A program made the position numbers and the translations under genes. This document shows positions 1-64,000 of a DNA stretch of 64,000 nucleotides, one piece after another; position 1 is the stretch's first letter; every line of letters begins with the position of its first letter. The stretch spans positions 2,326,696 to 2,390,695 of the forward strand of contig NW_017264196.1 of the NCBI RefSeq assembly GCF_001619985.1. The letters run 5' to 3'. This DNA is from Xylona heveae TC161 (Eukaryota > Ascomycota > Xylonomycetes > Xylonales > Xylonaceae). The notes beneath the pieces were generated by a model. The model searched no databases. It was not told where the DNA came from and worked only from the letters and a program-made list of their open reading frames with translations.

Positions 1-801
1 CCGGGATTTGAAGAATGGACTGCTGCATTTTGGAGACCACATAGTGCTTTGTGCTCCTGAAACCTTTGCTGCTCGCCGTTATTGGAGCCATCCTGCGGGC
101 CGCGGTTCCCGCAAAACGACATTCCAGAGCATTTCGTCATCTATCCAACGATTGTGGTCACGCAGTTGGGTGAACGGAACCAAAGGTCTCAAAGCAAATA
201 AGTCGACCCAAGCAGACGGGCACAGTAGTCCCCATAAGTGCCCTGCAGGATATCCTGCAGCTGTCCGCCCGAGAACCAGGTACTTGCCTCGCAAAAGAAA
301 GCACCGTGTGTGGACTCAATGATCCCTAAGATGTCTCTCCCTGCTAAGACAAATCCCAGAACCGATTTTCGGATCCCTTGGCCAAACGCTTGTTTGCTGC
401 TCTTAATTCAAACTTGCGGGAGACGCAGAAGACTCTCGGAATCGCATTCAGTACCAGCGCCCCATTGGCGGTGACGGCACATTCAACCTTCTCGAGATCC
501 GTTTGTGGCGAATCAAAAGAGCTCAAAGCAACTCAAAATCCAATATTCCGAGTTGGACCCCCGTGCAGCGTCTGTATTTTCTTCTCTGCCGACTAAGCTG
601 CGGGCAGCCAACTTGCAGAGAGTCCAATATACGAGTCTTGGTCAGCGAAAATATCCGTTCAGGTCCCAATGACAACAGTATAAAGCCAGAAGGGAAATCC
701 ACCTCTAGGTCTTGCTCATCAGCATTTTATCATCTGCAAAACTCAAACAACTTCATTCATATATCGCCTTGGTCATTCGTCCGACTTTTTTGATCCTCAC
801 C
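1..801. other. Unassigned left edge; no gene firmly supported
   Basis: Bases 1-60 read on the plus strand as the possible last codons of a gene running in from the left (ends TGA at 58-60), but it is too short to judge. On the minus strand, 79-294 and 344-526 are open and read like protein but lack an ATG and do not join through a clear intron, so they may be gene remnants. A TATAAA at 679-684 and a CACC just before the ATG at 802 suit the small gene that follows. Low certainty throughout. Confidence 0.3.
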
Positions 802-1084
802 ATGTCAAACTTCTTCCTCCGAGAACAGCTCCTGGAGCAGATACATCCTAAGCCTTCGGTCAGCTTCGCTTCCGAATGTGACCATTATTTTCCATCATGC
901 TCCTCTGGCATCAAGTCTGTTCTTCCGGTATTTACTCTTCTCGAAATTCAGGATAAGGAAAAGGACGGATATGCTGACCAGAGACTAGATGGCTGGCGTC
1001 AAATGCCCTAATTGTGCGAGCCAAGGGAAGGAGGTCTGGGTAATACCCGGAAAGAATTGTCCTCAATGCAGTTCGCCCTGTTGA
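802..1084 (+). CDS. Putative small cysteine-rich protein (73 aa, two CxxC pairs)
   Basis: Model: exons 802-927 and 989-1084, with a 61-bp intron (GTATTT donor, GCTGAC branch, TAG acceptor) joined in phase 0. The second exon gives a compact C-terminus with CPNC and, 13 residues later, CPQC followed by a last Cys at the C-terminus, which looks like a small zinc-knuckle or disulfide unit. Exon 2 begins with its own ATG at 989, so a 31-residue product is the alternative. A second intron-like segment (GTACGT at 1091, CTAAC, TTAG ending 1143) lies just after the stop and would be a 3'-UTR intron. TATAAA lies about 120 bp upstream. Function unknown; no name is offered. The splice and start choice is inference. 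Confidence 0.45.
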
Positions 1085-2517
1085 AAAAGTGTACGTCCCT
1101 TCCTCCTAGTATGCATTTGTCAATGCTAACTCCCGTTCATTAGTTTGCTCAGCTTTGGTGTTCACGGTTTTGGGAAAGGCTCTCATATACCGAGTATATC
1201 TGCTTCTACTGCAATCTTGTTACTTTTCTCACGGATTAAACGTGTTCTCGTATTGGCTCTTGGAACTTTATGCCGGCGCACCTCAGCTAGAAGGCCTCAA
1301 ATTTTGTTCTAATTGTTATGTCACTTGGCGTTAGCTTAGAGAAAAGGGAAAAATGGTCAACAAATGTCATCCACTTACTACTGATTATCAACTCGAATAC
1401 TACTCACACAATTCCTTTCTTCGCACGCATGTAATTGTTGCTAAATTGCTAGAGTAGATTGGGGGTGCTGAGCAGGACAGCAAAAAGGGGAAGACCAACC
1501 ACTTTTTACTTTCCATGTGGAGAGATACGTAGTAAATGGAGAGGTGAGAAGGGAACAAAGTCGGATGATTTGAGTGTATCGCTGAAAAGGTAGGTACCCG
1601 GCGAATGTCGTTCTCGTGAGACACAGAGGGTCAGTGCTTTAGAGTACTAGAAGCCTCAATGAGGCTAGCCGTTTTCTGACTTCATACGTCTCAAAAAGTG
1701 CGCTCAGAACGATTCAGGCTATTAATTTCGGAGCTTGTTCAGGTAATAATCTTGTACTGACTTGGGCTCGTTTGTGTGGGGTTTGGAAAAAGCTCTATAC
1801 TGAGACGGCCTTTCAACTTGTCTCAAGTGCAGTACGTATAGGTACCGAACCTCAAACATGAAGCAGATGGAGCGAATGAAGCAAAAGCATGCTTCAGAAG
1901 AAACAAGCAGGTTAATGCGCGGTTATGACGAGATACCACAATCATCCACAAGAGACTTATTAACGCATTCATATCTCCACCTGCTCTATTACGAGTCTTA
2001 GCTTCCGAAGCATCAATCCTGTCCGAGGGCCAGAGGGCTTAACCCAGATATGGAAGAGAGCTGAGTCCGAAGAATGCTAATGTATAATATGCAGCCCTAT
2101 TCCTTAAAAAGCGCAAGTGAGATTGATCAGATTTAGTCAACTTAAGCCATGAAGCAAACAATAAAGTCAAAGACAACAGAAGAAATATGGGTCACGTGAT
2201 ATCGCGTCCGATTCCGACGCGTCACGGAGGTGGCGTGGATGATTAATGGTCCAATGCAAGTTCCGACGGAATTGTGTCATTTAAACTTGTGCTTATTCTT
2301 TTACTTACATCATGCAGAGAACGCACATCGACCATTTAATTAATTTACGATACAGTTCGACGCTTTGACAGAAGAGCCATCCCTTCATCGGCCCCAATAT
2401 ACTCCGACACTTCGAATTATAATGCATGACGTAGTACTGTCAACGTAGCCCCATCATCCCCACTCCTCAACTCGAATCATATATATTTCTTTTGTTCGCT
2501 CACATCGCTCAATTGTA
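1085..2517. other. Intergenic; SDR promoter at right end
   Basis: No convincing coding frame on either strand. It starts with the putative 3'-UTR intron 1091-1143. The right end holds the promoter of the dehydrogenase gene, including an E-box, an inverted repeat near 2200 and an AT-rich TATA-like element around 2478-2488. Confidence 0.5.
2191..2221. promoter_or_regulatory. E-box (TCACGTGA) and short inverted repeat upstream of SDR gene
   Basis: TCACGTGA at 2192-2199 is a perfect palindromic E-box of the kind bound by fungal bHLH or CBF1-like factors. Immediately after it, 2203-2221 has 6-bp arms CGCGTC and GACGCG around a 7-nt centre. Both lie about 300 bp upstream of the ATG at 2518. Binding is inferred, not shown. 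Confidence 0.3.
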
Positions 2518-3732
2518 ATGCTTCGTCTTTTTGCCAGATCTTCAAAATCACTTCGAGTGTCAAGACGTTTCCCTGATCAAGCAACTACTATTCTGCCGAT
2601 TGCGCGCACAATGGCCACTGGAAAGAGTGAGAATGCTGACCTCAAGGCATCGAAGCTATTCGATGTATCTGATCTCACCGCTCTTGTTACTGGCGGAGGC
2701 ACTGGTATTGGCCTTATGATTACACAGGCTCTGGTGTCGAATGGGGCAAAAGTTTACATTACTGGACGACGAGAAGAGGTGCTGCAAAGTGTAGTGGAAC
2801 AGTATAACACTGGACCTGGCAAAATCTTGCCGTATGCTGCCGGAACAAGTTCCTGATCAAGCGAGTCGCTAATCTGATATGTCAGACTTCCAGGTGACGT
2901 TTCGCAGAAGGCTGATATCCTACGCCTTGCTCAAGAGCTGTCTGAGAAAGAGCCAAATGGGATTCAGCTGCTGGTCAACAATGCTGGAATTGCTCGTGAA
3001 GATGCCACCTCCTATTCTAAACAGGGAACTCCCGACTTTAGTTCTGCTCAGTCAATTTCGGAGCATCTTTTAAAAAGCGACCCGGATCAATGGCTGAACA
3101 CTTTTCAGACCAATACCACTGCCCTGTATTTCACCTCGGCGGCTTTTCTTCCTCTTCTCGAAAAGGGAAACAAAGTGCTTCCGGGATATAGTTCGAGCAT
3201 TATTAATGTTTCAAGTATTTCTGGTTTGATGAAAGGCAGCAGCTCAGGCCAATTTGCGTACGCTTCTTCCAAAGCCGGTATGTGAAATTCCCTTGCAAAA
3301 ACAAAGGTCCAGCTTTATCTAATATATACATCTCTTCAGCCGTAATTACCCTCTCAAGAATGCTTGCAACCACTTTTAAAGATGTAAAAGTCCGCGTGAA
3401 TATCATTGCCCCAGGGCTTTTCCCTAGCGAAATGACCGCAGCCGCCTCTGGACCTGATCAAAAGTCTATCTTGAACGTGGACGTATCAAATCCTGCAGGT
3501 ATGAAGATGAGAACGAAACTGTCAATCTCTTCGATTCATGCCTGATTAGTGGAGTATAGGGCGCACTGGCAATGATTCGGACATGGCTGCTTGCATCCTA
3601 TATCTTGTGGGCCCTGGTGGCGCCTTCTTGAACAACCAGATCATCCACCCCGAGGGCGGTAAGCAACAACTAGCTTCTTTGCTTTCTGAGCGCAGTCTCT
3701 AATTAGGAACAGGACATCTTTTGGTGCACTGA
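2518..3732 (+). CDS. Short-chain dehydrogenase/reductase (SDR), 329 aa
   Basis: Exons 2518-2831, 2886-3277, 3340-3498, 3560-3658 and 3707-3732; all four introns are GT-AG and keep the frame. The product is a classical SDR: cofactor-binding TGGGTGIG at residues 58-65, NNAG at 136-139, the catalytic Ser in the VSS segment near 213-215, and Tyr230/Lys234 of the YASSK motif. These predict an NAD(P)H-dependent oxidoreductase; closest in style to fungal relatives of bacterial RhlG/3-oxoacyl reductases, with unknown substrate. The first 30 residues are rich in Arg, Ser and Leu and could be a mitochondrial presequence. A second ATG at 2611 in good context would give a cytosolic form without it, so dual targeting by start choice is possible but unproven. 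Confidence 0.88.
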
Positions 3733-4024
3733 TCGACAATCTTACCACATTTGACAAAATTCTCACGACCTTTATCTCCTCTTTTCTTCTGGTCCAGGAC
3801 AATGCGCTTTGTCTCACTTTTCTTTCAAAGGCCTTTTTCTATGCGTTGCTGTTTGTTCCCGCAATGAGGAAGTTTCATTGTTTGCCAGATATAATTTGTG
3901 GCTGATGGCGAGGAACAATGAATGCATGTTATTGTCTCCATTTTCTTTATTTGCCGCCAAACTTATATTCGTGCCAATGCTCAGTTTTCTGTGAATTCTG
4001 AATTTCTAATACCTGCACAATCAG

Positions 4025-4735
4025 CCTCAATTACAGACACATCAATTGCGCGACATAGTTGTCGAAAACCCCACTGTCCTCTTTCAGAGATCCCAGATGT
4101 ATTCTCATCGCGCCCCTTTCTTACACCAGCACGAGAGGCCAAAGTTCCGGTATGCGTACATGAGAAATGGAGAGGCAGCGAGATTTACTGGTCAAGCACA
4201 CAGATGGCGTCGTCCTGAAGATTTTGCACCAGCACAGCTTCGGAAAATTGTAAAGCACAAGTATCACAAAGAGCTAGCTACCTTTTCTCGTCCGTTGAAG
4301 AAGGTTCGATTTGCTAAAAACTTCAAAGTTGAACACAGTTTCGAAAACTACCAGCTTGCCATTGGCTGTCCCGCACCTGGCGCATTCGTTGACTGGTCTG
4401 CTTGCGGCGAGGAGAAGGAGAATGCGGTATTGGTTCAGGTATACCACAATCTCGTCAAGGTGCTAAAGCGATTTAATCCAAGGATACTGTTAGAAGACCA
4501 TTTCACTCAGAAAGCAACCTACTTCAGATACGCCGGCGTTTCCATGTTCGCTCTTCTCATGTTCCTTGAAGGAAGCTTGGCACTCGTAGAATGGTTTGTA
4601 TTGCTCTTGAGAGGGACAAATGTCGTATATGTCTTGGTACCAGATGTCAAAGGATACTGTAAGTACTCTTCTTTTGTGTAGATTATGTTTTGCCATCATG
4701 TTACTAATTTACTGTTAGCTGTGGGTTCAAACTAG
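4025..4735 (+). CDS. Orphan hypothetical protein, 5' end uncertain
   Basis: A reading frame is open from an in-frame stop at 4007 to a GTAAGT donor at 4659. A 60-bp intron (4659-4718, TACTAAT branch) leads to a short last exon ending TAG at 4733-4735. CTAAT followed by CAG at 4024 looks like an acceptor, so 4025 may begin a second exon; no good first exon was found upstream. The first internal ATG is at 4097. The middle is basic and hydrophilic. The C-terminal third has one or two hydrophobic stretches (about 40 residues rich in Leu, Val, Phe) that could be membrane segments. I do not recognise a family. It may be a partial or decaying gene. Confidence 0.45.
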
Positions 4736-5926
4736 AGCGTTGCTCTTGTGCATATTAGGTCTATTTTTATTTTTGCCAGACAAAATAATTAATATTATTC
4801 CGCATAAATATAATGAAAAAATATCACAGCATCGATAATTTAAATACATTTCTGAAACCTTCATATATTTTGCTAAAATGTTTCATTTATTGCATTTATA
4901 TATATTAATTATGATTTTCCCCCTATAATAAAAACGATGTATAGTCTATGAATTGCATTGTTCATGAAGCCGAGGGGAAAAAAAGAGGGAGGGGAAAAAA
5001 AAAAAAAAAAAAAAAAAAATTTGGCACAGCCTTCAGGTCTCTTTGCGCGAATATATTATCATTTCCCGATTAAAAAAAAGGGTCCGAAATCTTTAAGGTA
5101 CTCTGTATTATGGACATGAAGATTTCTTTGTGTTGAGCCCTTCTTTATCTCTGTGTACAGCAAATAGGGTTACGATGCACTACTACGTAAGCTCAGCTAG
5201 TTCGGAGGAGAAAACCTGGAGCCGAAAGGAAGGGACCGGAGTACTCCGTAGACAGAAAGACGAACGTCTTTTGCCAAGAATAACTCGGGCGGTCATAGGC
5301 CCGAACCAGGAAACTTTCCCCAAGCGCTCGCTGACGACGTGGCGTTTGGCAATACTTGTATAGTAACAAGGGCGTTGTGTGCGTCCATCGGGACTTGTGT
5401 TAAGCCTTGCACAATCATGCCTAATTCTTTTTGTGCGAATACAATCATGTTAAATGACTTTTAATGTTTGAAGCAGAATAGTAAAAGTGGCTGAGTTGTG
5501 GGTGAATTGAGGCTTTGCACTTACGAATTGGTCACCGGTGACCGCGTGGCTGTGTGGCTGAGGAAGTTCCCCCCGGTGACTCTACAGCGAACAGAGTGTG
5601 AGAATCTCAGCTGAGCAAGTTCCTTTTCCTTTTCTCCCTCTGCATTTGTTCGCCAAGTCTCGCCAAGCCACCCTGAAAATAGTACTGTACTGTCCCGACG
5701 CCCCCCCCCCAATTTCTCACTTATCTGGCCCATCTCGCTGCTTTGCCAAGATTCACTTTTCCCCTTCGTCACCATTCAGATTTCTTGACCGACACTATCC
5801 AACCTCACCTAACTTTCTCAACGCCAAACTTCCGTCAACGCCTTCATCCCGCCCTGTGGCTTGATCGTTCTTTGAGTTCACTTTCTCCTTGTATCTCATC
5901 GCTTTACAACTTTATCGTCAGACATC
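4736..5926. other. AT-rich intergenic stretch with 25-A tract
   Basis: From 4736 to about 4960 the sequence is strongly AT-rich. An uninterrupted run of 25 A lies at 4995-5019, preceded by a GA-rich lead-in. The rest up to 5926 is the promoter and 5' leader of the CYSTM gene, with pyrimidine-rich segments around 5620-5780 including a run of C near 5701. No gene is supported. Confidence 0.6.
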
Positions 5927-6555
5927 ATGTCCAGCCAGCAGTACTACGCGCCCCAGGCTCCTCCCCAGAGGTTTGTCCCCTTTTCCCCGACCGTGTCCCA
6001 GCTTCAACCCCTTCCAACAGCCTCTCGATTGATGCTATGACGATGCGACCAATTTCCGATAGTTGTTTTTCATGAAGCTAACAGCATGACCTTTATAGCT
6101 ACGGTGGTTACCAGCAGCCTTATGGCGGCCAGCCTTACCCTCAGGGTCCTCCTCCGGTACGTTTTACGTCGTCGCTCTATTCCTGTCGTCATCTGTCGCC
6201 CTTACTTATCCTGCCATTACCTTCATGGTCTATTTACAACTGCACCATCATTCCTCTGAAACGTTGCCTTTGTTTACCTTGCAAAGATGAGCTCAAGCTA
6301 ATGTGGTTCTATTGTAGATGCAATACCAGTACCAACAGGGCCCTCCCCCACCCCAGCAGCGTGAGCGCAAGGACCGTGGCTGCCTTGGTACCTGGTGAGT
6401 AATTCGCATGAACATCCGTCTCCCTGCTCTGGTGTGATACACTGTACTGACTTATGAAATTACACAGTCTTGCCATGCTTTGCTGCTGCTTCGTCTGCGA
6501 GGAAGGATGCGAATGCTGTGCCGACTGCTGCGAATGTGCCGAGGACTGCTGTTAA
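5927..6555 (+). CDS. CYSTM-type cysteine-rich small protein, 88 aa
   Basis: Exons 5927-5970, 6099-6156, 6318-6394 and 6468-6555; all introns GT-AG with good branch sites (GCTAAC in intron 1). The N-terminal 55 residues are a Gln/Pro/Tyr/Gly-rich low-complexity segment. The C-terminal 33 residues form the cysteine-rich module: CLGTC, then CCCF, then many paired Cys mixed with Glu and Asp, ending in CC. This layout (proline/tyrosine-rich head plus Cys-rich tail) is that of the CYSTM family, whose tail inserts in or lies on membranes and which has been linked to stress and metal tolerance. Role here is inferred from the family only. The ATG follows a CATC context and a long pyrimidine-rich leader. 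Confidence 0.85.
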
Positions 6556-7329
6556 AGAAGACGATGACCTTTCACTGAATACCCCGTACATGTCAAATTC
6601 GAATTGAGATGGCGGGTAAAACGATACCAACAAACGGCGTTTTGAAGCAGTGGAAAACATCCAAAGGTGCTAAGTTCGCAGCAGGCTGCATGACGAAATG
6701 ACTCCGCCAACCCTGTACATGATTTCCACCTCGAGAGCCTCACCGTCATTAGGATGGTGACAGTGTGTAGCCGCTGCGCGGCTTTGACCTTTTTTTTTTT
6801 TGCCCTTCCTCCAGCAGACTCGTGACAAATCGGCACTTCTTTCCCTTTTTTTTTTTTTGTAACCTTTGCGACGGTCCTATCATACACTTGTCGTCTGTCC
6901 TTTTTGCGGTTGAATTCGGACCCTAGATATCTGGTATCCTCTATTATTCATTTCGTTGTCATCTGACTAGGAATGCTATTTCATTGCCATTTACGCGTGA
7001 ATTGAGATGAGAATTGCAAATCGTAAAGAGTGAAAAGGTATTATTCGTAAATAGTCTAACAGTGTAGCTCCCTTGACCCCATGCTTTGTGCCCTTTGTTC
7101 TACGAACCCAATGCAATTCGTCCCAGTCTGACCCGTTGACCCCAGCGCTATGCAAAGAAACTATGCTGAAAGAGACAAAGAAAAAAAGAAAACAATGAGA
7201 GAAAAGCTGTAAAAGAAGACGTATTTTTCGACAAGACGCGCATAATCGTAATAATGACCGAAATCGCAAAACAACCGACATCCCATGTAATCATCACTAT
7301 AAACACAACATGATCATACCACAGTCCAC
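6556..7329. other. Intergenic between convergent 3' ends
   Basis: Holds the 3' ends of the CYSTM gene (plus) and the coiled-coil gene (minus). T tracts at about 6790-6800 and 6847-6860 are compatible with 3'-UTR or terminator sequence. No gene seen. Confidence 0.5.
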
Positions 7330-10300
7330 TCAAGCTTTGATACTGCCAGAAGACAACTTACCCCGCTTCAACGACCCCGATGATCTGGCAGCCACGCGCG
7401 ATTCGTTCAACGGACTAGGCTGGTTGAAGGTATCATTGTCAATCTCGTCCTTTGCCGGAAACAAGGGCGACGGCGGGGTCACGGAGCGGCGCGAGTTGCT
7501 GCCAAACGAACACTGTCTGGCAACCATCGTCTCGTGGAGTTCTGCCAGTCGCTCAATCACGGGCGGTGCATCTGAATACAGCGCAATCCCATCCGAGTAT
7601 CTGCAGCCATTATCGTGCTTTTCTGCCTCTGTGCGGAACCCTTCGTGCATGGGCTCGCGGCTGATGATGGGAAAGAGGCGCAAGAGGACTTTGCGAGGAG
7701 GCTGGTCTGGCGCGGCTCCTGGTTGATGGCTGGTGGCAGCAGTAGCAGCAGTAGCAGCGGTGGCAGCACCAGGAGCAGGAGGAGTGGCCTGGTCTGAGTA
7801 ATCTGCCGGCAGCCAGTCCTCGTCATTTTCATCTTCGTCCTCTGCGGCGGGCATGCGCGCTGTAATCATCTCGCGTTCTAGTCGTGCAAGTCGCCATGTC
7901 TCGGCGGCAAGCTTGACGATGCTACGCACTGCGCCGTAGAGGGGTTCCATTTGTTTCGGATCAGCAAAGGGCCTGATTGCGGCTACTATTTCGTCCACGA
8001 CGGCGCCGGCGGCAGCGTTGACAGTCTTTTTCGCACTAGATGCAGTGTAGGCAGCGTAGAGCGTGTGCTGGCGCCAGATGGCTTCTTTTCTGGTCGACTT
8101 GTGACGGAGTTCATTGGACATGGCCTGGAAAAGGGAGTCGGCCTTGTCGTAGCGGCGACCGAGCGAGAACAAGAAGGGCGAAAAAACACGGTAACAGAGA
8201 ATATTAGAGACTGTATGCTGAATATATGCCGCTCGTAACTGGCGTGAGGAATGAGTGTTTGCCAGAAATGATGGCATTGCCGGTGGGACTTCGCGCAAAA
8301 CGTCTTCCGAAGGCGCAATTGGAAGATTCAGAAAGTGCTCATCCCCGAGTTCCTTGATTTGTTTGAACAGTTGGCCGAAGGCGTCAAGGCTAATTCGAGT
8401 GACCCTGAAGTTAGTCAAAAAGATTGCACGTTGAATCAAAAAGCCACGAAGATCTCAAAAACGAGTGTAGAGGAAGGGAAAAGTATTAAAAAAAAAGGAA
8501 ATGGAAAGATGATATTTACATACAGTGAACGTGCAAGGACGCAATGTCAGATCTACTTACTAGTATTTATCTCCTTTACTTTTCAGATCAATTACTTCTC
8601 CAAAGGCTTCCACCATCTTCTGCAATTTTCCCTTCTCCGATCCCAAGACATCAGCCACCGCTTTGAGTTCCCCGACCATTCGCTCATGTCTGGATTTATC
8701 GTCATCCCAGCCTTTTTGCAAAACTTCTCTTGCCTTCTTATGTGCACCTATATCTTCATCGCTCTTCCTCAAGAGCTCGTTTTTCTCCTGCTCCCATGCC
8801 TTCTGTAGATCTTCCACTTCCCGCTTTTGTTCCTCGATGAGCCGGTCCCGCTCGTCTTGCCAACCCTTTGCCATCGCTGCCTTTTCCGTCTCCCAGGTCT
8901 CCTTCGCTTCAGTTTCTCGGCTTGCAGCCGTTCCGAGGTCACCTTTTAAGGCGGCGAGATCTTTATTGACAATTTCGAGCTGATCCTCTAGGTCCTTCTG
9001 CGCAGCCTTCGAGCTCTCTTCAAGCTCGCATCGTTTTGTGTCAAACTCGGCTTGCAGTTTCTCCTTTTCCTTTGTAAATTGGTCCTGGAGCTCGTCCTCC
9101 CTAGCCTTGAAAGCCAGATCCTGATCTTTCATCCGAGCCTCAAATGTTTCTTCCAACGAAGCTTTTTCGGATGCGAACTCATTTTCGGACGTTTGCTTCC
9201 GTTCGTCAAATTCTTGCTGAAGCCTTTCCTTTTCATCAGACGCCTGCTTCTCCAATTGTCCTTTCTCTTCTTCCAATCTAGCTCTTGCCTCTTCTAGCTG
9301 TATTCGAGAAGCTTCCGTTGCAGCCAAGTGTTCTGATAACTCCTTTTGTTTCTCCTCGAGATTCCCAATTTCCAGACGCAATTTATTACTCTCCACAGAG
9401 TGCTTGTGATTGGCGTCAACAAGCTGCCTTGCCAAGGCTTCGATATAGCTCTCTTTCTGTTTCAATATCTCCAGTTTTTGCACCTCATTCTGTCGAATAA
9501 ACTCTTCCCGTACACCCAACTGACCGGCAGTATCCCTGTATCGCTCGGCAAGCAGTTGAAGATCTGGAATGGCACTTTGTATGCGGCGAAGGAAATCGCC
9601 GATATTCTCTTCTGCAGAAGGTTGATTATTTGCATCTGGGGAGGAAGATTGCCAAGATGATCCATATCCATTTGGCTTCTCGCCAGGTACGCTATTTCTG
9701 GAGCTCGTAGATCCGTTGCGTTGCAAAGAAGGCTGGCGTGCTAGCGGAACCGGATAGCTGCTAGGTACTTGCGGAGCATAGCCATGAAAAGCGGGCGGGT
9801 AAGGCTGAGTTGCCGGGGAGGCAAATGGAGGCCCCGGCTGATAGCCAGCTGCTTGTGCCATTGGATAGAAAGCGGCACTTGCGGGTGCTTGGCTCGAGTA
9901 CGGATAATGTGATGGGTAATATCCGTATACGGGGGGGGATGTAGGGTGAGGGTCAGTGTTCAGTTGCTGGTGGGACACGGAAGGAGACTGCTGTTGGGAT
10001 GAGTAGGGTGGCGAGAATGCGCTATTTGTGAGGCTATGCTGGAGTGATGAAACGTTTGGTATAGGCGGTGACGGTGCTGGCGCGAGATCGATGTCCCTGG
10101 AGCGCGGCGAATTTAGATAGTTGTGCTCGAGGGGCGGACTATCGATAGCAGCCTCTAGTGTACTCTCGGTTGGAATCGGGGTCGGCGGTTTATTCTCCCG
10201 TTCTCCTTGTGATTCTTGAATCTGACTGCCAGTGTCCTCGCGAGGGGTGTCCTTCTGACTAGTCTGATCCTGTTTGATATCCAATAGAGAAGCTTGATGT

Positions 10301-10641
10301 TCGAGAGGCGGCACAGACGGCTCTCCCGGGGTGTCAGTATCTTCTTCGACGTAGGCCTGATAGGCTTGCCGCTTGGAAGAAGAGGTGTCTTCGCCAGAAC
10401 CGATGACGATCGGATGGTTTGACTCTGGTACAACTCCCGTTGCTGCCTCAGAAAACAGGGATGACGGAGAGCCTGGGTTTGAGCCTGGAAGAGGGGGAAG
10501 TAAATCCAAACCGCTATCGTCGAGCGACTTTGGAACCGCTGCCTTGGAAGGAGTCTGAGGCGGGGTGGGCTCGTTGCTTCGCAAAAGACCTTTGTTTCCT
10601 TTGCCACCGTTGCGCTGATTCCCTTTGCTTTTAGGACCCAT
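7330..10641 (-). CDS. Large coiled-coil protein with conserved C-terminal domain, 1046 aa
   Basis: Minus strand: exon 1 10641-8561, intron 8560-8390 (GTAAGT donor; acceptor TTAG), exon 2 8389-7330. The join restores one frame; using the nearer CAG acceptor at about 8405 instead would create a stop. Residues 1-30 are basic (Lys/Gly/Asn). About 30-340 is Ser/Pro/Gln/Tyr-rich and disordered. About 345-690 is a long coiled coil rich in Glu, Lys and Gln heptads. Exon 2 carries an ordered, probably conserved helical domain, an acidic stretch, an Ala/Thr repeat from a GCN-ACN microsatellite (about 7730-7780) and a Ser-rich tail. I do not recognise a named family; scaffold or cytoskeletal/vesicle-tether roles are only guesses. 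Near the end, GTAAGT inside the last codons could splice to a TAG acceptor and shorten the C-terminus by ten residues. Confidence 0.8.
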
Positions 10642-13198
10642 GCCGGGCGGTGATCATATATATTATTTTCGTTGGGGGTTGGAGAAGGTTTATCATTGCT
10701 TTCTGCTTCAGACCGTGATGCCAAATTGAAGATGAACAAGCTTGCGTGGCAGCAATGAGGACCCTCAAGAAATTAAGTACCGTCATGCCAATCGCATGTA
10801 ATGCATGCCGCTCTGTAATTGGATGAGAACGTGATAAGGACAACAAGTGCAAGCTGTGACAACGAGGAGAAGCATCGGGAGAAACATACGAGGCACATGT
10901 GCTGTAGCGAATCAGGCGCGGTCATATTTGAGAAACGATGAGGATTCGTCAAGAGACTGTTCGTCCTGAGTCCAAATCAAGCGCCCAAAGACAATTGGCA
11001 CCAGAAAACTCAATTCTTTCGCAGAATAGGGCGAAACTGTGACGTGGTAGAGCGTTAGGCTCCGGATATGCGGCCACGATGATGCTACACTCGGCGCTGA
11101 TGGCCGGTGCTTGGCTTGTCATTCCGTATACATTTTTATTTTGCTGCCAGACTGCTACCCATTTCTGTCTAGTGCATGAGCATCCTGGTTCAATTGAAGT
11201 GGGAAGGCGAAAGAAAGCACGAGCTTGGCGATTCCAACAGCACGCTATCAGAGAGCTATTTGGGAATCATGGTGGACTGGGTATGCAGCGGACTCCTTCT
11301 GTTGGAAGCGATTGAGTTTTTGGGCAGCATTGTCGTATTCCAAAAGCTGATTGGTCCCAGTGTTCTTTATACGCCACGTTTCGTGCGTCCATTTTGACAC
11401 GGATTAAGGGGGGAGGATGATAGATTTGCATGGATTGAACGGACCAGCGGGACCTCTGATGAGTTGTCAACTGCTTGCTCGTCACCTGTCCACTAAAACA
11501 TGGGGGAATATGTACCAGAGAAAAAAATGAGGCCCTACAACCTGTCGACTTCCTTTCTTCCATATGACTGATTCGCTTGCTCCGAACAAATCATCAACAT
11601 CTATCGAGGGGCAAAGTGGAATCTAGCCCGTAGGCTGGGCGTCGTCGGGGGATAGCATAGACAGCTCAACGCCAACACGTGCTCATGCCATACCTAGGGT
11701 ATATCTTACCCTGAGATAGTCTACAGTACTGGACCTGTACGAGTCAATGATAAGTTCTTGGTAGTATCATAGTGCAAAGAATCACTTATGGAGACATGAT
11801 GCCCATCAACGCCCGTCCCCATGTCGATGTGCTGTCGCCAAGCTCCCCAAGTGTGCCGTTTACTAGTTAGGCCGAACAGGTTCTGGTTCTCAAAACGGCC
11901 CCCACCGTCGCTTGATCTCCTGTTGCCCTTTGCTTCTTTGGATCGACGGCCCGGGACGAACGACTAAACTAAACCAACGCCGACCGATTCGCTTCGACGT
12001 CAACCAGGGACAATCCAATTATACTTACTCTCGTACTGAGCGGCGTTATGAACAAGGATATTGTCATCTCGATGGTATTCTCCACACGGTAGAGGTAGAT
12101 AGTCGGTACAGCACAAGTATACTACAGCACCTTGCAGTATATTACAGCACGGCGCAGTACAGAGAGTTAAGTGAAGACGTCATTGAATTATAACTTGTAC
12201 AAAAGGTAGGAGGTTCGTGAAATGGAGAGCGACAATTGATTAGAATGACTCCCGAATCAGACGAGCAGTCTGGGGATTGATCAAACCAGATCGATCTCGG
12301 ACGTATGAATCACGCCTTGCCTTGCCAAGATAGGTAGTACATTACATATCCCTTGGACGATCATTTCGGCTGCGTCGTGAATCCTCATTCGAGTACCTGC
12401 AGTGGATACTTTGTATTCCAGAAAAGAACATACCGTCCATCTGCTATCATTCTCTCACAGACCATTTGAAGAGAGCGACTAACCGTCGAAGAGCATGCAA
12501 GTCAATGTATCTTTACCTCGACCTTGGTCCAATTGGGATGGGGGCTTCTAACCAATAGACTGGACCCGACTGCGCCGTAAGGCGGTGAGTGTCTGAACAA
12601 AGGGACAATGGCGGTTTCATTCCATGTTCTCCGTAGAGTAACTTAGCCAGTCATTGTAGCCAGGGCAGGCAACAGGATCCTCTTCTCATCACCTGTCCCC
12701 CGCCCACACCCTCTCTCGCTCATTCGCTCACTCTCTTTTCCCCTTTTTATCATTGCCGTTCCCTTGCTTTGGTAAAACGGCTGCAAGACCAAATCCAACG
12801 ACTCGAGTGCTCAAAATCATCGTGGATGAAGCGTCCCCTTCATCCTCCCATTCAACGGCGATATCTATTCTCGACCATCTCTTTTCCATGATTAAAGGTC
12901 CTTGACTATCTCGTCTCAATTGATCGGGCAATTTCGAAAGTCCAAGGCGTAGTTTGGGCATGATTTCCATCATCATGACCTCCTTCCTGTCAGCGATAAT
13001 CACCTAAATCGCAACGAGCTCGCAGAAGGCAGCTGTACAAAACTCTCAAGCCATTCTTGATGACGGAGCATGCGCATGCATTTGGTTTACCTTGACAATA
13101 AGATTATATATTGAAAAAGACATAATCTGACCCAAACCTGGGGCCAACATCAATCCATAGCTTTATAAAAGACCAAGTCTGCTCGATAACCGGTGGAG
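10642..13198. other. Long intergenic region (2.6 kb), no gene recognised
   Basis: Frames here are short and unlike protein. The left end is the promoter of the minus-strand coiled-coil gene. A CCAAT at about 12552 and a long CT-rich tract at about 12695-12760 precede the C2H2 gene starting at 13199 and may be its promoter and leader. The segment 12105-12165 has short imperfect repeats of CAGCAC/CAGTA type. No tRNA or 5S pattern was found by eye. Confidence 0.5.
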
Positions 13199-14787
13199 AT
13201 GGCAGGAAACGAAGCATTTCCAGGGTCCATTTTCGGATTCCCTAATTCTCAGGTTCGCCTGGACGCAACTTAATTTTAATTGCCGAACTTTGCACTAATT
13301 GTTCTACCTGCGCTTATAGCAATTTCAAGACTTTGAGAATCCCAAAGGCGATTACAATGATATCCCTATTGATTTGCTTGGAGTCTCGGACTTGAAAATG
13401 TCAGAGTGGCGACACAATGCTGCCGAAATAGACCAGTATGGCTACAGCACGGGAATAAACTGTGAACCGTCCAACTTTATCGGTAACAACACGGGGCTTC
13501 AACGGATCGCAAACTCAAAGTGCCCAAATATGTTCAGCGATCCAATCCAATCACTACCCCTCGAATTCTCAGAGACAGACCTCTCTGCTAACCCGATGGC
13601 GAGGTTCTGTTATGATCAAGGCCCTTGGAATTCTCATCAGGTTTCGGCTGGCAGCAGTGCAGCCTATCCTCCCCAAAGTTCTTATGTTTATCCACTCCCG
13701 GCACGAGGACCGAATTTCGCCGTAGGCAACTATCGCTCTGCTCCTGTCTCAGAGCCCGAGAGCAATGCCACCGCAAATATGCTTTCAGATTCTGGCTATG
13801 GGACCAAAACCTTCAGCACCGTCTCTGCCTTGAGTCATCAGATGACTGAAACAAACACAGAGTACCTGTCCCTACAACATCAATTGCATAATCTCCAACC
13901 GTTTGCTGTGCCGCAGCACCAACCCCACGTCACTGGACCTTTTGACATAGCAAATCCTTTCGAGAATAACCTCAAAAGCTTGCCCGATCCCATCCCTCAA
14001 CCTACCCATCAATGTCCCTATTGTGAGATGAGCTATAGATGTGCTTCTGAACTCAAGTAAGCATCTCAGTTGACGATATCCTGGCTAAGCTAAAAGAAGA
14101 CCAGGAAGCATATTCTCAAACATGAAAAGAATTACAAGTGCAGGGAGCCTGGCTGCAAGAGAAATGAAGGTTTCAGCACACCGAACGATTTGGAACGACA
14201 TAAGAAGACTGTGCATCATATCTTCCCACGGAATAGCACGACGAAAATGTATCGGTGCGTCGCCGAAGATTGCAAAGTAAACGGAAACATTTGGGTCCGA
14301 CCGGATAACTTTCGTGCACATGTAAGGCGCAAGCACGGTGAAGACAGATTGCAGGAATTGATGAGACTGTACGCATTGAAATGATGCCTTTTGTTTCCTC
14401 GCCGCTAACCAAGCCAGTGGCGAATGCTATGATGCTGTACCAAGTACGTTTGTCAGTTGATCTTCATTCAGGTGTCTTTTCTGATTTCGAATTCGCAGAT
14501 CAGTCCACCAATTCCAGCATTGTCGACCAATATGATCATTACGAGGAGTGGTTAGATGCTCCTCAAGCTGTGAACACCAAAAACTGGCGTCAGGGGAATG
14601 TGACAAATTGGGAATATAAACGTAAGCACCGAACCATGCAAACCCGAAGATGTCTTCACATGTGCAAGAATGACAGACAATGGAATTTTCATCCAACATC
14701 GAGGGCTCGGCAGTGCGCTCCTTGACCAAGCTGCAAAAACCTTCTTTGTTTGACTGTGACATTGATTCGTCAGATGAATGCTCCTAG
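13199..14787 (+). CDS. C2H2 zinc-finger protein, N-terminal part of locus
   Basis: Exons 13199-13252, 13320-14056, 14105-14368, 14418-14443, 14499-14621 and, less certainly, 14714-14787 with TAG at 14785. Introns 1-4 are clean GT-AG and frame-keeping. The first 250 residues are Ser/Pro/Asn/Gln-rich, as in activation regions. Around exon 2/3 there is a run of zinc-finger pairs: CPYC...H (split by the intron), CxxxxC...HxxxxH with the signature GFSTPNDLERH, then a third CxxxxxC...HxxxxH. This tandem is typical of fungal nuclear C2H2 regulators that bind DNA. The last exon gives an acidic Asp/Ser/Cys end. It may be one gene with the next entry: that frame starts inside this one's last exon and holds the second finger array usually found in the same protein. 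Confidence 0.65.
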
Positions 14788-16034
14788 AAGAGTGGGAATG
14801 AAAGTTTCTCTCCGTCAACAGCACTTGGGAAGCATGATCAAGGCATCAACCAATACTGACGCAACATTCTCTGAAGGAGCGCAGGGGCCATACCATCCGA
14901 CTGACCAAGTAGCGTCTGCGATCGAATACGTGCTCAGGGATGGCGGTCACACCTTAGCTAGTCTCCTTGAAAGCACGCAAGATACCCAGGAAGACCGAGG
15001 GAGCGTCTCGTCCTCATCTTGTTCCACTGTTGTTGGCCCAACCACGGCCCTAAATCCAGAAATTTTAAAAGCGTCATCTGAATCCGTGCCGTCGCAAGCG
15101 CTGAGGACATATCTCCCGCCACGGGCTAGACTAAAGAGCACGGTTCAAACACCCCTGGGAACTCTCTTGAAGGACAAGGGAGATCATATCTCAGGGGATG
15201 TCCAATCTGTTCTCTCGCAAGTCATATCATCTAAAAGACAGAGTTGGAAATGCAAGAGCTGTTCGAAGAACTTTCCCCAATTCAGGGAACTGAAGTGTGT
15301 AAAATTTCTGTTGGCGATGAGGTTGATTGCTAACTATGCCTCCTAGGAATCATGAAAAATGCCATGAAAAACCATATGGATGCACGTTTCCCGATTGCCC
15401 AGAAGCCTATAAATCCAGAAGGAAATGGAAAGCACATGAAAATAATGAACACTGGATACCAAAGTCTTGGCGTTGCCGATTGCCGACAGATCAGCTCGAT
15501 TTATCGGCGACACTTGGAGAGTATAACCGCGAGGAGTGTGCAAAGATCATGCACACGCGGGAAGGGTTCTGGAAGCATCTTCAATCAACACATGGAATTT
15601 CCAGCCGGAAGATATTAGTGGACGAAGCCACGGCCTGCTTCATTGGTGACAAGGGCTCGGACGGTTTTTGGTGTGGATTTTGTCGAGAAATTAAACCACG
15701 ATCCACGGAAGATTTTGCGGCGTGGGACGAGAGGCTGGATCATGTCCAGGCGCATATCGACTGCGAACACCGACTAATGGACGAATGGGTCCCTGTTGAC
15801 AAGGCGAGGACAAAAGGTGAAATTTTTGCTGTAACGCTTGACGTCGATTCCGATGAGGATTCCGATGAAGACTGCTCTCAGAGTATCATTGATCTGCACC
15901 TCGACGACCCTTGGCCTTTGCGCAGTTCATATACTGACGCGAACGCTCCTTGTGTCAATCATCAGTTGCATGAAGCAGAGCGAGACCCAGATTTGGAAAA
16001 TCAGGCCCCAAAGAAGCGAAAGAGGAATTTCTAA
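14774..16034 (+). CDS. C2H2 zinc-finger protein, C-terminal part of locus
   Basis: Exons 14774(or 14798)-15294 and 15347-16034; intron 15295-15346 is GT-AG with GCTAAC and splits a finger. About 160 Ser/Thr-rich residues lead into CKSCSKNF...H, then CTFPDC...HxxxxH (PYGCTFPDC signature), a degenerate third unit, and CGFC...H. After an acidic D/E/S patch the C-terminus is a basic PKKRKR-like nuclear localisation signal. The reading frame differs from the upstream part, and no ordinary intron bridges 14622-14800 to this frame: the possible acceptor at 14793 is poor. Either this is a separate gene with an ATG at 14774 or 14798, or the locus is one gene with a misjudged or broken middle. Confidence 0.6.
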
Positions 16035-18212
16035 TTGCGTTATATTTATACATATCAAGTTTTTCCCGGCGTTCATCCGCATAGTCATGGCAGTTTCGGT
16101 ATCTGGTAATTCTCTCGGCGGCATGGCATCTTGGTTGCATTTCCCCTATGCTTGACGTTTATTAGTTTCTTGCAGAGGAGATTATCTCGAGGGTTCAAAC
16201 TGGAATGCTATCCGTCAGATGCCGATGCAAATGAAAGCATTCCGCGGTCCCTCCAGTAGAGGTATCGATAAATTTGACGTTATGCCACCAACTTACCAAG
16301 CATCGCTTGAGCGCAATTATACAAGTGAAAATATTTGGTAGCAATATGGAGAAAGATAAAAGTACATTCCGACGTGGTCTTAACTTTGACGATGCGAGAT
16401 ATTTTTTCTCGAAGCAGGTCACTTCAAAGGTAGCCACGCCAGTATCCAAGTATAATGTAATGATTCAACTCGCTGTCAAACAACTATTTAAGAGAATACG
16501 ATAAATTGACAAATAAAACCTTGAAATATAAGGCCTACGGCAAAATGTCGGAAATTTGCATTTCTACTCCTTGCTACTATTTGCTACATCCGAGAATCTC
16601 GTATTTGATTGAATACAACAGGAAACAAGGTACACCTCAATCGATTTCCTGTCCCGGGAACAGAAAAATATCAACGTATCATTGCAAGGTTGCCCCATAA
16701 CGATGTTGATTTAGGCTGGATGTTGGGCACGGCAGGACGAAGTGTGAGTTTAAGCCTAAATTGGCAGGCGAAGGCCAAGAAAAGAGGCGCGAGGCAGCGA
16801 GGCAACCGCAGGGGTGCCGAAAGGCTTCAAGCCACTAACTTCCGCGCTTGTCCGTCAGGGCGCTTGTGAGAGGGTGTAGAGTTATCGGAACAAACCTATG
16901 GCACTTTGCAATCCAATGACCAAGCATTCATACACGTCGATCTTTTTAGCGTGCATGGGCGATGTCATGCTCTTGCCTCGTCTTCGTTTACCTATAGCGG
17001 AAGGCTCTATGAGGCTGACTTCAACTACCTACCTAGGTAGTACCTGAGACGCAATATGTATCATTGTTCACCCCTCAAGTTCTTGCTGGCAATATTTCTA
17101 TACTTGGCGCTCTCATGGGGGGAAATTTGCCATCCTGCATGGTTGCCAACATGACAGATTGGTTGGATGCGTGGCAATCGGTATTATGAGAAACATGCAG
17201 CTATTCAATCTGTTTTCCATGTGACCGATTGAATGGAACCTCGAGAAACGGAAGAGCTTTGAGAGCCTGCTGATTATGGGGCCATACGGAAATAATCGTG
17301 GTAAATGAGATCGGGTTCTCTGGAAATGCCACTCGTGCGGTTCCATTGGACCGTCGCATTTATGATAAGAGCCTCATCCTTCCAGTGGACTGAGATACGC
17401 ACGGGAGAATGATGACCAACGTCTAGGGAGATGCACCCTATTGGTTTTGCCGACACCCCTGCGAAGCGGATGAATAACGCTCCTTCTGGCTACCTGTGCG
17501 GAGGTAGACCTTCCTGCCACCCTCCAGTTCCCCATTGTATGCTCCTCGCATTTACCACCTGTATAGTCAATGGTGATCCATGTGCGGGTGTGAGGTCGAG
17601 ACGGAGCCCTGTCAGCGGTTATACTTGCACGATACTCTACTCCGCCATTCTGAACCTAGCTTTAGGCAGCTTTCATCAATTTTTGCCCACAAAACCATTG
17701 TCTTTTTCATCAGCCAGGCGGTCTGGCTGCTGCTTCTGGGTTGGGATTCTGCACCCTTGCACGCCGCAGTCGAACCAATGGACGCTTTGGACGCAGATCT
17801 GATCTGGGACATGAGGCTCTGCGCCTTCCTCGCGCTGCCCCTCCCACACTTTTTCCAATCCACGGTGCCAACATACGAATTTATGATACTCGATTTGATC
17901 TACATATATGTTCGCAATTGTCTCTTCTTCAAAATGCCGCGTCTTACGGGATCTTTGTATTCATTACAAATCTGCAAAGATTACATTGAAGTATTCTTTA
18001 CAATTATTCGGATTATCTCACCTCCCTGCATGTTTTATTGCTTTTTGGCCATTTTACTTTTGCCTTTAATAGCAACCACCCGCTTACTTGGGGCCAGCTT
18101 TGGGGACATTCCACCTACTGCGTGGTGACTTGATCTCATCTGATCAAATTAAAAGCATCATCAACGGCTTCGTACCTCTTCTACGAAACGTTTCACCATT
18201 TCTTTGTATCGG
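16035..18212. other. Intergenic between two C2H2 loci (2.2 kb)
   Basis: Probably the upstream region of the C2H2 gene at 18213. Contains a perfect 12-bp palindrome CTACCTAGGTAG at 17029-17040. A 182-codon frame at 17580-18128 is open, hydrophobic and not protein-like in composition; I do not call it. No RNA gene seen. Confidence 0.5.
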
Positions 18213-19775
18213 ATGAACTTGTGCAGTCATTACCGCACACCATTTCGTTCATTTCAACAGCACAACATGCATTGGGACCATCTGCCTCCTCCTGCGAGAA
18301 AGCATCGCAGCCAGATGTTCACATTCGCGGAACCTCATTGCTATTCGAGTGGCGAAACCTATCACATGCCCTGGGCTGACATACAATCTTCGGATTGGGG
18401 TGTTTCTCCTGAGACTCCGTCACAGTACCCTCCCTTGATCAGTAACCCCAGCATGATGTCGCCAGAAAGCTCCACAGTCGACTACATGGATGATCAGCCC
18501 GCCCAAGACTTTGACCGTCGTATTGCATGCAATCCATGGCCTTTCCCAGGCGTGGAACAAGATGATACTCTGTCGGAAGTGTCAAGTGTCTCTGGCTCCA
18601 GAGACTTCTCAGACTATGGGAGCCACAATTACTCGAGTTCAGTCACGCTTGCTCAAGCACAACCTTCCTATGTTATCCATCGCGAAAATGTCTCGACACA
18701 GCGCAGTGAAACGGCATGGGAAAGTCGGACTCTTCACCCAACTACCGGCCACTCAGTCATTAAACAGGAGACAGTTACAAGCACATCGGCATGCGCATAT
18801 ATCTCCGAGGAGAATACCTTGCCAGCTTCCACAAGGAATCGGTCAAGATTGATGACTACCAGAAAGGCTCGTCTGTCTGATACCATCGCCCCTTCGACAA
18901 AGCAGCGTCAGACGTTATCCAAACGCATTCGAGCATCAGCCTCAAAAACACCGAAGCGTCCGGCCCAGCAAACCTATCCTACTAGCAAGGAATCTCGTCA
19001 ACCTAAACGTATTTGCCCCCGTCACCCAAAAATGACTTTCAAGAACATGATTGAGTATGAGTATGTTCCTCCCTCTTTGATCGTTCATCCAAAACCTTAC
19101 ACCGACTGGGTTACTGACGCTCTCGTCGCGTACCTTTCCAGGAACCACGTGAGAGATCAACATCCGCGACCATTCGTATGCATTTTTAGAAATAATGGAT
19201 GCAGTGACAGTTTTGAGAAAAAGAATGAGTGGAAACGACATATCCGCATTCAGCATCTCCAACTTGATCATTACAATTGCGCTCTCTGCACCATCCCAAG
19301 AGATCATTCGTTTAATCGCAAGGATTTGTTCAAGACACACCTCGAACGAATGCATTTCCACAAGGATGTCGCGGGTGAGCGCCCTCAATTGTCATTCAGA
19401 AACAATGCTTGGACGAAGGATAATATATCCGAGTTAGTACAGACTTGCAGGGTACATGTTCGCAAACCGCCGGAGAACAGCACTTGCGGGTTCTGCGGTG
19501 AGCGTTTTGCGGGGAAAGATAGCTGGAATGAATGCATGGAACATGTGGGACTCCATTTTGACCGCGGCTGCAACATAAGTGACTGGAAAGTGGATAAGTC
19601 TGTCCAAAATTGGCTGATCCGTGAAGGTCTGGTGGAGGCAACTGGCACCGGCGTCGACCATTCGTGGACCTTTAAAGACCCAAAGATGGTCAGAAGCCTA
19701 AGCAATCTTTCTATTGCTATACACTGTTCAGATGCTCATGGTAATGAAGAGGACGCTGAAGGCGAAGAAGAATAA
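18213..19775 (+). CDS. C2H2 zinc-finger transcription factor-like protein, 520 aa
   Basis: Single exon, ATG at 18213, TAA at 19773. Residues 1-200 are Ser/Pro/Thr/Gln-rich. About 210-275 is basic (Lys/Arg/Pro, candidate nuclear localisation). Then CIF...C...HxxxxH with FEKKNEWKRH, a second CALC...HxxxxH unit, and a third CGFC...H...H unit, followed by an acidic Glu/Asp tail. The finger order and the third unit with CGFC match the second half of the neighbouring locus at 14.8-16.0 kb, so the two are likely paralogues. Expected nuclear DNA-binding regulator; target unknown. The lack of introns contrasts with the neighbour. Confidence 0.82.
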   Translation: MNLCSHYRTPFRSFQQHNMHWDHLPPPARKHRSQMFTFAEPHCYSSGETYHMPWADIQSSDWGVSPETPSQYPPLISNPSMMSPESSTVDYMDDQPAQDFDRRIACNPWPFPGVEQDDTLSEVSSVSGSRDFSDYGSHNYSSSVTLAQAQPSYVIHRENVSTQRSETAWESRTLHPTTGHSVIKQETVTSTSACAYISEENTLPASTRNRSRLMTTRKARLSDTIAPSTKQRQTLSKRIRASASKTPKRPAQQTYPTSKESRQPKRICPRHPKMTFKNMIEYEYVPPSLIVHPKPYTDWVTDALVAYLSRNHVRDQHPRPFVCIFRNNGCSDSFEKKNEWKRHIRIQHLQLDHYNCALCTIPRDHSFNRKDLFKTHLERMHFHKDVAGERPQLSFRNNAWTKDNISELVQTCRVHVRKPPENSTCGFCGERFAGKDSWNECMEHVGLHFDRGCNISDWKVDKSVQNWLIREGLVEATGTGVDHSWTFKDPKMVRSLSNLSIAIHCSDAHGNEEDAEGEEE

Positions 19776-20174
19776 ATGATGGAAAGCATCTACTGTGTAC
19801 CTTACTGCTCAAAGTTTATTCTATACCCATAATGGCTGAATTTTGATTTTAGAAAATGCTTTTATCTTAATGATTTGCTGTTCTTGACTTGCCAATTGGC
19901 TTGTTCGTGTTCTTAATATTACTAATTTTTGATACCTGCTACTCACAAAGGTTCTCAAAAGCAACATGACAAAGTATTGCATATTAGCACATGCGGCATG
20001 CCTGGATGAAGGAACCCTGCTATCATTCTTTCTTATCAGGGATACGAATCCGTCCCGAACGTCCGCAACAGCCCTATCAGCCGCATGCTTATATGTTTGG
20101 ATACGAGAGCATGAACGGCAGGGCTGAGACTCTGCAGCTTATGTCTCCCTCCCGTACTGCCCTTTCCTCCTGGC
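19776..20174. other. Convergent 3' intergenic region
   Basis: Lies between the 3' ends of the C2H2 gene (plus) and the basic protein gene (minus). AT-rich with no gene visible. Confidence 0.5.
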
Positions 20175-21909
20175 TCAAGACCGGTGTCTTTTCTTCTTCT
20201 CCCTTCTGTCCGCCATGTCCAATTCTCTCGGCTTTTCATCTATCCGTGCAGATGTTGTCATGTATTTGAAAAGACAATCTCGTCGTTTAGTACGATGCCT
20301 CTTCTGCGCCGGCACAGGAGATGAGTCTTTTTCAATACGAAGATATCTCATCCCATTCGTCAAGTTTTCTTCGTTCTCAACTTCGCCTTCTCTTGAATGA
20401 AGCGCTGCAGAAAGATATGCATAGGAAATGCCCCCATCACTCCAGTTCCGTCCGGACCTTTTTTTGCAAGGTGTTTCTGTATGTCCTTGATCTGTCAGTG
20501 GTTAATTAAACTAAATAACCCAAGTTCCATTCCAAAGATGACTTACGCTTCGCAGTTTCTCCAGTCATGGTGGCATAATGCTTCTTCTTTCTTCGACGAA
20601 CACGTCGGCGAGACCGATTTACGTCCTTGGTAGCTTTATCTGCATCCTCAATGGGCCGAACACGACGACTGCTGGACGTTTCCATCCTTTGGTCTGCGTC
20701 TGACGAATCCTCGAAACGGCTGCGGCTTAGGCGTTCTTCGTCAAAGACTGTCGTTGCAGGTCTCGTAGTCCGAGGGGGACCGTGAGAAGGAGCTGGCACA
20801 TAGCGGACGCCAGCCATGATGGCGGCGAAATGCCGGTCAGGCTGACCAGGAGAGTGCACTCGCGTCCTCGCCGAGTTTGGTTTCTTTTCCATAGTATGAA
20901 TACTCGAAGCATGAGACTGATGCCAGTGATGTCTTTTCTCTTCATTTAATGAATGAGAAGAAAAGTTCTCTCCTGTTCTGAATGGGTATTTCTCTATATG
21001 GCTGCGTCTGACTCGATCACACTTTTCTTTCTGTTTGTGGAAAGATCCAGCACCATAAGAAGTTCTCCTGCTTTCTTGATGAGCAAATTGCACTTTCTGG
21101 GGAATTTGTAATCTCTCTTTCTGATAAGACCGTTGATCAATCGTCTCTGATATAGTTTCAGGAGCTTCAACTGGTGACATCTCTGCTGCAGGTTCCTCCA
21201 GCAGTTCAGGAAGGGCGTGTTGCATAATAGCATTATCCATGATATCACTATTGACTGTACTATGCAGATCTTTGCACTTCATATTGGCTGCATCATCTCT
21301 GCTGCTGTCCAGCAGTAACCTCTGATCCATGGTAGCAGTTTCTAGCAAGTGTCTTTCCCCATCTGCCACACGGGAATTGCTTTCATTGTTTGCCGTATAC
21401 ATAGATGCGCAGTTCTTGCAATAACTGTCTGTTAAGACCGAATCTGCAATACCTGGATGGAACGCCTGAGGCGGTGGCAAGTGTGTTTGACCGCCAAATG
21501 CATGTCCGTGTCCCATTGGATCCCAACAGGTAAATTGTGGATAATGTTCATTTGGATAAGCGTGGTGATGAACGACGTGTAAAATAGTAGGTATCAGGAA
21601 TGGCGAAGTAAATGTCGAGGATGTGAATGGCGCTGATGATGGGAGCTGTAGCAGAAATGAAGGATTAGGATCGTTATCATGTATCCCATACACCCTTTCC
21701 GGTGCTTGAAAAAAGTCTAGTTGATCGCCAGTCGGTGGTATACACGCTAGTTGAAAGATTTCAGAAGAGTCTGAATTTGGCGGTTCTGAACTTGGTATCT
21801 CTTCAATAGAGAGGGAAGAAGCATTTCCAGCAGCAGATTTCTTCAAGCGTATAAATTCAGCTCGTCCGCGTTTGGGACGTACAAGGATGTATGTCTTTCC
21901 TTGCTGCAT
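20175..21909 (-). CDS. Basic, Ser/His-rich protein of unknown function, 559 aa
   Basis: Minus strand: exon 21909-20547, intron 20546-20492 (GTAAGT, CTGAC, CAG; 55 bp), exon 20491-20175. The N-terminus opens with a conserved-looking YILVRPKRGR segment. The middle is low-complexity with many His, Ser and Glu. The C-terminal 150 residues are strongly basic with clusters such as RRRVRRRKKK and end in KKKRHRS, so a nuclear or nucleic-acid-binding protein is likely. An extra 5' exon is possible: a GTATGT at about 22040 and a CACCAG acceptor near 21925 would splice an in-frame Arg/Ser segment (ending LRHSRQ) onto codons just upstream of the present ATG, but no start was found for it. Family not recognised. 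Confidence 0.72.
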
Positions 21910-22339
21910 AACTTTCTGACAAGCTGGTGAGATATAAATAAGATTTATAAATACTCAAACTGGCCCAAGTGATGATCTAAGAGAATATTGTCCATTCAAT
22001 GCAGATTCTGGAAGCGAGTCTATCAAAAATTAGCAACATACCTTGGCGGGAGTGACGGAGAGCAGTGCTAGCTGGAATATGATCTCTCTCATAAAGACTT
22101 TACGTTGGCCTCGTGAATGGGCTGGTGAATTTTCTGGATATTGAGACTACGCCTATGATCGTTGTTGAATAGCTATTTGAATTTGTAAAATGTGCTCTAG
22201 GAAATATTGGCTTTATTATTAAGTTGGAAGGGAAAACATTGATGTCCTATTTTGTGTCGATAATTATTTACTTTTATGTTGTTCTGATGCGAAAACCGAT
22301 CTATAGAGGTTGGGATCCATATATAAAGTCGTCCCAATA

Positions 22340-24039
22340 CTACCCCGTAATAAGACCAAATTTACTCTTCCCTTCTGTTACATCAAATTTCCATGTTGCT
22401 TCATCAGGAAATTCCTCTCTTTTTGAGATGACCACAGGATATCCTTCTCCCGGTGGGACAACGGATGCAGCTATGGCTTTCGTGTTCAGCTTCGGACTCC
22501 ACCATTTTCCTCCGACAGGAGTAATGTCGTAGCGGAGAATGACCATCGCTGAGAGTGCAAGGATTTCCCCACTGGCAAAGTGGCGACCTGGGCAAACATT
22601 CGGTGATGTGCCAAATGCCGTAAAGGAAGTTGGACGCTGAGTCAACTTTCCAGCTTCAAAGCGAGTGGGATCAAATTCTTGTGCAGTTGGACCCCAGAAT
22701 GCCTCCTCTCTGTTGATAAAGGACCCAGGCATCTGGATAAAGCATCCAGCCTTGAGCAAGTACTGGTTGTCAAGTAGGACATCTTTGCAAACCACACGCA
22801 GCGGAGAAGCACTGGATCTGAGCCGGAGGATCTCTTGGAAAGCTGAGACAAATTTAGGACAATTGTCTCGTATTCTGCCCAAGTCAACGGTGTGGGTTTT
22901 GGTGACAAGGTCGATTCTTAGACAATTTTGGCGGAGTTCGTCACGAAGTCGAGAAAGGAGATCCGGGCGCGAGTAAAGTTCGAAAAGTGCCCAAAAGGTT
23001 GTGGGAACAGTATTCGAAAGAACACCGATACATCCTGCTGTTTCAAGGCGCGCAATATCCTCAGTTGCAGCGCCTGCATCATTTTGCGCTTTCCACCGCG
23101 CAAAAGCCAGCTCTGAAGAGTTATTTTGACCTCCAGCATCATAATAATCGATGAATGCCTTGACGACGTTCTCACGGGCCTTGTGAATCGAGCCGGCCAT
23201 GAATGGCGGCCGTATGCTCAAAAGAAAGACATTGAGATTTGATTCATATTCCCTACAGATTATCAGCTTTATTGCGAAATTGAGGATAACTTGTATTTAA
23301 AATCACGTACCAAAACGCATTGGAGATTCCTGGTAATTTAAAAGGGTTCAAGGGCCCCCATACCGCGTCGGTGCTGGCTTGAGTAATGGCATCTCTGCAC
23401 CACAAGTGGAGATCTACAGGATGATTCCCACCACCAGCGAGTTCATCAACAAATGAACATAGCCTGCCTATCATATTTTTATTCATTGCATCCAGGCCGG
23501 CTCCTAATAGGGCAGGGTGCATTGCACGAAGGACCTTGAGATTAACTCCTTGACCTCCTTTATCTTCGGGCTCTAGCAACTTCAGCCCAGCTTTCTTGAT
23601 CCCGCCCAGTTGTTTTGCAGCAGCCGTCAAAAATGGGTCAAAGGAAAGGACCTTGGAGTTTCGCTGCACCGCAGGAACTAAGCGGGCAGATGTGACAATA
23701 TACACTTTGGTGACAAGTAAGTCCAATGTGTAGATAGGAAAGGAGTAGCCAGTTCTAGACAAATAAGTTTAGTTTATACTGTATTAATAGCAGTTGACAT
23801 GAAGCAGAAACTGAATCCACCTACACGGCATTTTTGTAATATGAGGCCCCGTGACGGAGCAGTCCCAGCGCATGGCCGACAAATGGTATTTTTGCAGGGA
23901 CGTGGAAAGGTTCCCGAGGATCAATCCTCCATCTAAAAAACAGAAAAATAGAAAAGATTATCAACACCGAAAGAGTCGCAAAGTAGATATTTGTGCTGCC
24001 GACATTATAAATGAACTGACCGATCTCAGAGACCGGCAT
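22340..24039 (-). CDS. Cytochrome P450 (CYP7/CYP8-like fungal type), 523 aa
   Basis: Minus strand: exons 24039-23825, 23754-23311 and 23252-22340; introns use GTAGGT and GTACGT donors and CTAG/GTAG acceptors and keep frame. An N-terminal membrane anchor (about residues 18-37) is followed by a Pro-rich hinge. The ExxR motif is in the EILRLR segment. The haem loop FGTSPNVCPGRHFA has its ligand at Cys440. The I-helix segment reads GVLSNTVPTTFW rather than the usual AGxxT, as in CYP7/CYP8-type enzymes and many fungal relatives, which often act on steroids or oxygenated lipids. Expected ER monooxygenase or isomerase with a P450 reductase partner; substrate unknown. No other secondary-metabolism gene is next to it. 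Confidence 0.9.
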
Positions 24040-24737
24040 GACACCACCGAACAACGAAAGTCAACTTAGAAGCGAGATCTCTCTAATCGTCAAGACAGAA
24101 AACCTCTCCGGGAAGATACAATGTGTAAAACTTAGGTATAGCAATTACCCAGTTAAGAAAAAGAAGCTGCTTCTTAAATATCTGATTGCTGGTTGATTAA
24201 GAGACTTATATTTTATCAGAAGATAGTAGACTTTAGCTCTTCAGGGTTCCCGTCCTTTTTGGTGGAGTGAGTTGCGTATACATGGCTCGAGCACGCACCT
24301 CTGGCGAACTCCGATAGAACTTAACAACAACGCCTTCCCCGTCTTGGCTCAGAATGCCTCAGGCATCACCACATTATTCCGGGTTGCTATCAACAGAGCG
24401 CGCTGCAGGGCACCGTATAAATACCGAGGTAATTTAAATTTGGACTGAGCGAACACACAAAAAGCGATGACTTAATAGCTGCCTAATCAGAACGTGAAAG
24501 ACTTCGTGTGCACGAACGTTGATTTTAGAAACGGACGGAGGGACTTTTGGATCTAACAAAAGTGGCAAAAGAGATTCGGAAAGTGAGGAGCCCAAATTCG
24601 AGGAACAAAGAAAATTGATTCATCTATATAACAAGGCAACATTATAAAACAGAATGCCAACATCTACCAGCAACTCTGAATATCAGTAGAAGGGTATGCT
24701 GGAACATTTTATGATCCACACTGCACCATCTAAACTT
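24040..24737. other. P450 promoter and STT3 3' region
   Basis: No gene. An isolated ACTCCGA occurs at about 24309; single copies like this are found elsewhere in the window and are treated as background. Confidence 0.5.
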
Positions 24738-27421
24738 TTATTCCACCCTAAGGACAGGGGCACTTCTTCTCTTGGAAGCCTTCTTCTTCTTGTTGCCCTT
24801 GTCAAAGGCCGTTGCACTGGCATGGTCTCTTCCAACATTGTCCAGGTCCTTTACCTTGTAAATGCGAATGATCCAGTTCTCACTCGTAAACGCTTCTTCG
24901 AGGGTGTTAAGTTGCGGTCCTTCCGCTGGCAACCGCGACCCACGGACACGATCAACAGCCTGCCCAGCGGGGAACAGGGAATTATAATTGTAGTACGACA
25001 TTTTGTACCTAGATTGTTCGTGAGCCAGGTGAAATCAAAAGAATCGGGGATAAAGCGAAGCCTTACATCAAGCTATTCCTCATCGTGGGGGTGGCTTCAT
25101 CGTCAACGCGATATTCACCTCGCGCAGTAAAAAAGTCTCGTTCCTTGACCTCATCTGGCCAGATTCCCTCAGCAATGCGGACCATCCACAGAAACTTGTT
25201 GATGTCATCTCCAGAATATCCTAGTAGGCCGCCAAAAACCACCAGCACATAGTCGACGTCATGTTGTCTTAAAATCGGATAGCTGACTTCCTCTCTGGAG
25301 CTCATTGCTTTGCCGACAGTGGCAATATGAGTGTTATTCCAGGTGTTATTGTCAACCAAGGTTGGACGGTCGGCCATGCCACCAATTTGATAGCCATAAT
25401 CCCACCAAGACATAATCTTCGCGTTGTCAGGAGTGTTTTGGCGTAGCCAATAGTACGCTTCACGGTAGTCATCAATGATATGCTGAGATCCGTCTGGAAG
25501 TCGACTTGCCAGGACAACGGATGGCGACGAGTATGCATTCGAGGTAACCCAGGTACAGTGGAGGACGAAAAGAAGGAGGAAGGTCGTGATGGTGGCCACA
25601 ATGGACGATTTGGTGACGCTTGAGTAAATACCGACAAGAGGATTCCGTATTGAACGCAGAGAGGTCGCGACAGCTGCGACTGGGTCCTTGACGTCGTCCT
25701 TGTCCGAATTCGCTGCCGCCGTTTCTGCGGAGGGAGATTCTACAACAATGAACGTATCAAGAATCGACGAAAGCGCCATTGCCGCAGCAACACAAACGAC
25801 CGGGGTGAGGGTAAGCATCAAGCGAACCATTACTCCAGCGAAGTAACTGGCCAAAACCGCATAGATGACAATAAACACATGCTCATCTTTGAGGTTGCGG
25901 AAGCACATGTAGACTCCCGCCGGGAAGAGCCAGATGAGCATATTCAGGTCAAAGAAAAACGCGGGCCAGGCAGTCGGCTGATGTTCAGAAACCGAAGCAA
26001 TAATTGGAATATGAATCTTGGCATAGCCGGTATCCCAAAGGGAGTAGAATCGACCAGTCCACGGTGCGATGACACCACTGACTGTTAAAAGAACCAACGC
26101 CCCCAACGAGACCGCAAAGATAACGAGCACTAGTGTGCGCAGGAGCGTTTGGAATTGGCGACTCGGAAGCTGTTGACGAACAAAATCAACGAATGCCACG
26201 ACCTGAAGGAGACCAAAAACGCCTAAAGCACATGGTGAGCGTGAAAAGTCCTATAAATCCAAATGTAGGATGGATAAAACGTACCCAAAGCAGACATATG
26301 CTCGCTAGTACGGACAGGAGAGAAGCCAACAAACGGAATTTGCATGCTGGCCAGAGTGCCCAATGCGTACCACGTCGTATAGCTAACATATAGACGTGGG
26401 CTGTAACGGCCCATGGCTATGAGCACAAAGGCATGTAGTGGAAGTAGATTTGTGATGAAGACGTATCCTCCCCATGCAGAGACCATGTAGCCATAGAAAA
26501 GTGCCGTCAAGGCAGCCCACATGGCAGATCCATTCTTCAGCGACTTGATCCAAAGGTAGAAGGTGAACACAAGAAGGAAGATGGCAATGGCCTCATTATC
26601 ATAGCTTCCCGCGACGGATCTGGATATGTAACCCGGTGCAATTCCCATGAAAACAGCAGCAAGAAGGCCTGCAGATGGTGAAGTGGACATTTCCGATGTA
26701 AGAAGGTAGGCAGCGAGGGAGGTCAGGCCAGAGAATGCGGGGGCAAGGAGGACGCAAATATTCCGAATGTCAACGGGGATTGACAAAAGCCGGAGAATGT
26801 GGTAGATTACGCCGCTTGTTACCATGAGACCGGGATAGAGTGTTCCACCAGTAACCCGTCCAAGTGGATGCCATGTTCCTAAATCCTCTCGTCAGTTTCA
26901 AGGAGGCTTTCGACCGGGAATGACCCGCAACAAGGTGGCTAAAAGGCGAATGCGCTGAGCACTTACGGTCATCAAACCAGTCCCAGAAGCTGTAAAAGCC
27001 ATGTTTAACTAGGTATTTTGTAGCTCGAAAGTTGAACCAAGGATCGACTGAGAGAATCATTCAGCAACAGCACCTAACCAAATCACTCCTATCATAGGAA
27101 GCCAGCGACGGTATGACGTGCGGGACGGATACTGACATTCGTGAATTATACTTTCAAAACCTATATGACAGTTAGCATGACAATGTTTTAGAGTAGGAGT
27201 GAATTAAAAGGCAATTAGAGGGCCAGGTTCATTGAATTGGCGGAGCTGGATCTCGGTGCTGGAGCTGGGGTGGGAGCTGACGAGTACGTACGGATTACGC
27301 TGAACAATCGACTGGCGACGGCGGCAGCAGCAATTGTGCAAAGAATAATCAATCGTAGAAGACCCCGGGTATTTCTACCCGTACTTCCTTGAAGAAAGAT
27401 CCCCAAGGGATTGTTAGACAT
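24738..27421 (-). CDS. stt3: Dolichyl-diphosphooligosaccharide-protein glycosyltransferase subunit STT3
   Basis: Minus strand, six exons: 27421-27292, 27160-27137 (a 24-nt microexon), 27047-26967, 26878-26285, 26222-25067 and 25008-24738; all phases agree and give 708 residues, the usual STT3 length. It is the catalytic subunit of the oligosaccharyltransferase in the ER membrane and moves the dolichol-linked glycan to Asn of N-x-S/T sequons. Seen: the DPWFNFR loop with the catalytic Asp near residue 53, the DDR segment, multiple hydrophobic helices, the WWDYG sequon-binding motif at about 549-553, and a Lys-rich C-terminal tail. The first intron begins in the membrane anchor segment. Neighbours are unrelated, though the O-mannosyltransferase Pmt4 lies 4 kb away. 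Confidence 0.97.
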
Positions 27422-28034
27422 GTTGACCGTCGGACTGTTGAAGGACAGATTGTTGCCAGACCTCCACGTAAACCGCGTAGGGATCGGGAAGCTCCAAGGT
27501 GGTCTCTACTCTAATGCCACACCCGCTTACCCGCTTCCGCATTTCCCCAGGTACACCTCGCACCCTCGATCGGGGAGTTTGAATTGGTCTGCCGATACAA
27601 CAACTTAAGGTGGGCAGAGTCAAAAAAGATTGTTACCCTGGGACTCCTTTCCTTAATGATTGAATCGATTGCCGTTACTTGGACGCAAAGTTGCCAGGCC
27701 TATCGAAAACTACTCACATCTATTTGTGTCTCATGTTTCAATGGGTGTGAAATATTGAAGATCTCGTTGTTGAGCTTGTAGATCTATATAGCCCTAGGTG
27801 GGCAACCTTTTCTCTGTGGGCTGATCAAAAGAGAGGCAGTGAGAGATATACACGTCGACAAAGTCATATTACCTAGGAACGAAAGAATTTGAAACATTGT
27901 TGCATAAATGGCTTGCCATATGATTCAACCTGGGGTATAAGCTTGACTCTTTAAAAACTCCAGTCGCCAAGTTTTCCTATTTCGCCTAAACACACTTGAA
28001 GCAAATGAAAATCTAAAAAGAAATAGCTCGTTGG
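27422..28034. other. STT3 promoter and dynein gene 3' flank
   Basis: Contains no supported gene; open frames are shadows or very short. Confidence 0.5.
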
Positions 28035-30204
28035 CTACTGGCCATCGAGGACTGTTCCATTATCCAGCTTTCCGAGCAGCCGCTTAAAGTCAGTCCACTC
28101 TTCCGGTCGAGCATTCTCAGCACCACCAAGTTCATTTCCGACTTCGAAAACAGTCACAGCACCATCCACGCCGCCTGTAGCGATACGCTTGCCATCCACA
28201 CTCTCCCAAGCACATTTATTAAGACTCTTGGGAGAGATTCCGAAAGAGTTGCTGTCCCGAGGCTGCGCTGTAGCGACTGGCACTTCGCAGTCTACCAGTA
28301 AATTCCAAATTGCAAGACTGCCTGATCCATCGACAGAGGCAAAAACTCCTGGTTTGACGGGGGACCACTTAGCATCATAGATGATGTCTTCCCGTCCTAT
28401 TTCAAGTAAAGGAGTGACTGTATCTGGCGTCCCCGACACGGCGCCTGCCGATGCTGCGGCGGGGGCCCGAATTTTCCAAAGCTTGGCCGTCCAGTCCAAG
28501 CTGGAGGAGAGAACCATATCGCCAAGGTCAATTGGGCCGCGGAAAGGATGAAAATCGACCGACATGACTGGAGCAGCGTGGCCACGATAGCATATACGCT
28601 GATCGATGCCTGCCTTTGCGCCTGCTCTATCATAACGATGACAGGCGTAGATGGTGCCTTCCTCCGACCCCACGAGGAAGTAAGTAGGATCAGCATGAGG
28701 AAAAGCCATGCAGGTCGGAGAGAGGTCCTCGAGTCTAGTAGGAGGTGGAGCTACAAGCTCGAGAATTTCTTGTGGTTGTGACAACATATCAATCGCCCAG
28801 CTGCAAATAACTCCGTCAGTAGAACAGCTGATGACGTTATTGGCGTTTTGTGTCCCGACAATATCAACGGAATAGACGGGATGAGTGTGCCCCGAGCTAG
28901 TGAGAGGAGTCTTTTGCACCGGATGAGATTTCGCTCGTGTGTCCCAAAGTAAAATCTGTCCACTATACGAACCACCAATGATAAGATTAGGATGAAACGG
29001 GGAAAATTTTGCGGTGAGTATATCCGACTGAGCTTGGAAAATATATTCCGCGCGATCGTGAAGGTGTGAGTTCCAAACTTGGACAAGGCCGGCAGGATCG
29101 TGCGGAGCGGAGGGAGACTTTGTATATGAGGCAACAAGTAATTCAGGAAACTAGATACACTTAGCCTAGATGCAGCGCAAAAAAAAAACAATCTAATATG
29201 CTCACCTTTGGGGAGAAGTTTAGGTCTGTGACCATGCGCTTTTTGCTCCATCTATCATCCCAAAATCGATAGAGTTCACGTAATTTCCCCCCACGTTTTC
29301 CGTGTGTACCTTCATACGCATCGCCATCGTCAATGTCATACAAACCCCCAAGAGTATAGTCGGCTAGCACGTCATATTCGTCCACTGCTTTCTCCGCAAT
29401 TTTAGTAGATCGCTCGATAAAATCCACGTATTCATCCGTCGAAGTTAAAGCGGCTAATTCCTCTCCACTCAATGTTGCTGCCGGATAGCTTTCAAGAGGC
29501 TCTTTTTGATCCATCCCAGCCCCGCTTTTGGTAGCTTCATCATTCAGCGCTCTCAGCTCCTCCTCGATTTCTTTCCGAAGACTTTGCCTGAGTTCCTCGT
29601 CCTTCTCCCTTTCCCTTCGGCTAACGCGTTTAGAAGAGCGCGAGGGATGTGCTGGCGTATTTGATTCATCCTCTTCTTCGCTTGTGAAGTCTTCCTGATC
29701 CTTGTACTGAGGTTTCCACGGTTCGATTGTTTGAACAGCTTTACTGTATGTCGTAATCTCTTGAACAGGCGCTGGAGTAAAGTCGAATATAGTGCATAAG
29801 GGGGCTGTAGATAGATTCTGAGCTGCGTGGTTAGGTGTTCCGACATTCTCGACGCTGACTTGACTGGCGCTTAAAACGGAATTTGGTCGGCTTGCTTTTG
29901 TGGTGGAGGCTGGGGTGGCATCTCCATCTTTCTGTGCCACTGAGCCGGGTCTGCTCTCACCCACAAGACTTGTAATGAGGTCTTCAAGTTCTCTCCGGTG
30001 GTCGGCCCGACTAGGTGAAGGAGGGACAAGCTACATCCCGTAAGTGTGCGAACACGAGCTACTGAATTGGGATATCACCTCTGATGTTTCGGCCACATTT
30101 TGCCTGTTCGCTGTGAATTCTTTCTGTCGAAGTTCACGCTGACGCTTCAGCTCGGCGAGCTTTGCCTTCTTGGCTAAAATCTCTTCTCGTCGTTGCTGGA
30201 GCAT
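28035..30204 (-). CDS. nudI: Cytoplasmic dynein intermediate chain (WD40), 688 aa
   Basis: Minus strand: exons 30204-30079, 30030-29206 and 29150-28035; introns of 48 and 55 bp, both phase 0. The N-terminal helix (REEILAKKAKLAELKRQRELR-like, about residues 5-25) is the hallmark dynactin p150 and NudE-binding helix. A disordered Ser/Thr-rich linker follows, then a Glu/Arg-rich coiled region. From about residue 320 to the end is a WD40 propeller with GH...WD-type repeats (for example GHTHPVYSVD, and LLWDTR, AKLWKI and AIWNL blades). It scaffolds the dynein motor and links it to dynactin for nuclear migration and vesicle transport. It is divergent from the ATP synthase subunit e gene. The symbol is by family resemblance to Aspergillus nudI. 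Confidence 0.93.
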
Positions 30205-30683
30205 GGCGTTTATCAAGTAAAGGATCCTAGAATAGCCACCAGACGCTGCCTAACCAGGCTAATAGACTTCCATAAGAGAAGGTCCTACTAAAGCTTGACG
30301 GTATTCTCACACCAAATTCAAGCTTTTGCGTAAAAGCGAGGTACCCCTTAGAAATTGAAAATTCTCTTGATTTGTTGGCGACTTGCCTTGGTGTTGACGT
30401 TGTCCCAATTCAGGAACCCGTGGTCGCGGGATAAACACTTGCTTACGTAATATCTAATTCGGGGCGATGGTGCGTCCGAAATGGGGGATGGACAACTTCT
30501 TCCTATCGTACTACACCACGCATTAGCTTCGGTTTCCGGTCCGCGACGAGCTGCTGATACCAGTGATTCTGTCCGAAATTCTTGTAATTGGCTTCGTTAA
30601 GCGTCACTGAGGCCAATTGATCGGGTATAATTTTGTCTTGAGCTTGTCCAAGAACAATCGCGGCACGACCGGAACCTGAGAAA
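30205..30683. promoter_or_regulatory. Shared promoter region of dynein IC and ATP synthase e genes
   Basis: 479 bp between two divergent start codons. A minus-strand open frame at 30503-30766 overlaps exon 1 of the ATP synthase gene; it has no family features and is treated as chance. No sharp motif was identified. Confidence 0.5.
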
Positions 30684-31179
30684 ATGTCGTCTTCAACCGG
30701 CGTTAACGTAAGTTCCCCAAGTCCTTCCGATCCCAAGAAACATATTCTCTGCATATTTGCAGTCATTGCTTTCTAGATCTGAATGGTGTTGAAATTTTAG
30801 GTTTTGCGCTACTCGGCCCTTGTTCTGGGTGTGTTTTACGGCCTCACGCACCAGGCTTCCCTTACCGCCCAACAGAAAATCGCGCAGATTGATAGAGATT
30901 ACGAGAAGAAGGAGAGCTTGATTGCTCAGGCCAAGGCTGCATATGTTCAGAAGACGTTGCCTGCGGAGAAGAAGACTGCCAGCGGTGACAGTACGTCCCT
31001 CAATGATGATATTTTGCCGTTATAATCGGCTTAGTTGCGGCTTTGGCGACCTTGTCGCGGACATCCATTTGTATGAGTCGGCAACTAACATTTCTTCTGC
31101 AGTCGTAACGGACCCGAACGACTCCAAATTCGATCTAGAAGCATACCTGACGATGAAGATGGCGGAAGAAGCGAAATAA
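30684..31179 (+). CDS. TIM11: Mitochondrial ATP synthase subunit e, 96 aa
   Basis: Exons 30684-30707, 30801-30990 and 31103-31179; introns GT-AG (GTAAGT and GTACGT donors). Begins MSSSTGVN then VLRYSALVLGVFYGLTHQ, the single membrane helix with a GxxxG-like face, then a charged coiled coil (Lys/Glu/Gln). This is the small subunit e of F1Fo-ATP synthase, which with subunit g drives dimer formation and cristae shape in the inner membrane. Length fits the family (about 90-100). The first exon has only eight codons, so it is easily missed. Confidence 0.93.
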
Positions 31180-31624
31180 AGCGGCATTGCTGATTTGGCT
31201 CGAGCGAACGGTTTTGGGGCTCTTTGCTGGGAAATAAACGTGGACTCGCGATGCGTGGCGGGGTGTTCACGTGAAGGGTCTACCTCAAAGGTGTATTGGC
31301 CATTGTATTTGGATGTTGGCTTCTTCAAAAGCTATAGATCTTCTCGAGGATACACACATTGTACTACTGTATCATATAACATCCGTCTTTTGTTTCCATA
31401 AGCGTTTCCTCTCAGAATTACGCTGACGTGAATGCATGTTTCTGATACGAAATCTAATCAATTTATAGGTACGCTTTAATATGACATACTAACACATGAC
31501 AGAGAATAAGAAACTAAATATTTGTTGTTTTGACATTCTGCTCTTCTGTCCGGGGCTGTCAAGTTGTCGAGAATTTTGTAGTTTCAGGATAGGGACGACT
31601 GAAGCTTCTGCGATCCTCAACTGT
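31180..31624. other. Convergent 3' intergenic region
   Basis: Lies between the 3' ends of the ATP synthase e and Pmt4 genes. No gene seen. Confidence 0.5.
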
Positions 31625-34111
31625 CTATTTTGCAAAATGAAGATCATAGCCCAGCCATTTACGGGCGTTGATCTGAGCTGTATCCAGTCCAGGCGTACCA
31701 TAAGTGAGAGGAGCGAAAAACCACCAACCCCAAATTACGGCAGTCATAATCACTCCTGTCGCAATCCAAGCAGCCATGAGGCTTTGTTGACCTAAACGCT
31801 GCCGAACGGCGGAGTGGTGCCTTTCCGTCCCAGGGGAAGACTTTTTCTTTGCCTTTGCATCGCTGCTTAGGGACTGTGGAAAGTCGTTTTGTCCCGAGGA
31901 TTCGATATTGAAAACAAATTCAACCAGGGCTCCAGTAACCAGAGTCGAGGCCAGGTGTGCAGGGAGGTAATGATGGAGGAAGAGCTGACGACCCATGATA
32001 TAAAAGGGTATGTAGTGGGAAGCCCAGGCGATGAAGAAGAAGCCCGTTGAGTTATAGAGGTGGGATCGAGTCCCTGGACCCCACACTGAAATTAGAAATC
32101 TGTCAAACAGCCATATAAACGACGACGCAACATGGGCAACTTACGTTCATCTAATGCATCGATCCCTCTCCTTTGAGAGAGCTGATCCGCACCAACTATA
32201 CCAACGAAGACAGCCAGCAAGCTGCTTGCAATCCACCAGCCAATTGGATTTCCGAGGAAATAGATTTGTTCCTTAGTGTCATTCTGGGTCCAGAAACTAA
32301 CTCCCCTCAACAGGAATGGCCACTGCGTTGGGTTGCTCGCGTAGGGGTGATGGCTTGTCAAAGCATTATTGTGGAAAAACATTGCGCGTTGAAGCTCCAA
32401 ATACTTCTTCCAAAACGGCATCGTCTTTACTTTACGCGGGGTTTTTACCGAGCGCTCACTATCGGAGGGGAGAGATGGAATATCCTCAGCGTACCAGATA
32501 TTACTGGTTTGCTGAAGGTTTTTGTTACCATTGATCTCCGCCTGTTGGAAGGCCCACTCTGGCAAAGGAGTAGTATGTGTCCACATAGCAACCTTTGACG
32601 GAAAGTGCACGAGTTTGAATTGTCCCGACATCGTTTTAAACTCTTGTCCCTCGAATCCATTTTCGATTCTCAGCTCGAACAATGTATCATTGTGACGGTC
32701 GCCGTTGGCGTCCTCTAGAGAGACTGTCGTAAATTCCTGGTTGGTTGGATAATAGGGAGAAGCGACATCGTGACTGAGCAGAATCGAGTCTGTGCCCATG
32801 TGGCGCAGTTGGACAAGATCTCCGTGGTGGACATGGTGGCCGAGATCGCCATCGGAAAATTGCTCCGAAGGCAAAATCTGCCAATAGTTGTTCGTATCGT
32901 TATGGGGGTAGCCAGTCACCTGTTGTCCTTGACTGGAGATGCGGCCATCGTCATAGCGAAGGGGATATCTGTCCGGGTGGCTGTGGAGGTAGGTTTTCGT
33001 TTCCTTGTGCCTGATGGTTATTGTGTCGTAGTAGTCAATGCCGACTGACTGTAGAGTCATGATGTTATCGCTCAGAGTCTCCTGGAACTCGGGAGTCATG
33101 AAGTCGTCGCCAGGTCCTGATTTGGTGAGAATTGCAAAATGAACCTGAAACCAGAAGAGGTAGAAAAAGTATGGGACTACTGTGAGAGCAAAGAGACGAG
33201 CAAGGAAATGCTTTCCAAATTGCGGTAAGCTCAAGGCACCTTGCCTACGGTTGATATCAAGGAGGCCCCACAGGTCAGCGACGACGGCCGCACCAATAGT
33301 GACAAAGGTAAAAAGTCCGACATATTTTGTGGAAATAACACAACTCAGAGAGATGCCAGTGAGAAGGAGCCATTTCCACCATTTTCGGGTGAATGGAGTA
33401 TAACGCAATTTGTAAAACCGAATGTAACATAGGATACTCAATGCCATGGAGAAGATCAACGTCGCATCGAGCAATATGAGTCTGGTCTGTCCAATCTGAC
33501 CATTGTCGAAAAGTACTAAGCCGGCCGCGAGGACGGATGCGGGCAAGGAGTAGCCGGATTCCCACATAATTTGGAACACTGTCGTAACGGTCAAAGTACT
33601 CAGCAAGGCAGGTAAAGCTCTGAATGCGACGTAGGGCACCTTATTGGTGATGTACGAATCGCCGATGTTATCGAAGAGGAAGTGGCCGTCATATCCCACT
33701 AACCAACCGACAAAGGCGAAGAGAAGCTTTCCAAAGGGAGGGTGAACGTCAAAGAAGTATGTTCGTTGGAGATAGTATGAAGCAAACTACCATTGAGCTC
33801 ATGTAAGCATTGCATTCACGATCGCCGGGACGAATCTCGAAAGAGCTTACCTTGCCGAAATGGACTTCGTCAAAGACGACTTCGTTCGGATGACCAAGGT
33901 TCCAAAATCTCGTTGCGAATGCCAAAGCGCTGATGAGAACCAAAGCAGCCTTGTAACCCCATCCAGATCGCTCCGGTTCTTTTGCAGACTGTATTGTTTT
34001 GTTTCCATGGTCCGCTGTCCCATTTCTTGGTGTTGAAGGGGTCGGGGTTGAGCCACGTTTTGACGATTGCCCACCACGATGCCTCACGGCCGATGGAGAC
34101 GGGGAGGACAT
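31625..34111 (-). CDS. pmt4: Protein O-mannosyltransferase, Pmt4 type, 787 aa
   Basis: Minus strand: exons 34111-33851, 33786-32145 and 32085-31625; introns of 64 and 59 bp, frame kept. A GT39 enzyme of the ER membrane that moves mannose from dolichyl-phosphate mannose to Ser/Thr of secretory proteins. Seen: a short Ser/Pro cytosolic tail, a first helix, the catalytic Asp-Glu pair at about residues 81-82 in the VFDEVHFGK loop, then FDVHPPFGK. A lumenal MIR domain of about 190 residues (about 340-530) has His-rich LHSHP and GDLVQLRH motifs, followed by C-terminal membrane helices with a Lys-rich loop. HFGKFASYYLQRTYFFD and the absence of a Pmt1/2-type loop point to the Pmt4 subfamily. Confidence 0.95.
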
Positions 34112-34979
34112 TGTGTACCTTTTCGTAATCGGCACAAAGCTAAGCTACTGCTTATTGCTAAGCAATTGGAAATTTCAGAATTAGCTTCATGTAGGTTCGT
34201 TGTAAAAGTGCAAAGGATTGAGGTTGAGGATGCAAAACAATGAAACACTCACGTCTTCACCCTTTTATGATCGTAAGTTCTTTTATACAAGATCGTGGAG
34301 GCCTCGAGAATCCCAGGGCCTCCGACGGTGAAATTGCACTGGGTGAACCCAAGCTTGCAGATGGCCAGATTGCAAGAAAGCTCCTGATGAGTTTCTGCCA
34401 AGGGATGACCCCAAAAGTGGCGGAATTACAACCCTCGCTTTCAAACGTGGCCCAAGCTCCCCTAGCCGCATGGCTCTCGGCAACTTGGGACGCAAATAGA
34501 AACATAAAGTTCGCCTGGGACTGCCATCACGAATTAATGATTGCCCTTTTCGTTGAAAGATTTTAATTGTTAGGTACTTTAATGAAAAAGATATCTTGTA
34601 AATGAGGAAGTATTGGCTCTGATCATATGACCTCAAACTGCGGTATATCGATTGCTTTGCAGAGTGGCAATAAAAAATTGCCATTTTAAAATGCGAAAAC
34701 CCAAGATATTCAAATAAAATTGATACGACGTCTACAGAAAAAGCCTTGGTACTTTAGCCTCATCTACTGTATTTGCCTATACTTTAGTATTTCTGACCCT
34801 TTCTATGCTGACGTGACTATGAAAACCCGATCGTCATGATTTTATGATTTGTATCAAAGGACCAATCAGGGGAACCAAAAAAAAAGCAGACCATGAATAG
34901 ATCATTGATGATCAAAAATGATGTAGTATAGCGTTTGACAGAAAACGTATGGGTACTGCGCCAGATTGAACCTTGACAA
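34112..34979. other. Pmt4 promoter and regulator 3' flank
   Basis: No gene supported; AT content rises around 34560-34960. Confidence 0.5.
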
Positions 34980-36636
34980 TTAAAATTGAAGAAGAAGTGG
35001 AAAATCATCTAAAGGAGCGCTAACGCTTGCGGAATCATTTTCTTCTTGACCAGTATCGAACCAAATGCCCTCTATGTTATCGAGATTTGGCATGAATTGA
35101 CTCAGAGGCGGACTAAGACTGAGAGAACGTGACTCTGCATACGTGAACATTTTCTCTTGCAGTAGCTCCAATCTCGGATTGCCACCTCCTCGAAATGACT
35201 TCAAGAACTGTCCTAAGTTTGAAAGAACCTCTCCGGGCCCGATTCGCATCAAATGAGCATGAAGAACGCTAGTAGGTCCACATATGAGAACATCCGCCAG
35301 CGATATTGCAACCTCTGTCAATTTCATTTCCTATAAGGAGAAGAGCAAATAGTTAAAAGGTAAAGATTTAAAAAATTTCGGTCATCGAGATACTCACCAT
35401 TCCGAGACCATGCGCTTCCAATATTTCTCGCGGAAAATTGTTGAGATATGACACGACATTTCTCGCAACGCACTCCGGAAAGGCAAGATGCATTGCGTCA
35501 TTGCTTTTCAATGCAGAGTTCAATGGAAAATTAAACATGACCGATTTCCACAGAACAATTCGCATCCACTGTTGGGTAACGAGGAAGTCTGCTTTGACAA
35601 TCCCGTCGGCTGACTGGATTTGTGGGATTGCCTGCAATGCCGTGTCGTATTGGACGAAGAAATCGGATGTCTTGGTGTAGGGAAGAGTGTCCATGGCATG
35701 GCCAAAAGTGTGAAATAGTCGACATAGCGAAACAAAAGATACCAGCCTGGCTGCCTTGGGGCCCGGTCCTAACTGTGGAGGGGGAGGGCTCTTCTGTAAA
35801 AGTCGTGAAAGCCCAAAGCGAGTCGTGTGACCCCTGTTGAGACGTTCGAGATGAAAGGTTAGCAATTTGGAATTGGGGACGAGTCGTCGAGCAACAACGA
35901 CTCACCTCTCTGTGATGAAGAGCAACCAGAGAATTCGACGTTGGAGCTGTGTATCAGATATCGCGGCCTCTTTCGAGGGCTGCTCATACTCTTCCAGACC
36001 CAGGAACTGAGCGAAGGTGATTGCCTCTCGAAGGAGGAGTGTTGCTTTACAGACTTGACCATGATTGGCGGAGAAAATATGCAAGAAGAAGGAGGTTAGA
36101 AGGACAGGAATAGAAGGCTGCTCTTGGTCCATGTATTTTGCCCTCGTCCGCTCCGACTCAACTGCTAGGCTCAGACCGTCATATCTCTCATGGCCGTCAT
36201 GTGGTGGCTTGATATTGAGCTGCACAATCGTCACCGCACATAGGGCAACCGCTAGGGCATAGGTCTCCCAATCGTTGAAGTCATTAAGGCGTCTGGCTAT
36301 CTCGTCTGTATCGATGACAGGCCACAGCGGGTACAATTTTTCATTATAAGCAGCCAAGAGGCTCAATAAGATAGACTGGGGGATCCGTGCATCTGGGAAG
36401 GTCGTTGAAGAACGTTGATTATAGGTAGGCTTTGAAACATGATCTTTCCGTCTCAAATTTTGTGGAGAAGGACGTCTCTTCAGAGCCCAAGGACCCTTAG
36501 GGCCAGGTTTGGCGGCTGGCCTTGCAACTCTGCAGGGAATGGACAATTCTTTGCATCGTTGGCAGGGAACTTCCCGGTTGCAGCGAATCTTCCTCGATGC
36601 ACAGGCATCACAGGCCCGACCATGATTTCTGTGCAT
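34980..36636 (-). CDS. Zn2Cys6 transcription factor, 505 aa
   Basis: Minus strand: exons 36636-35906, 35833-35398 and 35330-34980; introns with GTGAGT donors, phases agree. The binuclear zinc cluster is at the very N-terminus: Cys 9, 12, 19, 25, 28 and 35 (C-x2-C-x6-C-x5-C-x2-C-x6-C). A basic Pro/Lys linker follows, then a fungal_trans-like middle domain of helices (about residues 95-330) and an acidic end. Such factors bind CGG-type half sites in the nucleus. It is divergent from a sulfatase gene (709 bp between starts) with a sugar transporter beyond, so it may control them; this is inference from position. The start is the first ATG in frame just before the cluster. Confidence 0.9.
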
Positions 36637-37345
36637 TTTGGCTTGGCTTTGTCTTTGCACCCTTTGCAACAGTCATGATTATTTGCTCTTGCAGAAGTTG
36701 AGAAGCTGTCGAAACAGACAAAGATGCAGCGGAGCGGATAGACTGAGGAATAGTCAGCATGTGGCTCTATATGCGCTTGCAATGATACAGGGAGAGACTG
36801 GCAAATAATAAGCTTCAGAGGGAGTTGACGCCATTTGACGCTAGTATTCACAATCATGCGAATCTGGCTGTCTACCGGGTAGCGAAACGCATTCCGTGGG
36901 CGATTCCCAGGTACACGGTTGACAGCCATACCTCCCCTACCTACCTTACCTACCGTAGTTTAATCTCCACTAAGCGGGGACCCTTATCAATAACGCAATC
37001 GCCAACCAAAGAGTTGTTTTGCTTTGGCTGGTCTTCGTATAGCACTTGCTACACGAGTATGCTCCGATATCAATGATATGTTTCTAATTTACTTCAGTGG
37101 GCCTCGCTTGATGCTACTTTTGCGTTGTAGTACTGCACTAAACTTCTAGTTGATCATCCCGACTACCACTCTGCAACAGTAATAATCTCCCCGCAAAAAT
37201 TCTTCCGTGCTCCAGTTGATAAGGCAATTTTTGCAGCACCCCTAATCGTTGAAATAAGACCAGAAATGGATTTGGATTACATGCACTCCGCTTTCTTCAC
37301 TTTCCGTAACACTTTTCATTCCATCTGACTCACGGCTTTGACTCG
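36637..37345. promoter_or_regulatory. Divergent promoter, Zn2Cys6 regulator / sulfatase
   Basis: Holds repeated CTACC/TACCT steps around 36932-36957 but no clear inverted CGG pair. Nothing coding. Confidence 0.4.
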
Positions 37346-38773
37346 ATGGCCGCCCCTAAAAATGTTCTTCTGGTCGTCGCCGATGACCTGGGCAAATCTC
37401 TGGGCTGTTATGGAGAGACGGCTATCCGTACGCCTCACATTGACGCGCTCGCCAAGGATGGCACGGTCTTCGATAATGCCTTTGCCAGCACGGCTTCCTG
37501 CAGTGGAAGCCGCTCGGTGATTTACACAGGCCTCCATACCCATGAGAATGGCCAGTACGGGCTCAACCACTATACGCACCACTTTATGACATTCGATCAC
37601 ATCCCAACGGCGCCCAAGCTTCTCCGTGACCATGGCTATCTTACCGGCATCGTCGGAAAGATCCATGTTGGCCCCTTGTCGGTGTATCCTTGGGAAGTAG
37701 TCAGGGAGAGCCCAACTCGGGACGTCACTTGGGTTGCAGAACAAGTGGATTCCTTTCTTCAACAGGCCAAACAGGAACAAAACCCATTCTTTTTAGCCGT
37801 GGGCTATATGGATCCTCATCGCGACTCTACACGTGGTGGCTTTGGCAATGGCGATGACCAAGTCGCGGCCGAGGACCCGGAATATCAACCTGAGAACGTC
37901 AAGGTTCCGGAATTCCTGAGCGACATCCCCGAAGTGCGCCAGGAACTAGCTGAATATTATCGCTCCATTGGCAGAGTAGACCGAGGACTCGGACTACTGA
38001 TAGATTCCCTTGAAAAACATGAGTTTGATGACAATACATTAGTCATTTTTATGAGCGATAATGGCCCGCCTTTTCTGAATTCCAAGACGACTCTTTACGA
38101 CGCCGGCATTCGCCTGCCCTTGATCATTCGTCAACCAAATGGCCCCAAGAACGTATTCAATCCGAACCTCATTTCTTTCGTTGACATTCTGCCGACAATT
38201 CTCGACTGGACTGGGTATCTTGAAAATACAAACGTTCCCTCCCGACGAAAGGGACGCTCGTTGCTCCCTATCCTCTCCGCGACTTCGGTTGCAGATAAAA
38301 GCTGGACAAAGGTCTTTGGGTCGCACACTTTCCACGAAATTACCAACTATTATCCAACCCGCTTCCTCCGCACTTCTCGCTACAAGTATCATCGGAATGT
38401 GGCTTGGAAATTGGATTTTCCGTTTTCGACCGATCTATATGCGTCGTTGTCATGGGAGGGCATTCGAAACCACGGCGAGCAAGTTAAAATTGGGAGCCGT
38501 CCGCTCAAGTCATACATTCAACGGCCGCCGGAAGAGCTCTACGACATGCAAGAAGATCCTCGCGAAGTCACTAATCTGGCCTCAGACCCGGAGTATAAGG
38601 ACTTGTTGCGAGACCTAAGACGGCAATTGGAACAATGGCAACGAGACACTCAAGATCCTTGGTTGGTCCGAGATGGGGTTTCATTGCACGAAATGCAGGG
38701 TCATATTGACGCGGGACTGAAGATTCCCGACCGGTTTGATTTTGATGTCCACGCCCCCGGCTCTCGAACCTAA
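37346..38773 (+). CDS. Sulfatase, N-sulfoglucosamine sulfohydrolase (sulfamidase)-like, 475 aa
   Basis: Single exon. Alkaline-phosphatase-superfamily sulfatase: metal-binding Asp13-Asp14 (VADD), the active-site signature around Cys52 (CSGSR then TG at 61-62), GKIHVGP with Lys and His of the active site, a MDPHR segment, and DNG later for calcium binding. The ENGQYGLN...HHF and GKxHVGPxxVYP segments resemble lysosomal sulfamidase (SGSH) more than choline sulfatase. It would remove sulfate from an N- or O-sulfated sugar, using a formylglycine made from Cys52. The third position of the signature is Gly where Pro or Ala is usual. No signal peptide is visible, so a cytosolic enzyme fed by a transporter is suggested. 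The next gene is a sugar-type MFS transporter. Confidence 0.88.
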   Translation: MAAPKNVLLVVADDLGKSLGCYGETAIRTPHIDALAKDGTVFDNAFASTASCSGSRSVIYTGLHTHENGQYGLNHYTHHFMTFDHIPTAPKLLRDHGYLTGIVGKIHVGPLSVYPWEVVRESPTRDVTWVAEQVDSFLQQAKQEQNPFFLAVGYMDPHRDSTRGGFGNGDDQVAAEDPEYQPENVKVPEFLSDIPEVRQELAEYYRSIGRVDRGLGLLIDSLEKHEFDDNTLVIFMSDNGPPFLNSKTTLYDAGIRLPLIIRQPNGPKNVFNPNLISFVDILPTILDWTGYLENTNVPSRRKGRSLLPILSATSVADKSWTKVFGSHTFHEITNYYPTRFLRTSRYKYHRNVAWKLDFPFSTDLYASLSWEGIRNHGEQVKIGSRPLKSYIQRPPEELYDMQEDPREVTNLASDPEYKDLLRDLRRQLEQWQRDTQDPWLVRDGVSLHEMQGHIDAGLKIPDRFDFDVHAPGSRT

Positions 38774-39691
38774 ATGAGTTTTAATAATGATCAAAAATAA
38801 TACCCGATGAGATTGGGCTCATTGCAATTGGCAAGCGATGGCTCTATCTTTTTGTACAATGTCTTGTATGCCTTCCTGTACATACAATCCCACGAAAAAC
38901 CAGTGGTTTCCAAAAATTTTATAAAATGGAATTTATTCACAGGCCGTTCTCAAACATGTGGATCTGTGTCTAAACGCATGTTGAATTTTCTCTTGTGCCT
39001 TTAGACCAACTAATTTGAGCCCATTTTGTATAGCTATGTAAAATGTATAGAAAACATACACCACAAAAAAGAAGAAGAAAAAAAGAAGGGAAAAGTTGGC
39101 CCTACTTCTTTCCAGAGCCTTGAGAGACCCTTTTATGAAACGCGACCACGACAATACAGATCCAGGCGGCAAGATTCCAGAAAGGGAAGAAAAGAAGGAC
39201 CCACTGAATGGCCAGAATGACCTAATCCCTGTTCGGCGCATAGATGATCAAGGTTCGCCGAAGCCATTTACATGGCTAGAAAAATCTCTCCGTTTCATAG
39301 ACCTAAGGATTTGCAATTATAAAAATGGGAAGTTTCAATATGAAAAAGACGCATGAGTTACTCATTGGAAGGATGACAGTGCCATTAGGCTCATGCACGT
39401 GGCGCTTGTCAAGAATGGCGAGGTCTGGATTTTGCATGGTTTGCCGATCAGTGCGTCGCCAGCGTCAGCGGGGAGATTCTTATCTCCAAAATCTCTCCGC
39501 TACACGGCTCGACGCCCATCGTCTCCATTGTTAGCCCCCCTTCGCTTGTCAATATATTCAATTAAGTGTATTGTGCAATTCCTGGGGAAGATCACGAAAA
39601 TGCTTCAGAGAATTGTATATATATTGAATTTAAAGTATGCAAACGTCTTTCAGGATGGCAAGGATCAGCGTTCTCAAAGGCAGCAGCAGCA
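38774..39691. other. Intergenic upstream of sugar transporter
   Basis: No gene; AT-rich 38780-39080 with an A/G-rich run near 39064-39090. The right end is the transporter promoter and leader. Confidence 0.5.
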
Positions 39692-41360
39692 ATGGCTCCA
39701 AGCTTTCTTCCGAAGAATAGGTTTTCCCAGCACTTGACACCGAGATTAGGGGCCGCGATTGCCTTGATCGCCCTGTCCACTTTGAATTATGGCTTCGACA
39801 ACCAAGGAATTGCGACGAGCCAGGCAATGGCAGCGTACAAAAAGCAATTTGGAGTGTATAATCCAAAGACCAAAACATGGGCTATTCCGACATATTGGAC
39901 CTCGCTTTTGAATAGTTTGAACTTTATCGGTTTTGCAGTCGGTACGTTTTGAAATTTACAAGAAAAATTTGAGAAAGACACGGTCTGATGATTTGGCCAA
40001 ATTTTAGGACTCTATCTGGGTAGCTTGATTAGTGCTCGATATGGGCGCAGAATGTCAATGTTTTGCATGTCAATCTGGGCAATGATGTCGGCGACGGTTC
40101 TCATTACTTCATCTACGATCGAGCAGGTGCTCGCCGGTCGTATTTTAAACTATGCGTATGTTGGCATGGAACTGTCAACATGCCCGCTCTTTCAGGCCGA
40201 AATTGTCCCTGCGCCTATTCGTGGAATGGCCGTTGGCACCTATCAAGCAAGTCTGCTGCTTGGCGGAATTATTATTAACAGCGTCTGTCGCGGCACGAGC
40301 GAGATTCAATCTAACGCTGCATGGAGAATTCCTCAGGGCCTCTTTTACATTGTCCCTACCATTGTCGCTTCGGGCGTGTGGTTCATCCCCGAGTCGCCAA
40401 GATGGTTGTTGGTAAAGGGCCGTCCTGAAGCCGCATTGGAGTCGCTTCGATTGCTGCGTGGCGCCAGGCCCGATTATGACCCCGAGGAAGACCTTGAGAA
40501 TCTGAAGATCTCGTTGAGTGAGGAGCAGAATCAGGGCTCCTACAGGGATTTGTTTCGGGGAAGCAACCGGAAACGGACTTTTATTGCGATGGGAATGAAC
40601 TTCTTTATGCAGGCAACGGGCTCTCCATTTACAGCGGCATATGGAACTTTATTCGTGCAATCCCTCAACTCGCTGAACCCATTCGATTTTTCCATTATGA
40701 GCTCCTGCATCAACACAGTTTCAAGTTTGGTCGCCATCTTCATCACGGATAAGGTCGGACGGCGACCCATTCTAATGATTGGGTCGTTTCTGCAGATTGT
40801 TTGGCTCTTCACCATGGGTGGCGTGGGAACGATTGCTTCTCCAACCGCTGCACAGAAGCAGGTTATTGTTGCTGCCACTGCATTGTCCTCGGCTAGTCTA
40901 TGCTTCAGTTGGGACCCGCTCAATTACATTGTGACGACGGAACTTCCTGCTCTGCAGTTGCGCGACAAGACTCAGCGTGTAGCGTCTATCGTGTCAATTG
41001 TCACCAAGTAAGTGCTTCATCCTTTGCGCTCGTGATGCAAAAATTCCAGGGAAAGGAAAAAAAAAGGAAAGAACTAACATATTGAGCAGCTTTGCCTGGT
41101 CATTCAGCGTTCCGTACCTGCTCAACGCTCCCTATGCAAATTTGCATTCGAAAGTCGGATTCATCTTTGGAGCTCTAGCGTGCCTTTCGCTAGTGTTTGC
41201 TTATTTCTGCGTCCCAGAGATGCGTGGCAGATCCCTGGAAGAAATCAACCAGTTGTTCCAGGACGGAGTTTCCATTCGAGACTTTGGAAAAGCGCCAAGG
41301 GTAAAAGCCGAGGAAGATGAAGTCCAGGAGCTGCCAGTCGTCGATAAATCTGGTAACTAA
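39692..41360 (+). CDS. MFS sugar transporter, 506 aa
   Basis: Exons 39692-39941, 40008-41007 and 41090-41360; introns GT-AG, phases agree. Twelve membrane helices are apparent. Sugar-porter marks: GxxxSARYGRR between helices 2 and 3, PESPRWLL after helix 6 and the matching KVGRR in the second half, then PEMRGRSLEE after the last helix. Substrate cannot be told from sequence; relatives carry hexoses, maltose-type sugars or uronic acids at the plasma membrane. It stands in the same direction and about 0.9 kb behind the sulfatase, so uptake of the sulfated sugar or of its product is plausible but unproven. Confidence 0.92.
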
Positions 41361-42473
41361 CATATTATGGAGTCATTTTTATGGGATAGGATTTATTTGA
41401 TATATGGCGAATTCGTTTAATAGATGGGATATGGGTTAAAATCATGCGGAGGGTGCTTGCATGGAGGTCGGCGACTGAAAGAATTAGATGCTTCGATTAG
41501 AATGTGGCTTTTTTAATTTTCCTTTAATTGCACACGAGATAAGCCCGCTCTAGAGAAAAAGTTGAATTGCAATTGACATACCTTAAGGCAAAGCAGTCAT
41601 GTCCCATTGCTACAACTCGAGGCCTGTAGGCATTAGTCAGCAGGAAGCAGCTTTGTGCTCGAAGAAATGATTTGTATTTCTTCTTACCGGATGGTCATCT
41701 TTCCGAACGACTGATTGCCTAATAAATGCCACTATAATAGCTGCGTACAAGGGCATCCTTGTACAAAGAAGGAGATAATTCCCCTCTCTCCATTCCGGCG
41801 AGAATCCGTCTGGATGAGAAAAGGACGCTAAAACGGAATGCATGCCGGTAACCAATCTAATCAGATGATCTTCCCCACCTGGGTAGGGTCATTAGAGAAG
41901 TTGGGGCTACGGTAGTAGTTAGTGTGATGGATGGAACCAATAAACAGCGGTGTCACTCCAGCACCAATCTCCTTCAAATATTAGCACCTCCTCACGATCA
42001 AACTGAATGCTTTACTATTGGGGAGTAAGCTCCGAATGTGGGATCAGTCAATATGTACCTCAACCAATTCCGATGCCATCCGAGAAAACTTTTCTCTCTG
42101 CTGTCAATCCGCCCCACCTGGTGGGCTGAATACGAGGCGCAAGAAAGTTATCAGATTTTCTCAGACAGTGGGTCATCTCAAGACCGCCAACAAATGAAAC
42201 TTCGATGGCTACTCTGATGGAGCTTCGCTTAGCAATAAATGACACTATATGTCAGTTAGCAAGGCGGGAAGACACGCCGTCTGCTCGGTCCTACCGAAGT
42301 AGCACATGGTCATGACATTCGCTCGTCCTGACTAGGCCGACTTTGGGGGTTTATCAATCAGTGCATCAGCCGGGCATGACCGTGAAGTGTGATTTATTAG
42401 GGCAGAGATCCCCAGTGCGTGCTTTGTTCATGTCTCTCCAATCTACTTTTCCTCTTTTTTGGGTTCAACGAGA
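41361..42473. other. Intergenic; promoter of siderophore transporter
   Basis: No gene. Contains one perfect iron-GATA box (separate entry) and a one-mismatch copy ATCAGATGA at 41860-41868. Confidence 0.5.
42148..42156 (-). promoter_or_regulatory. Candidate SreA/iron GATA-factor site (ATCTGATAA)
   Basis: The minus strand reads ATCTGATAA, a perfect match to the ATCWGATAA element bound by fungal iron-sensing GATA repressors (SreA, Urbs1, SRE). It lies about 320 bp upstream of the siderophore transporter ATG at 42474, the gene class these repressors control. Seen: the match and its place. Inferred: repression when iron is plentiful. Confidence 0.6.
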
Positions 42474-44461
42474 ATGGGTCTTCGGACACCCTTTCACCGT
42501 AAGACAACGGACGATGCAGTCACTACGGTCGATGTAGACAAGAACGATGATATCAAACAAGACCCTGCCACGGACGGTGCCGCTGCTGAACGCAATGGCG
42601 CCGGCAGCGAGGAACGACAAATGGAGATTTCTGAGGAAGAACTTCAGCGTGGTGTTCAGGATATCGAGGCCATGACTCAGAACTGGTCCAAGTGGTCGTT
42701 GCTTGCAGTCTTTTTGAAGTATGCTTTTCTTTCCCGGTTGCCGACCAAGCGTATGGGCGTACACCCATCTAACATGACTGCTCGACAGCATCTGGATGCT
42801 GTACTTTACAAATGCATTTCAAAGTTCGATCCTCTACAGCTTGATCCCTTATATCGCGAGTCAATGGCAATCGCACTCTCTGTTGAACACCATTTATATT
42901 GTCGCTGATGCTATCACGGCTGCTTGCTACGTCCCTCTTGGCAAAATCATGGATCTGTGGGGGCGAGCAGAAGGCTTCCTTTTCATGACGGTCTGCGCTA
43001 CTGTGGGCTTGATCATGATGGCGGCATGCAATAACCTTGCCACTTTCTGTGCTGCATATGTGAGACTGCCACGGAAAGGTAGCCCCAAAGATTTTCACTT
43101 TCGCAGCTAATCACTCTTTGCCCAGGTGTTTTACTCGCTTGGATTTGGCGGTATGACATATTGTGTGGATGTGATCACGGCCGATGCATCCATGCTGAAA
43201 AGTAGAGGCTTGGCGTACGCTTTCACTTCCTCACCGTACATCATCACAGCCTTTGCTGGACCGAAAGCAGCTGATGACGCTCTGGGTTCAAACGGTATCG
43301 GCATGCGATGGCCTTTCGGCATCTTCTCAATCATATTTCCCATCGTGGCTGCCCCTCTATATTGCGTTTTGAAGTACAACGTTCGCCAGGCTGTGAAGGC
43401 TGGCCATGTGGTCAAGGAAAGGAGTGGCCGGAATGTATTCCAGAGCATCTGGTTTTATATTATCGAGTTTGATGGTAAGCAAAAATAGTCTCCAAGATCT
43501 ACTGGGTGCAAAACACTTACTTTGAAAAGCTGCCGGTGTCATCTTCTTCTCTGCCGGTCTCGTTTTGTTTTTCCTTCCATTTGATATTGCTGGTAGCGCT
43601 CCTAGCAGCTGGGACACACCCTACATAATTGTTATGCTTGTGGTTGGGTTCGTCTTGCTCATCGTATTTATTCTTTGGGAGACCTTCGTGGCCCCCAAGC
43701 CTTTACTTCAATTCGGCTTCCTATACAACCGGACTGTTATCGGCGCATGCTTGTTGGATGCAACATATCAGCTTTGCTATTACTGCTGGAACAATTACTT
43801 TCCTTCTTTCTTACAGGTGGTAAATGACCTGACCGTGGCCGAGGCCGGATATGTTGGCAACACCTTTGACGTGGTGTCTGGCGTCTTGCTGCTGATTGTC
43901 GGTGCCTTGATTCGAAAGACTGGCCGTTTCAAGTGGCTTTTGTGGGTTGCCATTCCACTCTACATCTTTGCGCAGGGATTGATGATCTACTTCCGTCGCC
44001 CTAACCAATCTGTCGGGTACCTTGTCATGTGCCAGGTCTTCATCTCCATCGGTGGAAGTGTTTTTATTATCGTTGAACAGCTCTCTATCTTGGCCGCCGT
44101 CAATCACCAGCACGTGGCTTCTGTGCTTGCTCTGCTCAATGTCGTCGGCACCGTTGGCGATGCCATGGGTGCTACTATCTCCAGTGCAATTTGGCAAAAC
44201 ACTTACCCACATGCTCTGAAGATGTATCTCCCCGAGTCAGCCATGTCAAACTTTGAAGACATCTACGAACAGCTTGATACTCAGATGAGTTATCTAAAAG
44301 GGAGTCCCACCAGGCTTGCAATCCAGCGTGCCTATGCCTATGCCCAGACAAGAATGCTTGCTGTTGGAACCGGTATCATGGTTCTCGCTTTCATTTGGAC
44401 CATGATGATTAGGAACATTGACCTAAAGAAGGTTCCCCAAGTCAAGGGCATGGTCTTCTAA
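42474..44461 (+). CDS. MFS siderophore-iron transporter, 598 aa
   Basis: Exons 42474-42718, 42789-43059, 43126-43474 and 43530-44461; all introns GT-AG with matching phases. An acidic Asp/Glu-rich N-tail of about 70 residues precedes about 14 hydrophobic helices. GTVGDAMGATISSAIWQNTYP near the C-terminus, the large loop before the last helix and the WxLxxVFLNIWMLYF first helix are marks of the siderophore transporter family (Sit1, MirB, Str). It imports an iron-loaded hydroxamate siderophore at the plasma membrane; which one cannot be told. An iron-GATA box in its promoter agrees with that role. No siderophore synthetase is in the window, so uptake of a foreign or distantly made siderophore is possible. 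Confidence 0.92.
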
Positions 44462-44784
44462 ATTGTGAGAAGGGTTGATTTCATTGCCACTTTATGTTGA
44501 CTCTATTCCTTGTCTCAGTCGTCTGCTGGGGGCCGTGGGCGCCGGAAGTCTACTCAATTCAGATATATTTAACCCATGACTTGATCTATAGTATCTTATC
44601 TAGTTTCATCCTGACTTGAGCAACTACCTAGTATACAGAATAGCCGCTATATCAAGGACTTAGAAAATGAATACATTCACATTGAGTTTTGTTTTGTTCC
44701 CACTAAACAGGCAGTGGTTTCGAGATCAAATTCTCCGCCTTTTATTACTATCATATGGTTTTTATTCTCGATTACCACCCTCCA
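44462..44784. other. Convergent 3' intergenic region
   Basis: Short region between the 3' ends of the siderophore transporter and dioxygenase genes. AT-rich, no gene. Confidence 0.5.
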
Positions 44785-46198
44785 CTATGTAGCTACATTG
44801 CTACTACGGATGGTGGCTTCCAGCGGGAACACTGAGTTCTCAACTGTCACACCTGCATAAACCCGATCAAATCGCTCCTTCAGGTGTAATGCTTTTGTCC
44901 ATTCATACTCGGGATCACGCAGCCAAAGTCGGAGAAGGTGGCGTCTACAGACTGGCATTAGCTCTCTCCCCCGGCTAGAAATCGATGTCAGTACACTTAC
45001 TGTTTCTTACTGGAGTCAGTAAATGCCCCTCTGGCATGCAGAATGCTCAAGTTATTGGCGAACTGGATGTCGCCTTTGTGAAAGTCTAGCGAAATAGCTT
45101 CCCTCTCAGCCGTAAAATGAACGGCATCTAGGGCCTCTGCTTGGGCTTCGGTAAGTGGTGGAATGTTGGCCGACCGCTTGCAGTCCATGTAACCAGTCAA
45201 GTTCCTTCGGGAGTATTGGATGATAAGTCGCTCAGGGTCTGCGTCTGTAGCAGGCTGGTAGTATAGCAGGGGCCGCAGCTTGTATTGGTCACCGGCCGGA
45301 GCAAAACTGGACAAGTGTTATATCGTTAGTCCTTTCATAGCTATTTCGATGTAGTAGAATTTGGTCTTGGGTACGCGGTAAGCTTACTCGTCAAAAGGCC
45401 AAGGCTCGGAGAGCGTCTTGATCAAATCAGGGCGCGTAGCAGCAAGTACGTTATAAACATGGCAGGTACTTGCAAGATAGCTCTCACCACCCGATTCACT
45501 TTCGCTCAAACAGAAGAGAGCAATAACATCGCCAGCATCAGTGTGGAACACCTGCTTATCGGCAGTCACCACAGGACCAGGGATGTCCTTAGAGTTGCTT
45601 GACTGACTCAGATCCTTAACATGAGCAACAAGGACATCGGCTGGTCTGCCTTGCCATTTGTTGTCTTGGCGACCACGAATAGGAGCAACATGTGACGAGA
45701 GGCCGGCGTAAATGATAACATTCTCTTCGCGGGTGTAGCTGTCTACAGGAAGACCGCGGATCACTTTGAAACCACGGCCATTATGGACCTCGTTGGAGAT
45801 TTCACGCAATACCGCATGCAACTTGGGCAAGGGAAACGTGTCTGGGGAAAGCTCACCCATCGGCTTGTTCAACACTATTGAGAAGTTAAAAACTATCCGT
45901 AAACGTGGCCTTTTTTTGTTGGGAGGGCGGATGTAGATTCAAGCATACACTTAAAGTGTCGAAGAGCATTGTTGATCTCATCGAGGTCCTCGGCCGTCAG
46001 TTGGTAATTCCAGTCGTACTTGTTGACTAAGGAATTGGCATCCCAAACAAGATCGCCAGATAAACTAGAGGGAAAGCCCTTGGGAAGCTGCTTATCGAGC
46101 TTCTCGTTTTCTTGTCTGCGCTTGCCGCGTGCCAGATATTTGTCATAATTGGGCATGTACCCAATGTCGGCATGTCCATTAGGATATGAAAAAGTCAT
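44785..46198 (-). CDS. TauD/TfdA-family Fe(II)/2-oxoglutarate dioxygenase, 400 aa
   Basis: Minus strand: exons 46198-45949, 45874-45388, 45306-45001 and 44944-44785; phases agree (donors GTATGC, GTAAGC, GTAAGT). The iron triad is visible: H194-x-D196 in VFHTDAGD and the distal His336 in ILHARGAF. The 2-oxoglutarate-binding Arg is in the RHLLRLW segment (about 349-353). Family members hydroxylate or cleave small amines, sulfonates, betaines or amino-acid-like acids in the cytosol. It shares a 460-bp divergent promoter with a Zn2Cys6 regulator and stands beside an amine oxidase and amino-acid permeases, pointing to catabolism of a nitrogen compound; the substrate is unknown. Confidence 0.9.
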
Positions 46199-46479
46199 AT
46201 TGACATTGCATAAAGGAGTGATAATCTCCTAATTTGACAGAGAAAAGAACAGATCAGAGACATATATATAGACATGATATGCTGCTTCCAGCTTTTGTAT
46301 TCAGACTCTATTTCGAAGATGACTATTAACATAAGTACAACGATGTTGCAATCTAACATTCAGATTGCGAAATCGTTTCACGCAAACCATTAGAAAACTT
46401 TTTCTTCTTTCCATACCAATGGATAATGAACGGCGGGGTAATAAAAAACAAGGGAAACTTTTGGAACGTGTCGACGGCG

Positions 46480-46588
46480 TCGGAGTCGGCGTCGGAGTGG
46501 CAGTCGGAGTGGCAGTCGGAATAAATATCGGAGTGTCAGGCCCCGCTAAGCCCAAAGTAGGGTCAATCGACTCAACTCCGATCGGAAT
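46480..46588. promoter_or_regulatory. 12-bp-phased TCGGAGT array plus inverted pair in divergent promoter
   Basis: Between the dioxygenase (starts 46198, minus) and the Zn2Cys6 regulator (starts 46659, plus). TCGGAGT starts at 46480, 46492, 46504 and 46528, with TCGGAAT at 46516: five copies at an exact 12-bp step. At 46575-46588 the inverted pair ACTCCGA-TCGGAAT follows. Each copy holds a CGG triplet, the usual half site of Zn2Cys6 proteins. Seen: the sequence and spacing. Inferred: an operator for the adjacent regulator. The rest of the 460-bp gap shows nothing coding. Confidence 0.55.
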
Positions 46589-46658
46589 TGCTTATACAGT
46601 ACGAAAAAAAGGTAAAATCTTCAAACTACGGCATTTCCGATCTATGTGAATGTACATA

Positions 46659-48955
46659 ATGCCGACTCTGAACTCGAACCGCCTGACGTCAAGGTCCGGC
46701 AAGCTTCCCGCATGTGACCCATGTCGGGCAATGAAGCTGCGATGCGACCATGGGAGACCGGCTTGTTCGAGATGTAGGGAAAGAGGCAGAACTGCTGACT
46801 GTGCATATCGGGCGAGACCATTCAGAAGACCCTTTGGTCGGACTTCAGACGAGCAGAAGCAAGTGAACCCCAGTCTCGAATGGCACTCTGTGCGTGGCTA
46901 GTGTTGTGTGGCATCATATTAACAATATCAACACCGTTTTAGGCCCAGAGAAGATGAAGCAAGCTCTGTGGTGCCAAGTCCGGGACTTTCCAGAGATCCG
47001 GTAGTCCCATCCGTTCAATATCCCAACCCGGGCTATTTAGGATCGTCTAGCCATACGACACTCTTCAATCAGCTACAGCTTCCAATAGATACAGAATCTG
47101 GTGTTTCGAGTCGAGAGACCGAGTATACCTCAACCGCACAGACGGATTATGTAGTTAATGATACCTGCATCTCAAGGGGCGCAGAGCTTATCCTCGAACT
47201 GCATCGTGTATCTTTGATCCAGCCGTTCGCCCAGCTCTTCAAGAAATGGGAAAGCACAGGAACAAATCTTGCTCTAGCCGGTCCCTTCACCGGGCCTTGT
47301 GCATCCACAGCTGTACACACACTGTCACAATGTGATGGAACACTTACAACTGCCACAGCCATTTCCAGGAACCTCTTTTATCGTTCCCGTCGTCCTATAT
47401 CCTTCAGTTCAGATACAACATTTGATGAATACTGTATTAACTTCTCTGGACGAAACGCTCGATGGGAAACTTTTGGACTCTTCTTCACTGCCGTTTGTCG
47501 AGCCTCTGTAGACCTGGCTTATGCAGAACCTCTCTATGGCTCGGAGCAACAACGCCGTAAAATCCAAAAATTGACACTCTCATACTCAGACCAATGCTTA
47601 GACCTTTGTCTACCGCTGGATTGTATGAATGATTTGCAACTTTTTCTCCAATATGAGAATTTTATCTCTCATTCGCAGGTTGATGGTGATCAGAGTAAGT
47701 GATTTTCGTCTTAGAAGCTATGCAATTCGAAATACCAAGAATTTATTCCAGGCTACCTCTCTTGGCGGAAACTGGGAGACGTAGCAGCCTCCCTATTCGC
47801 TCTTGGCTACCACCAACAACAAACAGAGTCATTTCGCGCTACCCCTCACTTCCTTCGTGATCTTCGCCAAAGAGCTTTTTGTCGGACATACTCAGCAGAT
47901 AAAAATGTGTCAATATTTCTCGGAAGACCACCTCGAATCATACGCAAGTTTTGTCGCTTTTATCTTCCAGGGAAACATCCACAGGACACCCAGGAAGCGT
48001 CTCGCAAGCCAGCAGTCTGGGACTTTGCTGAAAAGCCGGATTTCATCACGGACTCCAGGTGGGCCGCTCTTTGTGCAATATTAAAGGAGGATATATTGGA
48101 TTTGTTTACCGAGGAAAACTATGACGAAAGGGTCCGACAGGCACGGTACGTGGTATTGATTCCTATGCTTCTGGTTTAGCTTACGACTGACGCTATTATC
48201 AAGGCTTATAGATGATGATGCCCATGCTCAATGGAATGCTGTCCCTAATATCTATCGTCTTGAGTGTAGTCTCAAGGCTTGTGACCGTCGACCAGTGGAG
48301 CGTGACTTGATGGTCAATATGAAGCTCAATTATCTTCATGTACAATTTCTTTTACGGCTGGCATTACTCCGCCCTATTACCACGGATCCGGATCAAGAAC
48401 TAATTCGTATTTCTACGGACATGCTTGGTCTTGTTGTAGAGACAATTATGCTCAAGGACCAGATCATCAATTCTGGCACATCGTTAGTCTGGAAGGTAAG
48501 TCAGGGACCTACACATTGGAATGAATTAACTCATCCATATTTTAAAATTCAAGGTTGCATACTATGGCTTATCAGCCGCTGGGCTGATATCCCTAACCCT
48601 TATAAACCGATCCTTTGCTACAGAGACCCTTTACAGTAGTATATCCAAAGTGTTCCAAGACCTGAGCATCCTGGTAGGAGAGATTGAATGTGGAACACTA
48701 GTTTATGTTGACTCACCCAATTATGCCCTACTGGCTCGTGCCTCTGAAACAATTAAGAGTCTCCTGGACCGCATAATGTCCCCTTTATGCAACATGACAA
48801 CAGCTTTGGGCAATCAACCAGATATGCAAGTAGAGTCCGACCAGATGACTACTTCGGAAGATGGCACCTGGGGGCTGTGGGACAGCAACAGTCTCCAAGA
48901 TTTTGAAATCAACTTCTGGCACAATCTTGCTGTCCATCCTTTTCTTAGTCATTAG
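46659..48955 (+). CDS. Zn2Cys6 transcription factor with fungal_trans domain
   Basis: Exon 1 46659-about 46889, then 46943-47694, 47752-48145, 48204-48495 and 48554-48955. The last three introns are clean GT-AG and in phase. Exon 1 holds the zinc cluster: Cys 19, 22, 29, 36, 39 and 48. Exons 2-5 carry the fungal_trans region, including the YLSWRKLGD and SADKNVSIFLGRPPR signatures, and end with a Trp-rich tail. The first junction is a problem: the best acceptor (TTTTAG at 46942) needs a donor in phase 2, but the only good donor (GTGCGT at 46890) is phase 0. Either a non-standard donor is used or an indel breaks the gene. By position it is the candidate local regulator of the 44.8-58.6 kb cluster. 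Confidence 0.8.
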
Positions 48956-49394
48956 ACGGAAAAAGTCTATAGAAGAACAGTTTATTAGATCAAGCATTAG
49001 TCAATTAGCATGACTCATGTCATTAAGTACCAATGTTTTTCCAACTTAGCACCGACCTACACTACGGAGCTCATGTAGTCACCTGCAAGAGAACCCTACT
49101 GAAGGTAGATTTACACATACGTTCTTTTGTTTTATTATAAGCCATGGGATGAGCCGATAGATTCGTCTGGCCCTCACCTTCTGGACAGTATAAGTACATT
49201 AAATAGCATGCCGGTTTCTACATCAGCACCGTTAGCTCATGCTTTACACAATCAAACAAATCTATATAGTCAAAACATTGAGATAATAATCAATGACATT
49301 CATTAAATCAGTCATCGCTCAATGGACCCACTAAATTCGTTGATAAGCACAGGGATGCTCTAGAAATAAAATTAAAAAAGGGAGAAGAGAGAGC
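48956..49394. other. Convergent 3' intergenic region
   Basis: Lies between the 3' ends of the regulator and the amine oxidase genes. No gene. Confidence 0.5.
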
Positions 49395-51227
49395 CTATAC
49401 GCGACTTCCGACCAACTGCTTCGATACTTCCGTCGCAGACCGCTCGCCGCTGCGCACCGCGCCCTCCATGAAACCTTTCCACTCGACAGAAGTCTCTGTG
49501 CCGGAGAAGTGAACGTTCCAGAAGGGCTCGCGGAGTGCATCCCCCGCTGCAGACAGAACTCCCGGAGGTAGAGAGGGGCAGGGGCAGCCAAAGCCAGAGT
49601 ACTGCTCTGCGGTCCAGTCGTGCCAGACTGTGGTCAGGTACTCGCTGAGAACGCGGGTCTTGTCGCTGTACATCAGCCCGATCTGCTCGAGCAGTGAATC
49701 CGTTCTAATTTTATCGTCCTGCTGAGACCACGTTCGACCCGTATCACCGCACAGGAAGCAGGTCAGAATCCAGGCATCGTCTTCCGGGGAGCTGCAGTCC
49801 CTAATGATAGAGGCAGGACCTGTGAAAGATTGAGCAAGTCCGCAGAAGCCCTTCTCTGCCCAAAAGGGATTTTTGAAAACAAGCATGGCTTTCGTGAAGT
49901 ATCCATAGGTGTACGAGTCGACTAGCAACTGCTTGCGTGCTGGAAGCGTAGGGGTGAACTGAATGCCGCGAAGAACGGGACTGGGAACCGTGGAAATGAC
50001 CTTGGACGCTTGGAAGATTCGATTACCGGTTTGGACGTACACACGGTTTGGGTATGATTGGTTCACTGCTGTCACAGGGGAGGAAAGAAGGATGTTTTTT
50101 GAGGGGAGAGACGCAGCTAGGCCTTTGCAGATGGACTGGGTTCCCTGGCGAATGCGCAGATACTGGCCCCCGCCAACGCGGTCGGAGCGCATCTGGAGGA
50201 GTCCGCCGCCGGCTTTGCAGTGGTGGAGGAAGTAGAGGGCTGATATGTCCTGGGGCTCTTGGCCCAGCATGGCACGGGACCAGATTGACGCAGACGCAAT
50301 GGCGGTTTCGCTTGCATTGCGGCTGCAGAGGTAGGCGAGGAAGGTCATAGCATCGTGGATAGGGTTTTGAGGATTAGCAGAGTCGAGCTGCTGACAGTCT
50401 GCTTCGACAAGATCCCGAATTTCGCCGAGGTGCTTTTGTGTTTCGGTGTCAAACTGGGCGGTGGTTAGTTCAAGAGGATCGGATGACAGGAAGGCAGAAG
50501 ACCGATAGCTTACGGGAAGCCCGCCGTACGCAAAGACGTGGCTGCTGCCGGCCTTATCCTGCGCGAGGCAGTTGCCACTAGTGTTCTGCGTGATGAACTC
50601 GACTTCAAAACGCCTGGCCAGCTTGGAGACTTTGCTCTGGTTGGTGTTGTTTAGCCAGGAGGCTCCGATATCGACAATGCCTTTCCCGTGGGACAAAGAG
50701 GCGCTCCACGTGCGGCCTCCGACGCGGTCACGGGCCTCAAGGACAAGGCATGAGAGTCCGGCTTGAATGAGTTGATCGGCTGCCGTGAGACCGGACAGAC
50801 CAGCGCCGAGGACGATGACATCCCACGCCTTCTGGTCGACAGTGGGCAGTGGCTGCGGGATGGAATGGGAGATGGCAACTTCAGCGTCGAGGAGGAATTG
50901 CCATCCGGGCTCCGCCAATTGAGTCACCGGGACAAGGTTGATAATGGGATTATGCCCGCGCAGGAAACGGTGGAGGTGGCGGGTGTGTTGGAGCTCTCGG
51001 CGATTATAGTTGACAATGTAAAGGGTCAGGCGGGCGATACCCACGATGGAGCCACCGGCAGCTAATAGAGCCCGGTGAAGGTCCAAAAGCGAGAGAAGGA
51101 CCTGAGAGTCAAAGTCTGCAGGGACCTCATTCGAAACGGGAGAGCGTGGTTGCCCAGAAACGTGTATCAGACCCATCGGGGCAGTCCCCAACGGCGCTGA
51201 TGCAATTGCATTCACTGGGGGAGCCAT
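49395..51227 (-). CDS. RidA-like domain fused to FAD monoamine oxidase (MAO-N type), 610 aa
   Basis: Single exon on the minus strand, ATG at 51227. Residues about 15-122 form a RidA/YjgF-like domain (HVSGQP start, then a helix-strand core ending LLDAEVAIS). From about 134 comes a flavin amine oxidase: VIVLGAGLSGL at 137-147 with GxGxxG, DRVGGRTW at 167-174, and near the C-terminus HFSGTETSVEWKGFMEGA, the FAD-binding end typical of fungal MAO-N. The oxidase would turn a primary amine to an imine, then aldehyde plus ammonia and peroxide. RidA proteins hydrolyse reactive imines, so the fusion makes chemical sense. However, the usual RidA Pro-Ala-Arg site reads NPII here, so the catalytic Arg may be lost. 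It is divergent from an amino-acid permease. Confidence 0.92.
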   Translation of the reverse strand: MAPPVNAIASAPLGTAPMGLIHVSGQPRSPVSNEVPADFDSQVLLSLLDLHRALLAAGGSIVGIARLTLYIVNYNRRELQHTRHLHRFLRGHNPIINLVPVTQLAEPGWQFLLDAEVAISHSIPQPLPTVDQKAWDVIVLGAGLSGLTAADQLIQAGLSCLVLEARDRVGGRTWSASLSHGKGIVDIGASWLNNTNQSKVSKLARRFEVEFITQNTSGNCLAQDKAGSSHVFAYGGLPVSYRSSAFLSSDPLELTTAQFDTETQKHLGEIRDLVEADCQQLDSANPQNPIHDAMTFLAYLCSRNASETAIASASIWSRAMLGQEPQDISALYFLHHCKAGGGLLQMRSDRVGGGQYLRIRQGTQSICKGLAASLPSKNILLSSPVTAVNQSYPNRVYVQTGNRIFQASKVISTVPSPVLRGIQFTPTLPARKQLLVDSYTYGYFTKAMLVFKNPFWAEKGFCGLAQSFTGPASIIRDCSSPEDDAWILTCFLCGDTGRTWSQQDDKIRTDSLLEQIGLMYSDKTRVLSEYLTTVWHDWTAEQYSGFGCPCPSLPPGVLSAAGDALREPFWNVHFSGTETSVEWKGFMEGAVRSGERSATEVSKQLVGSRV

Positions 51228-51794
51228 TACCAGTGATTAACTGCTTGGTCGAGACATGAAAGCTAAAACAAAGATTACAATTGCTTGGCCGGCATGATGA
51301 TGGCTTAGGGTCAGTCCTCCTACCTAGCAGTCACATTGTGTTTTATTTTATTTTATATACTATATTTGCAAATTTTCTCCCCTCCATTTTTAAACCTTTT
51401 TTCTTCCAAAACATATATAATTAGATAACGTACCTTGTATAACTGACATAAAATGGGACTTCGGAGTTGGAGATATCGGAGTCGGGATGTGGGGCGAGAA
51501 CCAGAGAGGAAGAAGCGGGTTGCTCACTTGCCCGACAGCAGTCTGGCTTCAGCGGTGATATTTTGACCCACAACCCGTCCCCTATACACCTCCTGTTTGG
51601 CCAATTGCTCCTTTCTCTCAAATGATGTGATATCTGGCTTGGAGCTCCTCATTTATAGATTATCAAATTACATACCTGAGCATAGAACAGCTATCTATTT
51701 ACAATTTGACAATAAGAAGACTCAAAGATGACCGAAGACTACCTTACTCGAACATCAGTCTCAAAAGGCCGCTGCATTCTCTCCACTTCACGAC
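51228..51794. other. Divergent promoter, amine oxidase / permease
   Basis: 567 bp between the two start codons. AT-rich 51340-51425; holds the paired TCGGAGT sites given separately. No gene. Confidence 0.5.
51461..51482 (+). promoter_or_regulatory. Paired TCGGAGT sites
   Basis: TCGGAGT at 51461-51467 and 51476-51482, same strand, 15 bp apart; the second is within ATATCGGAGTCGG, which shares ATATCGGAGT with the array at 46.5 kb. Located between the amine oxidase and permease starts. Candidate shared operator; inference. Confidence 0.45.
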
Positions 51795-53648
51795 ATGCCA
51801 CTAGATTCTGCTGAGAAACAGCTGCCTTTGGGTGGGACGTCCAGGGCCTCTTTTGACCTTCCTGTTAATGCAGAAACCGAAAATGTCAGCGCCGACCGAC
51901 TGGCGCGCAAGCTATCCCCTCGCCAGGTCCAGATGATTGCAATCGGTGGCACGATAGGAACGGGATTATATCTCGGAACCGGTAGGGCATTAGCCACTGG
52001 CGGTCCAGCGTCAATGCTACTGGCCTATACAATCTGTGGTGGGATTGTCTTTGTCACCATGTTGAGCCTGGGAGAAATGGTGGCATTCGTTCCTGTAACA
52101 GGCTCATTCTGTACATTTGCGGGGTAAGCTTCACCTCGCGGTAGCAAGATCCAACCTTTCTCTAACTATCTCAGACGTTTTGTGGACGAAGCTCTAGGAT
52201 TTGCATTGACATGGAACTACTGGGCTAATGATGCAGTCTCCACTGCTTCAGATGTTATAGCACTGCAGATTTTGCTAGAGTACTGGACCGAGCATTTCCC
52301 CGGCTGGGCTCTCAGTCTTATCTGCCTCGCGTTTGTTCTTTGCTTGAATCTCTGCTCTGTGAGAATCTACGGAGAGGCAAGTACATTGAATGCAAGGCCG
52401 CGCAAGTGACATCTAACAAGATTTTAGACTGAGTACTGGCTGTGTTTGCTCAAGGTTGTGACCATTATAGTAAGTTTGCTGCTATCATCCCACTTATGTG
52501 TGCGGCATTTCTCATAAATCTCAGGTCTTCATTATTGTTGGCATTGTTGTGAACTGTGGTGCCAATACCCAACATACATATTTTGGTGACAAATATTTCT
52601 ATGTGGATGATGCACCCTTTGTTGGTGGGATTGGGGGCTTTGCCTCTGTTTTTGTCACAGCGTCTTTTGCATAGTAAGATGCAAACCCACTACAACATTC
52701 AACTGCTGTTCCTAACTGTTGGGCAGCGGCGGAACAGAAAACGTTGCAGTCACTGCCGGCGAGACGAAGAATCCAGCGCGGACTTATCCCCGTGTCATCC
52801 GCAACGTCTTCTGGAGGATTCTCCTTTTCTACGTGGTGTCAATCATCATCATCGGTCTCGACGTACCATATAACCATTCCAATCTTTCCAGCGAAAAATC
52901 ATCTACCAGCCCCTTTACGATTGTCTTTTCCGAAGCCGGTAGCGCCGTGGCAGGGAGTTTTATCAACGCCGTGATCATGACAAGCGCAATCTCGGCAGCC
53001 AATCACGCCCTCTTCGGGGGATCAAGGCTTCTCTACACTTTAGCTATAGAAGGATATGCCCCACGTCAACTTGGACTCATCAACCGCTTCCAAATTCCGT
53101 GGGTAGCGGTTCTTGCCACGGCGACTATCAGCGCACTCTGCTTCGGGGCTAGCAAAATCGGTACCGGTCAGCTCTGGTCCTGGTTGCAGAACCTAGTCGG
53201 AGTCTCCAACCAGCTCTCTTGGATGTGTATCTGTATTGCCTCACTCCGATTTCGTGCCGCCATTCGTCGTCAAAACCTGGAGCATCTGCTCCCTTTCAAA
53301 AACTTTACATACCCGGTAGGCCCGGCACTAGCAGTCGGGTTGAATATTTTCCTTGTTCTCATTCAGGGCTGGTCCTGCTTTAGCCCGAAGTTTGATGTGG
53401 TCAGTTTCGTGTCATACTATATCGAGATTCCGATTATGCTAGCCATGTTCTTGGGCTGGAAACTCTACAAAAATACTAAAATCGTTCCCCTCGATGAGAT
53501 GGATCTGATCACGGACAGATATCAGCTTGAGACTCAAGGAGAGATTCTTCCGGACTTGCATGGTCTCGACACCACTCGGACGAGTAGCTGGTTTGATAAT
53601 ATACCAGGAATGAGAATGTTAAAAAGCATCGAAAATTGGATAATTTGA
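51795..53648 (+). CDS. Amino-acid permease (APC superfamily, YAT type), 547 aa
   Basis: Exons 51795-52123, 52175-52376, 52428-52469 (42 nt), 52525-52673 and 52727-53648. Intron 2 (52377-52427) begins GCAAGT after GAG and is a GC-AG intron; the join restores the frame and the conserved YGETEYW segment. About 12 helices. MIAIGGTIGTGLYLGTG in helix 1 is the family's substrate-binding glycine motif; GGTENVAVTAGETKNP follows helix 6; the tail carries DLIT and Glu/Asp-rich parts like Gap1-type permeases. It imports amino acids or related amines with protons at the plasma membrane. Divergent from the amine oxidase; paired TCGGAGT sites lie between them. A second permease of equal length is at 56.7-58.6 kb. 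Confidence 0.93.
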
Positions 53649-54810
53649 AGGTTCTGGCATGTACATAATAAATTGAAGGCTAGAAATGTGTGTTTGACTT
53701 GCAAGCGACCTACGACCAGCTGTGCATGACATGTAAATTGGACCCAGGGCTCTACAAATGTAACGCTTGCCAAAGCAGACCCTCTTTGTTAAGGGATGGT
53801 GAAAAGGTCTCACGAGCACGGCCCATCAACCGTCAATTTTAACGATTACGAGGAAAGAAAACGGAATTGGTAGACAAGAAGATCGAGTGGCAGCGACCAG
53901 AAAGTCATCTGGCTAGATGCTGACCGAAAATTAGTAGTATACCAGCTACATCTGCAATGTAGAGCATACCGAGGGAACATGTAACAATCTGCATTTTGCA
54001 TTTTCAACAAATTCTAATAGAATAGCCTCGAAAATGTGGTCGTGAAGACTAGTGCTGCTAGTGTCGGGATACGATCAATGTCCAATCGGCGTGAAGCTTG
54101 ACTCCGAAGCCCCACCATAGCACAACACCGGACCAATAATATAACGAGTAAGTACTGCCGAGAGCTGCCGACTCGCAATGGTTCATCTATCAAAATGCCA
54201 ACGGGATAGGCAAAAACGAACCTATTCCAACGAATACACTATAGAGGCATGTTCTGAATGTATTTCTTTACTAACATAGCAGAGTATTCATATACAATAC
54301 ACCAGTCATTATCTAGCCGGCTGTTACAGGGTAGAAAAAGGAGAATAAGCCTGAGAAATGTCAGGCTAAATCAAAGTTCTACTCTAGAGAGAAATACTAA
54401 TATTTCCAAGTAAGGTTACTACGTCGAGGCAGACCTAGCTATATCTTGATTTGTGTTCTATAATGTTATGTACGGTTTATCTACTTCTCACCTGCCTGAA
54501 GGTACTGCTACTCTAGTATAAACGATGATAAATATTATTAATCATACAAAAAGCAGGGCAAGAAGAATGACAAATGATCTAAACTCCGATAGGGCCAGAG
54601 GTGCAGAGCTTAGGACAATCCGGCAATGATAAGGAATGATAAGGTATCATAGCAAGCCTTAGTGCCTGTATATACTAGAGATAACCCTGGATATAAAAGG
54701 TAGTGATGCATTCATATCATTTCCGGTGAGACCGTATATCTTATTTCCGAACATATACCATTACCAAAGTCATTTGGTAGTACTTAATTACATTTAAATT
54801 CCTCATAAAA
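53649..54810. other. Intergenic upstream of TPR gene with ACTCCGA sites
   Basis: No gene. ACTCCGA (the reverse of TCGGAGT) occurs at 54101-54107 and 54583-54589, the latter 228 bp before the TPR gene start. Confidence 0.5.
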
Positions 54811-56544
54811 ATGTTACTCATTTCAGATTCTCTTGTCCCGGCCTCCCCGACAGATGAATACTACGACCTGGGAGCATACAGCCGCTCAATCAGCGCCGCG
54901 AATGAGGCAGCGAAAGTCTGGTTCAATCGTGGCCTCATCTGGAGTTATTCATTCAATCACGCCGAAGCTTACCGATGTTTCGAGCAAGCGATCGTACATG
55001 ATCCAATCTGTGCCATGGCCTACTGGGGGTTAGCCTACGCCGCAGGACCAAACTACAATAAGGCATGGCGGATGTTTGATCCGGTCGATCTCGAGCGCAG
55101 CATGAAGATCTGCCACGATGCTGCGCGCTACGCTCTAAGCCTCTGCCACACCAGCCCGACGACGCCTGTCGAGCGTGCCCTGATCGAGGCAATGCAGGCG
55201 CGGTTCCCTGTCGATCATCCTGTTGAAGATTTCTCACTCTTGGACCAAGCGTACGCTCAGGCCATGAAAAGGGTCTACGACCAGTTCGGTTCCGACGATC
55301 TAGATGTGGTGACACTATATGTGGACGCCCGGATGCACACAAGCCAGCGCAAGATGTTCCACCTCAAGACCGGCCTTCCTATCGAATCATCACCAGTCGA
55401 AGAAGTGAAACAGCTGTTCAAAATTGGACTACAACACCCAGGCGGAGAGGAACACCCAGGCCTGATCCATTTTTCCGTTCACTTTTGGGAGATGTCCGCC
55501 ACACCCGCCGTTGCACTCCCGGCTGCCGATCTTCTTAGGCATCTTGTTCCAGATGCAGGTCACATCCATCATATGCCGACCCATCTGGATGTCCTGGTTG
55601 GTGATTATCGCCGCTCTGTAGATTCCAACACGGCTGCTGTGCTCGCCGATGAAAAGTATCTCGCCCGCGAAGGCGCCAAAAATATGTACAGTTTCTACCG
55701 CTTGCACAATTACCATTCGCTGGTCTATGCTGCCATGTTATCCGGCCAGTCGAAGGTCGCCTTGCGCGCTATCGATCGCATGGAACTCTCGATTACAGAT
55801 GACGTCCTTCAAGTCCAATCACCTCCACTTGCCGACTGGCTGGAATTCTTCAAGTCAGTCCGTATCCACGTCTATATCCGGTTCGGGCTCTGGGAGGAAC
55901 TGAAAGCTCTTCCCATTCCCCATGATCAAGACCTCTATTGCGTCACCACAGCAATGACACACTACGGAAAAGGCATCGCCTGGGCCGCGACCGAGAACAT
56001 AACAAAAGCTGAGAAAGAGCGAGAATTGTATCAGGCAGCCGCGAAACGAGTGCCACCCACGCGCAAAGATTATCCAAATCTCGTTATCGACATCCTCAAG
56101 GTCTCGACCGCCATGTTGGATGGTGAAATCGAATACCGGAAAAAGAACTTCACAAGTGCATTCGAACGGCTGCGCGAGGCAATTCACCACGATGATTCGC
56201 TCATGTATACAGAACCCTGGGGGTGGATGTTACCCACCCGCCATGCATATGCAGCGCTGTCACTTGAGCAAGGACTTGTGGAACAGGCTCTGACGGCTTA
56301 TGCAGAGGACTTGGGTCTGGATGGTTCACTCACGCGGGCACATCAGCATCCAAACAATGTGTGGGCGCTGCATGGATACCATGAGTGCTTGATGCGCTTG
56401 GGACGCGAGCCGGAGGCAAGGATTATCAAACAGCAGTTGGATATAGCAATGGCAGTGGCAGATATTGATATTAAGTCCTCTTGCTTTTGTCGATTGAGGG
56501 TAGTACAGGATCAGAATGGAGACATGTCAGCGTGTTGTAGTTGA
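54811..56544 (+). CDS. TPR-repeat protein with HxHHMPxH motif, 577 aa
   Basis: Single exon. The product is almost all helical, with tetratricopeptide-like repeats: the first around residues 35-75 (WFNRGLIWSYSFNHAEAYRCFEQA), later ones near 460-545. A histidine-rich stretch HIHHMPTH at about residues 251-258, followed by LDVLVGDYRR, is a compact candidate metal site; I recall similar TPR proteins in bacteria, which suggests an old or transferred gene, but this is unverified. The last 25 residues are Cys-rich. No signal peptide or membrane segment. It stands between two amino-acid permeases and downstream of a TCGGAGT-type site. Function unknown. Confidence 0.82.
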   Translation: MLLISDSLVPASPTDEYYDLGAYSRSISAANEAAKVWFNRGLIWSYSFNHAEAYRCFEQAIVHDPICAMAYWGLAYAAGPNYNKAWRMFDPVDLERSMKICHDAARYALSLCHTSPTTPVERALIEAMQARFPVDHPVEDFSLLDQAYAQAMKRVYDQFGSDDLDVVTLYVDARMHTSQRKMFHLKTGLPIESSPVEEVKQLFKIGLQHPGGEEHPGLIHFSVHFWEMSATPAVALPAADLLRHLVPDAGHIHHMPTHLDVLVGDYRRSVDSNTAAVLADEKYLAREGAKNMYSFYRLHNYHSLVYAAMLSGQSKVALRAIDRMELSITDDVLQVQSPPLADWLEFFKSVRIHVYIRFGLWEELKALPIPHDQDLYCVTTAMTHYGKGIAWAATENITKAEKERELYQAAAKRVPPTRKDYPNLVIDILKVSTAMLDGEIEYRKKNFTSAFERLREAIHHDDSLMYTEPWGWMLPTRHAYAALSLEQGLVEQALTAYAEDLGLDGSLTRAHQHPNNVWALHGYHECLMRLGREPEARIIKQQLDIAMAVADIDIKSSCFCRLRVVQDQNGDMSACCS

Positions 56545-56701
56545 AATAAAATAGTATAACAAATGTTAGAAATTTGATACGGAGGCTACGAGGACTACCA
56601 AGTGATTAATTAGGCAGTTTCAAAACGACTATATACCGCGTATACAATTACTTTAAGAGTAAAACATCGCGGGAAAGGAAAATGAATAAGAACAACGTAA
56701 T

Positions 56702-58554
56702 CTAAAAGAATGCTCGAACAATCCCAATCCCATGATCCTTCCACGTCCGCGGCCTCTCCGGTGGTGCAACCTCATCAACTTCATCCAGATCAATTTCCCT
56801 CAACCCATAATTGAGATCCATTTCATGACTGCGCACAAAAAGCTTCCAGTCTCTCGACCACAGTTTCCAGAGAATGTACAGCGCCAGGATAAGCGGAGCC
56901 GCAAGAAAACTTACAAAAAAGTCATACGCAGTACCCAGCTGTCCATTCGGCCAGAGGGAGGTATAAAACGTAGCAATAATGCACAATATAGACAAGATCA
57001 GCCCGACCCAGCTGCCGTAGATGCCAAACGCCGCTTGAAAGGGGAGTTTGCTTCGACTATGACCTTGGACTCTCCAGCCTTTGCGAAAGCGGATATTGGA
57101 TGCGCATATACTGCCCCAGGTGAAGAACGAGGACAAGCCCCCGAGAGCGAGGAGCCAGTCAAAAACAGTTTCAGACGACGAGGCTTCGGTGACGTAGGCG
57201 ATGAATCCGAAAAGGATCTGAATGGCAATACAAAACAAGGGACGACCGTGCTTGTCGACGTAGCTTAGAAAGCTGGGCGCCATGCCATGCAGTGCGAGGG
57301 CTTGTAGTGTACGCGAGGAGCCATATGTGCATGAATTGGCAACACTAACGACCGAGACTGTGATGATGGCGTTGAAGACTGATGGCAGACCACGGATGCC
57401 GGCCATGCGAATAGCCAGGACAAAAGGGGAGTCCTTGGTATCGCTGTCGCCGGCTTTTAGAAGGTTAGGTGAATCCGCGGGTACAACGATGCCCAGGATG
57501 AGCAGGGAGACAATGTAGAAAAAAGTTATTCGCCAAAAGACCTGCTTGGTGGCTTTGGGAAGGGATTTTCGAGGGTCAGCCGCTTCTGCGGCGGCAAGAC
57601 CAATGAGTTCTGTCCCGCCAAAGGAAAATGCAGCTGTCACAAAGACGGAGCAGAATCCGGAAAAGCCGTTGCGAAAAGCGCCAGGTTCTTTCCAGTATCT
57701 GAAACCAATGTAGCCGCGGTTGTCGGTGGGGACACCGCCGCAGTCGATGATGATGCCGAGGATCATGAAGCCGATAATGCCGAGGATTTTTATTATTGCG
57801 AGAATAAATTCGACTTCGCCGTATCCGCGTACACCAAAGATTTGAATGGCGCAGACAACGACAAGGAAGACTGTGACCCAGACGCCGTTATTGATCTTGT
57901 CATTCCAAAAGTCAATGGTTAATCCGGCGGCCGTGAGTTCAAAGGGCAGCGTGGTGAGCCAGCCAATTGCGTATTCCCAGCCCATTGCAAAGCCCCTATA
58001 CGTAGTGTTAGCAATGGTGATGCTAAAGAAGGCGGAGAGATATTGGCTCAGCCTAAGCAGGGAAGTAATTCACCAGGAAGAGTCGAGAAAGCGGGTAGAG
58101 TATGTAAAGAAGGCTCCATTGACGGGATATAGAACAGCCAATTCACCAAGAGCCTGCACGGTACATAAAAGCATGATGCCAATTATAATGAAACAGATGA
58201 GCTATGGCATTGTTAGTCTTCATGGTTCAACATTTCCTCAGAGTTTGCAATTAAAATTACCAGACTTGCAGGCCCACCGCTTTCCAGGGCACTGCCAGTG
58301 CCCACAAAGAGGCCAGCGCCAATGGCACCACCTAAACTGTGTCAGCCCGATCCGGAGTCCGAATGAAGACAATCACAGAACAATTTGACTGTGCATAACT
58401 TACCTATGGCAATCATCTGCATATGGCGCCCCTTTAGGTCACGATTCAACGCATTTTGTGCTGGCGGAGGTCCGACATATCCGACTTCCACATCCTCTTT
58501 GTTCTTTGCCGCAGAAAGAGTTTCTTGAGGCCTAGGACCTTTGCCCACCTCCAT
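56702..58554 (-). CDS. Amino-acid permease (YAT family), 547 aa
   Basis: Minus strand: exons 58554-58404, 58331-58261, 58201-58074 and 57995-56702; all GT-AG, phases agree. Helix 1 has MIAIGGAIGAGLFVGTG, helix 2 to 3 ALGELAVLYPVNGAF, then RFLDSSWGFAMGWEYA, and FGGTELIGLAAAEAADP after helix 6, all strong marks of the fungal amino-acid permease family (Gap1/Dip5-like). It ends with an acidic REIDLDEVDE tail. Transports amino acids at the plasma membrane; specificity unknown. It is convergent with the TPR gene and similar in length to the permease at 51.8 kb, but intron positions differ, so the two are not a recent duplicate. Confidence 0.95.
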
Positions 58555-59543
58555 TTCAAATAGAGATTTATTGCTAGAGCAAGAAGTGCTATACAGCACC
58601 AGTAAAAAAACCAAAGGTCGAGTGAAGAAAAGATTTTACCCCGGGGCGTATATTTGACTGACCTCAAGTATACCTGTGCCATAGTATCGCTTATACATAT
58701 TAGAGATTGAGCTGTAGAAAGTGCCATATCTCCACATCAATGAGTGCGAGAAGCACATTATGAGTCTAGCCAAGGGTCAAAACATGGGTTTCGAGATGTA
58801 GATCCCTTGGCCGCGAGAGCGAGCCCATCCGAATTTGGAAACTTTATCAAATGGTCGTATGTTTTGCAAGTGGCTAGATGATGTGGAGATAAGGTGCTTG
58901 ATAGCAATTGCGTTGACGTGCTCCACAAGAGTGGAATATTTGAATTGCACAATATCACTGGTACTAGATTACTAGCACAGGATCAGTTAGATTAGAAACC
59001 AAACCGCGGCCATTCCCGCACGTCTGGAAAGCTTGACCGACAGTGGGCCAATGACAGATGGAGAACATGACAATATTACCCGCTTATTCTAGAAAATCTC
59101 CGCCAATCTAAGCGCAACCGCATCCACACCCCTCGCCTCTCTGCTGGCAACAATTGCCCCTTTTCGCCAGGGGGGATCCAATAGATAAGGGCTCGCCGAC
59201 ATAATTCGTTGCAATTACCGTATCGAAATGAACCATTCCCGCAGCCCGGGGCCAGGACTGGTCCCATGCACCATGCATCTCGGTTTGAATCAGGGTTGGC
59301 CGTGCTGGCCGATTTGGCCGTCTGGTCGATAGCTGGCCATGTGGATCATTTGCCTATCGTGCTACAGTATCTCTTCAGTCGTTGTCTGGTACAGTACTCC
59401 TATGTTGTATCTACCACTCTAAGTGTATGTTATAAGGTCCGAAGTGCTGCAACTGAGAGACGCTGTAATATATGGTACATTCCAGGTCTTCTCAGATTGT
59501 GTCATTTAGACCCTCACCTGCGTGATCTGTAAAAGAATCGATT
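58555..59543. other. Divergent upstream region of permease and FSH hydrolase
   Basis: Frames are short; no gene. No TCGGAGT site was found here. Confidence 0.5.
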
Positions 59544-60388
59544 ATGACAGGGATTGCGACAAATGGGGCGACGCCCCAGACGATGAAGATACTTATGATT
59601 CATGGTGCCTCTTCCTTGTATTTGGATCAATAACACCGTACTCTGCAACACGTCTGCTGATCATCCCTGCTACGGAAACAGGCTACACTGAGACTGCAGA
59701 GTCTTTCCGAGCCGACATGTATCGTGTAGAAAAGGCCCTCAATGAAGCCTTTCCCGCTGCACCGACACCCGGCTACCATCCATCCTACCCGGGCGGTGTC
59801 GAACTCATCTACCCAACCGGCACATGGAGGCTCAAGCCGACAGATTGGGCTCGCTACATACCAGGAGCCGACCCTGGATATGGATGGTTTTACAAAGTTG
59901 CCGACGACGATGAATTTCCAGGATTACTTGATGGCTTGACCCTTCTTGGTAATGTGATGAGGACTCAGGGTCCCTTTGCCGGCGTTATCGGGTTCTCGCA
60001 AGGCGGCTTTTTGGCTGGCCTGATTGCAAGTTTGCTGGAGGCGGGGAGAAAGGAAATATTTGATAAGGTTGAAACGGGGAGTGGAGGAATTCCGTACCCT
60101 GCAGCCTTTGTAGGGGTGCAGCCAATTAAGTTCTCGGTCAGCTGCTGCGGGTTTGCCGGGCTGAGCTTGCGATACAAAGCCTTTTATTCACCCAAGATAT
60201 CGGTGCCTCTACTGCATATCAATGGTAGTACAGATGACATTGTGTATGACAAGAGGAGCCGCACTCTGATTGATGCAACGACCGGAACAGAGGAGGGAAA
60301 GGTCCTTATTCACCCCGGTGGCCACATTGTGCCAATGACAAAATTGTACACGGATGCCCTAATTATGTGGATCCGTGATAAGCTTTAA
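59544..60388 (+). CDS. FSH1-type serine hydrolase, 255 aa
   Basis: Exons 59544-59604 and 59682-60388; a 77-bp intron (GTGCCT donor, acceptor ACAG) restores the family start MKILMIHGYTETAESF. Without this splice the N-terminus would read unlike the family. An alpha/beta-hydrolase of the FSH1 group: nucleophile Ser126 in GFSQGG, acid Asp in STDDIV (205/206), and His235 in GGHIVP. Such enzymes hydrolyse esters or thioesters; some act in secondary-metabolite pathways, others are housekeeping. The first ATG at 59544 is used; the ATG at 59583 would remove a 13-residue lead and fits the usual family start. Last intact gene before the retroelement. Confidence 0.85.
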
Positions 60389-60789
60389 GATACCAATGGT
60401 AAAGTATTGAAATAACTAGAGAAATTAAAGAAAGAATAACCTTAACCTGTCAAATCCTAGATTCAATGTAGTATTATACTTAAAAGATAGCAAAATTATA
60501 GCATTAGAAAAATATTTAATTATATAAATATATTAGTTTAATTTAAGTTTTATTTAAATTTTTTTAAAAAAAATTAAATATTTATAATTAAAATAAATTG
60601 TCAAGATATTTTGACATAGACTACTACATTTCAAGAACAATATTTAAGGCTTATTATATAATTAACTACTAAACTTGTTTATTAAGAGTAAGATATAGAT
60701 TGTAAAATAAGTTAAATTAAGGTTAATTATAGAGGGTTTTTCTACTTTTTCCAAAGAGTTAGACTTAGGAATTTATATAGTAAGAATTT
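60389..60789. other. Very AT-rich spacer
   Basis: From about 60450 the sequence is almost only A and T with TATAAATAT-like runs. No gene. Typical of transposon-rich or RIP-affected fungal DNA. Confidence 0.6.
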
Positions 60790-60892
60790 ATCAAACCATA
60801 GTTTAATTTGTTACTACAGTAAGAAATTACTATAGTTGGATGAATATCAAACCATGGTTTAATTTGTTACTACAGTGAGAAATTACTATAGT
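60790..60892. repeat. 47-bp direct repeat next to LTR
   Basis: 60790-60836 and 60846-60892 are 47-bp copies with two A/G differences and a 56-bp period. The second copy ends where the LTR begins, and its last base overlaps the LTR's first. Confidence 0.8.
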
Positions 60893-61413
60893 GTTATGGT
60901 GACACCTATGGATAGGTGTCAGGTTGTATCTTCCTAGATAGTTCCCTGTCAGTACATCAAGGGTTCTCACCTAGTAATATAGCATCCCACAATATTATTC
61001 AGTGATAGGAGTGATATAAGATGATATGATAATTCAGGTCTGGTAGATAAAGTAAACAATAAGATTGTTGTCATACTAATATCTGAATACTAATAACTAA
61101 CTATTGTTAAGCAGTAATGCTAGACAATAGACTTCAAGAACTATACAGAACAATTCTAGCTACATAGGAAAACCATCCTCCTTATATAACAGTCTATTCC
61201 AGTGGTCCTGTTTGTTGATTAGTGCTGATCAGCTATGATTAGTACTAATTACCCCTAATTACTACTGATCACTTTATTCAGCCACTGATCTCTACTTCCT
61301 TATCTTATCATCACATGACCCCTTGCCCCATGATATCATCAGCATACTGTGCCTCTGTACTTCATAAGTAGGCCCTGCACCATCTGTTACTGACCCTTGT
61401 AACCATCATTACA
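60892..61413 (-). repeat. Long terminal repeat (3' LTR of minus-strand element)
   Basis: 522 bp starting TGTTATGGTG and ending CATCATTACA. The ends are imperfect inverted repeats (TGTTATGGTG against TGTAATGATG). A 20-bp hairpin lies at 60901-60920 (arms GACACCTAT and ATAGGTGTC around GG). A polypyrimidine tract follows on the right, as expected for a minus-strand element. The other LTR is outside the window, so boundaries are inferred. Confidence 0.7.
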
Positions 61414-61418
61414 TTAGG

Positions 61419-61438
61419 TCCTCCCTTTTCATCCTTTC
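61419..61438 (-). other. Polypurine tract of the retroelement
   Basis: The plus strand is almost all C and T here, so the minus strand is a purine tract of about 20 nt that ends about 5 bp before the LTR, where plus-strand DNA synthesis would be primed. Confidence 0.6.
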
Positions 61439-62421
61439 AACTTGAAAGGCTGATTCCATGACCACTAGGTTTTTCCTTATAAGGGTAAGGCTCCCCTCCT
61501 TCTGCATTTTCTGTTTCTTCAACCTGTTTGCCTCCATCATGCCAAAAGCTGAATCTTTTTCTAAGTATTGTCACATCCTTGCTTCTAAGACAAGTCATTT
61601 GGGTCACAAGATGCCAACTCCCTGTTCTGCCTATCATCATAACAACTGTTGTTGTTTAATTTCCTTAGACTCTAGTCACTGTTCTGAGTGTATTTCTTGC
61701 AATTCTTCATGCAATCTTGTTGTTTTTGTCCATGAATGGGATTGTTTGTAGGAAGAGTACCACAAGCTTGAGTCCCAACTTGAGCTTGTCAAAGAACAGA
61801 CTTCTGAGCTTGCTACTCATCAGTTACACCTTTGTAAGCAACTAGGCAAATTGTCTTCTTGCAAGAAGGAACTATTCAATCACAAGTTGGCTTCTATAGA
61901 AGAGGTTGAACAACTGGAGCAATCCTCCAATCCCCAGGCTTCTTCTGAGCTTTTTATTAATCCTTCCTCAATCAATTGGTCCCTCTTAAATCTTCCAATT
62001 TCTTCTCCTTCAGGTGTTGTCAGTGGTATTTAACAATCTTCTCAGGGCAATTCAAATTGGTCCATGGTTTCCATGAATTTGATTCTTCCCTGTAGTCAAG
62101 CCATTTAACATAGTATTTCCATTGCTGACCTTCTTTCTTTACATCTAGAATTTCTTCAACATTATATTCTTTGTCTTCAGATGAAATGTCTAGTTCTTTT
62201 GCAAGTGGTATATCTTCTAGTGCTGGTTTTAATAGTGAGACATGGAATGTTAGATGTATTCTTGTTCCCTTAGGTAGTCATAATCAATATGTTACTTTGT
62301 TGACTTGTTTCTCAATTTCAAAAGGTCCTGCCTTGACATGATCCAACTTCTTGTTTGGTCTCTTGGATTTCAAGTTTCTACAGAGTAGGTAAACTTTACC
62401 CCCCTCCTTAAAGATTGGTCC
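61439..62421 (-). pseudogene. Retroelement pol C-terminus with chromodomain, broken
   Basis: The minus strand 62205-62040 encodes a chromodomain: an EYNVEEILD start, a YYVKWLDY core and a later aromatic/Trp region, the targeting module of chromoviruses. Just upstream, a FHVSLLKPA-like segment typical before chromodomains is preceded by two TGA stops at 62286-62284 and 62280-62278. From 61439 to 62030 the frame is lost. Confidence 0.75.
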
Positions 62422-62423
62422 AT

Positions 62424-63428
62424 TCAATCTCCCTTGATTGGCATATTCTTACATTTTCTGGTTTCTGAACTTGATCTCTTGTCATAGTGACTCATGGAGT
62501 TCCTTGATTCCTTGACTATATTGTAGTCCTTGTGGTAACATACCATCATTCTTGATTTCTGTTCTTTGAACCACTGGATCATATCTGTAATTTGCCTGAA
62601 ATGGTGACATTTTGATAGTATCTTGTTTTGTACTATTATATGTGTACTGAGCAACTGGTAACAATGGTACCTAATTGTCTTGTTAGTAGCTGATGTAGTG
62701 TTGTAGATACTGTTCAATGATCTAGTTGATTTGTTCAGTTTGTCTGTCTGTTTGTAGGTGAGCTGTAGTTGACATCTTGTGCTCTACTTCCAAGCTTGTT
62801 ATCATTGTTCTCCAGAACCTTGATGTAAATAGCTTATCTCTGTCAGTAATGAATTCCTTTAGTAACTGATGGTTTGCTATTACTGTTTGTAATACTAGAT
62901 ATGCCATTTGTTCTGCTATAGCCTCCTTTGTTATTGGGATGAAATATGTATATTTCATGAGTTGTTCCACAATTACAAGTAATGTGTTGTACTTTTGTCC
63001 TGTAACTAGGTTTGTTGATTCCAGTAAATCTGTAATAAAGTTTATTGTGACTAATTCCCATGGCCAATGTAGTACTTTTGGATTCTTCAAATTCCTATAT
63101 GGCTTATGTCTGCTTTTCTTGTCCTGGTTGCAAACATGGCATCCTTTGATTATTTCTTTAACTAACTTCCATATGCCTAGTATGTAGTAGTTTGCTGTAA
63201 TTTGTGCAACTGTCTTTGTAATTCCTGGATGTCCACTCATTGGTTCTTTGTGTATTTCTTTAACCAATTCTTTTTGTAGTTTCTGTAGTACATAGATTTG
63301 TCCTTCATGGTATAAGAGTCTGTCCTTAAGTGGTTCTCTTGCTTCATGATTTGTAGTTTTGTCATCTTGGGTTGCTTCCTATATTCATTGTTCCCAAGTA
63401 TCATGACTTTTAATTTGTAGTGCTGCAA
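62424..63428 (-). pseudogene. Retroelement integrase remnant (H2C2 finger and catalytic core)
   Basis: Minus strand 63267-62722 reads an HH-CC zinc finger (HPGITKT...CHVCNQD) and the integrase core: WELVTINFIT, ITDRDKLF and QTDRQTEQIN. The second catalytic Asp and the Glu are present, but the first, normally Asp in the DFI segment, is Asn (codon 63042-63040). The tail, including SPFQANY, is in another frame at 62664-62482. Broken by frame shifts. Confidence 0.8.
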
Positions 63429-63519
63429 TCATTTTTGCTCCATACACTAGGGTTCTGTTGCTGTCAAGCTTAAGTATTATGTCTTGTACTAGCTCCATGC
63501 CTTCCTTGTACTTTTCTTG

Positions 63520-63939
63520 TTAACTAAGTGTGTCTACAACTCTGTTTTCTTTCTCCTTTTTATAGTGTATTTGGAAGTTGTACTGAGCTAACATTTCTGC
63601 CCACCATACTTGTCTTCTGTTCAACTTCTTCATTGTTGTGAACATTGTAAGATTCTTATGATCTAAGTATATCATGGTTGTGTCTTTTGCTCCAAGCAAG
63701 TAGACTCTCCAATATTCCATTGCTAATACTACTCTGAGTAGTTCCTTGTCATAGATATTGTAGTTCAATTCTAGTGCCAATAGTTTCTGTGAGTAGAAGG
63801 CTACTGGATGTCTCTTGCCATCCTCTCCTATCTGTATCATTTGTACTCCAATGGCAAAGTCTGATGAGTCTGTCTTAACTTTGACTTCCTTTCCTGGTTT
63901 GTACATCCCAAGTCGAAAATTCCGGTTCAGGTTTGCCAA
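63520..63939 (-). pseudogene. Retroelement RNase H domain fragment
   Basis: Minus strand, about 140 codons: KTDSSDFAIG, a Gly-x-x-HPVAFYSQKL segment, ELNYNIYDKELL, YLDHKNLT and a final NRVVDTLS, the order of Ty3/gypsy RNase H. No ATG; it is the interior of pol. Codons before about 63905 (at the 5' side) do not match the expected reverse transcriptase thumb. Confidence 0.85.
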
Positions 63940-64000
63940 AAGGCCAGTCGTTCAACAACAACCTTCGGAGGTGGAATTGGCTGAAAATTGCACCAAGTCT

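What the first reader, a model, noticed from the sequence alone, without database searches (positions are those of the whole stretch)
44785..58554. Candidate amine/amino-acid catabolic cluster with its own regulator
Six neighbouring genes form a coherent set: TauD-type dioxygenase, Zn2Cys6 regulator, RidA-amine oxidase fusion, amino-acid permease, TPR protein with HxHHMPxH, and a second permease. Uptake, oxidation and control of one nitrogen compound is a natural reading, and promoters of three of the units share a heptamer. I do not recognise it as a described cluster.
Basis: partly seen in the sequence, partly recalled or inferred. Interest (0 to 1): 0.8.

Follow-up and report, generated by a model that had tools for sequence, protein, structure and literature searches.

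The report
Imported amino-acid/amine use gene cluster
A group of six neighbouring fungal genes, several of them apparently acquired from mould relatives of Aspergillus, looks like a small self-regulated unit for taking up and breaking down a nitrogen compound, with a repeated DNA signal in three of its control regions; it is an uncharacterised example of a familiar kind of gene cluster.

Summary
The six genes exist, intact, exactly at 44785-58554. The host is Xylona heveae TC161, class Xylonomycetes, not a Eurotiomycete. The shared heptamer is TCGGAGT: 9 of the window's 13 copies lie in three intergenic regions of 2.2 kb, where it is the most over-represented heptamer. Paired copies, at only 15 places in 24.3 Mb, also lie upstream of the regulator's only full-length paralogue, of an aminotransferase beside it, and of the oxidase's best paralogue. 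An autoregulated catabolic unit is thus supported for five genes; permease 2 lacks the motif. Four genes look acquired from Eurotiales (best named relatives: TauD 84%, TPR 82%, regulator 82%, oxidase 70%): the TPR tree rejects a Eurotiales clade without Xylona (p 5.8e-9), the oxidase (0.062) and regulator (0.36) trees do not. The block is not conserved in the three species that could be compared; TauD-regulator adjacency recurs once. The 'RidA' domain lacks the arginine needed for imine hydrolysis. Substrate and the TPR protein's role are unknown.

The parts
44785..46198 (-). TauD/TfdA-type Fe(II)/2-oxoglutarate dioxygenase, 399 aa; exons 46198-45949, 45874-45388, 45306-45011, 44951-44785
   Evidence: model; PF02668; 84% identical over 349 residues to the N-terminal part of Aspergillus novoparasiticus P0253
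46480..46581 (.). Five TCGGAGT copies (46480, 46492, 46504, 46528 on +; 46575 on -) in the divergent tauD/regulator promoter
   Evidence: pairs genome-wide
46650..48955 (+). Zn2Cys6 transcription factor, 682 aa; exons 46650-46858, 46943-47694, 47752-48145, 48204-48495, 48554-48955 (first intron GC-AG)
   Evidence: identical to P0241; PF00172 on an interim model; one full-length paralogue, C14; interim model
49395..51227 (-). RidA-like domain (about residues 1-125) fused to a MAO-type flavin amine oxidase, 610 aa, one exon
51461..51482 (.). Two TCGGAGT copies in the divergent oxidase/permease 1 promoter
51795..53648 (+). Amino-acid permease 1, 547 aa; exons 51795-52123, 52175-52376, 52428-52469, 52525-52673, 52727-53648 (second intron GC-AG)
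54101..54589 (-). Two TCGGAGT copies (minus strand, 54101-54107 and 54583-54589) upstream of the TPR gene
54811..56544 (+). TPR-fold protein with HIHHMPTH, 577 aa, one exon; single match in the genome
56702..58554 (-). Amino-acid permease 2, 547 aa, 4 exons; no TCGGAGT upstream, membership of the unit uncertain

Best explanation
A small catabolic regulon for an amino acid or amine, acquired by Xylona heveae from a Eurotiales donor and controlled by its own Zn2Cys6 regulator. Proposed working: permease 1 (and perhaps permease 2) imports the compound; the regulator, on sensing it, binds direct repeats of TCGGAGT in its own/tauD promoter, in the shared oxidase/permease 1 promoter and upstream of the TPR gene; the flavin oxidase deaminates the substrate (carbonyl product, ammonia, H2O2); the dioxygenase hydroxylates the substrate or a product; the TPR protein does an unidentified, probably enzymatic step. 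Shown: genes, motif enrichment, motif at the loci of the regulator's and the oxidase's paralogues, Eurotiales-like sequences of four genes. Inferred: binding, induction, substrate flow, roles of tauD and TPR, membership of permease 2, and transfer of the genes other than TPR.
For: Families. Motif: most enriched heptamer in the window's three intergenic regions; paired copies at only 15 places in 24.3 Mb (19 matches; reversed-pattern control 23): two here, two at the locus of the regulator's only full-length paralogue (three copies 100-141 bases before its ATG, two before an adjacent class I aminotransferase, PF00155), one upstream of the oxidase's best paralogue, where a third copy also lies; both paralogues were found by homology, not by the motif. 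Linkage: one A. novoparasiticus gene model joins this TauD (84% over 349 residues) to this regulator; of four TauD paralogue loci in this genome three were read: one lies about 2 kb from a permease gene, one about 1 kb from a short permease-like fragment with two stops, one has none nearby. Transfer: TPR 82% to A. wentii, sister with 99/97 support, AU p 5.8e-9 and 0.009; regulator 82% over 519 residues to A. wentii; oxidase 83% to a metagenome protein of unknown host and 64-70% to three Eurotiales proteins, the other full-length hits listed at most 56%.
Against: No expression or biochemical data. The AU test does not reject a Eurotiales clade without Xylona for the regulator (p 0.36) or the oxidase (0.062); the narrower TPR group (p 0.009) was chosen after seeing the tree. 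TPR and oxidase or regulator orthologues lie on contigs of different length in A. avenaceus, A. pseudocaelatus and Penicilliopsis zonata. Permease 2 has no motif. The loci read for TauD paralogues (three of four) and for the closest permease 1 paralogue show no TCGGAGT pair: 2 of 6 paralogue loci read do. Ten other places with pairs, five of them inside open frames, have no evident tie to amine use. Part of the motif array is repeat-like.
Confidence: 0.6

Rival explanations
1. Genes of general nitrogen or sulfur scavenging that happen to lie together near a contig (perhaps chromosome) end; the regulator controls only itself, tauD and perhaps the oxidase, and the TPR gene and permease 2 are bystanders.
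Against: Same heptamer in three separate promoters and at the two paralogue loci; similar Eurotiales affinity of four genes.
Confidence: 0.25
2. A sulfonate (taurine-like) utilisation unit: TauD releases sulfite, permease 1 imports the sulfonate.
For: TauD-family name; the closest permease 1 paralogue (70% over its longest piece) lies beside a molybdopterin oxidoreductase with the domains of sulfite oxidase; a sulfatase gene lies at 37.3-38.8 kb.
Against: By sequence the dioxygenase finds only 7n7v and FrbJ among solved structures at E<=0.01, no taurine dioxygenase, and its best curated models are gamma-butyrobetaine-type, far below cut-off. Taurine use has no obvious need for a MAO-type oxidase (judgement).
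Confidence: 0.08
3. Vertical inheritance: the genes are old in the Eurotiomycetes/Xylonomycetes lineage and were lost from many species, so no transfer took place.
For: Regulator and oxidase trees do not reject a Eurotiales clade without Xylona; in the TPR tree Eurotiales rows fall in several groups, a sign of old paralogues or repeated transfer.
Against: Xylona TPR is sister to A. wentii inside the Eurotiales group (99/97) and its exclusion is rejected; two Kwoniella (Basidiomycota) rows nest in the same group, so this family does move between fungi; 82-84% identity across fungal classes is high for such genes (judgement; no genome-wide baseline was computed).
Confidence: 0.17

Closest known systems
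DGD1-DGD2 segment of Saccharomyces (subtelomeric, horizontally acquired; PMC10169451, abstract and outline read)
   Same: Nitrogen-compound catabolic gene acquired together with its own zinc-finger regulator, near a chromosome end
   Different: Enzyme there is a dialkylglycine decarboxylase, substrate (2-aminoisobutyric acid) and induction shown by experiment; here a flavin oxidase, a dioxygenase, permeases and a TPR protein, nothing tested, and the window's contig end is not shown to be a telomere
Fungal pathway-specific catabolic clusters such as prn (proline) or alc of Aspergillus nidulans (recalled, no call)
   Same: Adjacent transport and enzyme genes with a Zn2Cys6 regulator whose sites lie in the promoters
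   Different: Different enzymes; substrate, inducer and binding site not established here
RidA-amine oxidase fusion proteins of Ascomycota (sources' names 'YjgF/Yer057p/UK114 family', 'Amine oxidase')
   Same: Same architecture; most listed full-length hits 48-56% identical, a small group of four 64-83%
   Different: The window's protein also lacks the glutamate at position 112 that 111 of 117 members keep and the arginine at position 93 that 108 of 117 have
Bacterial gene pairs of Rid family and FAD amine oxidase (PMC4433059, passages read)
   Same: Rid and FAD amine oxidase linked; imine product proposed as the reason
   Different: There mainly RidA, sometimes Rid3, which keep the essential arginine; here a fused Rid-like domain without it

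Membership tests
Rid family imine deaminase (RidA, Rid1-Rid3) | Arginine equivalent to Arg105 of TdcF | tested here: not met
   HMMER aligns position 96 (I) of the window's domain with the arginine of the P-A-R-S stretch of 5yu2; that column holds I 82, M 26, V 6, Q 2, T 1 and no arginine in 117 of 117 family members; role of the arginine from PMC4433059. That this R is the TdcF Arg105 rests on the motif, recalled
Rid family imine deaminase (RidA, Rid1-Rid3) | Rid fold by sequence | tested here: inconclusive
   PF01042 22.1 bits, cut-off 27.3; TdcF E 6e-5 over residues 19-76; most listed family members carry PF01042
MAO-type flavin amine oxidase | PF01593 over the full domain | tested here: met
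   E 2.6e-51, profile 1-442 of 443; human MAO-A E 2.5e-55; GAGLSG dinucleotide-binding stretch in the sequence
MAO-type flavin amine oxidase | Oxidation of an amine | not testable with these tools
   No assay
TauD/TfdA dioxygenase superfamily | PF02668, with HxD and distal His of the metal triad | tested here: met
   E 5.2e-32; VFHTDAGD and LSILHARG in the sequence; alignment to 7n7v and FrbJ; the motif itself recalled
Taurine dioxygenase proper | Closest relatives act on taurine | tested here: inconclusive
   Only 7n7v and 5eqn (FrbJ) at E<=0.01; NCBIfam matches far below cut-off
Zn2Cys6 (Gal4-type) regulator | Six-cysteine cluster | tested here: met
   PF00172 32.0 bits, cut-off 21; CDPCRAMKLRCDHGRPACSRCRERGRTADC in the sequence
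Fungal catabolic gene cluster with pathway regulator | One regulator site in the promoters of the cluster genes | tested here: inconclusive
   TCGGAGT in three of the four promoter regions, enriched; binding not shown
Fungal catabolic gene cluster with pathway regulator | Conserved gene order in relatives | tested here: not met
   Different contigs in A. avenaceus (TPR 103159, regulator 64119), A. pseudocaelatus (TPR 299107, oxidase 366035), P. zonata (TPR 2226714, oxidase 941199): 3 of 3 species with a close pair apparently from one assembly; a proxy, draft contigs may split a block; A. wentii, P. angulare and P. atrosanguineum not comparable (several assemblies); TauD-regulator joined in one A. 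novoparasiticus model
Fungal catabolic gene cluster with pathway regulator | Co-expression | not testable with these tools
   No expression data
Horizontally transferred segment | Gene trees nest the recipient inside the donor group | tested here: inconclusive
   Met for TPR; oxidase p 0.062, regulator p 0.36; TauD by identity only; permeases not tested
TPR protein | TPR motifs / helical repeat fold | tested here: met
   All-helical model, mean pLDDT 88.5; solved matches are mostly TPR or other helical-repeat proteins; PF00515 itself below its cut-off (24.6 against 27.8), though listed for P0001 among precomputed domains

The most novel reading that the evidence does not exclude
A complete nitrogen-catabolic regulon, enzymes, permease, regulator and its TCGGAGT cis-code, moved from an Aspergillus-like mould into Xylona heveae, where the imported regulator meets a resident paralogue that uses the same code on an aminotransferase and an amine oxidase elsewhere, so that one transfer rewired recipient genes; and its TPR-fold member is not a scaffold but a member of an undescribed, histidine-rich enzyme family shared by fungi and Actinomycetota.
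Probability: 0.2. Interest if true: 0.7.

Novelty: new member of a known kind. Interest (0 to 1): 0.45.

Why it matters
If right, it is a compact, testable case of a fungal nutrient-use unit crossing a class boundary together with its regulator and promoter code, with a ready prediction for the binding site (TCGGAGT direct repeats) and for two target loci outside the cluster. It would also give a pathway context for an otherwise nameless, strongly conserved TPR-fold family (131 of 577 positions at least 95% conserved in both 118 fungal and 80 bacterial sequences).

Tried and rejected
Bacterial neighbourhood of the TPR family: the best 80 of at least 569 loci, 79 of 80 titled as Actinomycetota; apart from the TPR gene itself no frame cluster recurs in more than 17 of 80, so no function could be read from it. 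Fold comparison of the TPR model gives general TPR and helical-repeat proteins; no enzyme relative stood out in the rows shown, which excludes none. Inverted TCGGAGT pairs: 4 places, control 5, none in the cluster, so a direct, not inverted, repeat. The other places with paired TCGGAGT: of the ten outside the cluster, the C14 locus and the C11 oxidase, five overlap an open frame of at least 130 codons (L020, L022, L023, L025, L027) and look like chance; one lies upstream of another Zn2Cys6 gene (L024), one upstream of an alpha/beta-hydrolase-like gene near a P450 (L017), both named by eye. The C14 paralogue as a baseline for vertical descent was rejected: its distance to Eurotiales paralogues (0.87-0.99) is about as large as distances among those paralogues summed from the same tree. 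Base composition does not set the block apart. Literature: no described cluster of this make-up appeared in the listings (0 papers; 1; 9; 12 of 17 shown; 2); open-access library only. The 2016 Xylona genome paper did not appear in the listings (20 of 44 and 10 of 25 shown) and was seen only as a reference.

Regulator model: the obvious GT-AG first intron gives a stop; two other introns were tried and one of them (686 aa) was used before the GC-AG model, identical to the public protein, replaced it. TauD intron 1 was first set two bases off and corrected.
Full report
What is there. All open after splicing with short introns; two introns are GC-AG (regulator 46859-46942; permease 1 52377-52427). 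Pfam gives TauD, Zn_clus, Amino_oxidase (with a weak Ribonuc_L-PSP match), AA_permease twice and weak TPR matches. The corrected regulator model equals the public protein L228DRAFT_260654 of Xylona heveae TC161, labelled 'partial' by its source, and the C14 contig length equals that listed for a second Xylona protein, L228DRAFT_257174. The host is therefore Xylona heveae, a Xylonomycete, and not a Eurotiomycete. The genome held has 24.3 Mb in 17 contigs and the window is the end of contig C4; no telomere repeat array was seen in its last 3 kb.

The motif. TCGGAGT occurs 13 times in the 64-kb window; 9 of the 13 lie in the three intergenic regions tauD-regulator (5), oxidase-permease 1 (2) and permease 1-TPR (2), and 2 more in permease 1 coding sequence. 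It is the first-ranked of 1813 heptamers in those 2.2 kb (9 against 0.54 expected). Four copies by the regulator form an imperfect repeat, so the count overstates independence, and the heptamer was chosen because it recurs here. The independent test is elsewhere: pairs of TCGGAGT within 30 bases occur 19 times at 15 places in the genome (reversed-pattern control 23 matches, so pairs are not enriched overall). The regulator has one full-length paralogue (C14, 36-48% identical by piece), and three copies lie 100-141 bases before its ATG, with two more before the neighbouring class I aminotransferase. The oxidase's best paralogue (C11, 37%, without the Rid-like part) has a pair about 950-980 bases and a third copy about 250 bases before its ATG. 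In the three promoters of that second set TCGGAGT is again the first-ranked heptamer (8 against 0.66); those stretches were fetched because they hold pairs, but both paralogues were found by homology. Four other paralogue loci that were read, three of TauD and one of permease 1, have no pair, so the count is 2 of 6; a fourth TauD paralogue on C3 (37%) was not read. Together this predicts TCGGAGT direct repeats as the site of this regulator family, with autoregulation.

Origin. The best relatives lie in Eurotiales: TPR 82% to A. wentii; regulator 82% over 519 residues to A. wentii and 75% over full length to Penicillium atrosanguineum; TauD 84% over 349 residues to A. novoparasiticus; oxidase 64-70% to Paecilomyces lecythidis, A. 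pseudocaelatus and Penicilliopsis zonata and 83% to a metagenome protein of unknown host, then 56% or less for the other full-length hits listed. The careful TPR tree places Xylona as sister of A. wentii (99/97) within the Eurotiales group; a Eurotiales clade without Xylona is rejected at p 5.8e-9, and a narrower one, chosen after seeing the tree, at 0.009. The rows were a choice: nine of the Eurotiales rows, seven of them in other groups of that tree, and two nested Kwoniella (Basidiomycota) rows were left out. The oxidase gives 0.062 and the regulator 0.36, so those trees do not decide. TauD was not put in a tree, the permeases were not placed at all. I hold transfer from Eurotiales as likely (about 0.8) for the TPR gene and probable for the set.

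Neighbourhood. Fungal genomes other than the host could not be read here; contig lengths of the listed homologues serve as a proxy. In three of three species with close orthologues of two of the genes apparently from one assembly, they lie on contigs of different length (A. avenaceus, A. pseudocaelatus, P. zonata). One case speaks for linkage: A. novoparasiticus P0253 is a single model made of this TauD followed by this regulator without its zinc cluster, which I read as two adjacent genes merged by annotation. In Xylona itself, one TauD paralogue (C14, 60%) lies about 2 kb from a permease gene and one (C5, 71%) about 1 kb from a short permease-like fragment with two stops, the third read (C8) beside none.

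The proteins. The oxidase is MAO-like over its catalytic part. Its N-terminal Rid-like domain lacks the arginine on which imine hydrolysis depends: HMMER places I96 on that arginine of 5yu2, and 0 of 117 family members have arginine in the column (requirement from PMC4433059, passages read); the window's protein has also lost the glutamate kept by 111 of 117. Its likely role is therefore structural or in binding, not imine clearance; this is inference. The dioxygenase keeps the metal-binding residues, but nothing ties it to taurine. The TPR protein has a confident all-helical model, fold matches to general TPR and helical-repeat proteins, one match in the genome, and 50-55% identical relatives in Actinomycetota. 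Its conserved set includes H215, H220, H224, H251, H254, H258, H299 and H302, which looks more like an active or metal site than a protein-binding surface; this is inference, as no coordinates were read.

Verdict. An ordinary kind of thing, a regulated catabolic cluster, in an unusual state: apparently imported, with a cis-code that also marks resident loci. Interest 0.45; new member of a known kind.

Noticed in passing
L019 (C14:9000-18900): Locus of the regulator's only full-length paralogue: next to it a class I aminotransferase with paired TCGGAGT upstream, an Asp/Glu racemase-like frame (below Pfam cut-off) and a frame that looks by eye like a class II aldolase.
   Followed up: partly
L016 (C11:694500-704400): Unfused amine oxidase with three TCGGAGT copies upstream, between a ketopantoate-reductase-like gene and another Zn2Cys6 gene (the latter by eye).
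   Followed up: partly
window 54811-56544 and L040-L119: TPR-fold family 50-55% identical between fungi and Actinomycetota with 131 positions at least 95% conserved in both, including twelve histidines; no function named in the listed sources.
   Followed up: partly
P0253 (Aspergillus novoparasiticus): A 971-residue public model joins TauD and the regulator, 33 member sequences; a merged annotation or a true fusion.
   Followed up: partly
L123 (C10:208500-218400): Closest permease 1 paralogue lies beside a molybdopterin oxidoreductase with the domains of sulfite oxidase.
   Followed up: partly
L028 (C3, last 6 kb of the contig): A stand-alone Rid-family gene (PF01042) about 450 bases from a contig end.
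   Followed up: no
window 60400-64000: AT-rich (35% GC) stretch that looks by eye like a decayed, RIP-affected retroelement between the cluster and the contig end; not tested.
   Followed up: no
window 37340-38770 and 59510-60385: A sulfatase gene and an FSH1-type serine hydrolase gene lie on either side of the region.
   Followed up: partly
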